The notes below the pieces were generated by a model that was given only the letters and a program-made list of their open reading frames with translations, searched no databases and had not been told where the DNA came from. The translations under genes and the position numbers were made by a program. Shown here one piece after another: positions 1 through 64,000 of a DNA stretch of 64,000 nt; within the stretch, counting starts at the first letter, position 1, and each line of letters starts with the position of its first letter. The stretch is from Oceanipulchritudo coccoides. GTDB taxonomy: Bacteria; Verrucomicrobiota; Verrucomicrobiia; Opitutales; Oceanipulchritudinaceae. The stretch is taken from positions 1,097,478-1,161,477 of the forward strand of contig NZ_JAAGNX010000002.1 in the NCBI RefSeq assembly GCF_010500615.1, given 5' to 3'.

Positions 1-22
1 TTCGAGACGGCCGAGTTGCTTG

Positions 23-2125
23 TTACCGTGCCGGTGCCAGAATGTAGAAGCCGTTTCCAGTGACGGGAACCTCAAGCGAGCTTGTTTCGGCATCAAGTCG
101 GATTGTGGTCATGATGGACCATGAATTTCCAGATAGATCTGGTGTGGTGAGTATATCCCAATTGTCGCCCGGAGTTCCTTCGATCTGCAGGAGTACATTG
201 CCGGCAATGAGTGAAGGATAAATGGACAGGGTGACCGGGTAAAATACCGGGCCGGTCTTCAGGATGTCCCCGAAATTCCCGACAGTCCAGAAGGAGAGTC
301 CATCGAATATCACTGAATTAAAGACATTGGTGCTCCCATCCTGACCTGTCTTGAAGGCGGGATCCCAGTTGAGACCATCCTCGGAGCTCCAGATTGACTT
401 GCTGCCCCCGCAGATGACCCAGTGGCCCTTGCCGAAGGCAACGCTTTCCAATCGAACGGGATCATCGATTCCAAAACGGATAACTTGCTCGGACCAGTCG
501 GCCATGTTGGTGGACGTGGCGACCATCCCATCTTCGCCAACCATGACCCAGCGCCCGTCCCCGTATGCAGCATCGAAATAGGATCCGGTCAATCCTGTGT
601 CTGTAATGGTCCAGTCGATACCATTGGTCGAGGTGGCGATTTGAAGGGTTGAGACGGGCACATTGTGTGCGATAAAAATGCCATTGTCGTAAGTGATATA
701 TACTCGCGACATTTTGCCATCAAACCACGGATGGTTTCTCCCGGTCCATGTCAGGCCATCCGTTGAAGTGATAACGGAACTTGTTCCACTCTGGGGAAGC
801 GCCACAAAGATACCATTACCGAAGGCAATGTCCTGGCAGTCGGTAAAGCCCTCGGGCAGGGTGGGTGTGAAGGCCCAATTGGCACCATCGATCGAGGTGG
901 TGAGCGGGATCTGGCTCGTGTTATTGCGGCTGGCAGCGACCCAGCGTCCCTGACCGAAAACAACATTGGCCAGGGTGCCTCCCGGTTGCCCGCCAAGCTG
1001 GGTTTGCCATTGCAGGCCGTCTGTTGATGTCATGATCGTTGATCCTGTCGCAACATAAAGGTCCCCGTTGAATTCAATGTCGGAGATCGTGACGTAGTTA
1101 CCCGTGAATTTCTGTTCCCAGATAGTCGTCCCGGCTTCAGAAAAATACACATTGGCCCGGCTTCCGACCATGACCCGTCCCTCTGGACTGAAGCCGATCC
1201 CATAGAAGTCGGTGGTGCTGTTACCCAACGGGAAGGTGGGGGTCCAGTTAACCGCATCTGTTGAGGTCATCAGCACTGAGCGGTCACCCACGCCCAGCCA
1301 GACGGCGTTATCCTGATCGTAGCGCACCATGTTCAGGTAAACCGGGGTCGAATCGCTGACGTTTGTCTGGGGCACGCCATTTGTTGAGCGGGTCCAGTTA
1401 ACACCATCTGGGGAAGTGGCTATGAAGACACCCCAAAACTCCGTTGTTTCATCGTAGAAATAGCCAGTAGCGACAAATTTTCCTTCTGCAAAGGTGACAT
1501 CATAGAAGTCTGTGTAGGTGGGAAAGGCTGAAGGCAGTGTTACCAGGTTCCAGGATTCCCCATCAGATGAAGTGGCAATGGATCCGTTATCCACGAGGTC
1601 AATGTCGTAAGAGGCCGCCACAAAAACACCGTTCCCATAGGCCACCCCAAAGTACCAGTTATCGTCGCCGGTATCACTGATCGTCCAGTTCTGGCCGTCC
1701 AGGGAAGTGGCCGTTGTCCCATCCTCACCCACCAGGACAGTGCGCCCGTTGCCAAAGCTCGCACTGAGCAGGCCCTTGCCGGTCCCCGTATCCCGTTTGG
1801 TCCAGATGACTCCGTCCGGGGAGGTCAGGATCTTTCCACTCCTGCTGGTCACCAGGAATTCCCCGTTCGCATACAGCAGGCCATCCAGACCGACCAATTC
1901 CGGATAAAATTCCGAATCCCAATCCGACAAATTGGTCGAGGTGGTCAATACGCCACCGACCCCAACCATGACATAGACCCCTTCCCCGTAATCCACCTTC
2001 CACAGGGTCTGGTTGTGCGGCAGTGGGTGCTGGTATTGCCAGTCGTCAATAATGCGCCCACTCAGATGCAGGGCACTGAGCAGCGTCAGGCTGATCAGGC
2101 AGAGGATGGTGGTGGAAGGGTTCAT
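23..2125 (-). CDS. Secreted Asp-box/BNR-like beta-propeller repeat protein
   Basis: A 700-residue protein with an N-terminal hydrophobic signal peptide (about residues 5-23), so probably exported. From about residue 60 to 630 it carries 12-13 copies of a motif of the form T-S-x-D-G-x-x-W, each followed by a glycine-rich strand such as 'YGNGVFVA' or 'FGNGRTVLVG'. This is the Asp-box/BNR-type blade signature of sialidase-like and photosystem-stability-factor-like propellers. The copy number suggests one large or two ordinary propellers. The last 70 residues form a different beta-rich domain ending in 'FYILAPAR'. No catalytic residues of a sialidase can be identified, so no enzymatic role is claimed; binding or surface display is possible. 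The gene is complete and diverges from the HYR-like gene. A Fur-box-like palindrome lies about 110 bases upstream. Alternative: a member of the generic WD40/YVTN/BNR-like families of unknown function. Confidence 0.85.
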   Translation of the reverse strand: MNPSTTILCLISLTLLSALHLSGRIIDDWQYQHPLPHNQTLWKVDYGEGVYVMVGVGGVLTTSTNLSDWDSEFYPELVGLDGLLYANGEFLVTSRSGKILTSPDGVIWTKRDTGTGKGLLSASFGNGRTVLVGEDGTTATSLDGQNWTISDTGDDNWYFGVAYGNGVFVAASYDIDLVDNGSIATSSDGESWNLVTLPSAFPTYTDFYDVTFAEGKFVATGYFYDETTEFWGVFIATSPDGVNWTRSTNGVPQTNVSDSTPVYLNMVRYDQDNAVWLGVGDRSVLMTSTDAVNWTPTFPLGNSTTDFYGIGFSPEGRVMVGSRANVYFSEAGTTIWEQKFTGNYVTISDIEFNGDLYVATGSTIMTSTDGLQWQTQLGGQPGGTLANVVFGQGRWVAASRNNTSQIPLTTSIDGANWAFTPTLPEGFTDCQDIAFGNGIFVALPQSGTSSVITSTDGLTWTGRNHPWFDGKMSRVYITYDNGIFIAHNVPVSTLQIATSTNGIDWTITDTGLTGSYFDAAYGDGRWVMVGEDGMVATSTNMADWSEQVIRFGIDDPVRLESVAFGKGHWVICGGSKSIWSSEDGLNWDPAFKTGQDGSTNVFNSVIFDGLSFWTVGNFGDILKTGPVFYPVTLSIYPSLIAGNVLLQIEGTPGDNWDILTTPDLSGNSWSIMTTIRLDAETSSLEVPVTGNGFYILAPAR

Positions 2126-2416
2126 GGGTGCTTTTGAGGGCCGGAATTTCCAATTCAGAGGCTTTTTGGGGCTCGTTTTCTGTAGCGGATTGTTCGCTGG
2201 AAGTCACTGATGAAATGGTGAATGACTTTATAAGATAATCATTATCAAGGGTTTATACATGTAAAGCCGTGGGCTCAATGCGCAGGATCGGGGGAATCAG
2301 AATAAGCGTGACAATCCGGTATTATTTGGTCAATAATAAGGGGTTGCTGTCAAATAAATAAGGAAAAGACCCTAATTAGTTGTCCCCTCAACTACCGATT
2401 AAAACTCCGCTCTGTT
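2126..2416. other. Divergent intergenic spacer
   Basis: An AT-rich 291-base spacer between two divergently transcribed secreted-protein genes. It must contain both promoters, but I cannot pick convincing -35/-10 pairs. The one clear element is the Fur-box-like palindrome at 2234-2246, listed separately. No small open reading frame or RNA structure stands out. Confidence 0.6.
2234..2246. promoter_or_regulatory. Fur-box-like palindrome
   Basis: The sequence GATAATCATTATC is a perfect 6-1-6 inverted repeat and is identical to the last 13 bases of the classical 19-base Fur box. Read on the minus strand, GATAATGATTATC matches the first 13 consensus positions at 12. It lies about 110 bases upstream of the propeller gene and 170 bases upstream of the HYR-like gene. 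Iron-responsive control of one or both is an inference from sequence match alone. Confidence 0.45.
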
Positions 2417-5400
2417 ATGAAAACTCCAATGGAACCCGTCTTCCGGTTCACGTGGATTCGTGAATCGCTGTCTTCACTCACCTCAACCAGACTTCCGGTC
2501 CTGCTTTGTGCGTTTCTGACAAGCTCAATGGCCCAGGTCATGGCGGCTCCCTCCGTCAACCTTGATCAAGGCCGGAATGGCCAGGCAAGTTTTCCCCTCG
2601 ATCCTGTTCACTGGGTCAATGGCAACTTGAATGCCAGCCAGTCGCACTACCTCGAGGGATATGCCATTCCCTACCGTTTGATCATGACGGACCTTCCGAC
2701 TGACGGGACGGAGATTGTCCTGACTCTGGGATATGATGTGACGCACGGTGGCAAGCATGCGTTGGACTTCCTGACGCACTACATGTGCATGGATGATCCT
2801 TCCCACATGACTTACTTTGGGCATGAGCCTGTCTCCGTTCAACCGTTGGACGGGGTGCCGTTGATTGGATCAGACCCGGCTGGGCTTAATGATACCGTCA
2901 CGGATGCAACCGTCATCCTGGTCCCGCCTGGAACGGGATCGGTCTCGTATGCATTGGACCAACCTGCTGCGGGATTTGGAGATAACCTTTGTGATAAATT
3001 CATCACCATTACCGGTGGAGAGTTCTCAAGTGATAGCGGGCCGGAATTTGCCTACTCCGATAATGATGGAGTTCCTCAGGAGGCGGATCTGGCAGCTGAT
3101 CAAGAAGAGCAGCTATTCACAGTCCGGTTCAAGGCGACCAGTCCAACTGTTGTCCTCGCGTGGGGCGGGCACATTGCCAGCCGTTACGACTGGGGAGTCG
3201 ATCCGGACGATGGCACACCGTATTCGGCGGGTGCCCTCAGCGGTTCCCCCTACCACATGCGGGTGATTGACTGGAACCTGGGTAATCTGGGAAATCAAGA
3301 CCGTTCCCTCAGTGCGGGTGCGGTCATATCGCTTGAAGAGTGTGATCTCCTCGGTCCGGAAATTGTCTGTCACAATGGGTCTCCTTATAACTTTACCGTG
3401 GTGACAGATGCCTCGACTTTCAGTTGGTCGGTCCTGGCTGGACCCGCTCCGCAATATGCGGATGCCAGTATCATCGATACAAGTCCTGATGGGAAAACCG
3501 TTACCGTGGAAACTCCCGGACCCAATGTTGGATTCTTCACGTTAATGGTAACCGTCGACGCAGGTCTGCCATCGGAAAACATTTGTGAGTATGTCGTGGA
3601 GGTACGTGCGAATCCGGAATGTTCCATTTCCGGGGAAGACGGGCCTGTTCTGGCCAATACCACCAACATCCAGTATAGCGCGCCCCCCGGAATGGATTCC
3701 TATTTCTGGAGTATCAGCGGTGATGCCACGATCGGTGGTCCTGTCGATGAAGCGACTGTCAGTGTGGATACCGGATCAACGTGTAGCGGTGCTTTCACCC
3801 TGACGCTGGAGATTTCCAAAGGTGTATGCATCTCCGTCTGTGAAAAGTCGGTCATTGTCAGCGACACAACGCCTCCTGAAGTGACTTGTCCGGGAGACAT
3901 CACGATCGAGTGCGATGAGTCGAGCGATCCTTCAAACACAGGCACGGCAACTGCCAGCGATGATTCGGGCGTTGACCCGACAGTCACCTTCTCGGACAGT
4001 GCCTCGCTTGATGATTGCGGCCTTGGAACGATCACGCGTACGTGGACAGCTGAAGATGCCTGTGGCAATACAAGCTCCTGCGAGCAGGTGATTACCATCG
4101 TAGACCTGACGGATCCAGTCATTTTGGTCAACCCGGCCGACGCAACCGTCGAGTGCGACAATATTCCTGCAGCTCCTGAAGTGACTGCCTCCGATAACTG
4201 TGACGCGGATCCGCAGGTAGGCCTGAGGGAAGTTGACGAGCGAGATCCCCTTTGCGGAACGGGCACAATCACGAGGACATGGACTGCAACCGACTGTGCA
4301 GGCAACACTGACGAGTGGGTACAAGTTCTCACTGTTGTGGACACAACCAATCCAGTCCTTTCCGGTGTGCCAGCAGACGCGACGGTTGAGTGTGACAATG
4401 TTCCTCAGCCTGCAGTCGTCACTGCCAGCGATAATTGCGATACTGACCCATTGGTCAGTTTCCAGGAAACCAACGCAGTTGATCCCGATTGTGGAACGGG
4501 AACGATCACGAGGACGTGGACGGCAAGCGACTGCTCCGGCAACATGGACAGCCTGACGCAGGTCCTCACCGTTGTTGACAACACAAATCCGGTCCTTTCT
4601 GCCAATCCGGCAGATACGACAGTTGAGTGTGACGCCATTCCTGATCCGGAAACCCTCACCGCGACCGACAATTGCGACAGCGCACCTGCTGTCAGTTTTG
4701 AGGAAGACAATCAGGTCAATCCGGATTGCGGTACGGGCACAATCACCCGGACCTGGACGGCCACCGATTGTTCAGGCAATGAGGACGTCTGGGTCCAGAC
4801 CCTGACGGTCGTCGATACGACTGATCCTATTATTCTTGTGAATCCAGCGGACGCGACGGTTGAATGCGATGACATACCCACTCCACCTGTTGTTACTGCC
4901 GGGGATAATTGTGACGTTGCTCCTGCCGTGACATTCAGGCAAGTCGACGAAATTGATCCTGACTGTGGAACGGGAACAATCACCCGTACATGGACCGCAA
5001 CCGACTGTTCCGGTAACATGGACAGCTGGGTGCAGATACTCACTGTTGTGGACAACACCAATCCGGTCCTTTCGGTCAAGCCGACCGATACCTCCGTTGA
5101 ATGTGACAACATTCCTGAGCCTCCTGTCGTGACGGCTACGGATAACTGTGATTCAGACCCCGTTGTCAGCTTCGAGGAAAGTACCGAGCTGAATACGGAA
5201 TGCGGAACGGGAACCATTACCCGCAAATGGACCGCGACGGATTGCTCCGGTAACATGGACATGTGGACGCAGACACTCACGGTTGTAGATACGACAGATC
5301 CAGAGGTTAACTGCCCGGATGATATCACGGTCGAGTGTGGAGATTCAGTTGATCCCGCGGTCACCGGCGTTGCGACAACAAGTGACAATTGTGGGGCCGA

Positions 5401-6892
5401 ATCATCCGTTGAGTACGAAGACAGTACTGATATTGACGGATGCGGCGGTACGATCATGCGTACGTGGACGGCCACGGATTGCTCGGGCAACACGAGCAGT
5501 TGTGTTCAGGTTATCACGTTGGTCGATACAACCGACCCAGTGATGGCAGTTCCAGGTGACGTCGAGATCGAATGTGATCAAGATGCCACCCAAGTGGACA
5601 CCGGCACGGCAACGGCCACCGACAACTGCGATGCTGATCCGGCTATCGAATTCAGTGATGAATCAGTATTTGACGATTGTGATTATGAAACCATTACACG
5701 GACTTGGACAGCGACCGACTGCGCCGGCAACTCGGCCAGTGGCGTCCAGGTTATCGCTGTTGTAGATACCACACCGCCGGCCATCAGTGCACCGCCTGAC
5801 GTTATTTACAGCTGTGAAGATGACCCGGACTTCGACACATCCCCTGCCAGCCTAGGAGTGGCCACGGCAGTAGATAATTGTAGCGACGATCCACTCACGG
5901 TCGATTATGTCGATGAAGTTATTGGGGATGGTCCGAGTGAGATTCGCCGTACCTGGTTTGCCACGGATTGCTCGGGTAACCTCGGGACAAGTGTCCAGAG
6001 GATCACCTGTGTGACCGGTAATGAAGTGACGGATTCATCACTCTGTATCTTTGACCGGGATCCGGAAAATGATTTCGAGCAGGATTTCCGTCTGCTCTTC
6101 ACACCTGATGTGAAGCACATTCCGGCCTACAAGATCAGTTCGACCAATCCCGGACAGTTCTTCTACAACGTCTTCTACTTGGGAGAACCCGGGGATGAGG
6201 TCAACCTGGAGATCTGTATCCCGTATCCGTTCATTACGCATGGGGCAAGTCCTGTCCATGCATATGACTGGGTCTATCTGGAAGAATGCGCTGGTTCCGT
6301 GGGCTTTGTTCCCGGAGACGCATTCCATGTCGACAAGACCCAGATCACACTGGACGACTATCTCCCGGATCCGGCTTGTGGAACACAAGTTTGCCTGATG
6401 GACGTGAGCTTCACGGTCCCGGATAGCGGCTTTGCCTATTTCAACATCCACCTTGATTACGGAATGAAGAAGACAGGCAACTATTCCCAGGATATCGACG
6501 GCAATGCCTTTGACCTTGTTACCGGTGAGATCCTTGTGGCCAATAACTGCGAGCACATCTTCTCGGTTGCAGGATCGGTTGAGGGTATGGACTCCATCTA
6601 CAACCTGAACGACTTCAAGGGCGGACCGGGTGTTGCCGGGAATGTTGTCGTGTCAGGCAGCGGGAAGCCTGTGAAGGGGGCTGTCATGGTCCTGCAAAGC
6701 CACCATGAGAGGGTCCAGTTGACAATTGAGACCGACGAGGATGGGTACTACTTCATTCCGTACGCTCGCCAAGGCAGACCCGCTGTCTATGAGCTGTGGA
6801 TGATTACCCCCTCCGGAAAATCCGTGAATCGGAATGTGCTCCTGAGAACAAACTCGTTCTCCGTTGAGGACTTCACGATTGACGGCGAGTAA
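2417..6892 (+). CDS. Secreted HYR-like repeat protein with C-terminal carboxypeptidase-regulatory-like domain
   Basis: A 1491-residue exported protein. The signal peptide spans about residues 1-43 with a likely cut after 'AQVMAA'. Residues 45-330 form an unassigned beta-rich, aspartate-rich domain, followed by two PKD/Ig-like stretches (about 330-485). Residues 485-1200 hold nine HYR-like repeats of about 78 residues with the pattern 'P-x-D-x-T-V-E-C-D' ... 'DNCD' ... 'TRTWTATDCSGN' ... 'VVDTTDP'. Each repeat keeps several cysteines, consistent with disulfides formed outside the cytoplasm. After an acidic linker there is another beta domain (1205-1395) and a carboxypeptidase-regulatory-like fold (about 1405-1490, 'GKPVKGAVMVLQ' to 'VEDFTIDGE'). 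No PEP-CTERM, LPXTG or type IX sorting tail is visible. HYR domains are usually adhesive, so a cell-surface or extracellular role is likely; the ligand is unknown. A strong terminator follows. Confidence 0.85.
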   Translation: MKTPMEPVFRFTWIRESLSSLTSTRLPVLLCAFLTSSMAQVMAAPSVNLDQGRNGQASFPLDPVHWVNGNLNASQSHYLEGYAIPYRLIMTDLPTDGTEIVLTLGYDVTHGGKHALDFLTHYMCMDDPSHMTYFGHEPVSVQPLDGVPLIGSDPAGLNDTVTDATVILVPPGTGSVSYALDQPAAGFGDNLCDKFITITGGEFSSDSGPEFAYSDNDGVPQEADLAADQEEQLFTVRFKATSPTVVLAWGGHIASRYDWGVDPDDGTPYSAGALSGSPYHMRVIDWNLGNLGNQDRSLSAGAVISLEECDLLGPEIVCHNGSPYNFTVVTDASTFSWSVLAGPAPQYADASIIDTSPDGKTVTVETPGPNVGFFTLMVTVDAGLPSENICEYVVEVRANPECSISGEDGPVLANTTNIQYSAPPGMDSYFWSISGDATIGGPVDEATVSVDTGSTCSGAFTLTLEISKGVCISVCEKSVIVSDTTPPEVTCPGDITIECDESSDPSNTGTATASDDSGVDPTVTFSDSASLDDCGLGTITRTWTAEDACGNTSSCEQVITIVDLTDPVILVNPADATVECDNIPAAPEVTASDNCDADPQVGLREVDERDPLCGTGTITRTWTATDCAGNTDEWVQVLTVVDTTNPVLSGVPADATVECDNVPQPAVVTASDNCDTDPLVSFQETNAVDPDCGTGTITRTWTASDCSGNMDSLTQVLTVVDNTNPVLSANPADTTVECDAIPDPETLTATDNCDSAPAVSFEEDNQVNPDCGTGTITRTWTATDCSGNEDVWVQTLTVVDTTDPIILVNPADATVECDDIPTPPVVTAGDNCDVAPAVTFRQVDEIDPDCGTGTITRTWTATDCSGNMDSWVQILTVVDNTNPVLSVKPTDTSVECDNIPEPPVVTATDNCDSDPVVSFEESTELNTECGTGTITRKWTATDCSGNMDMWTQTLTVVDTTDPEVNCPDDITVECGDSVDPAVTGVATTSDNCGAESSVEYEDSTDIDGCGGTIMRTWTATDCSGNTSSCVQVITLVDTTDPVMAVPGDVEIECDQDATQVDTGTATATDNCDADPAIEFSDESVFDDCDYETITRTWTATDCAGNSASGVQVIAVVDTTPPAISAPPDVIYSCEDDPDFDTSPASLGVATAVDNCSDDPLTVDYVDEVIGDGPSEIRRTWFATDCSGNLGTSVQRITCVTGNEVTDSSLCIFDRDPENDFEQDFRLLFTPDVKHIPAYKISSTNPGQFFYNVFYLGEPGDEVNLEICIPYPFITHGASPVHAYDWVYLEECAGSVGFVPGDAFHVDKTQITLDDYLPDPACGTQVCLMDVSFTVPDSGFAYFNIHLDYGMKKTGNYSQDIDGNAFDLVTGEILVANNCEHIFSVAGSVEGMDSIYNLNDFKGGPGVAGNVVVSGSGKPVKGAVMVLQSHHERVQLTIETDEDGYYFIPYARQGRPAVYELWMITPSGKSVNRNVLLRTNSFSVEDFTIDGE
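3880..6020 (+). repeat. Nine HYR-like tandem repeats (about 235 bp each)
   Basis: In-frame tandem repeats inside the HYR-like gene. Each unit ends with a TRTWTATDCSGN-like segment and a 'VVDTT(D/N)P' junction. The central units (about 4110-5300) are the most alike, and neighbouring copies share long near-identical DNA stretches, which suggests expansion by unequal recombination. The first and last units are the most diverged. Confidence 0.85.
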
Positions 6893-6917
6893 TGCGACCA
6901 ACCTGTTAAGGTATTCA

Positions 6918-6952
6918 AAGGGCCGCCCCCGAAAGAGGGCGGCCCTTGTTTA
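6918..6952. terminator. Bidirectional rho-independent terminator
   Basis: An 11-bp perfect GC-rich stem, AAGGGCCGCCC (6918-6928) pairing with GGGCGGCCCTT (6937-6947), with an 8-base loop and GTTTA after it. It lies 25 bases after the HYR-like gene and just beyond the end of the convergent TolC gene. The reverse strand also shows a T run (TTTGAAT), so it can serve both transcription units. Confidence 0.85.
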
Positions 6953-7003
6953 ATCCAAGAAGTCACCGTTCTGGGCTGGGATCAAATTGTATTCAGGAAT
7001 TTA

Positions 7004-8302
7004 CTACAACGTCCCCAGCGCACGTTCCAACCTGACAGCGGCCAGGCTGTAGTCGTGCAAGGCCTGCACCTCGTTGGTGCGTGCCTCGGTCAGGGAAAGC
7101 TGTGCTTCAAGGACTTCCAGTTGAATGGCGGAGCCGACTGAGTAGCGATCTTCAGCAAGGCTGAGAACTTCCTCCGCTTGCTCTACGACCTTGCGGCTGG
7201 ATTCAACGAGTTCCTTTGCTTCCTGGATGGAGGAGAGAGCCTGTCGAACCTCGGTGCCGACCTGCAGGTCGAGCTCGTCTCGGGCCAGTTCAGACTGGCG
7301 CAGACGGGAGCGTGCAGAAAGGACGGAGCCCTTCGTGGCCTTGGCATCCCAGATGCGCCATGATCCTTGGACGCCGACGGTCCATCCCTCAACAGTGTCA
7401 TCCAGCTCATCGGAAAAGTTTGATTTTTGGACCCCGTATCCAGCCACCAGATTGAGGTTGGGAAGATAGCCTGCCTTGGCACCCTTGACCTCTGCCTCGG
7501 ATGCCTCGATCAGTTTGTCGAGGGAGAGGAATTCAGGACGGTTTTGCTTGGCGATGGAAAGGGCCTCGGCCAGATCCATCTCCAATGGTGCATAGACCAA
7601 CTCTCCTTCAATCTCGGGATCGGTGCCTGCCGGGGCTTCAAGCCCGAGGACCTGGAGAAGGTCCACGATGGTTAGGCGGTATTGGTTCTGGGCACGGATG
7701 TAGGGTGGGCGGCCGTTTGCCAGTGCCACTTCGGCGCGCAACAGATCAAAGCGGGAAACAGATCCCGTCTCAAAGCGGTCTTCAGCCTGCTTGAGCTGCT
7801 TCTGCAACAATTCAATGGAAGCCGCGCGGACAACCACTTCCTCACGTGCGAGCAGGACGGCATACCACGACTGGTGGACAGCGAGCATCGCGTCCTGCAA
7901 AGTCTGGTTGAACTGTGCCTCGGCCGAGGACTGGGCAGCCCGGGTTCCCCTGATGGAAGAAGTGACCGCTCCACCCGTGTAGAGCGGTTGGGTTGCTTGG
8001 ATATCGGCACTCCAGGACTGCGAGTCGCCAAAAGCTGAGCCACCAAATGTCTCTAGGCGGTTTTCATCAATCCTCGAGTAGGAGGCAACCAGATCCACCG
8101 CGGGAAGGCGCCCGGCCCGGGCCGTCATTGAGCGACCTTCCGCCTCCTCCAGTTGTGCTTCCGCTTGCTGGATTGCGTAATTGTTCGCCCGGGCGAGTTG
8201 AATCACCGTCTCATAATCCAGAACCTCCGGTGAAGTGGCCGCATTCAATAATGCGATACCTGCGAAGCTTATTGCACTTAGTATTTGTAATGAAATTTTC
8301 AT
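7004..8302 (-). CDS. TolC-family outer-membrane efflux protein
   Basis: A 432-residue outer-membrane channel subunit of the efflux pump encoded just upstream. A signal peptide covers about residues 1-22. Two homologous halves of long amphipathic helices follow: 'LARANNYAIQQAEAQLEEAEGR' type helices in the first and 'LVESSRKVVEQAEEVLSLAEDR' in the second, with the conserved 'G' turn segments of the family. Length is typical (420-480). It would form the trimeric exit duct that docks with the RND/adaptor complex. Its ATG overlaps the RND stop codon by 4 bases (ATGA), so it is translationally coupled as the last gene of the marR-adaptor-RND-TolC operon. The substrate is unknown. Confidence 0.93.
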   Translation of the reverse strand: MKISLQILSAISFAGIALLNAATSPEVLDYETVIQLARANNYAIQQAEAQLEEAEGRSMTARAGRLPAVDLVASYSRIDENRLETFGGSAFGDSQSWSADIQATQPLYTGGAVTSSIRGTRAAQSSAEAQFNQTLQDAMLAVHQSWYAVLLAREEVVVRAASIELLQKQLKQAEDRFETGSVSRFDLLRAEVALANGRPPYIRAQNQYRLTIVDLLQVLGLEAPAGTDPEIEGELVYAPLEMDLAEALSIAKQNRPEFLSLDKLIEASEAEVKGAKAGYLPNLNLVAGYGVQKSNFSDELDDTVEGWTVGVQGSWRIWDAKATKGSVLSARSRLRQSELARDELDLQVGTEVRQALSSIQEAKELVESSRKVVEQAEEVLSLAEDRYSVGSAIQLEVLEAQLSLTEARTNEVQALHDYSLAAVRLERALGTL

Positions 8303-11300
8303 GCTAGTGATTCCTTTACCTCTCCTTGATCATCGCTGAGCAGGGTGGATTCCGCTTCCCTCGCCGAGACCAGGCTGCGGTCCTTGGCTATGAGCACGTA
8401 GATGGAAGGCACCACGAATAACGTGAACAGCGTTCCAATCGACATGCCGGTGACAATAATGAGGCCGATGCTGTTTCGCGCTTCCGCGCCGGCACCGGTC
8501 ACAAGGACCAGGGGAAAGTGTCCAAATACGGTGGCCATGGTTGTCATCAGGACTGGCCGCAAGCGAATCCGGGAGGCTTTCTTGATCGCCTCAATCTTCG
8601 ACAGTCCCTTGAGCTGAAGCTGGTTGGCAAACTCGACAATCAGGATTCCGTTCTTGGAAATAAGGCCGACCAGCGTGACGAGGCCGACCTGTGAATAGAT
8701 GTTGATTGTCGTGGTCCATCCATCCGTCCAGAAGGGGATGCTTGGATTAGGCATTTTCAGGAAGCTGAACATCAATGCTCCGAACATGGCCAGCGGTACC
8801 GACCCGAAGAGGATGATGAACGGGTCGCGGAATGAATTGAACTGTGCCGCAAGGACAAGGAAGATGAGAATGGCGGCCAGACCAAATGTGACAAGGAAGG
8901 TGTTTCCCTCTTTGCGGAGCTGGCGCGATTCACCGGTGTAGTCGACAACGTATCCCTTGGGCAGGATATTCGCCGCCTCGGTCTCCAGAAAGGCAAGGGC
9001 CTCATCAAGTGGCCGGAGCGAAACACCACTCAACTTGACCGCATTCAGTTGCTGGAAGCGGTTGAGAGAGCGTGGTTCATTGCTGTTCTGGATTCCGGCG
9101 ATCGAGCGTAGCGGGATCAAGTTGCCATCCGGTCCAGTGACATAGAGATCGAGCAACTGCTCCGGATTGAGACGATCCACGCGCTCAACCTGTGGAATGA
9201 CTTTGTAACTACGTCCATCAATGTTGAAGCGATTGACGTAATTGCCCCCGACCATGGCGGAGATATCCTGGCCGACGGTGGCAAGGTCCAGCCCAAGAGC
9301 CGCCACCTTGTCGCGGTCGAAGACAATCTTGCTTTGCGGCAGGTCGATCTTCGTATCGATGATTGGAGGAAAGGCGAACATCCCGCTTTGGGCGGCCTTG
9401 CCCTGTAGTTGCTGGACAAATCCCAGTATTTCCTCGGGCTCAGCAGTCGAGGCGATGACAAACTCAACGGGGAACGTTCCACCTCCCGGAAGGGCAGGGG
9501 GAAGAACCGGGAATTGACGGATGGCCGGCAACTGGGCGAGGCCCATTTGCACCTCCGGCATGATTTCAAAGATAGTCCGTTCACGCACGCCCCATGGCTC
9601 GACAATCATGCCGCCAAATCCCCCGGCAGGGAAGGTGATCTGGAAGGTGTATTCCATTTCGGGTACGGAGGCAAAGACCTCGTAGGCAGCACGTGTGGCG
9701 GCGGACGAGGTTTCGAGCGTCGTATTGGATGGCGAATCAACAATGCCGAAGATGACCCCTTGGTCTTCTGTCGGGGCCAACTCCTTGGCGGATTGCTGAT
9801 ACATGACAAAGGCCAGCACGGTGAGCCCGACCCAGATGATATAAACTGCCGGTCGTGCCTCGAGTGTCCAGTCAAGCATCTTGCCGTAGCGCCGACGCAA
9901 CTTGTCAAAGCCCCGATTGATGCGCAACGGTAAGCCATGCTCCTCGACATCCTTGTCGAGCAGGCGCGATGACATGAGTGGGGACAATGTCAGCGCGACA
10001 ACCCCGGAAATTGTAACCGCACCGGCAAGGGTAAAGGCGAATTCCCGAAAGAGGGAACCCGTCAAGCCGCCTTGCAATCCAATGGGTGCGTAGACGGCGG
10101 CAAGCGTGATGGTCATCGCGATGACCGGGCCTATCAGTTCCCGGGCACCGAGAATGGCTGCATCAATCGGGCTTTGTCCTTCCCTGAGGTGTCGCTCCAC
10201 ATTCTCCACCATGACAATCGCATCATCGACAACCAGTCCCACGGAAAGGACGACCGCCAAGAGCGTGAGCAAGTTGACCGTGAAACCGAACATCTGCATC
10301 AGGAAAACGGCACCAATCAGGGAAACCGGAATAGCCACCACTGGCACAAGCACTGAGCGGAGGGATCCAAGAAAGAGGAAAATGACAATCACAACAATGG
10401 CCAGGGTCTCCATGAGGGTTTTGATCACCTCGTTGATGGCATCGTTGATGTATTCGGTTGAGTCGTAGGCAACCTGTGCCGTGAGACCACCGGGAAGGTC
10501 CTCCTGGAGATCATTGATATTGTCCCGGACCAGATTGATCACATCAATGGAGTTAGCGTTCGGAAGAACCCAGACCCCCATGAACACGGCGGTTTCTCCG
10601 GTAAAGCGCACCTCCGATCCATAGTCCTCAGCTCCCAGGACCACCCGGGCAATGTCCTTTAAGCGGATCAGGGTTCCGTCGGTTTCACGGATGACAAGAT
10701 TTTCAAATTCCTTGACCGAAGTCAGGTCGGTATTTGTCGAGAGATTGATCTGGATCATCGCCCCCTTGGTCGAACCGGGCGCGGCGAGGTAATTGTTACG
10801 CGAGAGTGCCGACCTGACCTGTGATGGGCTGATGTTCAGGGAGGCCATCTTGTCCGGTTGGAGCCAGACCCGCATGGCGAAGGTACGCCCACCGAGAATA
10901 TCCGCACGCTGCACACCGGGGACTGCAGTCAGCCGGGGTTGGACCACGCGAACCAGATAATCGGTAATCTCGTTTGGCTGGAGCTCGTCCGAAGTGAAGC
11001 TCAAGTAAGCTGAGGCAAATTCCGAATCAGCCGAAACGATGTTGATGGTCGGAACCTCCGCCTCCGGGGGCAGGTCGTTGCGGACTTGATCAACCTTCGA
11101 GCTAATCTCGGCAAGCGCCTTGGTGGCATCGTAATTCATACGAAGCCGGGCAGTGATTGTGGAGACGCTCTGGCTGCTCTGTGATTGAATGTAATCTATT
11201 CCGTCAGCCGCCGCGATAGCGCGCTCGAGTGGCACGGTAATGAACCCGCGCACCAAGTCCGCATCAGCTCCAACATAGACTGTTGAAACCGTGACAGAGG

Positions 11301-11427
11301 CGTTTTCGCTTTTCGGATATTGCCGCACATTCAGGCTGTTAACGGCTTGAAGTCCGGCAATGATAATGACCAGATTGACGACTATCGCGAGGACAGGCCG
11401 CCGAATAAAGAGATCGGTGAATTTCAT
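8299..11427 (-). CDS. RND-family multidrug efflux permease (AcrB/MexB-like, HAE1 type)
   Basis: A 1042-residue inner-membrane proton-driven pump, the usual length for this family. It begins with the typical 'FIRRPVLAIVVNLVIII' first membrane helix, has a large periplasmic loop, then the membrane block with 'VGLVVDDAIVMVENVERHL', which carries the two proton-relay aspartates of TM4. The second half repeats the plan and keeps the TM10 lysine in 'GLISKNGILIVEF'. The conserved motifs of the HAE1 subfamily rather than the heavy-metal subfamily are present. It sits 25 bases downstream of the adaptor gene and overlaps the TolC gene by 4 bases. Probably exports toxic small molecules from the periplasm or inner membrane under control of the first gene, marR. 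The substrate range cannot be read from sequence. Confidence 0.95.
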   Translation of the reverse strand: MKFTDLFIRRPVLAIVVNLVIIIAGLQAVNSLNVRQYPKSENASVTVSTVYVGADADLVRGFITVPLERAIAAADGIDYIQSQSSQSVSTITARLRMNYDATKALAEISSKVDQVRNDLPPEAEVPTINIVSADSEFASAYLSFTSDELQPNEITDYLVRVVQPRLTAVPGVQRADILGGRTFAMRVWLQPDKMASLNISPSQVRSALSRNNYLAAPGSTKGAMIQINLSTNTDLTSVKEFENLVIRETDGTLIRLKDIARVVLGAEDYGSEVRFTGETAVFMGVWVLPNANSIDVINLVRDNINDLQEDLPGGLTAQVAYDSTEYINDAINEVIKTLMETLAIVVIVIFLFLGSLRSVLVPVVAIPVSLIGAVFLMQMFGFTVNLLTLLAVVLSVGLVVDDAIVMVENVERHLREGQSPIDAAILGARELIGPVIAMTITLAAVYAPIGLQGGLTGSLFREFAFTLAGAVTISGVVALTLSPLMSSRLLDKDVEEHGLPLRINRGFDKLRRRYGKMLDWTLEARPAVYIIWVGLTVLAFVMYQQSAKELAPTEDQGVIFGIVDSPSNTTLETSSAATRAAYEVFASVPEMEYTFQITFPAGGFGGMIVEPWGVRERTIFEIMPEVQMGLAQLPAIRQFPVLPPALPGGGTFPVEFVIASTAEPEEILGFVQQLQGKAAQSGMFAFPPIIDTKIDLPQSKIVFDRDKVAALGLDLATVGQDISAMVGGNYVNRFNIDGRSYKVIPQVERVDRLNPEQLLDLYVTGPDGNLIPLRSIAGIQNSNEPRSLNRFQQLNAVKLSGVSLRPLDEALAFLETEAANILPKGYVVDYTGESRQLRKEGNTFLVTFGLAAILIFLVLAAQFNSFRDPFIILFGSVPLAMFGALMFSFLKMPNPSIPFWTDGWTTTINIYSQVGLVTLVGLISKNGILIVEFANQLQLKGLSKIEAIKKASRIRLRPVLMTTMATVFGHFPLVLVTGAGAEARNSIGLIIVTGMSIGTLFTLFVVPSIYVLIAKDRSLVSAREAESTLLSDDQGEVKESLA

Positions 11428-11452
11428 GTGTGTGTTCCTTTACTCGCGAAGA

Positions 11453-12571
11453 TCAACCTTCGGTCGGATTGGGCGCTTTCTCAGGCTCAATTGTGCCTAC
11501 GCCACTACGGACGATAAGGGATCCTTCCCGCAGTTTGAAGGCACCGGCGGAGACCACTTCCTCATCGCCCTCCAGACCTTCGGTTACTTCCACGAAATCC
11601 CCTTTTGATTCACCGAGGCGGACAATTTGCTGGTGCACGGATTCCATGCCCTCCTGCTCGGCCGGTGTGACGACGAAAAGTGTATCGCCGTAATTTGCGT
11701 GAAGGATGGCACTGCGTGGAACCACGATCACCCGGCGCTTCTCCGGTTGTACCACGGAGACATTGACAAACATTCCGGGCAGCAGTTTGCCGTCCGGGTT
11801 GTCGAAAGTTGCCTGGACCGAAATTGAGCGGGTGGCAGGATTGACCTCCGGGTTGAGGGCCGTCAACGCGCCCGTGAAAACACTCCCTTCATAGGCGTCT
11901 GTCGTCACACGGACCTCCATGCCTTCGGTGAGAAAACTGATTTTATTCTGGGGGAATTCCATGTCCACATAGACTTGGTCATACGACTGCAGAGTGACGA
12001 TGTTTTGTCCCTTGTTAATGTAGGCTCCCGGGCTGATTTCGCGAACGCCCAAGCGTCCGGCAAACGGTGCCCGGATGGTCCGCTTGTTAACCGTTGCCTG
12101 CAGGTTTGCCACGGTGGCCTTGGCTCCGGCAAATTCCGCTTCGGCCCGGTCCAGCTCAGCGTCTGATACGCTCTGGCGCTCGTGCAATTCCCGGATTCGC
12201 CCGACATTTGTCTTCGTCAGTTGTAAGGCGGCCATGGCCACTTCCAGTTGAGCCTGCTCCACTTCGGTGTCCAGTTGGACCAGGATCGCTCCAGCTTCCA
12301 CGCGACTGCCCGGGCGAAAGAGGATTTCCCGGATCACACCTTCCGCTTCCGAGCGGACGATTGTCCCGTTCACCGGAGCAACGGTCCCAATCGAACTCAG
12401 GCTCTGCTCCCATGCCTCGACCTCTACCGGACGCACCTCCACCGTTTCGGGGAAGGGTCCCATGTTCCCACCCGCCTCGATCATCGTCATGATCTGCAGG
12501 GCTTTGATTCCGGCCAGTCCGCCAAATGTCAGCACAACCACAAGGGCTGCCAGTGCTATTTTCTTTTTCAT
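11453..12571 (-). CDS. Periplasmic adaptor (membrane-fusion) subunit of the RND pump
   Basis: A 372-residue adaptor linking the RND pump to TolC. The N-terminus has one hydrophobic segment (residues 4-26) without a lipobox cysteine, so it is an anchored rather than a lipidated adaptor. Then come the first half of a lipoyl/biotinyl domain ('EGVIREILFRPGSRVEAG'), an alpha-helical hairpin, the second lipoyl half ('APFAGRLGVREISPGAY'), a beta-barrel domain and the membrane-proximal domain. The start codon overlaps the marR stop by 4 bases (ATGA), so expression is coupled to the regulator. Length and domain order are typical of AcrA/MexA-type proteins. Confidence 0.93.
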   Translation of the reverse strand: MKKKIALAALVVVLTFGGLAGIKALQIMTMIEAGGNMGPFPETVEVRPVEVEAWEQSLSSIGTVAPVNGTIVRSEAEGVIREILFRPGSRVEAGAILVQLDTEVEQAQLEVAMAALQLTKTNVGRIRELHERQSVSDAELDRAEAEFAGAKATVANLQATVNKRTIRAPFAGRLGVREISPGAYINKGQNIVTLQSYDQVYVDMEFPQNKISFLTEGMEVRVTTDAYEGSVFTGALTALNPEVNPATRSISVQATFDNPDGKLLPGMFVNVSVVQPEKRRVIVVPRSAILHANYGDTLFVVTPAEQEGMESVHQQIVRLGESKGDFVEVTEGLEGDEEVVSAGAFKLREGSLIVRSGVGTIEPEKAPNPTEG

Positions 12572-13086
12572 GATAATTCGCTTTCTTCGTTCAAGTTGCT
12601 TTGAAGCTTGTTCAGTAGCTTCAGGAAATTGTTGCGTTCGTTTGCCGAGAGCGGGCCGAACATCCTGGCCACGTCCTTGAAATATCCCGGCAGTAGTTGT
12701 TCCAGGTGTTTCCGCCCCGCATCGGTCATCCGGATTGGGCTGACCCGCCGGTTTTCAGGATCCGGCACGCGTTGCACGTGTCCGTCCTTGATCAGTCCGT
12801 CCACCAGTCGGCTGATTGTCGCCGCGGTCACTCCGCAGCGCTCTGCCAGCTCCCCCGGGGTCTTGCTCTCATTCGGACAGCTGTTCAGCATCATCATCAC
12901 TGACATCCGGCCTGTCGACAGCTTGTGCCCGGCAAGGTAATCCGATATCCGGTTCCCCACATCGGCTCCCAAACGGAGAAAATGCAGGTAAACTTCCGCG
13001 GCATCCGGGTTCATCTCCGGGTAGCGCTCCGCCATCTCCTCAAGGCAGCCCCGGTCGGGCAGGTTCTTTAAGAAAAATCCATTCAT
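12568..13086 (-). CDS. MarR-family transcriptional regulator of the efflux operon
   Basis: A 172-residue winged-helix regulator. The helix-turn-helix is seen at about residues 85-115 ('CGVTAATISRLVDGLIKDG') and the wing at 'RVPDPENRRVSPIRMTDAG', with flanking helices for dimerisation. The N-terminus is about 25 residues longer than in compact MarR proteins. It is the first gene of the efflux operon and its stop overlaps the start of the adaptor. Two adjacent inverted repeats of TTAGC-type half-sites lie 16-51 bases upstream of its start, a normal place for an autoregulatory MarR operator. By family knowledge it probably represses the operon until a pump substrate binds; the ligand is unknown. 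Confidence 0.9.
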   Translation of the reverse strand: MNGFFLKNLPDRGCLEEMAERYPEMNPDAAEVYLHFLRLGADVGNRISDYLAGHKLSTGRMSVMMMLNSCPNESKTPGELAERCGVTAATISRLVDGLIKDGHVQRVPDPENRRVSPIRMTDAGRKHLEQLLPGYFKDVARMFGPLSANERNNFLKLLNKLQSNLNEESELS

Positions 13087-13101
13087 TATTCGGTCAATAC
13101 G

Positions 13102-13137
13102 TTTAGCGTGCTAAAGATAAGAGAGCTAAATGTTAGC
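13102..13137. promoter_or_regulatory. Tandem MarR-type operator
   Basis: Two neighbouring inverted repeats with the same half-site: TTTAGC-GT-GCTAAA (13102-13115) and GCTAA-ATG-TTAGC (13125-13137). They are about 22 bases apart centre to centre, roughly two helical turns, so two dimers could bind one DNA face. They sit immediately upstream of marR. A possible minus-strand -35 (TTGCCA, complement of 13151-13156) lies just upstream, so the sites would cover the -10 and start region. The spacer 13087-13261 is shared with the divergent symporter operon. Confidence 0.65.
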
Positions 13138-13261
13138 AGGCTTATTCCTTTGGCAAGTCAGATTTTCGAAAAAATACAAAAAGAGTAGGGGGCTGGTTTC
13201 TTGACAGGGAAAAGGGGAATAGCACAGTGGGGCGCGACTCACCACGAACAGAGGCTTTTGT

Positions 13262-13591
13262 ATGAAAAACATTCCTTCCATCAAATCGCTTGCGACCGGC
13301 TCGGTGCTGATAGCGGTATTACTGGGGGCGATATACACCTATCCGCGGTGGATCATCGCAGAACTTGGCGAGTCCAGTCCTTGGACAAGCTACTTGTACC
13401 AGTACGGCTTCGGGCTGATATTTTTCCTTGTTGGGATTTATGTGATCCTGAAGTCGGGAGCCTGCCAAGTTGGTCGCGGTCGCGACTCATTCTGGCTGGG
13501 GGTGCTGTTTGTCGGGTTTATCTTTTTTGCCACGGCGCACGCCCTGTGGATCGTGGCATCCTTGAACATTCCTTACCTGGGGGGCCAATAA
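13262..13591 (+). CDS. Small three-helix membrane protein next to the symporter
   Basis: A 109-residue protein with three predicted membrane helices (about residues 11-31, 47-65 and 78-102), a short polar N-terminus and a conserved-looking 'ATAHALWIVASLNIPYLGG' end. I do not recognise a family. Its stop codon is directly followed by the symporter ATG (TAAATG), so the two are certainly co-transcribed and probably translationally coupled. By analogy with small subunits that accompany some sodium:solute symporters it could be an accessory subunit, but it is not clearly one of the known small-subunit families. The ATG is preceded by a weak purine stretch (AGAGG). Confidence 0.75.
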   Translation: MKNIPSIKSLATGSVLIAVLLGAIYTYPRWIIAELGESSPWTSYLYQYGFGLIFFLVGIYVILKSGACQVGRGRDSFWLGVLFVGFIFFATAHALWIVASLNIPYLGGQ

Positions 13592-15496
13592 ATGGAACAG
13601 GGATTCGGCATCGACCTTCCAGTATCGGCCGCGGTGATCATTGGCGTGATCATTGTCGGGTATTTCATATTGATCACGGCCTTCGGAACATATTTTTCTC
13701 GTTTCAGCCGTGACATCAACGACTTCTTTTTCAGTGGCCAGCGTTTTGCCTGGTGGCTGGCGGCGGCGAGCATGGTGGCAACCGGGATTGGCAGCTACAG
13801 CTATTTGAAGTATTCGGAGCAGGGTTTCCGGACTGGAATGAGCAGTGCGATGACCTACACCAATGACTGGTTCATTGTGCCATTCTTCATGTTCGGCTGG
13901 TTACCGATTATCTATTTTGCGCGGGTGCGCTCCATACCGGAGTATTTTGAGCGGCGTTTCAACCGGACGGCGCGCTACATTGCGGTGTGCATCATCATGT
14001 CGTACATGTTTTTCTACATCGGCTACAACCTGTTCACGATCGGGGTGGCCCTTGAAGGGATGTTCGGGTTGCCGATTCTGTACACGGTGCCGGTGGTGGC
14101 CTTTTTCCTGGGGGCCTATGTGACCTTTGGCGGGCAGACCGCGGTGATTTTCACGGATCTCTTCCAAGGCATCATGCTGTACCTTGCCGGGGGAATTGCC
14201 ATTGCGGCGGGGATTGCCGCACTGGGCGGATTTGGGGAATGGTGGAGCTTCCTTCCGGAGACTCACCGGCTCCCCTTTGTGCATTTAACGGATAATCCGA
14301 AATTCAACACTTCCGGACTATTCTGGGGGGAAGCGCTTGCGGGAAGCATTGCCTTCACCTTCATGAACCAGGGCTTCATCATGCGCTATCTTGCCATCAA
14401 GAGCGTGAATGAAGGCCGCAAGGCGGCATTGTTCAATGTGGTCATCACGCTGCCGGTTTCCGCCATTATTGTGGGTGCGGTTGGCTGGATCGCCAAGTCG
14501 CTGATCGTGAAGCAGGCCGTCGAGGGTGGGGCGCTTGAGGGGATCAACGAGATCCATATTGAGAACACTTTCCACACCTTCATCATCGTGACATGGGAGA
14601 CCCTGCAGCAGAATTCATGGCTCTTCGGGTTTGTCGTGGCGGCACTCACCGCCGCTCTCATGTCGACCATCGATACCCTGATCAACGCCTGTGCGGCCAT
14701 TGGAATTTATGATATCTACAAGCCGCTCATCAAGCCGGATGCAGATGACAAGCATTACCTCAAGGCTGCCCGCTGGGCTTCGGTCATTGCGACGATGGTC
14801 GGGGTCCTTCTTGTGATCTGGTTTGCCCAGCAGAGGGGAAGCCTGATGCAGATCCACTACAAGGGTGTGATGGTCATCATCCCCTCGATTGTGACGACGA
14901 TTTTCCTCGGGGCATTCTGGCGGCGCTTCACTGCCCCGGCCGCGTGCATTTCGATGCTTGTTGGAAGTGTGTTAACGCTTGTCACCAACTGGTTCCCGGA
15001 GTGGATTGACCCGCTTTCCCGTTTTGTTTCCGGTCCGGACAACGATGTCTACATCTACATGCGTGCCCTTTTTGGCATGGTGGTCACTGGCTCACTCGGC
15101 GTGGTGATCTCCTTTTTCACGCAACCTCGTCGGAGTGAGGACATCGTGGGCCTCACAGTGGATACGCTGGATGAGGGAATGGCACTCTACAAAGGCGGTA
15201 CGCCCAATCATGAAGTCGGTGAAAAAGTCCGCCGGCTGCCTGTGGTGGCGGACCGGGTTATTCCTGAGGGATTGATCTCGCTTTCCCCGACCGTGATGGA
15301 CCGGCTCAAGGCGAAAGAGGGAGACATGGTCTACATCGAGGATAGCCGATGGTTTATGGGCGGGCTTCGCTCTGAACACGTGAAGGCGGGGCCTCCGCAT
15401 GAGCGTGGTGACGATACTGTCCTGATTTCACCAGCGACTTTCGAGCAAGCCTATCTAATTGAAGGACGAACGGCGACCCTCGAGAAGATCTTTTAA
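13592..15496 (+). CDS. Sodium:solute symporter (SSS family) with C-terminal cytoplasmic extension
   Basis: A 634-residue secondary transporter with about 13 membrane helices over residues 10-515. It shows the SSS-type start 'DINDFFFSGQRFAWWLAAASM', the 'GIGSYSYLKYSEQGF' segment of TM2 and 'AALTAALMSTIDTLINACAAIGIYDIY' in the TM8 region, where family members bind sodium. After TM13 there is a soluble cytoplasmic tail of about 115 residues ('VADRVIPEGLISLSPTVMDRLKAKEGDMVYIED' region) that looks like a small beta-barrel domain. This tail is unusual for plain sugar or proline transporters. The substrate is unknown; sugars, organic acids or amino acids are all possible. Convergent with the cytochrome gene, only 18 bases apart. 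Confidence 0.88.
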   Translation: MEQGFGIDLPVSAAVIIGVIIVGYFILITAFGTYFSRFSRDINDFFFSGQRFAWWLAAASMVATGIGSYSYLKYSEQGFRTGMSSAMTYTNDWFIVPFFMFGWLPIIYFARVRSIPEYFERRFNRTARYIAVCIIMSYMFFYIGYNLFTIGVALEGMFGLPILYTVPVVAFFLGAYVTFGGQTAVIFTDLFQGIMLYLAGGIAIAAGIAALGGFGEWWSFLPETHRLPFVHLTDNPKFNTSGLFWGEALAGSIAFTFMNQGFIMRYLAIKSVNEGRKAALFNVVITLPVSAIIVGAVGWIAKSLIVKQAVEGGALEGINEIHIENTFHTFIIVTWETLQQNSWLFGFVVAALTAALMSTIDTLINACAAIGIYDIYKPLIKPDADDKHYLKAARWASVIATMVGVLLVIWFAQQRGSLMQIHYKGVMVIIPSIVTTIFLGAFWRRFTAPAACISMLVGSVLTLVTNWFPEWIDPLSRFVSGPDNDVYIYMRALFGMVVTGSLGVVISFFTQPRRSEDIVGLTVDTLDEGMALYKGGTPNHEVGEKVRRLPVVADRVIPEGLISLSPTVMDRLKAKEGDMVYIEDSRWFMGGLRSEHVKAGPPHERGDDTVLISPATFEQAYLIEGRTATLEKIF

Positions 15497-15514
15497 GAAT
15501 ACGTGCCGGCTCTA

Positions 15515-17626
15515 TCAGTGGAAGAGTCGGACAAGCATGGCATAGACAATCATCCCGAGGAGGATTAGCCCGAGTCCGAAGAAGCCGTATCCAAAGGATT
15601 TGGCGATCTTCTTCCAGCGATCCCATTCATCCCGGACGCGGTGCTCGTCGAGGCGGCCTTCCGCGATCAGGCGATTGTACCAGCGTCTGCGCTCATGAAG
15701 CATCTCCGCCTTGGAAATACGGCCAGAGAAGATGACTGTATCCATGGGGAGCTTCTCGAGCCGGAAGTGAGTATTGAAAAAATGGAATGTGAAGATGAAT
15801 CCAGCGGCGAGGAGGGCTTCATCCGAGTGGACAATGAGGGCAATGTTGATTGCCCAACCGGGAAGGAATTCAGAGAAGAAGAGTGGGAACCACATGACCA
15901 ACCCTGAAACCCCGATGATAGCCACACCCCAGAAGACAGCGAGGTAATCGAATTTCTCCCAGTAGGTCCACCGGTCGAACTGCGGCTTCTCGCCTTTGCC
16001 GAAGAACCACTTCTGGTGGGCGATAAAGTCCCGCCAGTCCTGGACGCTGGGCAGCATGGAGTCCGGGCCGAAGGCGATGGTGATGAGGCGATTGAAGCTG
16101 AACTTGCCGGTCTCCGGATCTTTCACGGAATTCCTTCCCTTGATCATCGCAACAAACCGGTCAAAGAGGTGCAGTCCGAAGTAGAGGAAGGTGATGATGG
16201 CCCCGAAGTGGTGGAGCGAGCGGGCGACATCCACACCGCCCATCAGGTTAAAGAGGAATTGCGCCCAGTCGGTGTAGTAGAACTTCAATGGCATTCCCGT
16301 GAGCACCAGAAGGAGGAAGCTGGTGACGACCAGGAAGTGCAGGAAGCGCTCAAAAGGAACAAAACGGGTAAACCATTCATCGCCCTTCTGGACATGAATC
16401 TTCGTTTCATGAAATGTTTTGGAGTCGTTGAGGTAGAGGTAAAGGGAACGGAAGAGCCAGAAGAAGGTATGGATGCCAAAAAGAATGAAGACGCTGATGA
16501 GCAGGGTCGTCATGAAAATGAAGGCGTAATACAGCATCGGGTAATTTTCCTTGTCCCGGTGGTCGGCATGGGGAATGTACTCGGCGAACTTGGCGTTGGC
16601 GCCCTCGTGACAATTCGCACAGGTTCCGACAATGTTGGCTTCGGAGAGCCACGACTTTGGATCTTCCGCGGGCCTGATATCGTGGTGGCCGTGGCAATCA
16701 TAGCAGGCAGCCACTTCTGGAGCCCCATTGCTTTCTCCGAGGACAAGAGCCTTCCCGTGGTAAGTTTCATGGTAGTTTTCCAGTCGGTCAGCATGGCAGG
16801 CACCGCATTTCTCATCGCTGCTCGCCTTGAAGTGTGCGGAAGAAGGGATTTCAATGTCGTGGGCGGTGTGACAGTCGTTGCAGACGGCAACCATCTTGCC
16901 TCTATCGTCGAGGTGCTGGCCGTGGACACTCTGGGCATATTCTTCAGCAATGCCGACATGGCATTTACCACAGGTTGCGTCGATATTGGTGTGGTGCACC
17001 ATCGATTGCTCATTGTTGGCTGGTTTTATGTCATGCACGCCGTGACAGTCATTACAGGAAGGGGCCACAACCAGACCATATTTCATGAGCGCCTTGCCGT
17101 GGATACTCTCCTGGTAGTGGCTGCTGGTCTCGGGAAAGCGCATGCGGTATTCAGCCGTCAATCCGGGGTTGTCATGACATTTGGCGCAGGTTCTGGCCAG
17201 GTTGAGCTTGAAGACGGGTGAGGCGAGATCGCTCACCGGAACAATGCCGTGCCCACCGTGACAGTCGCTGCAGGTTGCGGTATCCAGGTTCCCCATCGCC
17301 CCCAGTGCTCCATGGATGCTTTGCTGGAATTCCTCCTGAATATCATCATGGCAATCTGCGCAGTTTGCCGGTTTGAGCTTTTCTGCGTGCGGGACTTCCT
17401 CGATGTCACTGTGGCAGTCGATGCAGTCCCAGTCGCCATGGACAGAATTGGCGAGTATCCCCGTATCCACATGGAGTGATACTTCCTTCCCGTCGATCAT
17501 CTCGGTCCAGCCGGGATCATCATGGCAATCAAGGCAGCTTTCGTTACTCAATTCCTCTTGTCCGCTTGCGATGAAGGGAATTAAGGCGAGGAGGAGTACG
17601 GCAGGGATATTCTTCGGTTTGAACAT
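15515..17626 (-). CDS. Fused multihaem cytochrome c (11 CxxCH) / membrane cytochrome b protein
   Basis: A 703-residue exported redox protein. After a signal peptide (residues 1-22) there are 11 CxxCH haem-binding motifs in about residues 28-345 (for example CLDCH, CIDCH, CADCH, CSDCH, CAKCH, CGKCH, CYDCH, CANCH). Many are followed by 'GxHDI', giving distal histidines for bis-histidine ligation. A membrane helix follows at about 365-385, then a four-helix cytochrome-b-like part with histidine pairs ('FLHFLVVTSFLLLVLTG', 'SLHHFGAIITFLYFGLHLF', 'ALLAAGFIFTFHFFNTHF'), and a final helix at the C-terminus. The plan suggests electron transfer between the quinone pool and periplasmic partners. The physiological donor or acceptor cannot be deduced. 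A paralogue is encoded at 24531-26630. Confidence 0.88.
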   Translation of the reverse strand: MFKPKNIPAVLLLALIPFIASGQEELSNESCLDCHDDPGWTEMIDGKEVSLHVDTGILANSVHGDWDCIDCHSDIEEVPHAEKLKPANCADCHDDIQEEFQQSIHGALGAMGNLDTATCSDCHGGHGIVPVSDLASPVFKLNLARTCAKCHDNPGLTAEYRMRFPETSSHYQESIHGKALMKYGLVVAPSCNDCHGVHDIKPANNEQSMVHHTNIDATCGKCHVGIAEEYAQSVHGQHLDDRGKMVAVCNDCHTAHDIEIPSSAHFKASSDEKCGACHADRLENYHETYHGKALVLGESNGAPEVAACYDCHGHHDIRPAEDPKSWLSEANIVGTCANCHEGANAKFAEYIPHADHRDKENYPMLYYAFIFMTTLLISVFILFGIHTFFWLFRSLYLYLNDSKTFHETKIHVQKGDEWFTRFVPFERFLHFLVVTSFLLLVLTGMPLKFYYTDWAQFLFNLMGGVDVARSLHHFGAIITFLYFGLHLFDRFVAMIKGRNSVKDPETGKFSFNRLITIAFGPDSMLPSVQDWRDFIAHQKWFFGKGEKPQFDRWTYWEKFDYLAVFWGVAIIGVSGLVMWFPLFFSEFLPGWAINIALIVHSDEALLAAGFIFTFHFFNTHFRLEKLPMDTVIFSGRISKAEMLHERRRWYNRLIAEGRLDEHRVRDEWDRWKKIAKSFGYGFFGLGLILLGMIVYAMLVRLFH

Positions 17627-17713
17627 TTCAGTGAGGATTTGCGGTCTGTTCTCGATGTGGTTTTTTAGGACTCCAAAATTTAAGGACTGTCCCTATGCGG
17701 ATTTCCGTGCTCG

Positions 17714-17753
17714 TTCATATTAAATTATTTAACTATATGCAAGTTATAGTTAA
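17714..17753 (-). promoter_or_regulatory. Promoter with palindrome overlapping the -35, upstream of the 11-haem cytochrome
   Basis: On the minus strand TTGCAT (complement of 17737-17742), a 17-base spacer and TATGAA (complement of 17714-17719) give a sigma70-like promoter. The -35 lies within the inverted repeat TTAACTATA-N7-TATAGTTAA (17729-17737 / 17745-17753). The repeat is a plausible operator for a dimeric regulator. The leader to the cytochrome start at 17626 would be about 80-90 bases. Confidence 0.5.
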
Positions 17754-17793
17754 GCTAAACTTATCAATTTGGTGGACTTTCCCTTTGCCTTTG

Positions 17794-17824
17794 TTGGCGT
17801 GGCCGCTTCCCTTTGTAGTATAAG
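17794..17824 (+). promoter_or_regulatory. Possible leaderless promoter of the dehydrogenase
   Basis: TTGGCG (17794-17799) and TATAAG (17819-17824) are separated by 19 bases. The -10 ends only 3 bases before the ATG at 17828, so transcription from it would yield a leaderless mRNA. The start codon itself is well supported by the protein family, so either the message is leaderless or this element is fortuitous. Confidence 0.25.
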
Positions 17825-17827
17825 AAT

Positions 17828-18784
17828 ATGAAGGTTGTCGTACTGGATGGAGTGACCCTGAACCCGGGAGATTTGGACTGGGGCGGGCTGGAGGCGCTTG
17901 GCGAGGTCACGGTTTATGATCGTAGCGCAGCGGAAGAAGTCATGGATCGGGCGCGTGGGGCGGATGTGCTGTTGACCAATAAAACGCTTCTACCGAGGGA
18001 AGTGATCGAGGCATTGCCGGATTTGAAGTACATTGGTGTCCTGGCAACCGGATGCAATGTGGTCGATCTTGAGGCTGCTTCAGCGCGCGGGATACCGGTC
18101 TGCAACGCGGCGGGGTACAGTTCACCCTCGGTGGCCCAGATGGTCTTTGCCTACATTCTCCATTTTGCGAACCGGGTGGCCGACCATAGTGCTGGCGTGA
18201 TGAAAGGCAAATGGGCCGCCAGCAAGGATTTCTCGTACTGTGACCATCCACAAACCGAATTGGCAGGGCGCGTTCTCGGCATTGTCGGTCTGGGGGACAT
18301 CGGCAAGCGGGTGGCAACAATCGCGCATGCATTCGGGATGGAGGTCATTGCCTTCACCCGGAATCCGGACCGTCCGGCACCGGAGGGTGTTCGCTGGGTG
18401 GATATGAAAAGGCTGTATGCGGAAAGTGATTACATCAGTTTGCATTGCCCGCTCACGGCGCAAACCGAGAAGATGATCAACCGGGAGAGCCTTTCCATAA
18501 TGAAGGCGAGTGCGATCCTGATCAATACGGGCCGTGGCCCCTTGATTGACGAGGCGGCGGTTGCCGAGGCCTTGAATTCGGGCAAATTGGGCGGGGCCGC
18601 CGTGGATGTTCTCAAGGAGGAACCACCGCGCTACCCGAGCCCGCTCTTCACGGCCAGAAATTGCCTAATTACGCCCCATATTGCTTGGGCGACGCGTTCC
18701 GCCCGGCAGCGCCTGATGGACATCACGGTCGAAAATTTACGGTCATTCAAGAGTGGCACCATCGTTAGCCGGGTAAATCCATAG
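17828..18784 (+). CDS. D-2-hydroxyacid dehydrogenase, NAD-dependent (glycerate/hydroxypyruvate-type)
   Basis: A 318-residue cytoplasmic oxidoreductase of the D-isomer-specific 2-hydroxyacid dehydrogenase family. The N-terminal 'MKVVVLDGVTLNPGDLDW' is typical of glycerate dehydrogenase-like members. The Rossmann dinucleotide motif GxGxxG is at about residues 151-157 ('GIVGLGDIGKRVA'), and the catalytic triad is R236 ('NTGRGPLID'), E265 ('LKEEPP') and H284 ('ITPHIAW'). By family it would reduce hydroxypyruvate or another 2-keto acid with NADH, or oxidise D-glycerate. The exact substrate is inferred only from overall similarity. It is a single gene, 59 bases upstream of the tamB-like gene; they may be co-transcribed, but no functional link is evident. 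Confidence 0.9.
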   Translation: MKVVVLDGVTLNPGDLDWGGLEALGEVTVYDRSAAEEVMDRARGADVLLTNKTLLPREVIEALPDLKYIGVLATGCNVVDLEAASARGIPVCNAAGYSSPSVAQMVFAYILHFANRVADHSAGVMKGKWAASKDFSYCDHPQTELAGRVLGIVGLGDIGKRVATIAHAFGMEVIAFTRNPDRPAPEGVRWVDMKRLYAESDYISLHCPLTAQTEKMINRESLSIMKASAILINTGRGPLIDEAAVAEALNSGKLGGAAVDVLKEEPPRYPSPLFTARNCLITPHIAWATRSARQRLMDITVENLRSFKSGTIVSRVNP

Positions 18785-18843
18785 GGGTACCGGCATATTC
18801 CTTGCGGGAGACTGTCGGACACGGGTACAATCCAGCTCTTTGA

Positions 18844-21800
18844 ATGAGAATCCGTCTGGTCAGTCTAGTTGTATTTGGGGTACTGATCCTGGTCGGAGCT
18901 TTTCTATTGCTCAGTCCTCTCTGGCTTCCCGTGGCGGGAGCTTCTTTCGCAAAGCGCCATGGAATTGAATGGAAGACTGCGCAGGCGGACGGATATTCCA
19001 CAATCACGCTTGCCGATCTGCGATACAAGGGTGGGGCAATCGAGGCGGAGCTGGACCTTCTCAAGGTGCCCCAGCCGTTTCCGTGGTTGAAGGGGCTTTT
19101 TGTCAGTGGACGTCCTGCTTTGATGACTGCCGGCAACTTGAAACTGCTGATCGGTCAGTCAGATGCCGGAAAGGGCTCTTCCGTTTCATTACTTGATCAG
19201 ATAATGGAAACGGAGCGCGTATTGAAGAAACTTCTTCCGTATGTACCGGCTATCGAAATGGAATCGGCTAATCTCCGCATTGAAGCCAGCGGAATTGAGA
19301 CGACCCTTCGGGAGCTGCGTTTGAAGGATGATGCATTCGCGGCGACAAGTTCCCCTGTTGATCTGCTACCCGCCATGACGCTTCGGTTATTCCTGGCTGA
19401 AGGTCGCACATACATGGCCGCGAGGAATGCATTGGATGGAGATGAATTCCTCCTGCGGGCCTTTTTGAAAAGTGGAGGAGGGTCTCCGGAATTCCTGGTC
19501 AATGCGAGGGCGGGCCTTGGGGAACTCATCGGACCAACCGAAAAGGAAAGCCGCCTGATCCTCAAACTGGCAGGCGGGCCGGAAAGTTTCTCCCTCCAGG
19601 AATTCCAGATCCGCTCAAGCTGGCTCGTGGGAGACCTTTCCAATCCGGTCAACTTCAACTATGCCTCGAAAACCTTTGCGGGCTCTGCCGAATTGGAGCT
19701 TGTGGCCGACCTTGGCATGCAGGGGTGGATCCCGTCTTCAGGAATCATCAAGGCCCGGGTGACTGTCCTTCCCCCCGGATTGGAGGAAACGGATTTACGT
19801 TTCTCACTCAACGGTAAGAAACTCGTCTTTCAGGATATTCCGATTGCTGAACTATTATGCACGGGCTCATTGGACTATCCTGTCCTGTATGTATCCAATT
19901 CACGACTACGCCTTGATGAAGACAGCACGCTCTCAATTGAGGGAAACGGCAATATTGACAAGCGGGAACTGGACGGAAGAGCGTCCTTCGCGCTGTCCCC
20001 GGCCTGGCTGGAGAGACTCAGCTTGCCTGTCTTGGTCAATGAACCTGTCTCAGGCGGGTTTGAATTTTCCGGACCATTACCCTCGCCGAGACATTCCGGC
20101 TGGCTGGATTCGCTCGCCTTGACGGTTGAGGGTATGCCCGCGTTGACGACCCACTTCACATGGCAAGGAACAGGGCTTGAATCCGTTTCGCTGGAAGGGC
20201 AATTGGAGAGTGGCAAAGGCGGACAGTTGGAACTCGGTCTTCGCGTGGAAAAGCCGGAGGAGGGAGACCGCATTGCCGTGTTTCTCGACAAGGCAACCCT
20301 TGGGCATTCGGATTTTCCCGCCTACATTCTTCAATCGCCAGTTTCCGCGTATTTCAGGATGGGAGAGCAGACCGTTTTGGATTCAATCGGGCCGGTTGAG
20401 TTGAAGAGTCCCAAAGGGCGGCTGGCTGGTCATTATAATCTGGATACAATGACAGGATCAATTTCGGGGGACCATCTTGACCTGAATGTTTTTGAGGCAT
20501 GGACGCTCAAGGAATTCCCGCCACTCATTATCGACGGATTTGAATTCTCTGTGGAAACGGTTTCTCCTCACCTCCAGGCATCCTTCGATCTTTCTCTTCG
20601 CGGGACAGATGCCCTTGTGGACGATCTGAGCCTGCATGGTGTCGGGCACATCGACGCGTCAGGGCTCGAGTTGTCACTGCTTGAGGGGTTGGTCGGCGGT
20701 ACACGGTTTTGTTCGGGCCGCGGGAGGATTCCCCTGTTGATTCATCCCGCAGGGAATGGCGGTTCCGGCTCCTACAGCCTGATCCGTGATGGTGCTCTTG
20801 CCGGAAACTTGACGGCCGAGATCTCCGGGGACCTCTTGGATGACTTTCCGCAGATCCCTTTTCTGGATTTATTCCAAGGCTCACGACTCGACCTCGGGCT
20901 CGGCGGGACAATCGAGTCTCCTGATGCCGCCCTTGAAATGACCCTCCAGAGACTGGACGTCCTCGGAATGGTGAGTGACAAACTTGATGGTTTGGTTTTT
21001 GAGAACGTCGAGCTTGCCCTGACTTTGAATCCCCAACTACTTGAAATCCAGACCTTGCAGGCAACGATAAATAATGGGCGTGTCGACATTGGAGGGTCTG
21101 TGCCCACTGAGTATGTGCAGGAGCAATTGGAGGCGGGCCGGTTTGATTGGCGCATGCTGCTGGAGAGGGCAGTCCTTGTTGCCTCACTCAAGGACTTCCG
21201 GGCTGCTGAATTTCCAAGTTACTTGCCAGCCTATTTGCGCCCAAAGGGTGTCTTGGGTGGATCCATTGAATTAGGACAAGGTCTGGCGTTTTCCGGTAAT
21301 CTTGAATTAACCGGATTTGGCCTGCGCCCAACCTTGTACTCGCAGCCCGTCGAGCAGATTCAGTTGGGCCTCAGGATTGATAATACGATACTCCACATCA
21401 ATCAGGCTTCGGCCATGCTGGGAGACAGCCTTGTCAATCTGGCCGGCCATATTGATTTTAATGATTTTGTAGATCCGCTTTACTCGATCCGGTTGACGGG
21501 AAAGCGAGTCCCTCTTCTTCGAACGACTGATCTCCTTCTGTTATCCGATCTGGATTTGAAATTGGAGCAGCATGACGCCAAGACCCCGGCGATTCTTTCC
21601 GGGGACATGCATTTGCGGGATGGAGTGCTTCTGATGGATATCGATCCATTGGGTGCACGAACTTCGGGAAAGGGCCTGCCAAAACCGCCATTTTTCAGCA
21701 TAACGACAAATCCCTTTGCCGGGTGGAACCTTGATGTGTCTCTTTCCGGGGAGAATGCAGTGCGTTTCAAGAGCCAGTTCATGAATGCGCTCCTCTCGGT

Positions 21801-22335
21801 GAGGGCTGATTTGAGCGGCACTCTCGAGAATCCGGTCTGGGTGGGCGAAGTCAGAACGACGGAGGGCAGGATTGCCTTTCCGGGAACCAATCTTACGGTC
21901 TCGCATGGTGAGTTTTACATCACCCGTGAACAGCAGGACACAATCCAGCTCAATGTGAACACGATCGGCCAGACCGCGTCTTATGTCATTTCGATGCGGA
22001 TTGGAGGAAATGTGGAGGACCCGCAGGTTTCCTTTGCCTCAACTCCGGCCCTGTCGAATGCGCAGATATTCCAGCTGCTGGCCACGGGAAGTCTCGACCG
22101 GTCGGGAGTGGGCTCATTCGGAATGTACCTCGGGCGGGGAATGTTTGCTCCTGGAGGAGGCAGGGAGGGCTTGCTCGACCGGATCTCAGTTGAGGTCGGG
22201 AGGGATATTTCCGAATCCGGACTCAACACGATTGATGTATTTTATGACTTGAGCGACCGGTTCCGGCTACATGGGCAATACGACAAGTACGATGCCCAGA
22301 ATCTTGACCTTGAGTGGGAGGTGTTTTCAAAATGA
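18844..22335 (+). CDS. TamB-like translocation and assembly module protein (DUF490 C-terminus)
   Basis: A 1163-residue envelope protein with one N-terminal membrane anchor (about residues 5-28) and a long periplasmic beta-rich body of the AsmA/TamB type. The last 250 residues carry the TamB C-terminal domain: 'VWVGEVRTTEGRIAFPGTNL', 'GGNVEDPQVSFASTPALSNAQIFQLLATG', and the ending with 'DVFYDLSDRFRLHGQYD'. Family members bridge inner and outer membranes, and act in lipid transport or assembly of outer-membrane proteins together with an Omp85 partner. The partner gene follows with a 4-base ATGA overlap. The order is tamB then tamA, the reverse of Escherichia coli. The family length varies from about 900 to 1600 residues, so this one is typical. 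Confidence 0.88.
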   Translation: MRIRLVSLVVFGVLILVGAFLLLSPLWLPVAGASFAKRHGIEWKTAQADGYSTITLADLRYKGGAIEAELDLLKVPQPFPWLKGLFVSGRPALMTAGNLKLLIGQSDAGKGSSVSLLDQIMETERVLKKLLPYVPAIEMESANLRIEASGIETTLRELRLKDDAFAATSSPVDLLPAMTLRLFLAEGRTYMAARNALDGDEFLLRAFLKSGGGSPEFLVNARAGLGELIGPTEKESRLILKLAGGPESFSLQEFQIRSSWLVGDLSNPVNFNYASKTFAGSAELELVADLGMQGWIPSSGIIKARVTVLPPGLEETDLRFSLNGKKLVFQDIPIAELLCTGSLDYPVLYVSNSRLRLDEDSTLSIEGNGNIDKRELDGRASFALSPAWLERLSLPVLVNEPVSGGFEFSGPLPSPRHSGWLDSLALTVEGMPALTTHFTWQGTGLESVSLEGQLESGKGGQLELGLRVEKPEEGDRIAVFLDKATLGHSDFPAYILQSPVSAYFRMGEQTVLDSIGPVELKSPKGRLAGHYNLDTMTGSISGDHLDLNVFEAWTLKEFPPLIIDGFEFSVETVSPHLQASFDLSLRGTDALVDDLSLHGVGHIDASGLELSLLEGLVGGTRFCSGRGRIPLLIHPAGNGGSGSYSLIRDGALAGNLTAEISGDLLDDFPQIPFLDLFQGSRLDLGLGGTIESPDAALEMTLQRLDVLGMVSDKLDGLVFENVELALTLNPQLLEIQTLQATINNGRVDIGGSVPTEYVQEQLEAGRFDWRMLLERAVLVASLKDFRAAEFPSYLPAYLRPKGVLGGSIELGQGLAFSGNLELTGFGLRPTLYSQPVEQIQLGLRIDNTILHINQASAMLGDSLVNLAGHIDFNDFVDPLYSIRLTGKRVPLLRTTDLLLLSDLDLKLEQHDAKTPAILSGDMHLRDGVLLMDIDPLGARTSGKGLPKPPFFSITTNPFAGWNLDVSLSGENAVRFKSQFMNALLSVRADLSGTLENPVWVGEVRTTEGRIAFPGTNLTVSHGEFYITREQQDTIQLNVNTIGQTASYVISMRIGGNVEDPQVSFASTPALSNAQIFQLLATGSLDRSGVGSFGMYLGRGMFAPGGGREGLLDRISVEVGRDISESGLNTIDVFYDLSDRFRLHGQYDKYDAQNLDLEWEVFSK

Positions 22336-24437
22336 AGCGTATCCGCTGGATCAAGTGGGTTTTGACGGGTGTGCTTCTTTCCCTTCCGGTAGCCGCCCTT
22401 GCCCAGTCCAATGTTGAGGTGACGGGCTTGGGCTTTCTGAAAAACCTGGAAGTCGACAAGCGCCTCGCATTTCTCAGCGGGTTGGAGGAATCTGAGAGGA
22501 AGGAGCTTGATTTGGTGGAAATCGAGGACCTCGCTTACATCCTCATCCAGTTGTTGAGAAAAGAAGGCTTTGCTGACCCGCAGGTGACCGGGACAGTGGG
22601 GCTCGCGGATGATAGTGAAGTCGAATTGGTTTGGGAACTTCCATTCACTTCCAAGGTCGAGCAGCTTGATTTGCAGGTTCGGCCGACCTTTGTTCGTTTC
22701 AAATGCCGCCCGGGTCGCCTCAATTATTATGAGTCGGTTCGCGTAACGGGCGTACAGGCCATTGATGCGGATACCCTTCAGAGTTTTTTCATTCCCAAAG
22801 GGGTCCTCTTCACCCGCCGCAAGGACCGGGCCTTCACAATGGGCAATCTTGATTCGCGGTTGGGGAGGCTGCTCTCTGCCCTGCGCAGTAAGGGCTTCGC
22901 CTTGGCCCGGGTGGTGAATAAGGAAGTACAGGTAAACGAGCTGAGCGGAGCGGTTTCCGTGGTCATTGAAGTCGATGAAGGACCGGTACATCAAGTGGGA
23001 AAAATCACTCTCGTCGTGAAGGGGCATGACGAGTCAATGCCGTCACCAAGGCCAGCGGAAAGGACAGGTGCGGTCTTGAACACGCTTTTGATTCGTGAAG
23101 AGCGGCAGGTGTTCCTGAATGAGTTTTTCCATCGCGGCTATCCCGATGCGACTATCCGCTTGGAGAAGCAAAGCGGAGAAGTTGACGATTCTGGCCGGAT
23201 CAAAGTGGACCTTGAATTTGTTTTGGATCCCGGACCTCAGGTCAAACTGGAGCGGCTCGTTTTCGAACCGGAAGGGCTTCTTCATCATTCCGTCTTGAAA
23301 CGGCAGACTCGCCTCAAGCCTGGACAGGATTATGATCTGCTCGAAGTCGAGGAAGGCCGGCGCCGGTTGCTTTCGCTGGGCGTTTTCAAGGATGTCTCGG
23401 TTGAGCACAGGGAACTGGAAAGCGGGCAGAGACAAGCGGTGTACACGTTCCATCCATCACCCCGGAAAACCCTGCGGATGCAATTAGGCTATGGCAGTTA
23501 CGAACTTGGAAGGATTGGAGTCCGGTGGGATCACCTGAATCTGTGGGGGCGAGCCCATCGTTATGAAATCCACCTGAAGCAGAGTTTTAAATCCACCAAC
23601 TTCAATGGCACTTATGTTGTTCCGAGCTTCTTCAGTTCGCGAGTGACTGCCTATGCGCGGGCCGAGTACGAGTTTCGCGAGGAGATCAGTTTTGATCGTA
23701 CAGGCTCAAGTCTGGTCTTCGGAATATCCAAGAAATTGCAGTTTCCGGGTGCAGAGATTTCCCTTGAGTACGGTATTGAAAAACAAGATACAACGCGCGG
23801 ATCCGAAGATGAATTCGAGTCATTGGACCAGGCAAGGGTAGCCAGCCTTTCCCTCAGGGCGATATTGGATCGTCGTGACAGCGTTCTTTATCCGACGGAA
23901 GGGTTTGATTTAAGCTCCTCCATCAAGATCGCTTCTGATTATCTTGGCGGGGACACGAATTTCCAGAAGATGGAGTTCAGCTCGAGCTACCACAAGTACC
24001 TGGGCAGCTCACTGTATCTTCACGTGGGCATGCGGTACGGCATCATCTTCAGTGAGTCCCCGTCTTCAACGAGCCTTCCCTTTACGGAACGGTTTTTCCC
24101 GGGCGGAGAAAATTCAGTCCGTGGGTATAAGCGTGGAGAGGCGACGTCTGTCACCGCCCAAGGGGATTCCATCGGTTCGGAGGCCTTTGCATTGGCCAAC
24201 ATCGAGCTTGAACAACGCATTTTCCGCAATTTCTCGGTGGTTGTCTTCTGGGATGGAATTGGACTGGAGGAGACTGTCGGGGGATTTCCAGATGAAGAAT
24301 TTCTTCAATCCGCGGGAATCGGTCTTCGCTGGCGGACTGCAGTCGGTCCAGTGCGCTTGGAATATGGACACAATCTGGACCCGCGAAGATACGATCCTGA
24401 CGGTTCCGTGCACCTTTCGGTCGGGTTCCCGTTTTAG
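22332..24437 (+). CDS. TamA/Omp85-family outer-membrane assembly protein
   Basis: A 701-residue outer-membrane protein. I place the start at the ATG at 22332 because it overlaps the tamB-like stop (ATGA) and gives a clean signal peptide ('MKRIRWIKWVLTGVLLSLPVAALAQ'); a GTG 18 bases upstream would spoil it. POTRA-like domains occupy about residues 95-370 ('VNKEVQVNELSGAVSVVIEVDEGPVHQ', 'LEVEEGRRRLLSLGVFKDVSV'). A 16-strand barrel follows to the end, with the conserved Omp85 lid motif 'ENSVRGYKRGE' and a C-terminal phenylalanine in 'VHLSVGFPF', the usual outer-membrane targeting signature. It is likely the partner of the TamB-like protein. BamA is a less likely assignment because of the tamB linkage and the small POTRA number. 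Confidence 0.88.
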   Translation: MKRIRWIKWVLTGVLLSLPVAALAQSNVEVTGLGFLKNLEVDKRLAFLSGLEESERKELDLVEIEDLAYILIQLLRKEGFADPQVTGTVGLADDSEVELVWELPFTSKVEQLDLQVRPTFVRFKCRPGRLNYYESVRVTGVQAIDADTLQSFFIPKGVLFTRRKDRAFTMGNLDSRLGRLLSALRSKGFALARVVNKEVQVNELSGAVSVVIEVDEGPVHQVGKITLVVKGHDESMPSPRPAERTGAVLNTLLIREERQVFLNEFFHRGYPDATIRLEKQSGEVDDSGRIKVDLEFVLDPGPQVKLERLVFEPEGLLHHSVLKRQTRLKPGQDYDLLEVEEGRRRLLSLGVFKDVSVEHRELESGQRQAVYTFHPSPRKTLRMQLGYGSYELGRIGVRWDHLNLWGRAHRYEIHLKQSFKSTNFNGTYVVPSFFSSRVTAYARAEYEFREEISFDRTGSSLVFGISKKLQFPGAEISLEYGIEKQDTTRGSEDEFESLDQARVASLSLRAILDRRDSVLYPTEGFDLSSSIKIASDYLGGDTNFQKMEFSSSYHKYLGSSLYLHVGMRYGIIFSESPSSTSLPFTERFFPGGENSVRGYKRGEATSVTAQGDSIGSEAFALANIELEQRIFRNFSVVVFWDGIGLEETVGGFPDEEFLQSAGIGLRWRTAVGPVRLEYGHNLDPRRYDPDGSVHLSVGFPF

Positions 24438-24465
24438 GAAGAGCGGGGCTTAATCCTGGCTTAAT

Positions 24466-24526
24466 AAATTAGTTGAACTAATTTCAGAACGGAGTTATAT
24501 AAGCATTACTCTTCGCCCGGTAATGC
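24466..24526 (+). promoter_or_regulatory. Promoter with palindromic operator, upstream of the 13-haem cytochrome
   Basis: TTGAAC (24473-24478), a 17-base spacer and TATATA (24496-24501) form a good sigma70-like promoter. The -35 lies inside the near-perfect palindrome AAATTAGTTGAACTAATTT (24466-24484), with 9-base arms around one centre base. A second inverted repeat, GCATTAC-N10-GTAATGC (24503-24526), ends 4 bases before the ATG and covers the predicted transcription start, so it could be a second operator or a short leader hairpin. Confidence 0.6.
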
Positions 24527-24530
24527 TGAA

Positions 24531-26630
24531 ATGAAATCCGAATTTATCCATAGTCGTATCTTGCTAACCTGTCTGGTGACAAGCATGCCCGTGTTCACCC
24601 ATGGTGAGGCCTGCTTGGATTGCCATGATGATCCGGTTGGGGAGTTCAGTGGCACTCCCCACGAGGGATTTGATTGCAGCGATTGTCATGCCGGGCTCGA
24701 TGAGGATGATTTACCACATGCGGACCCGATGCCGGTCGTCGTGGTCGCGTGTCTGGATTGTCATGAGGAAGTGGTGACGGGCCATGGCTTCCATCCGGAC
24801 TTCATGAGTCTCGGAGTGGAGGCAATTGAGAATCCGGGAAACAACTGTGTGGATTGCCATGGGGCCCATACCATTTGGTCCAAAGGTGACGAGAAGTATC
24901 CCTTTTCATTGGCAAGGCAGACGAGCCGATGCGGGACCTGCCACGAATTGGAGTCGATCGGGTATCTTCATTCCGCTCATGCACGGGCACTTGAGGATGG
25001 GATTTTCAGCAGTCCGACCTGCCTTGGATGTCACGAATCCTACCAATTGCTGGGTGAAAATGAATGCAAAGTAATCCCCCACAAAGTGCGCGTCGCCAAG
25101 TTGTGCATGAGTTGTCATGTGGACGATCCGGAAGTGGCGGGTCAGACGATTTACGGCTCCCCATTCATGACATCGTTCAAGGACAGCGTCCACGGCAAGG
25201 CACTCTTTGAATGTAACCCCAACGCTCCAAGCTGTGTCGACTGCCATGGCAGCCATGAGGTTGCCCGCGGAGCTGATCAATATTCCCATGTCAGCCGGGG
25301 GCAGGTTGTTTCCCAATGTTCCCAGTGTCACAAGTCAGCTGCTGAAGACTACTTGCACTCGATTCATGCGAAGTCCTCATCGCGGGGAAACCGGGACGCT
25401 CCCGTCTGTACGGATTGTCATGGGGAGCACAATATTCTTGCGCATTCCGATCCGGATTCACCGGTTGCTCAAGCCAACATGGCTGAGCAGGTCTGCGGGG
25501 AATGTCATGGTTCATACAAACTGACTGAGCGCTACGGGCTGGATTCCAATAAATTAAAAACCTTCAAAGAGAGCTTTCATGGTCTGGCGGCCCGGGGCGG
25601 TGCCGTCGAGGTGGTCAATTGCGGGAGCTGCCACGGTTATCATGATGTGCGCCAGAGTGATGACCCGGAATCCCTGGTCCACCCGGACAAGCTCGCAAAA
25701 ACCTGTGGCAGTTGCCACGAGGGCGCCAACGAGCGTTTTGCCACCGGCAAAGTGCATGTCAGTATCGATACAAGTTCAGAGGAGCCCATCGTCTACTGGG
25801 TTGCGGTCATTTATACATGGGGAATCGTGCTTATCATTGGTGGCATGTTCCTGCACAACTTCCTCGATTTCTTCCACAAGGTCCGAATGAAGGCGACTTC
25901 CCACTGGACACCCCATCGTCCGTTGCCCGATGGCGCACCGCATCGGCTTTATCTCCGCATGTCCCTGAATGAGCGTATCCAACACGCCATTCTCGCGGTG
26001 AGCTTTATCGTTCTGGTGGTCAGCGGCTTCATGCTGCGCTATCCTGACGCCTGGTGGGTGGAGGCCCTACGTGATCTCAGTCGCCATGCCTTCGATTACC
26101 GCGGGTTGGTCCACCGGATCGCCGGGATCATCATGTGCCTCGCTGGTGCCTGGCACTTTTACTACGTATCCTTTACGCCGCGCGGGCGCAGATTGATTCG
26201 TGATCTCTTCCCGTGCGTGCAGGATCTGAAGGACATGGTTGGGATACTGAAGTACAACCTTGGTCTTTCGAGGAAGCGTCCCTTGTTTGCCCGGTTCAGC
26301 TATATGGAAAAAGCCGAGTACTGGGCCCTTATCTGGGGAAGCATCCTCATGACGGTTACGGGCTTCCTGCTCTGGTACGAGAATGTGACGATTGGACTCC
26401 TGACCAAGCTGGGATTCGATATCAGCCTGACCATCCATTTTTACGAAGCGATTCTCGCGACCCTGGCGATCATCGTCTGGCACATCTACTGGGTGATTTT
26501 CAATCCCGATGTCTATCCGATGAATCTATCCTGGCTGACCGGTCGCATGTCCGAGGAGGAGATGGAGACGGAACATCCGCTCGAGCTGGAGCGCATCAAG
26601 CGGGAAGAGGTAAGAGGGAAAATCGACTAG
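24531..26630 (+). CDS. Fused multihaem cytochrome c (13 CxxCH) / membrane cytochrome b protein
   Basis: A 699-residue exported redox protein, the paralogue of the 11-haem protein at 15515-17626. A signal peptide (residues 1-26) is followed by 13 CxxCH motifs within about residues 28-400 (CLDCH, CSDCH, CVDCH, CGTCH, CLGCH, CMSCH, CSQCH, CTDCH, CGECH, CGSCH among them), many with 'GxH' distal ligands. The C-terminal 280 residues are a cytochrome-b-like membrane part with about five helices and histidines in 'IQHAILAVSFIVLVVSG', 'LVHRIAGIIMCLAGAWHFYY' and 'IHFYEAILATLAIIVWHIYW'. It probably exchanges electrons between quinones and periplasmic carriers. The two extra haem motifs and its own palindromic promoter suggest use under different conditions from its paralogue. 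No partner enzyme is encoded next to it. Confidence 0.88.
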   Translation: MKSEFIHSRILLTCLVTSMPVFTHGEACLDCHDDPVGEFSGTPHEGFDCSDCHAGLDEDDLPHADPMPVVVVACLDCHEEVVTGHGFHPDFMSLGVEAIENPGNNCVDCHGAHTIWSKGDEKYPFSLARQTSRCGTCHELESIGYLHSAHARALEDGIFSSPTCLGCHESYQLLGENECKVIPHKVRVAKLCMSCHVDDPEVAGQTIYGSPFMTSFKDSVHGKALFECNPNAPSCVDCHGSHEVARGADQYSHVSRGQVVSQCSQCHKSAAEDYLHSIHAKSSSRGNRDAPVCTDCHGEHNILAHSDPDSPVAQANMAEQVCGECHGSYKLTERYGLDSNKLKTFKESFHGLAARGGAVEVVNCGSCHGYHDVRQSDDPESLVHPDKLAKTCGSCHEGANERFATGKVHVSIDTSSEEPIVYWVAVIYTWGIVLIIGGMFLHNFLDFFHKVRMKATSHWTPHRPLPDGAPHRLYLRMSLNERIQHAILAVSFIVLVVSGFMLRYPDAWWVEALRDLSRHAFDYRGLVHRIAGIIMCLAGAWHFYYVSFTPRGRRLIRDLFPCVQDLKDMVGILKYNLGLSRKRPLFARFSYMEKAEYWALIWGSILMTVTGFLLWYENVTIGLLTKLGFDISLTIHFYEAILATLAIIVWHIYWVIFNPDVYPMNLSWLTGRMSEEEMETEHPLELERIKREEVRGKID

Positions 26631-26692
26631 CCAGTAGGGCGTCTTTGTTCAGCCCTCTGAAGTTTGAGACTATCCAATCCGATGGTAGAGCA

Positions 26693-27208
26693 TTACTCTT
26701 CGACCAGCTTGGAAATTACCCCGCTGTCGAAGACCCATTTCCACGAACCATCCGGCTGCTTCTTCCAGATCGTGACATAGGACCCCGTGTAGTGTCCCGC
26801 GTTGTTGGACTCACCACTGACCGGAGGGCTTTTATACGTGAATGACCCGAGCGTATATCCCAGGTCTCCGCTGGCTGCCATATCGGCGGTCAGGGGTTTC
26901 CAGATAAGGCTGACCCCTTCTTCCGGTCCAAGTAGTTTGGCGATGGCCTTCCTGCCAACGATTGGTTCCATGCCGTTGCGGTATATAACGGCATCCTCGG
27001 CGGCAAACTCTACAAAAGCGGTTGGCACACCAACTTCCCGTGCCCGGGCACTGAAAGCACTGTCCACGGTGAGCAGGATTGAAGCGGGATCTGATTCAGT
27101 CATGGCCGGGGTTGGGGGTTCCTCGGGAACAACCTCGTTCGAGAGGAGGCTACCGGGAGATAAGACAACGGTGAGGAAAGTAGAGAGGAGAATGAGTTTT
27201 GTTTTCAT
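26693..27208 (-). CDS. Exported NTF2/SnoaL-like (DUF4440-type) protein
   Basis: A 171-residue protein with a signal peptide (about residues 1-23), a short proline-rich linker and a single NTF2-like domain (about residues 45-168). The domain shows 'FVEFAAEDAVIYRNGMEPIVGRKAI' and the closing strands 'GSYVTIWKKQPDGSWKWVFDSGVIS', typical of DUF4440/SnoaL-like folds. These bind small molecules in a cone-shaped pocket, and some are enzymes; no catalytic residues can be assigned here. The gene starts 2 bases after the stop of the haemolysin-III-like gene and is co-transcribed with it. A weak 5-bp hairpin (26636-26656) separates it from the convergent cytochrome gene. Confidence 0.85.
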   Translation of the reverse strand: MKTKLILLSTFLTVVLSPGSLLSNEVVPEEPPTPAMTESDPASILLTVDSAFSARAREVGVPTAFVEFAAEDAVIYRNGMEPIVGRKAIAKLLGPEEGVSLIWKPLTADMAASGDLGYTLGSFTYKSPPVSGESNNAGHYTGSYVTIWKKQPDGSWKWVFDSGVISKLVEE

Positions 27209-27210
27209 GG

Positions 27211-27864
27211 TTATTTAAGCAGGGTCATTACGGCGAGAAACTGGCATGCGGCCCCGCCCATGACGAAGAGATGCCAGATGGCATGGTGAAATTTGAGTGA
27301 ATGCCATTTATAGAAGACAACGCCCAACGAGTACAGCAGGCCACCTGAAACAAGCAGGATCAGCGCGGGCGTGGAGAGGGTCTTGATAAGGGGAAAGAGG
27401 AAGGCCACGACTAGCCATCCCATGGCCAGATAAATAGCCGTTGAGAGCCAGGTGCCGCGCTCGGGCTTCAGGATTTCACGGAGAATCCCCACAATCGCCA
27501 GTCCCCAGATGATCCCGAACAAGGTCCAGCCGACAGCCCCGCGGAGCGGGCCTAGACAGAAGGGCGTGTAAGTTCCCGCAATGAGCAGGTAAATACTGCT
27601 GTGATCGGCCACGAGGAAAACGCGCTTCCATTTGAGATTCCTGAATGAGTGATACAGCGTGGACGAGAAGTGGAGCAGGATAAGTGTCGCGCCATACAGG
27701 CTGCAGGCGGTGATCATGTAGCCGTTTGAGTGAATCGAGGCCACTACAACGGCGACGACAAGGCCGGCAATGCTGAGAATTGATCCGATGCCGTGGGTAA
27801 TTGAATTGGCCCATTCCTCGGCATTGGAGTATCCTGAGGTTGGGTGAAGATCGCGTGAGGACAT
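27211..27864 (-). CDS. Haemolysin III / PAQR-family membrane protein
   Basis: A 217-residue seven-helix membrane protein. I use the ATG at 27864, which gives 'MSSRDLHPTSGYSNAEEWANSITHG', the normal family N-terminus; a TTG 57 bases upstream is less likely. The PAQR/HlyIII metal-site motifs are present: 'SSTLYHSF' in TM2, 'DHSSIYLLIAGTYTPF' in TM3 and 'HAIWHLFVMGG' in TM7, supplying the conserved serine, aspartate and histidines that bind zinc in animal relatives. Bacterial members are linked to membrane homeostasis; the old haemolysin label is weakly supported in general. It is the first gene of a two-gene leftward operon with the NTF2-like gene. An inverted repeat lies 20 bases upstream. Confidence 0.9.
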   Translation of the reverse strand: MSSRDLHPTSGYSNAEEWANSITHGIGSILSIAGLVVAVVVASIHSNGYMITACSLYGATLILLHFSSTLYHSFRNLKWKRVFLVADHSSIYLLIAGTYTPFCLGPLRGAVGWTLFGIIWGLAIVGILREILKPERGTWLSTAIYLAMGWLVVAFLFPLIKTLSTPALILLVSGGLLYSLGVVFYKWHSLKFHHAIWHLFVMGGAACQFLAVMTLLK

Positions 27865-27883
27865 GGTAAATAGTCTTAGTGAA

Positions 27884-27921
27884 TTTACTTGTGAAGTAAA
27901 GCCGTGTTCGTTAAGTTTCAA
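27884..27921 (-). promoter_or_regulatory. Possible promoter/operator of the haemolysin-III-like operon
   Basis: The perfect inverted repeat TTTACTT-GTG-AAGTAAA (27884-27900) lies 20 bases upstream of the start. On the minus strand TTGAAA (complement of 27916-27921), a 17-base spacer and TACTTC (complement of 27893-27898) would place the repeat over the -10. The -35 match is good and the -10 match is poor. Confidence 0.35.
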
Positions 27922-28027
27922 TCGTTGTCCCCAGTAGATCGCGGCGTAATCTGGAAAGATCCAAAATTGGGCTGAATTGCCTATTATCCTTCTTGATTCC
28001 GCTTAACAAATCATCACAGTCTGAATA

Positions 28028-29893
28028 ATGTTGTCTATTTCTACTCCCGTCCGGTCAGGAATCCGGACATTTCTTCTGGGTCTCATCACTATTCACCTCC
28101 TCTCGATTGCCATTTGGGCGCAAAGTACCGATGAAGGGGGTTTCCTTTATCCCGTACAGGACCAACTGACGCTTCAGGAGTACATGCAGCGGGTGGTTGA
28201 TTTCAATGAATCCGTCCAGGGTCGCGTGCTGGGTTTTCAGGCGGCACGCAGCCAGCGCAAGGCGGAGATGGGACAGTTTGAGCCCGCTTTTGTCGCCTCC
28301 GGCGAATATGTCGACCGCCGGCAGCCAAATGACGATATCCAGCAGCGAACCTCAGGGTATGCAGAAGCTGCTGTTCAGGCGGCCTTCAACGGGGATCCCG
28401 CTCCTCCGCGGGACCTGTATCCCTATATTTTTGAGGAGCGCAATTGGCGTTATTCCTCAGCAATCGAAATGACCACGCCTCTCGGGACGCGGTTCAGGCT
28501 CGGTGCGACGGGCGGCGAGTTATTTAATAATGTCCCTTCCACGCAGAACAGCCAGCAGGAGGGATTTGTCACTTCACTCGGCCTGACGGTCGAACAGCCC
28601 CTCCTGAAAGGGATGGGATTTGCCGCGAATCTGGCCTCTCTGCGGTTGGCCGCCCGGCAGTCCGAAATTGCCTTTCAGGAGTATCGCCGTGAGCTGATGC
28701 AAGTCGTTGCACAGGCTGAGCTGGCATACTGGGAACTGTATTACGCGCAGGAAGAGCTTACCCTGAGCCAGGAATCAGTCGCCCTTGCCCAGACGTTGGT
28801 GGACGACAGCACAACCAGTTTTGAATCCGGACGCGGATCCCGCCTGGATGTCCTTGAGGCGGAAGCGGGACTGGCTCTGCGGAAATCCCGTGAACGGTCC
28901 TCTTTCCAGAGACGGGTCGAGGCGATGAATAAACTGGCTGCCTTCTTCGGGGATGTTCCCCGCTATCGACAGGTGGATTATACAGCGATTGATGAACCTG
29001 TCTCCCAGCCTGTTAAGACCTCTTTCAATAACGGTATCCAGACGGCCATGAAGATGAATCCGGATTTTCTGCGCGCCAAAATCCAGAAGGAGCAGGAAAA
29101 GATCCGGATGAAGTATGCCAAAAACCAGCGCCTTCCGGAGCTGAACCTGACGGCGAGTTATGCAGCCTCAGGCCATGGCAATGATTGGGACACATCCTAC
29201 ACGGATGTTGAAAACAACGATTTCCCGACTTGGACTGTTGGTCTAGTCTTGCGCTTGCCACTCTGGGGCGATGTGCGCGGCCGCAACGAGTTGCGGGCTT
29301 CCCGTTTGCGCATGATGCAGGCAGAGCGGGCGGAATCCAACCTGATGACTCAGTTGCGAGTCGGCCGGGACAGTTCCGAGCAACGCCTGAAGACCAATTT
29401 CATGACTGCCCGAAGCCTCGAATCGGTGGTTGAATTCCGGACCAATCTCTTGGAAACGCGGATGGAAAGCCGCGATGTCGGCCGCATGGATGCAAGAAGC
29501 GTTTTGGAGGCTGAGCAGGAGCTGTTTGTCGCCCGCCTGGAGCAACTGCAGAGCGAAGTTGAATGCCAGCGCGCCCTGCTTGAGCTGCAGCTGATTTCCG
29601 GGAGCCTTCTGCAGGTAAGGGGCATTGAAACCAGCCTTGAGGACCTTGAATACCAGACCCGCAGTTTGCAACAAGGGACCAAATTACCATCCGCCGGATT
29701 GGTTTACACCGCCCCGGAAATTGTCCGCCTGCCGGCCGAAGAGCCTGTTTCCTTTGAGGAAGACATGCCCCGCGCTCCGTGGATGGGCATAGAATGGCAG
29801 AACTTTGGAACCAACTCTCCCTCAACGATTCTCAATAATGAAGATACCCAGAAAAGAACTCCTCGCCGTTTTGACGGTAGCCATATCAATTGA
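28028..29893 (+). CDS. TolC-family outer-membrane protein, first gene of the giant-protein export locus
   Basis: A 621-residue exported protein: a signal peptide (about residues 10-36, 'LLSIAIWAQ'), then two homologous blocks of long helices typical of TolC ('RRELMQVVAQAELAYWELYYAQEEL', 'TLVDDSTTSFESGRGSRLDVLEAE', 'NLLETRMESRDVGRMDARSVLEAE'). It is about 150 residues longer than usual, partly from a 60-residue insertion near the N-terminus and partly from a proline-rich acidic tail after about residue 545 that is outside the TolC fold. The end of the gene overlaps the next gene by 56 bases. In context it would supply the outer-membrane duct for export of the giant LEPR-XLL protein. It shares little with the 432-residue TolC of the RND pump, so the two are separate systems. 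Confidence 0.88.
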   Translation: MLSISTPVRSGIRTFLLGLITIHLLSIAIWAQSTDEGGFLYPVQDQLTLQEYMQRVVDFNESVQGRVLGFQAARSQRKAEMGQFEPAFVASGEYVDRRQPNDDIQQRTSGYAEAAVQAAFNGDPAPPRDLYPYIFEERNWRYSSAIEMTTPLGTRFRLGATGGELFNNVPSTQNSQQEGFVTSLGLTVEQPLLKGMGFAANLASLRLAARQSEIAFQEYRRELMQVVAQAELAYWELYYAQEELTLSQESVALAQTLVDDSTTSFESGRGSRLDVLEAEAGLALRKSRERSSFQRRVEAMNKLAAFFGDVPRYRQVDYTAIDEPVSQPVKTSFNNGIQTAMKMNPDFLRAKIQKEQEKIRMKYAKNQRLPELNLTASYAASGHGNDWDTSYTDVENNDFPTWTVGLVLRLPLWGDVRGRNELRASRLRMMQAERAESNLMTQLRVGRDSSEQRLKTNFMTARSLESVVEFRTNLLETRMESRDVGRMDARSVLEAEQELFVARLEQLQSEVECQRALLELQLISGSLLQVRGIETSLEDLEYQTRSLQQGTKLPSAGLVYTAPEIVRLPAEEPVSFEEDMPRAPWMGIEWQNFGTNSPSTILNNEDTQKRTPRRFDGSHIN

Positions 29894-30575
29894 GGCGCAA
29901 GCCGCGGATGTGGTCCGCTGTCTCACTGAGCCAATTGCAGATGTGCAGATGTCCTCAATCGTTCCCGGAACGGTTGCGGCCATTCATTTCGGGGAAGGCA
30001 GCTTTGTCGACAAAGGGACTGTCGTCCTCGAAATGGAGGCACGATCCGAGCAACTCGACATCAAGCGCAGGAGTGTCCTTGTCGACAACCTGAAGGCGAC
30101 CCTCGAGCGTTCTGAGATGCTGCTTGAGAAGACCAGCTCCATTTCGATGGAAGAGGTGGATGAAACCCGCAGCGAATACCAGATTTCCAAGATCGAGCTC
30201 GAGCTGGCCCGGGAGGCCCTGGAGAAAAAACTCATCAAGGCCCCCATAACGGGAATTGTCACGGAGCTGCCCATTGAGGTGGGGGAGTTTTGTGAGCCAC
30301 CGCAAATTTTGCTACGCATAGTGGATACGCGCCAATTCAATTGTGTGGCGAACATTGATCCCGCCTTGGCGGCCAGTCTCTCAATGGATGATCCGGTCGC
30401 CTTTTCCTCGGAGAGGGGTTCCGAAGCGGACAAAGTAATGGGCAAGATTGTCTTTATTTCGCCCGTGGTTGATCCGGCCAGCGGCCTTTTGCGCATCAAG
30501 GCTCAATTCACTAACACCGACGGCGCGGTGCGGCCCGGTGAGGGTGGCACGCTTCAACTTTTTCCCACTGAATAG
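29838..30575 (+). CDS. Short HlyD-like periplasmic adaptor
   Basis: A 245-residue adaptor. I choose the ATG at 29838 because it gives a compact signal peptide ('MKIPRKELLAVLTVAISIEAQA'); a TTG 33 bases upstream would put charged and polar residues in front. The mature part has a first lipoyl half ('IVPGTVAAIHFGEGSFVDKG'), a short coiled-coil hairpin (about residues 65-125), the second lipoyl half ('IKAPITGIVTELPIEVGE') and a beta-barrel ('SPVVDPASGLLRIKAQF'). It is shorter than normal adaptors (350-480) because it lacks a membrane-proximal domain. The start is inside the preceding TolC gene (56-base overlap) and the stop is 2 bases from the next start, so it is tightly coupled to the export operon. 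Confidence 0.85.
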   Translation: MKIPRKELLAVLTVAISIEAQAADVVRCLTEPIADVQMSSIVPGTVAAIHFGEGSFVDKGTVVLEMEARSEQLDIKRRSVLVDNLKATLERSEMLLEKTSSISMEEVDETRSEYQISKIELELAREALEKKLIKAPITGIVTELPIEVGEFCEPPQILLRIVDTRQFNCVANIDPALAASLSMDDPVAFSSERGSEADKVMGKIVFISPVVDPASGLLRIKAQFTNTDGAVRPGEGGTLQLFPTE

Positions 30576-30577
30576 AC

Positions 30578-32440
30578 ATGGCCGGAGATTTTGAAAAAAC
30601 TGATTCCTTTCGGGACGCGCTTGAACAACTGGCCTATCTGCGCCGGTTTTCCGGTCCGCCCTCTGAATTCTGGCAGGCCTATCTCGATGCCTTGGTAACG
30701 GTCGGCAACGCTCGTTTTGGTCTGGTTGTGCGCAAGCGCAGCAGTGGAGACACCGACTGGCGCAAAGTCGTGGCATCCCCGGCCAATCTTGGCGGAGAGG
30801 GGTTGACCAAGTTCTTCGCGGGAGTGGAAGCCCTCTGTGAAAGCGCACTTGAAGACGGGGAGGCCAAGCAGGAGATTTCCTCGGAATCGGGCGAAGGGCA
30901 TACTGACATGGGATTGGCCATTCGGCTGGAGACCGGTCGTTCCAGTGAACAGTGGGTGGCCGTGTTTTTACTGGCCAATACCTCGGCAACGGAGGCCGAC
31001 GAGTCCATCAAGCGGCTCCTTCTGGCCAACTGCATGCCGGCGGATGTCCAGCATTACCAGACCTCCAATCGTGCCCCCGGAGCGGCTTCGCAGGCCGCCT
31101 CGGTGATTGACCTGGTTGTCATGATGGACGGCAAGACGCGCTTTCTTGAAATGGGCATGGCCTTTGTGAATGAGCTGGCCGGCCAGCACCATTGCGAACG
31201 GGTCAGCCTTGGCTGGGAACAGCGAGGCTACATCCGCCTGAAGGCGATCAGCCACTCGGACAAGTTCGAGAAGAAGATGCAGGCGGTGAGCGAACTGGAA
31301 AAGGTCATGGAAGAGGCCCACGACCAGGACGAGGAAATTTACTGGCCGCCCCTCGATGGCGAAACCCTGATCACCCGGGATCATGAAAAATTTTCCGAGA
31401 GCCAGGGGGTCAAGCACCTGTGCTCGATTCCGCTGAGAATTGACGGGGAGCCGGTCGCTGTGGTCACTCTCGAACGCGCGGGTGAGCCCTTTCTCGATGA
31501 GGAAATCCGTCTCCTGCGCATAACCGCCGATCTGGCCGCTCCTCGGCTGGCCGAATTGAAGCGCCGCGATCGCTGGTTCGGGGCGCGCTGGGCATCCGGA
31601 TGCCGCGAATTCCTCGGGAAGTTTCTGGGGCCTGAAAAGACCTGGACCAAGGTGCTCGCCATTGGTGGTGCCATTGCCTTGGCGGTCCTGTTTTTCGGTG
31701 GCATGAACTATCGCGTTGAGGCGCCGTTCTTATTGCGGACGGAAAATGTCTCTTTCCTTTCGGCCCCCTTTAACGGGTTTATCGCCGAGGTGGACGCCGA
31801 AGTGGGGGACGTCTTTGAAACGGGGCAGCGCCTGATGTCCCTGGACACGCGCGAGCTGCTTCTGGACGAGGCGGCCGCGGCGGCAGACCTGTCGCGTTTC
31901 CTGCGCGAGGAGGAAAAGGCCCGGGCCCGTAATGAACTTGCGGAAATGAGGATTTTTTCCGCCCAGGCTGAACAGGCCCGGGTGCAGTTGGAAACGGTGC
32001 GCTACAATCTTTCGCAAGCCGAAATCAAGAGCCCCTTCGATGCGTTTGTCATTGAGGGTGAGTTGAAAAAGCGCCTTGGAGCGCCGGTCCAGAAAGGGGA
32101 TATCCTCTTCAAGGTTGCCCGTTTGGATCGTCTCTATGTAGAGAGCAAGGTGGACGAGCGGGATATTCACGAGGTAAAGGAGGGCACGATGGTTGAGATC
32201 GCTTTTGCCAGCCAGCCCAAGCAGAAGTTCCCGGCCAAGGTGGTCTTGATTGAACCGGTGGCGACAACCCAGAACACGGAGAATTTCTTCATTGTGCGCG
32301 CACAACTCGAGGAGGTCCCGGAAGACTGGTGGCGCCCGGGAATGGGAGGCATTTCAAAAATCGAAGCCGGTCACCGGACCTTCTTCTGGATTATCTTCCA
32401 CCGTACAATCGATTTTCTCCGGATGTTTTTCTGGATATAG
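30578..32440 (+). CDS. GAF-like / HlyD fusion, inner-membrane adaptor
   Basis: A 620-residue fusion. Residues 1-350 are soluble and contain a GAF-like domain (about 180-330: 'KTRFLEMGMAFVNELAGQ', 'SIPLRIDGEPVAVVTLER') preceded by a second, degenerate alpha/beta region that may be another GAF-like fold. One membrane helix follows at about residues 363-382 ('VLAIGGAIALAVLFFGGMNY'). The periplasmic C-terminal part is an HlyD-type adaptor: lipoyl half ('APFNGFIAEVDAEVGDVFETG'), helical hairpin, second half ('IKSPFDAFVIEGEL') and beta-barrel ('VESKVDERDIHEVKEGTMVEI'). The topology puts the GAF-like part in the cytoplasm, where it could sense a ligand or contact the SecA-like ATPase, and the adaptor part in the periplasm. 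A hydrophobic C-terminal tail ('FFWIIFHRTIDFLRMFFWI') may touch the membrane. Next gene starts 3 bases later. Confidence 0.83.
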   Translation: MAGDFEKTDSFRDALEQLAYLRRFSGPPSEFWQAYLDALVTVGNARFGLVVRKRSSGDTDWRKVVASPANLGGEGLTKFFAGVEALCESALEDGEAKQEISSESGEGHTDMGLAIRLETGRSSEQWVAVFLLANTSATEADESIKRLLLANCMPADVQHYQTSNRAPGAASQAASVIDLVVMMDGKTRFLEMGMAFVNELAGQHHCERVSLGWEQRGYIRLKAISHSDKFEKKMQAVSELEKVMEEAHDQDEEIYWPPLDGETLITRDHEKFSESQGVKHLCSIPLRIDGEPVAVVTLERAGEPFLDEEIRLLRITADLAAPRLAELKRRDRWFGARWASGCREFLGKFLGPEKTWTKVLAIGGAIALAVLFFGGMNYRVEAPFLLRTENVSFLSAPFNGFIAEVDAEVGDVFETGQRLMSLDTRELLLDEAAAAADLSRFLREEEKARARNELAEMRIFSAQAEQARVQLETVRYNLSQAEIKSPFDAFVIEGELKKRLGAPVQKGDILFKVARLDRLYVESKVDERDIHEVKEGTMVEIAFASQPKQKFPAKVVLIEPVATTQNTENFFIVRAQLEEVPEDWWRPGMGGISKIEAGHRTFFWIIFHRTIDFLRMFFWI

Positions 32441-32443
32441 CAG

Positions 32444-34600
32444 ATGGCTGAAGTCCCCTCAACCTACAGTGAATCCTGGTTCAGGATTGCCCAGCAGCGG
32501 GTCAGCCTGCGCCCGCACATCCGCGTCCATCGCCAGCGCTTCCGTGGTGAACGCTGGTATGTCCTGCAGGATCCGTTCAACAACCAGTTCTTCCGGGTGC
32601 GCCCGGCGGCTTACGACTTTCTGGCCCGTTTGCGGCCGGACCGCACGGTTGACTCAGTCTGGCATGAATCCTTCGAGGCGGATCCGGAAAACGCTCCCGG
32701 GCAGGAGGAAGTCCTGCACCTGCTGGCCCAGCTCTATGGCGCCAACTTGTTGCATTCCGCGCTTGCCCCAGACAGTGCCCGGCTCTTTGACCGCTATACG
32801 AAGCGCAAACAGAAGGAACGGCAGGCCTTTTTCCGGAGCATCATGTTTGCCCGGATCCCGCTGATTGATCCGGACAATTTCCTGAAGCGGTCCCTTGCCA
32901 TTGGCCGGGCTGCCTTCAGCTGGTTCGGGCTGGCGGTGTGGTTACTCGTGGTCGGGCTCGCCCTCAAGATTGTCATCGATAATTTTTCCGACCTGAAGGA
33001 ACAAACGCAGGGCGTTCTTTCGCCGGACAACTTGTTCTGGCTCTATGCCGGACTGGTCATCATCAAGACCGTGCACGAATTCGGGCATGCCTTCGCCTGC
33101 CGGCGATTCGGGGGAGAAGTGCATACGATGGGGATCATGTTCCTGCTCTTTACTCCGATTCCCTACATGGACGCGACGGCTTCATGGTCCTTCCGGAGCC
33201 GCTGGCAACGCGCCCTCGTCGGCTCCGCGGGGATGATTGTCGAGATCTTTGTCGCTGGCCTTGCGGCCTTTGTTTGGGTCAATACTGCTCCGGGGACCAT
33301 TCATAGCCTGGCCTACAACATGATGTTCGTGGCCTCCGTCTCGACAGTGCTCTTCAATATCAATCCGCTGCTGCGCTTTGACGGTTACTACATCCTGTCG
33401 GATCTGCTGGATATCCCCAATCTGCACCAGCGATCAACAGGTCTCCTGAAGCACTTGATTGAGTATTACTGTTTTGGATACAAGAAGTCGGTCAACCCTG
33501 CCCGGAGCAACAAGGAGGCCTTCTGGCTGACCGTATTTGCGATCTGCAGCACGATTTACAAAGTCATCATTTTCACGACTATTCTCTTCTTCCTCGCCGA
33601 TCGTTTTCTCATTCTGGGGATCATCATGGCGATTGTCTGTGCCGTGGCATGGGTGTGCGTACCGATCTACAAGTTGATTGTCTACCTGGCGAGCAGTCCG
33701 AAACTCCAGCGGACCCGCCTCCGGGCAGTATCCTGCGTGGCCGGGTTCCTCCTTGTCCTCCTGATCATTCTCGACGTGATCCCGTTCCCGAACCACTTCC
33801 GTTCACCGGGAGTCCTGCAGGCCAGTACTTATTCCGTGGTTGTTCCGGAAACATCCGGGATTGTTGAGGAAGTGCTCAGCGCTGACGGAAGCCGGGTCTC
33901 TGCCGGGGATCCGCTCCTTCGCCTTGTGAATACCGAGCTGGCGCTGCAAATCCGGTCAGCGGAGGCCCAGCTTGAGCAGACACAGGCAATGCAACGCCGC
34001 GCTCTCCGTGAGGCAACTGCCGACTTGAAACCGCTGGAAAGCCGGGCTGAAGCAACCCGCAAACTGCTGCATCGTCTGGAGGAATCGCGTGAAGCGCTGG
34101 TGCTGCGGGCGGCCCACGACGGGACATGGGTTGCTCCAGGGATCAAGGATTCGGTTGGATCCTGGTTGGAACGCGGCACACCCGTCGGTCAGGTCATTGA
34201 TGAATCGGAGTTTTATTTTTCCGCGATTGTCTCGCAGAACGAAGCCTCCCGGCTCTTTTCCAAGGAAATCCTTGGTTCGGACGTGAAACTCTTCGGCCAG
34301 GCTGGCGAGCTCCTGGCGGTAGAATCGCGCAAAGTCATTCCGGTTGAAAAGGAGCGTCTCCCTTCCGCGGCCATTGGCTGGGCGGGCGGTGGCGACGTCG
34401 CGGTCGACATGTCCGAGCAGAGCGGGACCCGCACGGCCGAACCGTTCTTCGAGGTCCGTGCCAACATCGGTGAAGCCGGTGAGAGCCAGCTTTTGCATGG
34501 AAGGGGAGGGCGCATCCGTTTTGATCTTCCGGCGGAACCTCTTCTTCGGCAATGGATGCGCAAGCTCCGGCAGCTCCTGCAGAACCGCTATGGGATATGA
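32444..34600 (+). CDS. PqqD-like / M50 site-2-protease-like / HlyD fusion protein
   Basis: A 718-residue polytopic membrane protein with three parts. Residues 20-115 resemble a PqqD-like winged-helix (peptide-recognition) domain ('YVLQDPFNNQFFRVRPAAYDFL' region). Residues 150-460 form an M50-like membrane peptidase: HEFGH at 211-215 is the zinc-binding HExxH, and D313 in 'NINPLLRFDGYY' matches the second conserved M50 site. Residues 465-700 are a periplasmic HlyD-like adaptor ('VVPETSGIVEEVLSADGSRVSAGD', helical hairpin, 'LRAAHDGTWVAPGIKD'). All expected zinc ligands are present, so it may be an active protease. In the locus it could recognise, cleave or gate the giant substrate; this is an inference. 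Its stop overlaps the preferred SecA-like start by 4 bases. Confidence 0.87.
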   Translation: MAEVPSTYSESWFRIAQQRVSLRPHIRVHRQRFRGERWYVLQDPFNNQFFRVRPAAYDFLARLRPDRTVDSVWHESFEADPENAPGQEEVLHLLAQLYGANLLHSALAPDSARLFDRYTKRKQKERQAFFRSIMFARIPLIDPDNFLKRSLAIGRAAFSWFGLAVWLLVVGLALKIVIDNFSDLKEQTQGVLSPDNLFWLYAGLVIIKTVHEFGHAFACRRFGGEVHTMGIMFLLFTPIPYMDATASWSFRSRWQRALVGSAGMIVEIFVAGLAAFVWVNTAPGTIHSLAYNMMFVASVSTVLFNINPLLRFDGYYILSDLLDIPNLHQRSTGLLKHLIEYYCFGYKKSVNPARSNKEAFWLTVFAICSTIYKVIIFTTILFFLADRFLILGIIMAIVCAVAWVCVPIYKLIVYLASSPKLQRTRLRAVSCVAGFLLVLLIILDVIPFPNHFRSPGVLQASTYSVVVPETSGIVEEVLSADGSRVSAGDPLLRLVNTELALQIRSAEAQLEQTQAMQRRALREATADLKPLESRAEATRKLLHRLEESREALVLRAAHDGTWVAPGIKDSVGSWLERGTPVGQVIDESEFYFSAIVSQNEASRLFSKEILGSDVKLFGQAGELLAVESRKVIPVEKERLPSAAIGWAGGGDVAVDMSEQSGTRTAEPFFEVRANIGEAGESQLLHGRGGRIRFDLPAEPLLRQWMRKLRQLLQNRYGI

Positions 34601-36582
34601 AGACGATTGCTCGAGAGTATCGTCCCTGCCAGATTCCGCGGGTTAAGGATCCGCCGACCGGACTTGATGGCCTTGTTGACTCCACAATCGGGGGATGGAA
34701 GCGCCGGCCGGGTATTCTTGCTGGATTGAAACGGGAGGCTAAGGCCATTGATGCCCTCGAGGAAGATTGGAAATTTCTTTCAGAGGCCGCCCTGAAACGC
34801 CATTTGCTGGAGTTCAGGGAACGGTTCCGTCGGGCCGACAAGGATGCCGAGGAGTGTTTGCCCGATGCACTGGCCGCTATTCGCGAGGCGGCTGACCGGG
34901 TCACCGGAATGCGCCCGTTTGTGGTGCAGCTGATGGGCGCCCTTGCGCTCCACCGTGGCTATCTGGCCGAAATGGCAACAGGGGAGGGCAAGACCCTCAC
35001 GGCCGCTTTGGCAGCAGTCCTTACCGGATGGACCGGCAAACCCTGCCATATCATCACGGTCAATGATTACCTCGCCAAGCGCGATTCGGAGTGGTTTCAG
35101 CCGCTTTATGAATTCTGCGGGGTTTCCGTCGGGGCTGTCACCAGCATCATGCACGCGGAAGACCGGACGCTCGGGTATTCCAAGGATGTCACCTACACGA
35201 CAAGCAAGGAGGTCGTGGCTGACTTCCTCCGCGACCGGTTGCGCCTCGGCGATCATCAGCATCCGACACAGCGCCTCCTGCAGCGCCATCTGCATCCGTA
35301 CCACGGCGAGGACCATGTCGTCATGCGTGGCCTCCATACGGCCATTGTCGATGAGGCGGACAGTGTCCTCATTGACGAAGCGGTGACGCCGCTGATCATT
35401 TCATCACCGACCAACAACAACCAGCTCCATCAGGTCTACAAGGAGGTCTGGAAGATTACCAACCAGCTCAAGAAAGATGAGCATTATCGTGTGGATTTGC
35501 GCTACAAGGAGGCGGTCCTCCTTCCGCGCGGCAAGCAGGTTGTCGAGTCGCACTTGAGTATGCTCCCGGAACGGTGGAGGGGCGCTTCCCGGCCGGTTGA
35601 ACTCGTCGAGCAGGCCCTCAACGCGCGGGAGTTTTTCAGGCGGGGTAAACAGTATGTCGTCCAGAAGAACAAGGTCGTCATTGTTGATGAATTCAGCGGC
35701 CGCATGATGGCCAATCGCAAGTGGCGGCACGGTCTCCATCAGGCCATTGAAGCCAAGGAAGGGCTCCCGCTTTCCCCCATCGACCAGACCCTCGCCCGCC
35801 TCAGTTTCCAGCGCTATTATCGCCTCTATACCAAGCTCTCCGGCATGACCGGGACGGCACATGAGGCTGCCCGGGAGGTCTGGCATACCTACCATTTGCC
35901 GGTTGTCCGGATCCCCACTAACCGGCCTGTGATTCGCCAGGAACTGCCCCACCGGATCTATCCGTCCATCGAGCTTAAAATGGATGCCATTGTTGCCGAT
36001 GTGGAGGCCAACCACCTGCTGGGCCGGCCTGTTCTCGTCGGCACGCGCAACGTCGCGACAAGCCAGATTCTGGCCAAACGGTTACACTCAGAGGGCTTTA
36101 AAATCGAACTTCTGAACGCCCTGAATGACCGCCAGGAGGCCTCCATTATTGCCCGCGCTGGAAGAAAAGGAGCCATTACAATCGCCACCAATATGGCTGG
36201 CCGGGGCACCGATATTAAACTCGGAGAGGGTGTTGCCGAGCTCGGCGGGCTCCATGTCATTGCCTCCGAACGGCACGAGGCAAGGCGTATTGACCGGCAG
36301 CTTTTCGGCCGCTCTGGCCGTCAGGGCGATCCCGGAACGGCCGTCGCCTTCATCAGTTGCGAGGACGAATTACTCCTGCGTTTTGCCCCCAAGTGGCTGC
36401 TTGGTCTCTTTACCAAATGCCTCAAAAATCGCCTCCCCGGCGGACGCATGATCGGCCTTCTGACCAACAATTTTGTCCAGTGGAAGGCCCAGAAAATTGC
36501 CCTCTACTCAAGGAAATCGGTCCTGAAAATGGATACTTGGCTCGATGAGGCCATCTCCTTTTCCGGTAAATCGCTCATCTGA
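34597..36582 (+). CDS. SecA-like ATPase lacking the helical C-terminal domains
   Basis: A 661-residue SecA-like motor from the ATG at 34597, which overlaps the upstream stop (ATGA); an in-frame ATG at 34552 would add 15 residues. It keeps NBD1 with Walker A 'MATGEGKT' (K132) and Walker B 'DEADS' (from D252, followed by 'IDEAVTPLIIS'). It also keeps the preprotein cross-linking domain up to 'VIVDEFSGRMM', and NBD2 with 'ATNMAGRGTDIKL' and the arginine finger region 'RRIDRQLFGRSGRQGDPG'. It ends about 80 residues later, within the first helix of the scaffold domain. The two-helix finger, helical wing and zinc-binding C-terminal tail of the 830-900-residue housekeeping SecA are absent. It is therefore an accessory SecA-type ATPase, the only energy-coupling protein in the locus, and a likely motor for the giant protein encoded 136 bases downstream. 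Confidence 0.9.
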   Translation: MKTIAREYRPCQIPRVKDPPTGLDGLVDSTIGGWKRRPGILAGLKREAKAIDALEEDWKFLSEAALKRHLLEFRERFRRADKDAEECLPDALAAIREAADRVTGMRPFVVQLMGALALHRGYLAEMATGEGKTLTAALAAVLTGWTGKPCHIITVNDYLAKRDSEWFQPLYEFCGVSVGAVTSIMHAEDRTLGYSKDVTYTTSKEVVADFLRDRLRLGDHQHPTQRLLQRHLHPYHGEDHVVMRGLHTAIVDEADSVLIDEAVTPLIISSPTNNNQLHQVYKEVWKITNQLKKDEHYRVDLRYKEAVLLPRGKQVVESHLSMLPERWRGASRPVELVEQALNAREFFRRGKQYVVQKNKVVIVDEFSGRMMANRKWRHGLHQAIEAKEGLPLSPIDQTLARLSFQRYYRLYTKLSGMTGTAHEAAREVWHTYHLPVVRIPTNRPVIRQELPHRIYPSIELKMDAIVADVEANHLLGRPVLVGTRNVATSQILAKRLHSEGFKIELLNALNDRQEASIIARAGRKGAITIATNMAGRGTDIKLGEGVAELGGLHVIASERHEARRIDRQLFGRSGRQGDPGTAVAFISCEDELLLRFAPKWLLGLFTKCLKNRLPGGRMIGLLTNNFVQWKAQKIALYSRKSVLKMDTWLDEAISFSGKSLI

Positions 36583-36718
36583 AATGTAAATTAATGGGGC
36601 CGTGTTGGCTCTACTTGATGGGTTTGAGTATTCTGTCCCATTGTTTGGCTGCTCGATTCAGAAAAGCTTATCTAATACATAAGACAGCTTTATATAAAGA
36701 ATTGACCTCAATAGCTAA
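36583..36718 (+). other. Spacer before the giant gene; possible promoter and hairpin
   Basis: An AT-rich 136-base gap, the only real gap in the export locus. It contains CTTAT-N7-ATAAG (36667-36671 / 36679-36683), extended by AAAG/CTTT around a 4-base bulge. A weak promoter candidate is TTGGCT (36645-36650), 18 bases, TATCTA (36669-36674). The giant gene may therefore be transcribed both from the operon and separately. No terminator with a T run is present, so read-through is expected. No clear Shine-Dalgarno sequence precedes the GTG at 36719. Confidence 0.4.
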
Positions 36719-39700
36719 GTGGGAAGAATTCGTGCACCGGCACCGCTCAATGCCTTGCCGGCTGCCCTTAGTAATTCCTTGAACAGCCGTCATAAAGTCC
36801 AGAAGAACTTCGAACTAGAGAGTCTAGAGCCACGGCTTTTGCTTTCCGGGGACGGCTTAATGGGTGCCGCAGCGGCGGACATGCTGGATAATCCAGAGGA
36901 TACAATCGATGCCATAGTGGTCCAGGATTACGCTGAATTGTCAGCTCTTGAGGACTCCGGAAATGACCTCTTCGAGATCGAAGACGAAGCCATTTCAGTC
37001 TTGGATTCAGGAGCGGACAGCACGGAAACAGATGCGGATCCGGCCTCTGATTCCCCTGCCGCGGCAACTGATTCTGGCTCTGGAGAAGTCCTTTCAAGTG
37101 ATGAAATGACCGCCCTTGAGTCGGTTGAACATGCCTTGGATGGCACTGCCGTGACCTCCCTGGAGGCCACCAGCGTGAGCGGCCAAGCAAACACTCTTTC
37201 TGAAGAACTTGTCACCACCTTGAATGCGGCCAACGGCCCGCCATCAGGTGCTGCCCCGCTTGAACAGTGGGCTTCAGCCGAATTTACAAATTCCGGATCC
37301 GATACAACAGGCGGTTCCGGCTTTTTGGTGTCCACTTTGGAGGCCTCAAATCAGCTCCTTGTTGAGGCCTCAAACGACCCTCTCTCCTCCGCCTTCATCC
37401 CGAAATTGACCCTCGAGCAGCTCGATGTAGTTTTTCAGGAAGCCCTCCGCCTCTGGTCAGCCACACCCCTTTCGGTCGAGCAACTTGACCTGCTCAATTC
37501 CCTGACATTCCGGATTGAAGATCTGGGCGACGGTGTCCTTGGGGAAGCTGAGGGAAATTCGATTGTCCTGGATGACGATGCAGCCGGGCATGGCTGGTTC
37601 GTCGATCTGACACCGGATGGCAATTCCGAGTTTGGAGATGCGACAGATCGTCTCAACCAAGTCGACCTCCTGACAGTGGTTCTTCATGAGACCGGACATG
37701 TCCTTGGGTTCGACCACGATTCCCCATTGGCTGTCATGACCGATACGCTTTCGACAGGTGAAAGAATCACACTGGGGGATTCTCCTCAGGATGCCCTTGA
37801 CAGCAATTTGACAACTCCCGTCAGCGGGAACCAGGTGACCGGGACTTCTCCAAACGTCGTACTTGACCTGACCCCTGTAGCTGACGATGCGACAACTGTA
37901 ATTGTTACAGTTGACGATCTGGGTGCTATTTCAGTTTCCGGTTCAGCTCTGGATGATGGCGCGTCACCGATTTCTGATGTGATTGAAATCCGCGGCAACG
38001 CGAACGGCTCGCTGGAAATTGTCGGACCGGACGTGTCCGTGGTCTGGACACTCGATGGAAGCAATTCGGGCAGCCTGACCATTCCGGGATCTCCCGATAT
38101 TGTGATCACCTTCAGCAACGTTGATGTGATCACCGGCGGATCTGATTCGGATGAGTTCCGACTGGATGCTGCATATGCTTCGCAGATCGAACTGAACGGT
38201 GAATCCGGAAACGACACCCTGATCATTGAAAACGGAAGTGCTGCGGACGTCATTTTCAACGCCGGGCCCGGTGAAGCAGATACCGTAGTGAACCAAGGTG
38301 GAACGAGTGGGGCACTCATCCTTTCTGAAGTCGAGACTCTGATTGACCGGCCATTGCTCTTCATTCCCGGATTTGGCGGAAGCTTTGCCGATACATCCCT
38401 TTCAGAGGATGCCGGAATTGCCGGTGGCACCATTATCGAAGAGTGGCTGCGGAATCGAGGGCTTGCCCCCGACCGCCTGATCCTCGAGCCCATCACCGAA
38501 GGCTACTCGGATATGGTCCAGACATTTTCCAACATTGGATATGTCAACGGGACCAACACCGGAGCGATCGGAACACTTTTTGCCGTGCTTTGGGACTGGC
38601 GCGTACCGGTTGCCCAGCCTGACAGCACCCCGGATGGATTTCTTGAAACGGTCACTTCCGGATCCCTTGCCTTGGATGGCACCTATGAAACCGGGTTGGA
38701 TTACCTTGCTTACTGGATGAATGAAGCGGTCACCGCCTGGACCACCCTGACCGGTGCCGCTCCTGATTCGGTCGACCTCGTGACACACAGTACCGGCGGC
38801 CTGATTGCCCGCAGCTATATCCAAAGCGCCGCTTACGGGGTATCGGGATTGCTTCCGGTCAACATGCTGATTCAAACCGGCGTGCCGAATCAAGGAACCG
38901 GGGCCCCCTTCCTGATGCTGAAGAATGATTTCAGCCTGAAGTCAGCCAGCCGCTTCCTTGGCAAGACTCTGAATGACGCGTGGCTTCTCTGGGACAATGG
39001 CAACACGCCTATCTATAATCCGGATGGCTCACCTTTCGCTGCTGCCGACGAGGAGGAATTTATCCTCAATTATGTTTCGACCCTTCAGGACCTGCTCGCG
39101 ATTTATCCGTTCCTGGACGATGTGGAGAACGATGAGCGGACACTGCGTGCCCTCACGGATTCCGATACGCCTTTCAATATTCTTCTTTCTGACCTGAACG
39201 CCTACGACCTCGATGCGTTTGTGGCACGTGGGGTTTTACAAGTCGTCGAAGATAGCCTGCCGGCTGAATTGGCCGATGCGGATAGTGGCAACGGTATTGT
39301 CACTTATGCAGAGCTGCTCGCACTCTATGACACTTCTGATCCGAATGGCACCCTCGATGTTGATGACGATGTTCTTCCGGCGGAACTGGCCATTGCCGAT
39401 GACGGTGACGGCCTCGGTGGTCCGGCTGACGGGATTGTCAGCTACGACGAGCTTCTGCGCATGTACGATCGCCAGACTTACGTTGTCTACAGCGACGCTG
39501 TTACCACAGAGGATCTCGCGATCCAGAACACCGGCATCCAGTTTTCCCTCGGTAGCGCTAATGAAATCCTCCCCATCACGGAGCTCTTCATCGGAAGCCT
39601 CCCGGGTGAAACTGACGTCTGGTACAATCTGGAACCTTATCCCACGGGCGGTGACGGAACTGTTTCCACCTTGTCCTCCAGTGAAGGCTTTGCCGAAACG

Positions 39701-42700
39701 CGCCTTGTTGAAGTATCCGCCATTGCAGGTGCAGATCTAGCGCACCTTGACATCACCCACAATGCGGATTCCCAGCGGAAGATTGTTGAGCTCCTCGGGG
39801 TGACTGATCAATCCGTTGCCGTTATATCCACGAACCTCCTGCTCACAAGTTCCGCCGACCAAGGGAAACGCCTGTATGATCTCGGTTTGATCGATCCAGT
39901 GGAAATTGCCCAACGAGCCTATGACGGAGCACTCGCCCAGATCCAATCTCTCCAGGACTTCGTTTCCAATAACGAGCTGCTCAAGAAGAACCTTCCCATT
40001 GTTAACAAGAACCTGAATCAACTGCTCAATGATGCCACCGACGGTCTGGGCTTTGATGCCCTCTTTACCCAGTTGACCGATTCAGTAGGTAGCTTCACAG
40101 GATACGCTGATCTTGCCACTCTTGAGGCAGGGATTGAATCAACACTCGGCCTTCTCAGTTCTGAATTCTCGATTGTCGATAACGTTTCCACAGCCGGTCA
40201 GCTTCAGCTTCAATTTAATATTACCGAGTCGAGCACCTACTCCACGACAGCCAACTTAGGCGACTCTGGCGGTCCGCTGAGTGGTTCAATCGATCTGCTT
40301 GCTGATCTGGATTTTGCCCTGGCTTTCAATATCAACCTCGATCTCGGAGCCTTGCTTGATTCAACAGGGGAGGGCGATGGAGCCGACGGAATTGAAATTG
40401 AACTCGTAACCCTCGATGTGGGCGCTTCGTTCAGTTCCTCGGATATTGATGTTGCGCTTGGTTTGGATGGCGTTGGCGGTCTAGCCATTGAGAATGGTAC
40501 AGCCAGTTTCGACGCAGGTCTTTCTGTCAGCTTTGCCGATACAGACGGCACCCCGGACACACTCAGCGCATTTCAATTCCTCTCGCCAGACAGTTTTGCC
40601 GGGTTGCAGGACCTGATCAGCTTCCAAGTCACTGACGCAGCTCTTGATTTCACCCTGCCAGCAACTGTCGCCGTTGCAAACCCCGGGTTTGACCTGGCAG
40701 GAGCCGGTACTCTGGCACTCGCCTCAAGCGATGTGTTCAGCGGCGATACCCCGGATATTTCCCTCGGCCTGACGGTCACCAATTTCAGCGTTGGGGATTT
40801 CTTCACCTCCAGCGGTTCCCTCACTTTCGAGACTGGTGCGGAAGGTGATCTTCAGATTACCGGAAGTGTCAGCGGCAACGGCACAAATGGCGCACTCGTT
40901 ACAGCCGGTCCGGTAACCGTCAGCGGCGCCGCCGAAGTCGCCTTTGTTCGCCGTACTGTGGATATCGATACAACCGGTGACGGCGAAGCGGATCTGATCG
41001 GTGCGCAGCTTGATGAAGTGGCCCTTTCCCTGACAAGCGGCAGCGTGGACGTGGCCGGCGTGGCTGATCTTGAACTTTCCGGCGAGCTCACTCTCGCATC
41101 CGTCAAGGCTGCAGGTGAGAGCATTTCCCTCTACACTGCCCTGAAGATGGGCGCTGTAACAGTTGGTATCCAGACCAGCTCAACCGATTTCGGCCTGGAC
41201 GGTACCTTGACCATCAGCGGGTTGGATTACAATGCCTCCAGTGGTGATGAGCGCCTCGACTGGACAAGCGCCTTTGACTTTGATGAGGACGGCACGCCGG
41301 ACCTTCTTAATGCGGCAACCCTCCTCCCGACACCGGGTGATCTCCCCATCGACTTTGATTCATCCCTTGAACTGCGGGTCAGCGGAAGCGTTTCGGGAAC
41401 ACCGATTATTTCGGCAGGTCCCGTGACCTTGTCCGGCACAGCCGAGCTGGCCCTTACGCGGGGTATTGTAAATGTCGATACAGACGGCAGCGGTACACCG
41501 GATCTGCTCGGGGCGCGTCTCGATACGCTTGCCTTTTTTGTGCCGTCCAGTTCATCCGTTAATTTAGATGTCAGCTCCATAGCAGAGCTTGATGTTTCCG
41601 GTTCCTTCGCCCTTGCGACAATTACCGCTGATGGTGAGACCACCGCCCGGTACTCCGCCCTCCGCATGGGCGACGTGGTTGTCAGCACCGTGGGCATGAG
41701 CAGCGATTTCGGCTTTGATGCCACCGTCTCGATCGACAGTCTTGATTACAATGCGACCACAGTCGCGGATCGCCTTGACTGGACAACAGCGTTTGACCTT
41801 GACGAAGATGGTACACCGGAAGTCCTGAACCCCGGCGCTGATCTTCCGACGGCAACCGACCTTTCCATCGATTTTGAGTCCAGTCTCCAACTTCGCCTGA
41901 GCGGCGGCCTGAACGATTCGGGCTCGGGTCTCTTGCTTACCGCAGGTCCGGTGACCCTCTCAGGTCAAGCTGACTTTGCGCTGACCCGCCGTAGTGTCGA
42001 TGTCGATACAGACGGTGACGGAACAGTTGATGCCTTGGGCGCACAACTCGACTCGATGGCGCTTTCCCTGACAAGCGTCGCAATTGATATCAGCGGCCTG
42101 TTTAACCTGACCGCTTCCGGCGAGCTGGCCCTGGCCAAAGTGGAAACAAGCTCAACAGTCTATACTGCCTTCAAGATGGGCAATGTCACTCTCGGTGGCA
42201 CCTCCGCAAGCGCGGCTGACTTTGGTTTGGATGGCACTCTCTCGATTGACGGCCTTGATTACAATACCTCCAGCGGCTCCGAATTGCTTGATTGGACAAG
42301 TGCGTTTGACCTGGATGGAGACGACGAAGCAGATGTCCTCGATCCCGGACAAGACCTGCCTACCGCCAAGGAACTGGCCATTGATTTTGATTCGACCCTG
42401 CAACTCCGCCTGAGCGGTAGCCTGAATGATGGTTCAACGGGACCCCTCCTGACAGCCGGTCCGGTGACCCTTTCCGGTTCTGCCGACTTCACGCTGACGC
42501 GCCAGACTGTCGATGCCGATACAACCGGTGATGGAACAGTCGATGCGCTGGGTGCACAACTCGACTCAATGGCCCTTTCGATGACCGGTGTGAACTTGTC
42601 GATCTCCGGCTTGTTCGACCTGACCGTATCCGGCGAGCTGGCTCTTGCCAAGTTGTCCCTGGGCGGCGGTTCATCCACCGTCTACACAGGCCTTCGGATG

Positions 42701-45700
42701 GGCAACGTGACAATCACCGGTTCCACCGCCTCTTCCGATGACTTCGGTTTGAATGGTACTCTTTCGCTCACGGGTCTTGATTACAATGCCTCGACTAGTG
42801 GTGACCGCCTGAACTGGGCCAGCGCATTCGACTTTGACGGCGATGACGAAGCAGATGTTCTCGATCCCGGACAGGATCTTCCCACTGCAAAGGACCTGGC
42901 GATTGACTTTGATTCGACCTTGCAGCTACGCGTGAGCGGCAGCCTTAATGATGCGCCTGAAGACTCCGGCATCTTCCTGACGGCCGGCCCGGTCAGCCTT
43001 GATGGAAGTGCTGAATTTACCCTGACGCGTCAGTTTGTCGATGTGGATACAGACGGTGATGGAACAGCTGATTTGCTCGGCTACCAGCTCGACTCCGTGG
43101 CCATCTTCATTCCTTCCGAATCGCCGGTAACCCTTATCGTCACGGGCGTGGCTGAATTATCCGTTTCCGGAAGCCTCGCCTTTGCTCGTGTCTCTGCTCC
43201 GGGTGCCGGAACACCGCGCTATACGGCTTTGAAGATGGGCGATGTGGTTGTGGAGTCTTCGACTGCCTCTTCTGGCGACTTTGGCCTCAGCGGTACTTTG
43301 ACGATTGCCGGACTTGATTACAATTCAGCCCTGAACGAACCCCGTCTAAACTGGGCCAACGCATTCGACTTTGATGGCGATGCTGAACCTGATGTTCTCG
43401 ATCCCGGTGCTGACCTGCCAACTGCCCAGGACCTGTCGATTGACTTTGATTCAAGCCTGCAACTTCGCCTCAGTGGAAGTATTGCCGGTGACACCGAAAA
43501 TAACGACCTGCTTCTAACCGCCGGACCTGTGACCCTCGCCGGTTCTGCTGAGTTTAGTTTGACCCGCCAGACGGTGGATGTGGACACAACCGGTGACGGC
43601 AATGCTGATGTCACCGGTGCGCAGCTGGACTCAATTGCCCTTTCAGTGACGGATGCTGAGCTGGATGTCAGCGGAGTTGCCAATCTGACCGTTTCCGGTG
43701 AGCTCGCTCTCGCTAAACTCACCCTCGATGGCCAAACCTCAGCGGCATACACCGCCTTGAAGATGGGCGATGTCACAGTCAGTGCCTCCACGGGCGCGGC
43801 TGCCGACTTTGGCTTGGCCGGCACCTTGACCATCGCCGGCTTGGATTACAACAGCGCTGCCACAGGTGATCGCCTGAACTGGGCCGGCGCCTTTGACTTT
43901 GATGGCGACAACGAAGCCGATGTCCTCAATCCCGGACAAGACCTGCCAACACCAACCGATCTGGCAATTGACTTTGATTCCACCCTGCAGCTTCGCCTCA
44001 GCGGTAGCATCACAGGGGATGAAAACAATAATGATATTCTCATTACAGCCGGTCCGGTAACGCTTGCCGGTTCCGCGGAGTTTGCCCTGACCCGTCAGAC
44101 CGTTGATGTGGATACGACTGGTGACGGAACGCCTGATGCCTTGGGTGCCCAACTCGACTCAATTGCTCTTTCAGTGACCAATGCCGAACTCGTTGCCGGC
44201 AGCCTTGCCACTGTGACCCTCTCCGGTGAGCTCGCCCTAGCCAAGCTCACTCTGGCCACGCCTTCCACTGTCGTTTACACTGCCTTCAAGATGGGGAACG
44301 TCACGCTGAGCAATGCGGATGGCGCCACAGCCAGCGACTTCGGCCTGAGTGGAACTCTTACCATTAACAGCCTTGATTACAACGGCGGTTCCGTAGCTGA
44401 CCAGCGCCTGGACTGGAACAGCGCATTTGACTTTGACGGTGACAACGAAGCCGATGTGCTGAACCCCGGCCTTGACCTGCCCACGCCAATTGACCTGGCC
44501 ATCGACTTTGAAGCAGGCCTGGAATTGCGCCTCAGCGGCAGCATCGCAGGGGATGCATCGAATAATGACATTCTCATTACAGCCGGCCCGGTCACACTTG
44601 CCGGAACAGCTGAATTTGCCCTGACCCGCCAGACCATCAGTGTGGATACGACTGGTGATGGTGCAGCCAATGAGGCCGATGCCCAGCTCGACTCCATCGC
44701 ACTTTCCATTACCGGCGGAAAACTCGTAGTGGGAACTGTTGCGACTCTTGATATTTCCGGCGACCTTGCCATTGGCAAAGCGACCCTCTCCGACACAACT
44801 ACCGTCTACACCGCCCTCAAGATGGGTGATGTATCGGTGAGTATCGACACCGCCCCATCCGCCAACTTCGGCCTGACCGGCGTCCTGACCATTGACAGCC
44901 TCGATTACAACGGTGGTTCTGTTGCCGACGAACGCCTTGACTGGGCAAATGCCTTTGACTTTGACGGCGACGACATCGCGGACGAGCTCGCCTTGAATCC
45001 CGGTGCGAATCTGCCCACCCCGAAGGACCTTTCTCTTGACTTTAATTCATCCCTGCAACTCCGCTTGAGTGGCAGCTTGAACAAGACCACGGACCCAACG
45101 GTGATCTTCCTCACCGCCGGCCCAGTGACCCTCGCCGGACGCGCTGACTTTACCCTGACCCGCCAGACGGTTTCCGTCGATACCACCGCTGATGGTACTT
45201 TCAATGAGACCGATGCGCAGCTTGATGTCATTGCCCTCTCCTTGACTGATGCCGAATTGGTTGCCGGTAGCCTTGCGACCCTGACCGTCTCCGGTGAACT
45301 GGCTCTTGCCAAGGTGACCCTTGCCAACACGACCACCGTTTACACCGCCTTCAAGATGGGCAATGTCTCGGTCACCACTGAAACGGCTTCCACATCCTCC
45401 TTTGGATTGGCCGGAACGATGAACATCGACCGCCTTGATTATAATGGTGGATCGGTCGCTGATGCGCGCCTTGATTGGACAAGTGCCATCGACTTGGACG
45501 GTGATAATACCGCCGACCAGCTGGATCCCGGACAAGACCTCGCAACACCGGTTGATCTCGCCATTGATTTTACAGACGGACTGCAAGTTCGCTTGAGCGG
45601 ATCTGTGACTGGCGATGCCGGCAATAATGACATCCTGTTAACCGCCGGTCCTGTTACACTCGCCGGGACTGTTGAATTCGCCCTGACGCGCCAGACGGTT

Positions 45701-48700
45701 GACTTTGATTCCACCGGTGACGGCACGGCCAACGAAAGTAATGCCCAGCTCGATACAATCGCGATTTCAATTTCTGAAGGATCCCTTGCAACTCTTGATG
45801 TGAGCGGCGTGGCAACCCTCGTTGTCTCCGGTCAGCTTGCCATTGCGCGCGTGACCCTGAACAGCCAGACAACTGCTCAATACACCGCGGTGAAGATGGG
45901 TGACGTTGTCGTGAGTTCCTCAATTGCTTCCGCAAGTGACTTCGGCCTTGAGGGAACGCTCACTATCAACGGTCTCGATTACAACAGCACAGCCAGCGGG
46001 GATCGCCTCGACTGGAGCAACGCCTTTGATTTGGATGGAGACACAATTCCCGATCTCCTTAACCCCGGCGCTGATCTTCCAACCCCGGCCGAGCTCGCCA
46101 TCGATTTTGAATCCAGCCTGGAACTGCGCCTCAGCGGCAGCATCTCGGGTTCACCATTGCTCACTGCCGGAACCATTACCCTCGCCGGTACAGCGGAATT
46201 TGCACTGACCCGCCAGACCGTTGATGTTGATACCGATGACGATGGATCTGTTGATGCAACCAACGCCCAGTTGGATCTCATTGCCCTTTCGATTCTTGAT
46301 CTTTCCCCGGTTACCCTGACCGTTGGCAGCCTTACCACCTTGAGCGTCTCCGGTCAATTGGCCCTCGCCCGGGTAACCTTGGACGGGCAGACCGCAGCCG
46401 AGTACACCGCCCTGAAAATGGGCGATGTGACCGTTAACGCTTCTTCCGCCGCGGCAGATGATTTTGGTTTGAGCGGCACCCTGACGATCAATGGCCTCAA
46501 CTACAACAGCGCCTTGACTGGCAACCGCCTCGAGTGGACGAGTGCTTTTGATCTGGATAATGACGATTCGCCGGATCTCCTTGATCCGGGTGCGGACCTG
46601 CCAACTCCGGTTGACCTGACAATTGATTTTAACTCCAGCCTGCAGTTGCTCGTGAGCGGCAGCGTGACCGGTGATCCCTTAAACAACAATATTCTCCTGA
46701 CAGCCGGTCCGGTGACTGTTGCCGGGACAGCTGAGTTTGCCATGACGCGCCAGACTGCCGATGTCGACACAACAGGTGATGGCAACGCGGATGCAAATTT
46801 TGCCCAACTAGATTCCATCGCCCTGTCTGTCACAGATGCGGTCCTTGATGTCAGCGGAATCGCAACCCTTACCGTTTCAGGCGAACTGGCCCTTGCACGA
46901 GTGACTCTTAGTGGTCAACTCGATGCCAAGTATACCGCCTTCAAGATGGGCAATGTCACGGTTAGCAACTCAAATGCTTCCGCCAGCACCTTTGGCCTGG
47001 AAGGCACGCTGACCATTGCTGGTCTCGACTACAATGGCGGATTGGTTGCCGGCGAGCGCCTTGATTGGAACAGTGCCTTTGATTTTGATGGTGATGCCAA
47101 CCCGGATATTTTGGATCCCGGAGCAGACCTGCCGACTCCTGTTGATCTGGCTATCGATTTCGAATCCAGCCTTCAGCTTCGCGTAAGCGGTAGCGTGACC
47201 GGCGCTGGCGTCGATGAGATCTTTCTCACAGCTGGTCCGGTGACTCTTGGCGGTACTGCAGAATTTGCCCTGACCCGCCAGACCGTTAAAGTGGACACGA
47301 CGGGTGACGGCACGATGGACCAAACGAACGCACAGCTCGATTCGGTCGCCCTTTCTGTGACGGATGTTGAATTGGAAGTAACCGGCCTGGCCACGCTTAC
47401 GGTCTCCGGTGACCTTGCCTTGGCACGCGTCACTTTGGATGGTTCGACTACGGCGGACTACACGGCCTTCAAGATGGGTGATGTGACGGTGACAGCTTCC
47501 ACTGCTTCAGCCTCCGACTTCGGGCTCTCCGGTTCATTGAAGATCACCGGTCTGGATTACAACCAGGCAGAGAGCGGCAACCGCCTTAATTGGACGAAGG
47601 CATTCGACTTCGACGGCGATACGGTTAACGACATTCTGGATCCCGGGCAGGACCTGCCAACCCCACAGGATCTGGCAATTGATTTTGATTCAAACCTGCA
47701 GCTACGGGTAAGCGGTAGCCTGAATGCGGATCCCGATCCTGAACAGATATTCCTTGTTGCCGGTCCGGTCAGTCTCGACGGTCGTGCTGAATTCACCATG
47801 ACACGCCAGACGGTCTCGGTGGATACAAATGGTGACGGTACGGCGAATGAAACCGGCGCACAACTTGACTCCCTGGCCCTCGTCGTTTCCGACGTCGAGC
47901 TCATCGTCACGAATGTCGCCTCATTGCAAGTTTCCGGCGAGCTCGCCCTGGCAAAGTTGACGCTGGCCGACATGACAACCGTTTACACGGCCTTCAAGAT
48001 GGGCAATGTATCCGTCACGACAAATTTCACTTCCGGAGATTTTGGCCTCACTGGAAACCTTTCCATCGACAGCCTGAATTACAATGCCTCGACAGTGGCT
48101 GATCGCCTCGACTGGACAAAGGCCTTCGAGTTTACTGGCGATTCGAACCCGGACATCCTCAATCCTGGTGCAGACCTGCCAACACCGGTTGACCTTTCGA
48201 TCGATTTTGAATCTGGCCTTGAACTCCAGCTCAGCGGCAGCGTAACCGGTGCCGGAGTTGATGAGATCTTCCTCGCGGTTGGTCCGGTCACTCTTGGCGG
48301 AACAGCCGAGTTCACCCTGACTCGCCAGACCATTGACGTGGATGAGAGCGGAGACGGGACATCAATTCTCACTGACGCCCAGCTCGACTCAATCGCACTT
48401 TCCGTGAGTGATGTGACTCTGGACGTCGAGGGTGTCGCAAGCCTGACCGTCTCGGGCCAGTTTGCCTACGCCACGGTCAAGGCAACCAGTGCAGATCCTG
48501 CCCGCTACACCGCTCTTCTTATCAAGGACCTTTCCGTGGATGCCTCGGTAGCCGATGGTGCTCTTGATTTTGGAACAGTCGGCCCAATCATCATCAGCGA
48601 GCTGAAATACAACGGCGCTGCGGATACCTTCAGCCGCCTCGATTGGAATACGGCCTTTGATTTTGACGGTGACACCGCATACGACGACCTCCTGAATCCG

Positions 48701-51700
48701 GGTGCCGACCTGCCGACCCCGGCTGACCTGACCATCGACTTTGATTCCACTCTTGAATTCACCATTTCCGGCCAACTCACGGTTGACCTCGGAGGCTACG
48801 TTCTCGTTGCCGGCAGCTTCTCCCTGACCAGCACACAACCGGAGCAGGTCAACCTCCTCGGTGATGCAGTCCTTGAAGATGTTGACCTTCTGACCATTGA
48901 GCTCACTAGCGTGAACCTCTTTGTTGGAGTGGGTGGAGTTTTCGATACAACCACCGACCCTGACAATTGGACAATCGATACAAGCAACGCTACCGGTTTC
49001 TCGGTGAGCAATGCCAATGTGGCAATTGCCCGGGCCAGTATCACCGTTACCGATCCGGCCCCAACAACTCTTGATGACCGCACATGGACAGGTATTGTCG
49101 CCAACGCGGACAACATGAGCATCGTTGGACTGCCGGATGACTTTGAACTGCAGGTCGATAATCTCAGCATCGTCTCCAACACGGCGAACGGCGCTGATGT
49201 CCTTGATTGGAGTGTCCTTGTTAGCGAGGCACCGTTCGACGCCCTCAGCGCAGACCAGGACCTGCTCGTTTCGGGCGATGTCACCATCAATCTTGGCGGC
49301 TTTGTTCTTGTTGCTGGCTCATTTGAAATTGAGAAGTCCTACTTCCCATCGGAAGACCTCGGGCCGCCAAATGGCACTGCCAATGTCGAGCTCCTGACTA
49401 TCAACCTTGAGTCCGTGAATCTCTTCGTCGGGGTAGGCGGGGTCTTTGACACGACCACCGATCCGGATAATTATTCGATCGAGGCTGATGAAGCTGCTGG
49501 GGCAATCGGGTTCTCCGTCACGGATGCCAACCTGTACCTGGCACTTGCCAACGTCAGGGACCTCACTCCTGAGGACCCGCAGACCGATACACGCCGCTGG
49601 ACAGGTATCGCCGCCACCGCGGATAACATGAGTATCGTTGGTTTGCCGGATGAATTTGAACTACAAGTCGATAACCTGGAAGTTTTTGCCAACTTCGCCT
49701 CCGGGAATGACGGCCAAGCAACTCCGCTCGATGCCGATTTGATCAACTGGAACAGCCTCGTTGCTTCACCCAATCCCCTCAATGGATTGGACGACAGCAC
49801 GGTATTTTCTGTTTCCGGTGACCTGACACTCAACCTGGACGGATTTGTGCTCGTCGCAGGCAGCTTTGACATCGCGAAGACCACACCCGCCGGTATCGAT
49901 CTTGGCACTACAGATGGTCCGCTTGATATCGATCTCCTGACAATTAACCTGACGGATGTGAACCTGTTCGTCGGTGTTGGTGGAGTTTTCGATACGAGCA
50001 CAGACGGTGATTACAAGATCGTCGCGGAGAGCACGGTCACCGCTGGCACCTTCGTGGATATTGATGATTCCGACGCTGGCGCAACCGGCTTCTCAGTCAC
50101 CAACGCAAACCTTTATCTGGCAATTGCCAGTGTGACCGACTCGACCCCGGAGACCCCGCCAACCGATACCCGCAGCTGGACCGGTGTCGCAGCCAACGTT
50201 GATTCCATGAGCGTTGTCGGAATGCCCGATGACTTTGTCCTGCAGGTCGACAACCTCAACATTCTCGTCAACTCCTCCTCCGGAGACAGCGGCCCGACGA
50301 ATACCGTAAACGCCGAGAATATTGACTGGAGCGCGCTCATTGAGGATTCCAACCCGCTGAGCGAACTGGAAGCCGGAACAGATTTCTCCGTCTCCGGTGA
50401 CATCACCTTGAATTTGAAAAACTTTGTCCTTGTCGCCGGTAGCTTCAGCATCGCGAAAAAGACCGAGGACGGGGTTGTCTTTGGCGGAGACAACGGAACG
50501 CAGGATATTGATCTTCTGGTGATCACACTCACCAATGTGAACCTCTTCGTCGGTGTAGGGGGCGTCTTCGATACCAGCACCGAGGGTGAATACGCCATCA
50601 AGGCAGATGATTCAACCAACCCCGGTACGCTGGTTGATATTGCTGACGAAAATGCCGAGGCCACTGGCTTCTCCGTCACCAATGCCAATCTCTTCATCGG
50701 CATCGCCAGCGTGAGGAATCCTGACGCGACCCTCGAGACCGCACCTACGGATACACGCCGCTGGACCGGTGTCGCGGCCAGTGCCGACTCAATGAGTGTC
50801 GTGGGTCTGCCGGATAACTTTGTTCTTCAAGTCGATAACCTGAATGTCCTCGTCAATACCCAGTCCGGGGATGACGGAGAAACGGTTGCCGTTGATGCCG
50901 CCCCGATTAACTGGAGCCTCATCACGGAAGCACCGGATGCCCTTGATCCGCTGACTGACACCACGGACTTCGTTGTTACCGGTGAGCTCACCTTGAACCT
51001 TGGTGGATTTGTCCTCGTCGCAGGCGGATTCGGCATTGAGAAGAAGAGTGAGACAGTTGCCGATCTTGGCGGAACCAACGGCGGTGCGGATATCGACCTG
51101 CTGATATTCGAGCTGACCAGTGTGAACTTGTTTGTCGGCGTGGGCGGCGTATTTGATACGACCACTGATCCAGATAATTTCTCCATCAAGGCGGACAGTA
51201 CAGACACTCCCGGCACGCTTGTTGCAATCGACAACGAGTTCGCCAATGCAACCGGCTTCTCGGTGGTCGATGCGGACCTTTACCTGGCGATTGCCAGCGT
51301 GACCAATCCGACTCCGGGCACCACACCTGAAGACACACGTCGCTGGACAGGTGTCGCCGCTTCGGCTGACTCAATGAGCATTGTCGGTCTGCCAACCAAC
51401 TTTACCCTGCAAATCGACAACCTGAGCGTCCTGATCAATTCCGTATCCGGTGACAGCGGTCCGAGCTCCTCAGCCGGTGCTGAAAAGATTGATTGGAATG
51501 TGCTCACGGAAGCACCCACTGCCTTGCAGGTAGCTGAGATGACTCCCGCCACGGTCTTCTCGGTCAAGGGCGACCTGACCCTGAACCTTGGTGGCTATGT
51601 TCTTGTCGCTGGCGGCTTTGACATCGCCAAGACCACGCCGACTGGTGTCGACTTGGGCGAGACCAACGGAACCGCCAATGTCGATCTCCTGACAATCAGC

Positions 51701-54700
51701 CTGACCGGCGTGAACTTCTTTGTTGGTGTTGGTGGCGTCTTTGACACGACCACGGATCCGGATAATTATTCAATCAAGGCGGACTCAAAAGCGACACCCG
51801 GAACTTTGGTCGACATCGATAGCACTGACGCCAATGCCACTGGCTTCTCGGTGACGAATGCCAATCTTTACCTGGCCATTGCCAGCGTGACGGATACGAC
51901 ACCGGAAACCCCACAAACCGATACACGCCGCTGGATCGGGGTTGCCGCGACAGCAGATGCGATGAGTGTCGTTGGCCTCCCAACTGATTTTACCCTCCGG
52001 GTGGATAACCTGAGCGTCCTCGTCAACTCCGCTTCAGGAAATGACGGAGCTGCCGTTGATCCCGCCAATGCGGCGAAGATCGACTGGAGCGAGCTCTTCA
52101 GCGTATCCAATCCGTTGAGCGCGCTGACCGCTGCCACGGTCTTCTCCGTAAAGGGTGACCTCACCCTGAACCTCGGTGGATATGTTCTCGTTGCGGGAAG
52201 TTTCTCTCTCAAGAAGACAGAAGAAAATGTCCAGGATCTTGGAAACGCCAATGCGCCTGTGCCGTCAGTTGATTTACTGACAATCAGCCTCACCGACGTG
52301 AACCTCTTCGTCGGTACAGGTGGCGTCTTCGATACAACCACGGATGGCGACTATAATATCAAGGCCGACGACAAGACTGCCCCCGGTAACCTCGTTGACA
52401 TTTCTGACACCAATGCCGATGCCGTTGGTTTCTCGGTCACCAACGCAAACCTTCACCTGGCCATTGCCAGCGTGACCGATGCCACTCCTGAAACGCCGCC
52501 GACCGACGCACGCCGCTGGACAGGGGTTGCCGCGTCCGCTGAGTCCATGAGCGTGGTTGGCCTGCCATCAGACTTCACCCTGCAGGTCGATAACCTGAAT
52601 GTGCTGGTGAATTCATCATCACCGACTGCCCAAAACATCGACTGGAGCCTCCTCGTTGATGCCGACAGCCCATTGGCTGCATTGTCCACGACAACTTTAT
52701 CGACATCCCCGTACTTCCTTGTCGAAGGTGACCTTACCCTGAATCTGGGTGGCTATGTCCTCCTCGCCGGCAGTTTCAATATTGAAAAGAGCGGAGGCTC
52801 GCTTGATCCCACAGGAGCGAACACCCCGGTCGATATCCTGACCATTGATTTGTCCTCGGTTAATTTGTTTGTCGGTGCAGGTGCCACTTTTGACACGAGC
52901 ACCGAAGGGGCCTTTGATATTGATGTATCCGAAGCCACTGGTTTCTCGGTAAGCAACGCCAGTCTCTTTGTCTCGATCGTCAGCGTGACCGATTCCACAC
53001 CTGAAACCCCACCGACGGATACTCGCCGCTGGATTGGTGTGGCCGCCAGTGCGGATCAGATGACCATTGAAGGACTTCCTGATGACTTTGCTCTCGAAGT
53101 GGGTAACCTCGAAGTGTTCTACAATTCGGCTTCCGGCAACGACGGTAGCACGCCCCCTGGTGGTGTGGATGCTGTCAAGATTGACTGGGCAGACGTCTAC
53201 GCTCCTGCGGATGATCCTCTTGAAAACCTTGCCGCCTCGACCACCCTTTCCGTGGCCGGTGATATCACCATCGACTTGGGCGGCTACGTTCTCGTCGCTG
53301 GCAACTTCCTCATTGCCAAGACCGAAGCAACCGGAGTCGATGTAGGCTCACCTTCCGCTCCTGATCTGGTCGATCTTGACGTGCTCGAGATCCGCCTGAC
53401 AAGCGTTGACTTGTTTGTCGGGGTAGGGGGCGAATTCGACACCACAACGGATCCGAATAATTATTCGATCGTCGCCAAGCGGATTTCCAATCCTGCACAG
53501 ACTGTTGCCATCACTGATGCCGATGCCGATGCAATTGGCTTCTCCGTCAGTAATGCCAACCTCTTCATCGGAATTGCTTCCGTGACAGACCCGACTCCTG
53601 AAACACCGGCTGAAGATACACGCAGCTGGACTGGAATCGCAGCCACCGCTTCCAACCTTACTGCAGTCGGTCTTCCAACTGAAATTGCCGATCCAAATCT
53701 GACTAACCTGAAGGTTCTCTTTAACTCCGCTTCAGGATTTGATGACTCAGCTACGCCAGTCGCCGCGAAAACAATTGATTGGGACCTCGTCTTCCCAACC
53801 GCCACAGTCCCTGTTCTCGACCCGCATCCGCTCGAGGAATTGAGTGGCGATACAACACTTTCCGTCTCTGGTGATGTCCAGCTGAACCTGCTCAGCAACA
53901 CGATCACCATCACAGCATCTGTCGGCCTGAAACTTTCCACACAGGAAGTCTACTTGCGCAGCATTACCAGTCCGGGTGATGCACCTGCCGGACCGGTTGA
54001 AGTGAGCGCTCTTGAGATTGGTGTTTCCAATGCCAGCGTGGGCTTCAATTATGATATTGATCCGGCCGCAGGCAATGGCGTGGAAACATTCAGCATCTCC
54101 GGCGTTACTCTGGGATTAGCTTACTACACGCCAACCAGTTCCACTGATACGAGGACATGGATGGGCTTGAAGACGTTTGGCGGGGTTGCTGCTGGCTCTG
54201 TAGTATCCGGTGAGATCACAGTCCGTCTCAATACCGGATTCGGTACGGATGACGGAACCAATCCGAACAGCACAGTTGTCGACTTTAAGAAGAGTTTTGA
54301 AAGCGCCAATGGGTTGAATGATGGCGCAGTCCTCGTTGATACAAATGGCGCCGAACCGGTCCGTCTGGATTATGATGGCAAACTCGAATCGTTCGCTGTC
54401 GAAGGCAGCCTTGAAATCGGCGACTTCTTCTTCGTCAACGGCCGATTTGAATATACCGACCTGGGTCCACAATCCATCACTTTGGTAGGTGGAACGAGTG
54501 GCATCAATGTCAACGTCAGCTACTTGAGTGTGACCAACGCCTCCGCCTTTGTCGGGGTCGATGGTCCTTACCAGAACGGTGACGGTTCAATCAACCCGGA
54601 TGCCATTGGCTTCCAGTTGACCGGTATGGATTTCGTTGTCGTAAAGATGGCTGAAGTCGGGGGCCTTGGCCGCGAGTGGAATGCCGTCAAGGCTACTGCC

Positions 54701-57700
54701 ACTTCCGCGGGAATCGTCGGGATCGAGGGCTTTACCCTTACGGCCAATACAATTTCTGTTGAGATGAATACCGGTAAGGATTCGTCCAGCAACGACCTTG
54801 CCCCCAATGACATGGTCGACTTTAACGCCACCTATGGCGGCGCCCTTCAGGTCGATACCGGTCGTACGGATGAACTTGGCGCAGTCGTTAATGTCGCTAT
54901 CGACTATGACGAGCAGCTCCTTCAGGTATCCGCGAATGCGGTTCTCGATATCGCTGGATTTGTCCAGATCAACGGTGGTTTCTCCTTTACCAAGTTCTCC
55001 GCACCGGACGTCAAGCTGACTGGCCAGACCACTCTCGTGGACATGGACGGCACGACCATTGCCTTCGAGAATGTGAATGCCTTCATCGGCGCGGGTCCGT
55101 ACTTCGTGGATTCCGACAGCGATGGTTCTTACGATGAGATTGATCCGGATGCAGCGGGCCTCCTTTTGAAGGATATTGATATCGCGGTGGTCATGTTGAA
55201 GCCAACTGCCCTTGGCAGCGCTGAACGATACTATGCGGTAAGTGCCTCCACCGAATCGATTGAATTGCCGGGTCTCTTCTCCGGTGACTCAAGTGCTTTC
55301 AAGGGTCGTGGCTACAAGATCGAGATGAACGCGAGCAACGCCGCCGCGGGAACCAAGGTGGTTGATTTTGGTACCACTTATGCCGCTACAGCAGGCCAGT
55401 TACTGGTCGTAACCGGACCTAGCGGCGGAACAGAAGCCTTTAATTACGGCGCCAAGCTCGAGCGCGTCTCCATCGAAAACCTCAGCCTGAGCATCGACGA
55501 CTATGTTTATGTCTCCGGTGGGTTCTCCTTCGAGCGCCAACAGGGCCTGACAGTCACATTGAGCGATACTGCCAACAGCAAGCGGGTTGTTGATACATAC
55601 ACCCTCGGTGCGGGGAACCTCGATGTATTCGTCGGAAGCGGTCCATATTTTGAAGACACGGATTCGGATGGCGATATCGACGCAGACGATAACCGAAATG
55701 CTGATGCCATCGGTCTTGCCCTGGAGAACGTGAATTTCGGGCTGATCCTGCTCCGGCCAACAGCCGCTGCGCACAAGTCGGTCAAGTATATCGCAGTCAA
55801 GGCAACAGCCGACTTTGCCGGCCTGGTTGGTATCGATGTCTTCAAGCTCTCGGCCTCGAATATTGATATCGAGTACAACACTGTCCGGAACCCCTCCAAT
55901 CCGAATGACAACGTAGTCGTTGATTTCTCAGAATTGCCGCTCGGTCACTATCCTCTGAGCACGGGTAATGGCGTGTTGCCAATCAACTTCAACAGCAAGG
56001 TGCTTCGCGCCAGCGTTGGTGACGCCGAGCTGCAGATTGATGATTACGTCTTTATAAACGGTAGCCTCGCCTTTGAAAAGGGGACACTCCCATCGGTCAC
56101 ACTGAGTAACAGCACTCCGCTGACGAACGTCTCGGCGATCAATGTCGGGGCGACCAACGTCAACATGTTCTTCGGTGCCAACGGCCCGTACTGGACCGAT
56201 TTGGACGGGGATGGTCAGATCAGCTGGGCTTTTGATGCCGGCGGTGGGAATGACGCAAGCCGTACGATCACACAAATCGGAGAGGCAACATCGGGATCCA
56301 TCGACCTTGATATCAACGGTTCTGTAACAACTGTCACCATCGGTACGTCCAGCGCGATTCTCCCGGAAGATGCGATTGTCACGTTGACCAACGACCAGAT
56401 CATCACGGTGGGCACCACCAACGGCGTCCAGTATGGCGATTACATTACGGGCGACCTGAGCACAACGGACGAGGTCAATCCTGTTGAATCCGGTGAGCTG
56501 AATGCGGAGGCTGTCGGCTTCAACATTACGAATGCCGATCTGGCCTTTACCCTCCTCAAGCAGGACGGTGCGAGCACCAAGTATATTGGTCTTCAGGCTT
56601 CCTCCGAATTCTTCGGCTTTGTTGGTACGGATATTTTCAAGCTCCAAGCCACACGGGTCGAGGTCGAGTTGAACTTGGTAACAGGTGGTGGCACCAATGC
56701 GTCCTCCCCGGTCGTTAATTTTGCGGCCACCAAGCCAAGCGAGCTCCTCTCCCTCTTTGACACTGTCAGCGATAAAGTCATCACGGTTGGAGAGCTCCGC
56801 GCCCTCAATGGTGGCGGTACTTCCTACAGCTCGAGTATTGCGGAATTGTATGCCACCGCCGCCCTGGATACGGATGAGATCGAATTGGCCGAGCTGGTCC
56901 GGATCCTCGACACTGATTTGGACGGTTACCTTTCCGTCGATGAAGCAAAGGAATTCCTTTCCTCCGCCAATGACGCGCTTGCCGTCACGAAGGATCTTGA
57001 TCTCGACGGCAAGATTGATCCGGTTGGCTATGAAGTCAGGACGGGTGGGGAATCCACTTACCTGAATGAAGAACGCCGCCGCATCCGTGCCTCGGCTGAC
57101 AATGTCCTTCTGAATGTAGCGGATTTTGCCTACTTGAACGGAACGATTTCCCTGGATCTGGGAAGCCGTGAAACAGTCACTGTCAGCACTGGAATACCTC
57201 CGATCTTAGGCGATATCGGAGCGAGTAACATCGCTTCGATCAACGCCGCCATGGCGAGTATCGAGTCGACTCTCAATAATGTTCAGGGCAGCGTGGCCAC
57301 AACCCTTACGGGCGCCATCAACTCAGTAACAACCGCAATCACGGATTCGGTACTCAATACGAGCAGCAGCCTGATCAGCAGCGTTTTTGACGAGTTGAAC
57401 ACCGCTATTAATTCCGGCATCGACGCCGCCAAGGATAACATTGCAGCAAGCCTGACTACCAGTCTGACCGCGATCACGGATTCCATTTCCGTAGACAATC
57501 TACTCGAGACCACCATAACGAATATCATTCCAAGCGGCTTGGATTCGAACATCAGCGGTCTTCTGCAGACTATTCTCAGCCCGATCAAGACCCTTGTCGC
57601 CAAGGAACTTGAATCAGCCCTTGAGGAATCGTTGACAGGTGCGATTGACCGCATCGTCAATTCCGTCGGTGATGCCGTTTCCAATGCGGTTAACAACGGC

Positions 57701-60700
57701 TTGGATAAGGCCGAAGCGGAGATAAAGGCTGCCATCCGAAATGCGCTCCTGCCACAGATCGCCCGCGTCGAGGCCAAGCTGATCCAGTTGGCGACCAACG
57801 CAGCAAGCAGGCTGAATCCCGTATTCGACAAGCTGAGGGGCTTTGCGAGCCTCCGCCTCGGGGACAACCTTGCGACCATCGAGGGCGTACAGGTAGACGT
57901 CACAGCGATCGGTATCAGCAACGCGACGGCCTTCATCGGCTTGCCACCCGAAGGTGGAATCGATTTCTCAACCCCGATTGTGGATCAGGACGCCCTTGGT
58001 TTCTTCATCGACAATTTCAACATGGGCCTCGGCATCTTCAAGCCGGTCATCAGCAAGCAGCTTCCGACCTTCACGGCCGCCAAGATTTCCGCTGACGCAG
58101 CCGGCTTCAGCGATGGCGATCCAGATGCCGATACAATCGAGATTGTTGCCCGTGATATCGACGTGCAGTTCAACCTCGGCGGACCGCTGGTCAAGGGTCT
58201 CGGACCACTGCTGGCCAACGCCACCATCGATTTTGAGAACAGCACCTTCCCAAGCAACACGACCAGCAACATCGGCTTCCCGGTAGAGACCGGGACCACG
58301 CCTAATCCGGTCTATCTCGATTTCGGGGCAGGGGAGCGGATCATTGCCGAAGTTGGCAAAGCCACTCTGATCATTTCCGAGTACGTCCACATCACGGGCA
58401 ACATCGCCTTTGAAAAGGGACAGATTGAAACTGTTGACCTCACGGGCGGTGTCATCGCCGGCTTGGGCACACCACAAGAGCGGACTGATTTCCTCACCGG
58501 CATTGGCCTGCCAGCCGACTTGCTCGACGCTTTCCCGGCCCTGAGTGGCCAGACTGATGTTTCCTTCCTGACCATTGGCGGATCTGACATCAATGCCTTC
58601 TTCGGATTTGACGGTCCTTACTGGACGGATGATCTGGACGGCGATAACCAAATCAGCTGGGTCCTTCCGGACGGCGCGACTTTCGTCAATAATGTCACTA
58701 TCGATGGCTTTGCCTACACCGCTGGAACTGTCATCGATGATGTGACTCTCACGGACAATGCCGGCAACCTGGTGGACATCGCCCTGACCTCCGACTTGTC
58801 CACTCTCCTGGATACCGTCCTTGTCGATATCAACGGTACGCAGGTCAAATACGGTGACATTGATGGAGACGACTTGGTCGATGCTGACGAATCCGCCGAA
58901 GTAAACCCGGATGCCGTCGGCTTGGTCCTCGATGATTTTGATTTTGGATTGGCCATGATGACGCCAGTCCTCCCGACTGATTTCGCCAAGTATTTCGCCC
59001 TGAAGGCCGAAGCTGACCAAGTCACTTTTGTCGGAGTGGACGACGTGACAATTTCCGCCGAGAAGATTCTCGTCGAGGTCAACCAGTCAAGCCCGAGTGT
59101 CTACGGTGTGCCGCTATTCCCGGTTGTCGATTTTGCCAACACCGATGCATTTGAAAGTGAGCAACTGGCCCTCTTTGACGCGATTGATGACGATATCCTC
59201 ACCCTTGGTGACCTTTCCAAACTCAACACTGATAACAGTGCTGGAATTTCCAAACTGGATAATGTCCTCCAGTCGGATAACACACGCGTTACCCATGAGA
59301 TTCTTCTAAGCCTGCTCAACACGAACAACGCTGGCGACAGCCGTGGGGTCATTGACATTGATGAGGCAGCCGTCCTCTTCGGTGGAAATTCCTCCACTCA
59401 ATCAGTCGTTGATGCAGCAATCGCTCTTGTTGAGGGCTTTGACCTCGACTTTGATGGCAAGATTGATCCGCTCGGCTTTGAAGTGAACACGGGTGGCACG
59501 CCTGTATACCTGACCATGGACTCACCACTGATCCGTGCACAGGGCAGGGTGGATCTGGATGTTCTGGGCGCTGTTACCTTGAGCGGAAGCATTGCTTTTG
59601 AATTGGGCCCTGTTGAGAACATCACCCTCACGGATGGTAGCTCGAAGGATGTCACTGTCATGACCATCGGCGGCGCCGATATTTCCGCCTTTGTCGGTTT
59701 TGACGGACCTTACTGGACCGACCTCGATGGCGACGGCGAAGTTTCATGGGCACTCCCGGATGACGGAACCTTCGATTACGATTATGTGATCGATGGGGTG
59801 GCGTATGCCGCCGGCGACTCCACCAAGGGTGTAACCATCACGGCCATCACGGGTATGGATAACAGTGGTAGTGGCTCCATCGCGACAATTACCGAGAACG
59901 GTAACGCAGCCACGACCGTTTCCGTCGATGGAGTCCGTTACGGTGACCAGGGTTCAACACTGAACACATTTGTTGAGGCGGAAGAGACCGCTGAGCTCAA
60001 CGAGGAGGCCATTGGCCTGGCGATCACCGATCTCGATTTCGGCATCATGGTGATGGCTTCCATCGATATCCAGGACCTCGGGGTCTACATCGCCGGTAAG
60101 GTGAATATCCCTGAAGACGGCATTTCCTTCGTAGGCGTGGATGACCTCACTATCACCGGTTCCCTGAATATTGAAGTCAACGCCGGTGCGGCGACTGGTT
60201 CCGGATTTGCACAAGTCGATTTCATCAAGAGCTTCCAGTATGACCTGGCTGGCCTTGACACGGATAATGACAAGATCCTTGAGTTTGGTGACGACAACCT
60301 CCCGCAATATATCCGTGATGCTGACAGCAACGGGGACAGTATCGTCACCTATGACGAATTGCTTGCCGAGTATGATACCAACAACAACGGGCTCATTGAC
60401 ACGGATACAGAGGATACTCTTTCCGGCGACTTCGCCGCCCTTGATAATGCTGGCGATGCCGATGGTCTGGTCTATGCCGGTTACCGTGTGAATACCGGCC
60501 CGGGTGGCGAGCCTGTGCGCCTCGATTTCACGGACTTCCTGATCTCCATCCAGCTTGAAGGCGAAATTTCCTATGGCGACTTGTTTGCCCTGGATGGCGC
60601 TTTCCTTCTGGAAGTGGACACGCAGGGACTGAAGATCTTCGCCAGTGCCAGCCTGACGGTTGGGCCGAGTGGCGATTACTTTGAAATGACAGCCCTCGGG

Positions 60701-63700
60701 GTACTGATTATTGATGCGGATGGCGTTGCCGCGGATTTTGAAATCAGTCTTGAGATTGGCGATGACCTGAGCGGAGACATCTCCAATTCGGGTGCCGATA
60801 TCTATGCCCGCCTGATCATGAACACAACCGGGACGCTGAAGAGCGTTGAAATCCCGAAGACCTTCTATGACAATTTGCCGGATTCCGTCCTTAACAGGCT
60901 GGAAACGCTGGCCGGTGATGCAGACCAGTTTGATACGGACGGGAATGATATCATTTCAGAGGCTGAGATTAACGACCAGTTGGTCAACGGAGAGAAACTG
61001 TATTACACAGTTGGTGCAGAGGCCCCAAGTCTGAGGGATCTATTTGACGACCCGAACGCACCGGATACACCGCTGGCCCCTGCAGGCTTCTATATTGCTG
61101 TCGGATTCAGCGCCCAGCTGCGTTTTGCCGATGTCTTCGACCTCTCTGGCAAATTTGGAATCCTCATTACGGATAACTCATTTGAGCTACTGATTGGGGC
61201 AAGCATCACGATCGGTCCGTTGGGCACAGCTGGCGTTTCCGGATCCCTGCGCATTGACCCGACCGGTATTGTCGGACGCGTACAGATCAAACTGGATGTC
61301 GGAATCGGTGGAAGCACGGGGCTTTCCATTACGGGAGATGCTCTCTTTGAGATCAACACGACCGACAATTCCGCAGAAGAGACCCTGAATGTCTTTGGAT
61401 TTGCTGAAGGCGGCGGGCTTGTCCTCGAGACGGTCACCATTGAAGAAGGTGTCCTCATCCGGATTGAAGGAACCATTTCCTTTGTCGGCTTCCTCGAGGC
61501 CAGCGCATCGCTGACAATCAGTTTCCGGGGCGATGAATTCTATCTGGGTGGCACAGCAACCATTTCCATTGGTAGCCTGCTTAACACGACTATTTCCTTG
61601 GATGTCCTGATTACACCGGATGGCATCACCCTTGATGCAGCGGTGACGATCAATGCCAACATCCTTGAAATTATCCGAATCGAGGCTTCCGGGCGACTGA
61701 TCATCAACACATCCAGTTCACAGGTCACAATCGTCAGGGACAACATCAGCAAGACCTATGCTGCGAAGACCTTCCTCCTCGACCTGCATGGCGAGGTCTC
61801 GATCCTTGAGGTGCTGACCTTTACCGCTGACTTCAAAATCCAAGTTGGTGGCGGAACATTCAGTCATGATGTCGCAAACGCGAAGGCTCGCTTGCCGGCG
61901 GGTTCCGATACCATGCTCAGGCCGGGCCAATGGGCCGTCAGCTTTGCCGCCAATATTGATTTCTTCGGAATCATCACCCTCGGTGCCGACGGCTGGTTCA
62001 ACAGCAAGGGCCACTTTGGTGTCTACCTTGGCGGACGCATTGTTATCGGCACGGAATCCTTCGGTATCATTGGCACGTTTAATATCCATGCCGGATACGA
62101 CGGGATTGATTTCACCATCGGCGGTGGCGCTTCGGCCCGCCTCGTTCTCTTCGGCTGGAGCCTGGCAAGTGTGAGCGTGGCCTTTGATTACTCCTCCTTG
62201 ACTGGACTGTTGACCATTACCGGACGCATCACGCTTGATTTCTGGCTCTTCAGCGTGGATGTCTCCGCGACCTTTACAATCGGCCTCTTCAAGATTCCTC
62301 CACCGGTGTTCCTCGCTGGTAGTAGCTCCAACGATACCTTGCTCAATGGCGATGCGGTTGATTCCGACGGAAAGCTCTATCTCAACATGGGCGACCGAGC
62401 CCAATACAGGAACATTGAAGAATCCAATCCTGACGAAACCTTCATCATCAAGCATGTCAGCGGCACGGCCGGTAATGAAGTTGTCGAAGTCGTATCCTTT
62501 GGCCGCACCCAGCAGTTCAGCGGTGTCAGTGAAATCATTGTGAATGATGCCGGAGCCGGCAGTGACATGATCATCGTCAAGGATGGTGTTCTTTCCTCTG
62601 TCGACCTGAATGGTGGAAGCGGGGATGATGTCATCATCGTCGAATCGGCCCGCGGCACAGGCAACCGCATCGATGGCGGAACAGGTGATGACTATATCGA
62701 GGTCGCCGGGCGAGTCACCGTGCCGTTCACCATCATCGGTGGGCCAATGAGTGGCTCTGGAACAGATGAAGACTTTATTATCGGTGGATCCGGTAACGAC
62801 ACCATCTATGGCGGCTTCGGTCCGGATACCATTTATGGCAAGGGCGGAATTGACACAATCCACGGCAATGATGGACCGGATTCGATTTTTGGCGGCACCG
62901 GCAACGACAATATCTACGGCAATAACGGTGCGGATTCCATTTTCTGGAATGTGGGTGACGGACTGGATGTCACAGACGGCGGATTGAACCGGGATACATT
63001 CCTGATCACCCGTGGTTCCGGCTCGGATATCGGTGTCCTTTCCTCTCCAGCTGCCGGCCAGATCTCCTTTGCATGGGCCGGTGAAGGCTCGACGATGGAT
63101 GCCAACAGCATTGAGTCCCTTGATATCGATCTTGGTGACGGGGCAGACAGCCTGATCATCAACAACCTCGATGGTTCCGGTGTGACTGAGTACACAATTG
63201 ATCTCGGACGCCTCCCGACCATCAAGGATTCCGACGGTAACCAGCTCTACAGCGCCGGCGATGGCGATGATGACCACCTCGAATTCTACGGCAGCGCTTC
63301 CGAAGACAACTTCACGATTTCCACCAGTGTTGATGAGGTGACCAGTACCGATCAGATCGACTTGGTCCGCCAGGGCGCTTACTCCGCGACAATCCTGGGT
63401 GGTGTCTGGACCGAGAATGATGACTTGGTCATACACGCTGAAGCGGGTGGGGGATCAATCAACGCATCCGGCGTCTCCAAGAAGCTCATGAAGATGACTT
63501 TCAATGGCGGATCCGGTGAAGACGTCATCATTGGCACACCTTACAATGACCACATCAACTCCGGTACCGGCAGCGATACCGTGACGGGTGGCTATGGCAT
63601 CGATGTATTCACCGACACCAGTACTTCCTCCAGCGATATTGATACCCTGGTTGAAACCTTGAGCGGGGACATGACCCTGCTGAACAATTACTTTGTCCAT

Positions 63701-64000
63701 GGCCGTATCCTCGGCGATGACGAGGGCACCTTCTTCAAGGGCGACATCAACTTCGAGCAGGATCAGCTTCCCCTTAATCCGCTATTCCCGACTCCGTATG
63801 TCGATTACCTGCAGGATCGCGGGGACGTCTATGCGGGTACCTACGATTTAGGCTTCCAGACCTTGCCGGTGGAACTTGAAGTCCTCACCAAGGCGGATGG
63901 AACAACCCCGATCTTCACTCGTGCTTTCCTGACCGGTTCGACGGACAACAACACAATGGTGGTTGGTGACTTCGACGGCGAGATCACCGTTGATGGAAGC
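36719..64000 (+). CDS. Giant LEPR-XLL surface/secreted protein, partial (9094+ residues)
   Basis: One uninterrupted reading frame runs from the GTG at 36719 to the window edge, still open after 9094 codons. An in-frame TAA directly precedes the GTG, and the first ATG comes only after the LEPR-XLL motif, so GTG (or TTG at 36755/36779) is the start. Order of parts: basic N-terminus; LEPR-XLL at residues 36-42; acidic linker; matrixin-type protease (about 225-350, HExxHxxGxxH at 323-333); beta domain; lipase-like region (about 545-790); EF-hand-like loops (about 850-920); helical stretch (about 1045-1150); beta repeats A (about 1375-4020), B (4015-5715) and C (5715-7940); an unrepeated beta domain (7940-8530); RTX-like calcium repeats (8530-8970). 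It is very rich in Asp, Gly, Thr and Ser and has almost no cysteine. Likely an exported giant adhesin or hydrolytic surface protein, and substrate of the upstream machine (inferred). Confidence 0.93.
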   Translation, partial: MGRIRAPAPLNALPAALSNSLNSRHKVQKNFELESLEPRLLLSGDGLMGAAAADMLDNPEDTIDAIVVQDYAELSALEDSGNDLFEIEDEAISVLDSGADSTETDADPASDSPAAATDSGSGEVLSSDEMTALESVEHALDGTAVTSLEATSVSGQANTLSEELVTTLNAANGPPSGAAPLEQWASAEFTNSGSDTTGGSGFLVSTLEASNQLLVEASNDPLSSAFIPKLTLEQLDVVFQEALRLWSATPLSVEQLDLLNSLTFRIEDLGDGVLGEAEGNSIVLDDDAAGHGWFVDLTPDGNSEFGDATDRLNQVDLLTVVLHETGHVLGFDHDSPLAVMTDTLSTGERITLGDSPQDALDSNLTTPVSGNQVTGTSPNVVLDLTPVADDATTVIVTVDDLGAISVSGSALDDGASPISDVIEIRGNANGSLEIVGPDVSVVWTLDGSNSGSLTIPGSPDIVITFSNVDVITGGSDSDEFRLDAAYASQIELNGESGNDTLIIENGSAADVIFNAGPGEADTVVNQGGTSGALILSEVETLIDRPLLFIPGFGGSFADTSLSEDAGIAGGTIIEEWLRNRGLAPDRLILEPITEGYSDMVQTFSNIGYVNGTNTGAIGTLFAVLWDWRVPVAQPDSTPDGFLETVTSGSLALDGTYETGLDYLAYWMNEAVTAWTTLTGAAPDSVDLVTHSTGGLIARSYIQSAAYGVSGLLPVNMLIQTGVPNQGTGAPFLMLKNDFSLKSASRFLGKTLNDAWLLWDNGNTPIYNPDGSPFAAADEEEFILNYVSTLQDLLAIYPFLDDVENDERTLRALTDSDTPFNILLSDLNAYDLDAFVARGVLQVVEDSLPAELADADSGNGIVTYAELLALYDTSDPNGTLDVDDDVLPAELAIADDGDGLGGPADGIVSYDELLRMYDRQTYVVYSDAVTTEDLAIQNTGIQFSLGSANEILPITELFIGSLPGETDVWYNLEPYPTGGDGTVSTLSSSEGFAETRLVEVSAIAGADLAHLDITHNADSQRKIVELLGVTDQSVAVISTNLLLTSSADQGKRLYDLGLIDPVEIAQRAYDGALAQIQSLQDFVSNNELLKKNLPIVNKNLNQLLNDATDGLGFDALFTQLTDSVGSFTGYADLATLEAGIESTLGLLSSEFSIVDNVSTAGQLQLQFNITESSTYSTTANLGDSGGPLSGSIDLLADLDFALAFNINLDLGALLDSTGEGDGADGIEIELVTLDVGASFSSSDIDVALGLDGVGGLAIENGTASFDAGLSVSFADTDGTPDTLSAFQFLSPDSFAGLQDLISFQVTDAALDFTLPATVAVANPGFDLAGAGTLALASSDVFSGDTPDISLGLTVTNFSVGDFFTSSGSLTFETGAEGDLQITGSVSGNGTNGALVTAGPVTVSGAAEVAFVRRTVDIDTTGDGEADLIGAQLDEVALSLTSGSVDVAGVADLELSGELTLASVKAAGESISLYTALKMGAVTVGIQTSSTDFGLDGTLTISGLDYNASSGDERLDWTSAFDFDEDGTPDLLNAATLLPTPGDLPIDFDSSLELRVSGSVSGTPIISAGPVTLSGTAELALTRGIVNVDTDGSGTPDLLGARLDTLAFFVPSSSSVNLDVSSIAELDVSGSFALATITADGETTARYSALRMGDVVVSTVGMSSDFGFDATVSIDSLDYNATTVADRLDWTTAFDLDEDGTPEVLNPGADLPTATDLSIDFESSLQLRLSGGLNDSGSGLLLTAGPVTLSGQADFALTRRSVDVDTDGDGTVDALGAQLDSMALSLTSVAIDISGLFNLTASGELALAKVETSSTVYTAFKMGNVTLGGTSASAADFGLDGTLSIDGLDYNTSSGSELLDWTSAFDLDGDDEADVLDPGQDLPTAKELAIDFDSTLQLRLSGSLNDGSTGPLLTAGPVTLSGSADFTLTRQTVDADTTGDGTVDALGAQLDSMALSMTGVNLSISGLFDLTVSGELALAKLSLGGGSSTVYTGLRMGNVTITGSTASSDDFGLNGTLSLTGLDYNASTSGDRLNWASAFDFDGDDEADVLDPGQDLPTAKDLAIDFDSTLQLRVSGSLNDAPEDSGIFLTAGPVSLDGSAEFTLTRQFVDVDTDGDGTADLLGYQLDSVAIFIPSESPVTLIVTGVAELSVSGSLAFARVSAPGAGTPRYTALKMGDVVVESSTASSGDFGLSGTLTIAGLDYNSALNEPRLNWANAFDFDGDAEPDVLDPGADLPTAQDLSIDFDSSLQLRLSGSIAGDTENNDLLLTAGPVTLAGSAEFSLTRQTVDVDTTGDGNADVTGAQLDSIALSVTDAELDVSGVANLTVSGELALAKLTLDGQTSAAYTALKMGDVTVSASTGAAADFGLAGTLTIAGLDYNSAATGDRLNWAGAFDFDGDNEADVLNPGQDLPTPTDLAIDFDSTLQLRLSGSITGDENNNDILITAGPVTLAGSAEFALTRQTVDVDTTGDGTPDALGAQLDSIALSVTNAELVAGSLATVTLSGELALAKLTLATPSTVVYTAFKMGNVTLSNADGATASDFGLSGTLTINSLDYNGGSVADQRLDWNSAFDFDGDNEADVLNPGLDLPTPIDLAIDFEAGLELRLSGSIAGDASNNDILITAGPVTLAGTAEFALTRQTISVDTTGDGAANEADAQLDSIALSITGGKLVVGTVATLDISGDLAIGKATLSDTTTVYTALKMGDVSVSIDTAPSANFGLTGVLTIDSLDYNGGSVADERLDWANAFDFDGDDIADELALNPGANLPTPKDLSLDFNSSLQLRLSGSLNKTTDPTVIFLTAGPVTLAGRADFTLTRQTVSVDTTADGTFNETDAQLDVIALSLTDAELVAGSLATLTVSGELALAKVTLANTTTVYTAFKMGNVSVTTETASTSSFGLAGTMNIDRLDYNGGSVADARLDWTSAIDLDGDNTADQLDPGQDLATPVDLAIDFTDGLQVRLSGSVTGDAGNNDILLTAGPVTLAGTVEFALTRQTVDFDSTGDGTANESNAQLDTIAISISEGSLATLDVSGVATLVVSGQLAIARVTLNSQTTAQYTAVKMGDVVVSSSIASASDFGLEGTLTINGLDYNSTASGDRLDWSNAFDLDGDTIPDLLNPGADLPTPAELAIDFESSLELRLSGSISGSPLLTAGTITLAGTAEFALTRQTVDVDTDDDGSVDATNAQLDLIALSILDLSPVTLTVGSLTTLSVSGQLALARVTLDGQTAAEYTALKMGDVTVNASSAAADDFGLSGTLTINGLNYNSALTGNRLEWTSAFDLDNDDSPDLLDPGADLPTPVDLTIDFNSSLQLLVSGSVTGDPLNNNILLTAGPVTVAGTAEFAMTRQTADVDTTGDGNADANFAQLDSIALSVTDAVLDVSGIATLTVSGELALARVTLSGQLDAKYTAFKMGNVTVSNSNASASTFGLEGTLTIAGLDYNGGLVAGERLDWNSAFDFDGDANPDILDPGADLPTPVDLAIDFESSLQLRVSGSVTGAGVDEIFLTAGPVTLGGTAEFALTRQTVKVDTTGDGTMDQTNAQLDSVALSVTDVELEVTGLATLTVSGDLALARVTLDGSTTADYTAFKMGDVTVTASTASASDFGLSGSLKITGLDYNQAESGNRLNWTKAFDFDGDTVNDILDPGQDLPTPQDLAIDFDSNLQLRVSGSLNADPDPEQIFLVAGPVSLDGRAEFTMTRQTVSVDTNGDGTANETGAQLDSLALVVSDVELIVTNVASLQVSGELALAKLTLADMTTVYTAFKMGNVSVTTNFTSGDFGLTGNLSIDSLNYNASTVADRLDWTKAFEFTGDSNPDILNPGADLPTPVDLSIDFESGLELQLSGSVTGAGVDEIFLAVGPVTLGGTAEFTLTRQTIDVDESGDGTSILTDAQLDSIALSVSDVTLDVEGVASLTVSGQFAYATVKATSADPARYTALLIKDLSVDASVADGALDFGTVGPIIISELKYNGAADTFSRLDWNTAFDFDGDTAYDDLLNPGADLPTPADLTIDFDSTLEFTISGQLTVDLGGYVLVAGSFSLTSTQPEQVNLLGDAVLEDVDLLTIELTSVNLFVGVGGVFDTTTDPDNWTIDTSNATGFSVSNANVAIARASITVTDPAPTTLDDRTWTGIVANADNMSIVGLPDDFELQVDNLSIVSNTANGADVLDWSVLVSEAPFDALSADQDLLVSGDVTINLGGFVLVAGSFEIEKSYFPSEDLGPPNGTANVELLTINLESVNLFVGVGGVFDTTTDPDNYSIEADEAAGAIGFSVTDANLYLALANVRDLTPEDPQTDTRRWTGIAATADNMSIVGLPDEFELQVDNLEVFANFASGNDGQATPLDADLINWNSLVASPNPLNGLDDSTVFSVSGDLTLNLDGFVLVAGSFDIAKTTPAGIDLGTTDGPLDIDLLTINLTDVNLFVGVGGVFDTSTDGDYKIVAESTVTAGTFVDIDDSDAGATGFSVTNANLYLAIASVTDSTPETPPTDTRSWTGVAANVDSMSVVGMPDDFVLQVDNLNILVNSSSGDSGPTNTVNAENIDWSALIEDSNPLSELEAGTDFSVSGDITLNLKNFVLVAGSFSIAKKTEDGVVFGGDNGTQDIDLLVITLTNVNLFVGVGGVFDTSTEGEYAIKADDSTNPGTLVDIADENAEATGFSVTNANLFIGIASVRNPDATLETAPTDTRRWTGVAASADSMSVVGLPDNFVLQVDNLNVLVNTQSGDDGETVAVDAAPINWSLITEAPDALDPLTDTTDFVVTGELTLNLGGFVLVAGGFGIEKKSETVADLGGTNGGADIDLLIFELTSVNLFVGVGGVFDTTTDPDNFSIKADSTDTPGTLVAIDNEFANATGFSVVDADLYLAIASVTNPTPGTTPEDTRRWTGVAASADSMSIVGLPTNFTLQIDNLSVLINSVSGDSGPSSSAGAEKIDWNVLTEAPTALQVAEMTPATVFSVKGDLTLNLGGYVLVAGGFDIAKTTPTGVDLGETNGTANVDLLTISLTGVNFFVGVGGVFDTTTDPDNYSIKADSKATPGTLVDIDSTDANATGFSVTNANLYLAIASVTDTTPETPQTDTRRWIGVAATADAMSVVGLPTDFTLRVDNLSVLVNSASGNDGAAVDPANAAKIDWSELFSVSNPLSALTAATVFSVKGDLTLNLGGYVLVAGSFSLKKTEENVQDLGNANAPVPSVDLLTISLTDVNLFVGTGGVFDTTTDGDYNIKADDKTAPGNLVDISDTNADAVGFSVTNANLHLAIASVTDATPETPPTDARRWTGVAASAESMSVVGLPSDFTLQVDNLNVLVNSSSPTAQNIDWSLLVDADSPLAALSTTTLSTSPYFLVEGDLTLNLGGYVLLAGSFNIEKSGGSLDPTGANTPVDILTIDLSSVNLFVGAGATFDTSTEGAFDIDVSEATGFSVSNASLFVSIVSVTDSTPETPPTDTRRWIGVAASADQMTIEGLPDDFALEVGNLEVFYNSASGNDGSTPPGGVDAVKIDWADVYAPADDPLENLAASTTLSVAGDITIDLGGYVLVAGNFLIAKTEATGVDVGSPSAPDLVDLDVLEIRLTSVDLFVGVGGEFDTTTDPNNYSIVAKRISNPAQTVAITDADADAIGFSVSNANLFIGIASVTDPTPETPAEDTRSWTGIAATASNLTAVGLPTEIADPNLTNLKVLFNSASGFDDSATPVAAKTIDWDLVFPTATVPVLDPHPLEELSGDTTLSVSGDVQLNLLSNTITITASVGLKLSTQEVYLRSITSPGDAPAGPVEVSALEIGVSNASVGFNYDIDPAAGNGVETFSISGVTLGLAYYTPTSSTDTRTWMGLKTFGGVAAGSVVSGEITVRLNTGFGTDDGTNPNSTVVDFKKSFESANGLNDGAVLVDTNGAEPVRLDYDGKLESFAVEGSLEIGDFFFVNGRFEYTDLGPQSITLVGGTSGINVNVSYLSVTNASAFVGVDGPYQNGDGSINPDAIGFQLTGMDFVVVKMAEVGGLGREWNAVKATATSAGIVGIEGFTLTANTISVEMNTGKDSSSNDLAPNDMVDFNATYGGALQVDTGRTDELGAVVNVAIDYDEQLLQVSANAVLDIAGFVQINGGFSFTKFSAPDVKLTGQTTLVDMDGTTIAFENVNAFIGAGPYFVDSDSDGSYDEIDPDAAGLLLKDIDIAVVMLKPTALGSAERYYAVSASTESIELPGLFSGDSSAFKGRGYKIEMNASNAAAGTKVVDFGTTYAATAGQLLVVTGPSGGTEAFNYGAKLERVSIENLSLSIDDYVYVSGGFSFERQQGLTVTLSDTANSKRVVDTYTLGAGNLDVFVGSGPYFEDTDSDGDIDADDNRNADAIGLALENVNFGLILLRPTAAAHKSVKYIAVKATADFAGLVGIDVFKLSASNIDIEYNTVRNPSNPNDNVVVDFSELPLGHYPLSTGNGVLPINFNSKVLRASVGDAELQIDDYVFINGSLAFEKGTLPSVTLSNSTPLTNVSAINVGATNVNMFFGANGPYWTDLDGDGQISWAFDAGGGNDASRTITQIGEATSGSIDLDINGSVTTVTIGTSSAILPEDAIVTLTNDQIITVGTTNGVQYGDYITGDLSTTDEVNPVESGELNAEAVGFNITNADLAFTLLKQDGASTKYIGLQASSEFFGFVGTDIFKLQATRVEVELNLVTGGGTNASSPVVNFAATKPSELLSLFDTVSDKVITVGELRALNGGGTSYSSSIAELYATAALDTDEIELAELVRILDTDLDGYLSVDEAKEFLSSANDALAVTKDLDLDGKIDPVGYEVRTGGESTYLNEERRRIRASADNVLLNVADFAYLNGTISLDLGSRETVTVSTGIPPILGDIGASNIASINAAMASIESTLNNVQGSVATTLTGAINSVTTAITDSVLNTSSSLISSVFDELNTAINSGIDAAKDNIAASLTTSLTAITDSISVDNLLETTITNIIPSGLDSNISGLLQTILSPIKTLVAKELESALEESLTGAIDRIVNSVGDAVSNAVNNGLDKAEAEIKAAIRNALLPQIARVEAKLIQLATNAASRLNPVFDKLRGFASLRLGDNLATIEGVQVDVTAIGISNATAFIGLPPEGGIDFSTPIVDQDALGFFIDNFNMGLGIFKPVISKQLPTFTAAKISADAAGFSDGDPDADTIEIVARDIDVQFNLGGPLVKGLGPLLANATIDFENSTFPSNTTSNIGFPVETGTTPNPVYLDFGAGERIIAEVGKATLIISEYVHITGNIAFEKGQIETVDLTGGVIAGLGTPQERTDFLTGIGLPADLLDAFPALSGQTDVSFLTIGGSDINAFFGFDGPYWTDDLDGDNQISWVLPDGATFVNNVTIDGFAYTAGTVIDDVTLTDNAGNLVDIALTSDLSTLLDTVLVDINGTQVKYGDIDGDDLVDADESAEVNPDAVGLVLDDFDFGLAMMTPVLPTDFAKYFALKAEADQVTFVGVDDVTISAEKILVEVNQSSPSVYGVPLFPVVDFANTDAFESEQLALFDAIDDDILTLGDLSKLNTDNSAGISKLDNVLQSDNTRVTHEILLSLLNTNNAGDSRGVIDIDEAAVLFGGNSSTQSVVDAAIALVEGFDLDFDGKIDPLGFEVNTGGTPVYLTMDSPLIRAQGRVDLDVLGAVTLSGSIAFELGPVENITLTDGSSKDVTVMTIGGADISAFVGFDGPYWTDLDGDGEVSWALPDDGTFDYDYVIDGVAYAAGDSTKGVTITAITGMDNSGSGSIATITENGNAATTVSVDGVRYGDQGSTLNTFVEAEETAELNEEAIGLAITDLDFGIMVMASIDIQDLGVYIAGKVNIPEDGISFVGVDDLTITGSLNIEVNAGAATGSGFAQVDFIKSFQYDLAGLDTDNDKILEFGDDNLPQYIRDADSNGDSIVTYDELLAEYDTNNNGLIDTDTEDTLSGDFAALDNAGDADGLVYAGYRVNTGPGGEPVRLDFTDFLISIQLEGEISYGDLFALDGAFLLEVDTQGLKIFASASLTVGPSGDYFEMTALGVLIIDADGVAADFEISLEIGDDLSGDISNSGADIYARLIMNTTGTLKSVEIPKTFYDNLPDSVLNRLETLAGDADQFDTDGNDIISEAEINDQLVNGEKLYYTVGAEAPSLRDLFDDPNAPDTPLAPAGFYIAVGFSAQLRFADVFDLSGKFGILITDNSFELLIGASITIGPLGTAGVSGSLRIDPTGIVGRVQIKLDVGIGGSTGLSITGDALFEINTTDNSAEETLNVFGFAEGGGLVLETVTIEEGVLIRIEGTISFVGFLEASASLTISFRGDEFYLGGTATISIGSLLNTTISLDVLITPDGITLDAAVTINANILEIIRIEASGRLIINTSSSQVTIVRDNISKTYAAKTFLLDLHGEVSILEVLTFTADFKIQVGGGTFSHDVANAKARLPAGSDTMLRPGQWAVSFAANIDFFGIITLGADGWFNSKGHFGVYLGGRIVIGTESFGIIGTFNIHAGYDGIDFTIGGGASARLVLFGWSLASVSVAFDYSSLTGLLTITGRITLDFWLFSVDVSATFTIGLFKIPPPVFLAGSSSNDTLLNGDAVDSDGKLYLNMGDRAQYRNIEESNPDETFIIKHVSGTAGNEVVEVVSFGRTQQFSGVSEIIVNDAGAGSDMIIVKDGVLSSVDLNGGSGDDVIIVESARGTGNRIDGGTGDDYIEVAGRVTVPFTIIGGPMSGSGTDEDFIIGGSGNDTIYGGFGPDTIYGKGGIDTIHGNDGPDSIFGGTGNDNIYGNNGADSIFWNVGDGLDVTDGGLNRDTFLITRGSGSDIGVLSSPAAGQISFAWAGEGSTMDANSIESLDIDLGDGADSLIINNLDGSGVTEYTIDLGRLPTIKDSDGNQLYSAGDGDDDHLEFYGSASEDNFTISTSVDEVTSTDQIDLVRQGAYSATILGGVWTENDDLVIHAEAGGGSINASGVSKKLMKMTFNGGSGEDVIIGTPYNDHINSGTGSDTVTGGYGIDVFTDTSTSSSDIDTLVETLSGDMTLLNNYFVHGRILGDDEGTFFKGDINFEQDQLPLNPLFPTPYVDYLQDRGDVYAGTYDLGFQTLPVELEVLTKADGTTPIFTRAFLTGSTDNNTMVVGDFDGEITVDGS
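36824..36850 (+). other. LEPR-XLL motif of the giant protein
   Basis: Encodes LEPRLLLSG at residues 36-44, preceded by 'VQKNFELES' and followed by 'DGLMGAAAADML'. The motif marks the N-terminus of very long proteins in PVC bacteria and some proteobacteria and is thought to be a sorting or processing signal. No classical signal peptide is present, so this region probably directs export. Confidence 0.85.
37390..37780 (+). other. Matrixin-type metalloprotease domain in the giant protein
   Basis: Residues about 225-350. The segment 'HETGHVLGFDH' (323-333) is a complete metzincin zinc site, HExxHxxGxxH, and M340 in 'LAVMTDTLSTGER' fits the Met-turn. Upstream 'LDDDAAGHGWFVDLTPDG' matches the matrixin-like domains that I know from other giant surface proteins. 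All zinc ligands and the catalytic glutamate are present, so activity is plausible. Confidence 0.8.
38340..39100 (+). other. Lipase-like alpha/beta-hydrolase region in the giant protein
   Basis: Residues about 541-794. 'PLLFIPGFGGSF' resembles the oxyanion-hole strand of lipases. 'DLVTHSTGGLIARSY' gives a nucleophile elbow with S691, reading T-H-S-T-G where most lipases have G-H-S-x-G. The candidate acid and histidine residues lie in the following 200 residues but cannot be fixed by eye. Likely acyl-ester hydrolase or acyltransferase of the PGAP1/LCAT-like kind. Confidence 0.65.
40840..48780 (+). repeat. Repeat family A: about 15 units of 510-540 bp in the giant gene
   Basis: Each unit of 170-180 residues contains in order 'LDYN', 'RLDW(T/N)xAFDFDGD', 'LPTPxDLAIDF', 'LQLRLSGS', 'TAGPVTLxGxAEFxLTRQTVDVDTTGDG', 'AQLDSIALS', 'VSGELALAK', 'YTAFKMG(N/D)V' and 'DFGLxGTL'. 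The LDYN element recurs near 41225, 41747, 42258, 42780, 43318, 43846, 44376, 44904, 45435, 45977, 46500, 47029, 47556, 48076 and 48605. Each has an acidic DxDGDG-like loop, suggesting calcium binding. The array begins with a partial unit. Confidence 0.9.
48760..53870 (+). repeat. Repeat family B: 9 units of 500-590 bp in the giant gene
   Basis: Units of 170-195 residues: 'LTLNLGGFVLVAGSF', 'DIDLLTIxLTxVNLFVGVGGVFDTTTD', 'GFSVTNANLYLAIASV', 'PPTDTRRWTGVAA', 'MSVVGLPDDFxLQVDNLxVLVNS', then 'IDWSxL'. The NLFVGVGG element recurs near 48911, 49414, 49957, 50536, 51122, 51708, 52299, 52859 and 53404. The family is distinct from A, but alternates the same kind of short beta strands. Copies 4-7 are the most regular in spacing. 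Confidence 0.9.
53870..60520 (+). repeat. Repeat family C: 7 divergent units with calcium-type loops
   Basis: Longer, less regular units (about 540-1760 bp apart) marked by 'F-(V/I/F)-G-x-x-GPYWTDLDGDG' and 'NPDAVGLxLxDFDFGLxMM'. The GPY-type element lies near 54546, 55081, 55628, 56168, 57929 (degenerate), 58598 and 59690. EF-hand-like loops are inserted at about 56905-57010, 59170-59470 and 60310-60420 (for example 'DTDLDGYLSVDEA' and 'DADSNGDSIVTYDEL'). It shares the 'AVGF' and 'VGVD' logic with family B and may derive from it. Confidence 0.8.
57220..57870 (+). other. Helical insert within repeat region C
   Basis: About 215 residues without the beta-repeat pattern: 'SINAAMASIESTLNNVQGSV', 'SSLISSVFDELNTAINSGID', 'AVSNAVNNGLDKAEAEIKAA'. 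Regular amphipathic heptad-like helices, low in glycine and aspartate, resembling phasin- or apolipoprotein-like helices. It interrupts unit 4 to unit 5 of family C. Confidence 0.65.
62585..63630 (+). repeat. RTX-like (haemolysin-type) calcium-binding repeats
   Basis: Glycine/aspartate nonapeptide-type repeats: 'GGSGDDVIIV' and 'GGTGDDYIEV' near 62610-62705. The densest block, at 62785-62945, contains 'GGSGNDTIYGG', 'FGPDTIYGKGG', 'IDTIHGNDG' and 'GGTGNDNIYGNNG'. A last cluster, 'GGSGEDVIIG' and 'GTGSDTVTGGYG', is at 63505-63600. They fold as a calcium-dependent beta-roll outside the cell, as in type I secretion substrates, although no ABC transporter is encoded here. Confidence 0.85.

Follow-up and report, generated by a model that had tools for sequence, protein, structure and literature searches.

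The window, a stretch of 64,000 nucleotides from Oceanipulchritudo coccoides, hosts a compact run of genes on the + strand. The third gene of the run (30578..32440, +) was identified by ORF calling and Pfam as encoding an inner-membrane adaptor of 620 aa in which GAF and HlyD domains are combined. It is preceded by genes for a TolC-type outer membrane channel (28028..29893, +; Pfam OEP 5.5e-38) and a short second HlyD-type adaptor (29838..30575, +; Pfam HlyD_3 1.8e-17), and is followed by genes for an M50 (site-2) protease fused to HlyD (32444..34600, +), recognised by Pfam, and for a short SecA-like ATPase of 676 aa (34552..36582, +), assigned by Pfam and by BLAST against canonical SecA. A giant frame, whose product is the probable cargo, starts after this export operon (36719..64000, +); followed beyond the window along the contig, it reaches position 79096 of the window frame and spans 14,125 aa. 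A TamB-like gene and then an Omp85/POTRA gene are found just upstream of the operon (18844-24437), as is a multihaem cytochrome c / cytochrome b561 protein (24531-26630).

The HlyD-type identity assigned to the adaptor in the preliminary description is confirmed by Pfam, as HlyD_3 (3.2e-19, 70.1 bits) and HlyD_D23 (5.2e-19, 68.8 bits) both score above their cut-offs and both a barrel-sandwich/lipoyl part and a HlyD domain are present. The periplasmic HlyD/barrel-sandwich part covers residues 390-588 (31745..32341, +). PDB relatives found with a profile of the whole adaptor all lie on the HlyD/lipoyl side (MacA, CusB, EmrA, biotinyl/lipoyl domains). A single membrane helix, residues 359-377 (31652..31708, +), is the sole peak in a hydropathy scan, which detected no hydrophobic N-terminal segment; residues 1 to about 355 are therefore most simply cytoplasmic, in agreement with the cytoplasmic part of about 350 residues claimed earlier. 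The same simple scan gives a peak at the corresponding position for 41 of 45 family proteins; in the other four it stays below threshold, and an extra upstream peak occurs in 11 of the 45. The C-terminal tail, residues 600-620 (32375..32437, +), is conserved, and fits an HRxxDFLRxxxWW-like pattern in most of the 17 aligned close members, a set in which relatives are 32-45% identical to the window adaptor. A partial relative from an 'uncultured Opitutales bacterium' (L004) is 71% identical over 266 residues; its resemblance ends there, and the sequence may be a chimera. Modelling of the full-length adaptor from the single sequence gave a pLDDT of 37.9. One scan of viral contigs revealed no adaptor relatives.

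The cytoplasmic part is probably made of two GAF-like units, a divergent one at residues 10-164 (GAF1) and a clear one at residues 172-332 (GAF2; 31091..31573, +). A GAF-like domain ahead of the membrane helix had been predicted, and was recovered in GAF2: the Pfam GAF model PF01590 matches residues 251-321 at 3e-8, with 34.7 bits against a cut-off of 22.4. The domain was found at E<=0.01 in 17/17 close members and in 28 of the 29 rows of a wider set; the window protein is counted in both sets, and the overall figure is 44 of 45 distinct proteins, which argues that the match is not due to chance. The 29-row alignment leaves out the Rhizobium johnstonii adaptor, which crosses the record start, and the adaptor of genome G426 (L151), and seven divergent proteins (L050-L053, L154-L156) have been tallied separately. 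The G426 adaptor is distributed over two frames, with pieces matching at E 4.5e-133 and 4.0e-83.

The mean fraction of the majority residue over the 45 proteins is 0.50 for GAF2, close to the 0.54 of the periplasmic part, against 0.30 for GAF1; GAF2 is constrained almost like the adaptor part. Eight GAF2 positions (S225, M244, E246, Q250, P257, H269, P285, R300) are kept in at least 95% of the proteins, S225 and E246 in all 45. This signature is common to proteins of the window's phylum and to alphaproteobacterial proteins, the latter being 22-27% identical overall to the window protein. Its polar residues plausibly mark a specific site, and, given their conservation, GAF2 is likely either to bind a ligand or to offer a specific site to a partner. 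GAF2 was also searched for in 37 relatives. Five of seven matches fell in frames of 615-633 aa and the other two, in frames of 200 and 322 aa, came from draft genomes, so that no clear stand-alone GAF2 emerged.

GAF1 (30605..31069, +) is probable only at the level of the fold. Residues 10-164 gave no Pfam GAF match at E<=1 in any of 15 members, so the profile comparison with GAF families suggested earlier succeeded for residues 172-332 and failed for the preceding unit. An AlphaFold (AF2) model obtained from two sequences, the window protein and L004 (pLDDT 56.8, pTM 0.55), has GAF-like secondary structure. GAF-type folds head the structural matches of this model. With Foldseek, the five hits at E<=0.001 comprise a LuxR ligand-binding domain, a GAF domain, 3e0y, Cph2 and a bacteriophytochrome; VIA aligned it with the fRMsr 3ksf (Z 9.7, rmsd 3.7, 126 aligned residues) and the GAF domain 1f5m (Z 9.6, rmsd 4.0, 138 aligned residues). 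PAS/LOV, Rag and roadblock folds are found lower down in the lists, and a best VIA Z of 7 to 8 is typical even with no true match; the GAF fold of this unit is for these reasons graded as probable. The idea that GAF1 and GAF2 arose by duplication was not supported by comparison of their profiles (hhalign probability 1.5).

The conserved site of GAF2 could be taken for that of a ligand-gated switch, in which a small cytoplasmic molecule bound by GAF2 opens or closes export. GAF domains commonly bind small ligands, and the near-invariant polar residues S225, E246, Q250 and H269 would be needless in a pure scaffold. The best solved relatives retrieved by a GAF2-only profile are four PDB chains from a sensor protein, histidine kinases and the bilin-binding, phytochrome-like Cph2, and H269 is aligned with a His beside a Cys in the three matches shown. 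In phytochrome and cyanobacteriochrome GAF domains the chromophore cysteine lies beside a conserved His. However, these PDB matches are weak (E 0.0023-0.0067), a Cys precedes H269 in none of the 45 aligned proteins, and a protein interface would explain the conservation equally well; a gate of this kind is accordingly considered rather unlikely. The missing cysteine led us to discard a photoreceptor function of GAF2 in the form of covalent bilin binding. A cytoplasmic switch, as put forward in the preliminary description, is in any case not a new idea, as a regulatory role for such proteins had been proposed by Kamneva et al. (PMC4452313).

At the other extreme, the GAF part may be a mere dimerisation or assembly scaffold, devoid of sensing and of specific recognition. 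GAF domains often dimerise; conservation of GAF1 is poor, and two relatives (L046, L047) lack it, with frames that keep GAF2 and are too short for a full GAF1. But GAF2 is conserved nearly as well as the periplasmic part, with some polar residues invariant, and the scaffold is judged improbable, more so than the gate. We favour for GAF2 the role of a coupling element, described below. The cytoplasmic parts of such adaptors are reported in a review (PMC8277102) as essential in substrate recognition and complex assembly.

The M50 proteins feature the HExxH pattern in all of the 46 related loci scanned, plasmids included. In the window protein residues 21-406 match the daptide M50 protease model NF041824 with 173.3 bits, below the cut-off of 300. 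Some M50 partners carry a PqqD-like N-terminal domain, which was above cut-off in 4 of 8 proteins scanned (L158, L160, L161, L167, all alphaproteobacterial) and weak in three others (L168, L035, L040); the window M50 protein gave no Pfam match to it. Three preset SecA ATPase patterns were all found in 34 of 42 short SecA proteins, and one of the eight misses is a frame cut by the end of the stretch. BLAST aligns the window's short SecA with the canonical SecA of the same genome (1027-aa frame) in two pieces, which extend up to canonical residue 697 and leave the C-terminal third unmatched. This third is the one that works with SecYEG.

The adaptor resembles HlyD of type I secretion in being a periplasmic adaptor anchored in the inner membrane, with a cytoplasmic N-terminal part and a TolC partner. 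Type I HlyD proteins have a short cytoplasmic part and an ABC transporter as motor; the adaptor described here has in contrast about 355 cytoplasmic residues with a GAF domain, and a SecA-like ATPase. The accessory SecA2 of Gram-positive bacteria, likewise a second SecA with a dedicated cargo, is the other obvious likeness, but the partners here are HlyD and TolC proteins. The short SecA scores below the cut-offs of the NCBIfam SecA2 models (527.5 against 930 for TIGR03714; TIGR04397, TIGR04221 and NF012136 also below). That the protein is an ordinary efflux or type I secretion adaptor, merely adjoining a giant gene, would be consistent with the likeness of its periplasmic part to MacA, CusB and EmrA and with the TolC and HlyD partners, reminiscent of type I systems. 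Yet Pfam found no ABC, RND or MFS transporter domain in any of the five operon proteins, and therefore no ABC transporter partner of type I secretion, and the M50 and SecA neighbours recur, together with the LEPR-XLL association described below, across distant genomes. This explanation is regarded as very improbable.

The fusion of GAF and HlyD has already been published, and is not new. Kamneva, Poudel and Ward 2015 (PMC4452313) reported, in the sections devoted to the module, that secondary SecA genes have genes for GAF+HlyD proteins as neighbours, and suggested a regulatory and sensory role for these proteins. Their module consists of a second SecA_DEAD protein, an M50-HlyD protein, a GAF+HlyD/biotin_lipoyl protein, a further HlyD and sometimes OEP/TolC, and was found in Planctomycetes, Verrucomicrobia, Proteobacteria and others; one of the loci named is from Methylobacterium extorquens AM1. 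The window operon belongs to it, since the short second SecA, the M50-HlyD and the GAF-HlyD proteins are neighbours here as well. No cargo is named in the module sections of PMC4452313, and the words 'LEPR', 'PqqD' and 'adhesin' do not occur in its text. The legend to Figure 3 of PMC4452313 allows neighbours longer than 1,000 aa, and long genes may have been seen.

Among relatives, the conserved set is formed by the GAF-HlyD, M50-HlyD and short SecA proteins, usually accompanied by the short HlyD and TolC. An M50-HlyD gene is present in the fetched stretch in 33/33 loci of the window's phylum, the window itself excluded (L034-L049, L137-L153), and a short SecA in 30 of the same 33. The three genomes with no short SecA at the locus (G455, G270, G197) each have a second short SecA elsewhere, in frames of 674-729 aa. 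The seven divergent relatives have an M50 neighbour in six cases and a clear Pfam GAF in one, and several are devoid of the short SecA.

Similar loci are found on alphaproteobacterial plasmids. A search with the M50 protein as query yielded 65 records with an M50 match, of which the best 13 (H1-H13) were considered; lower rows, including Azospirillum, Escherichia and Citrobacter, were left out. The M50 protein is thus present in the set by construction, and the 13 loci are not independent, as three Rhizobium, two Sinorhizobium/Ensifer and two Rhodobacterales loci look like close copies in coordinates and motifs. Adaptor and M50 genes occur together in all of these best 13, and SecA adjoins them in 12. 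The exception is a Thalassospira plasmid (L168), where a LEPR giant, DUF3467, adaptor, M50, HlyD and TolC genes have no SecA beside them. The linkage of the fusion to the short SecA, the constancy of which was to be surveyed according to the preliminary description, holds for 30/33 phylum loci and 12 of the best 13 plasmid loci, and breaks down in the Thalassospira plasmid and in several divergent relatives.

In each of the best 13 plasmid loci the exporter genes are preceded, on the same strand, by a frame longer than 2,000 aa, and a (L/M/Y/I)EPRxLL motif stands at the beginning of the giant gene. The giant is one continuous frame in 11 loci. In a Rhizobium beringeri plasmid it is broken into two overlapping frames, and in Rhodobacteraceae M382 the frame with the LEPR motif (3,472 aa) stops short of the frame of 4,238 aa that adjoins the adaptor (L169, L179 and L172 for these two hosts); in close relatives of the two the giant is a single frame. 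Five N-termini of plasmid giants (L164, L165, L166, L168, L181) passed the cut-off of the LEPR-XLL model NF012209. A sixth, that of the Alisedimentitalea giant (L163), gave no match to this model, because the annotated start falls after the LEPR motif, and the tag hence lies outside the annotated protein. In six annotated plasmid records (L158, L160, L161, L162, L168, L174) a small DUF3467 gene is interposed between the giant and the exporter genes, and in two a short HlyD gene is also found there.

The giant frame of the window is itself a LEPR-XLL protein. NF012209 matches residues 31-53 (36809..36877, +), near the N-terminus, with 29.9 bits against a cut-off of 17. The 14,125 residues include no cysteine, are strongly acidic (K+R-D-E = -1591) and contain 26 RTX-like motifs, all in the second half. 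A metalloprotease-like HETGH is found at residue 323. Four LEPR-XLL frames, 5,519-14,125 aa long, are present in the window's genome alongside a single full-length adaptor, and among the genomes sampled LEPR-XLL frames reach 20,466 aa.

LEPR-XLL matches were detected in 16 of 141 genomes of the class and in 24 of 387 genomes of the phylum, and in none of 14 control genomes. With an adaptor cut set afterwards at a gap in the E-values, 22 phylum genomes have both adaptor and LEPR-XLL, 2 the adaptor only, 2 LEPR-XLL only and 361 neither (Fisher 1.8e-31, uncorrected for relatedness); the corresponding figures for the class are 13, 3, 3 and 122 (3.7e-13, likewise uncorrected). At the cuts searched (1e-20, 1e-10) the counts, in the same order, are 23/28/1/335 and 14/15/2/110 (6.7e-22 and 1.0e-9), many adaptor-like proteins found at looser cuts being devoid of LEPR. 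The two samples overlap; in their union 33 genomes have the adaptor, 32 LEPR-XLL and 28 both. In these 28 of 33 adaptor genomes the LEPR match is on the adaptor's contig in 17 cases, and within 12 kb in 12; in 16 of the 33 no LEPR match is found on that contig.

Five of the 33 adaptor genomes (G096, G121, G084, G375, G197) have no scored LEPR match. Two of these, G121 and G084, have frames of 1,700 aa or more with LEPRYLL / LEPRCLL, missed by the model, in the 20-kb stretch that holds the adaptor. Conversely, a divergent HlyD+M50 pair is present in the LEPR-only genomes G016 and G301, and G301 has a second SecA_DEAD match about 330 bases from the LEPR match. LEPR without adaptor was also observed in G034 (28.9 bits, 3,346-aa frame), a genome 85% complete, and, as a weak match, in G113 (22.2 bits, 636-aa frame). 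The concordance of adaptor and LEPR-XLL also holds within genera. Both are found in G137 and G373 and neither in G075 of genus g12, both in G356 and neither in G064 and G117 of g10, both in G033 and neither in G051 and G103 of g7.

Since the machine is found almost exactly where LEPR-XLL giants are, these are probably its cargo. On the basis of gene content and co-occurrence, the protein encoded at 30578-32440 is rather more probably than otherwise the cytoplasm-facing adaptor of a trans-envelope exporter powered by SecA and dedicated to LEPR-XLL giants. The M50-HlyD and GAF-HlyD proteins would form a platform in the inner membrane, through which the short SecA would push the giant chain, and the chain would continue outward through the HlyD/TolC conduit. 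The LEPR-XLL segment would serve as targeting signal. PqqD-like domains bind leader peptides in RiPP pathways, which makes the M50 partner a candidate reader of the LEPR segment, perhaps by means of the PqqD-like N-terminal domain present in some of these proteins. The cytoplasmic GAF part, above all GAF2, would be the coupling element docking SecA, cargo or partner subunits, and GAF2 might set, via a ligand or a partner contact, when motor and conduit engage.

A broader proposal, advanced with greater reserve and leaning slightly to the doubtful side, is that LEPR-XLL acts as export signal for secretion machines that form a class of their own. In these a SecA-like motor free of SecYEG would work together with a GAF-controlled adaptor and with an intramembrane-protease platform bearing a PqqD-like leader reader, and chains between several thousand and 20,000 residues long would travel from the cytoplasm to the surface through TolC. 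The link between module and giants would pair two orphans, giving the secondary-SecA module its cargo and the LEPR-XLL tag its exporter, and opens the role of the GAF adaptor to direct tests. What is added here to the module sections of PMC4452313 is the link to LEPR-XLL, the GAF2 signature and the probable layout with two GAF units. Among the open-licence PMC literature matches listed, no paper was found that ties the module to LEPR-XLL, or that deals with how LEPR-XLL giants leave the cell. Giant LEPR-XLL proteins do appear in two papers, one of which mentions such a protein in Vibrio, while the other names one in Limnohabitans.
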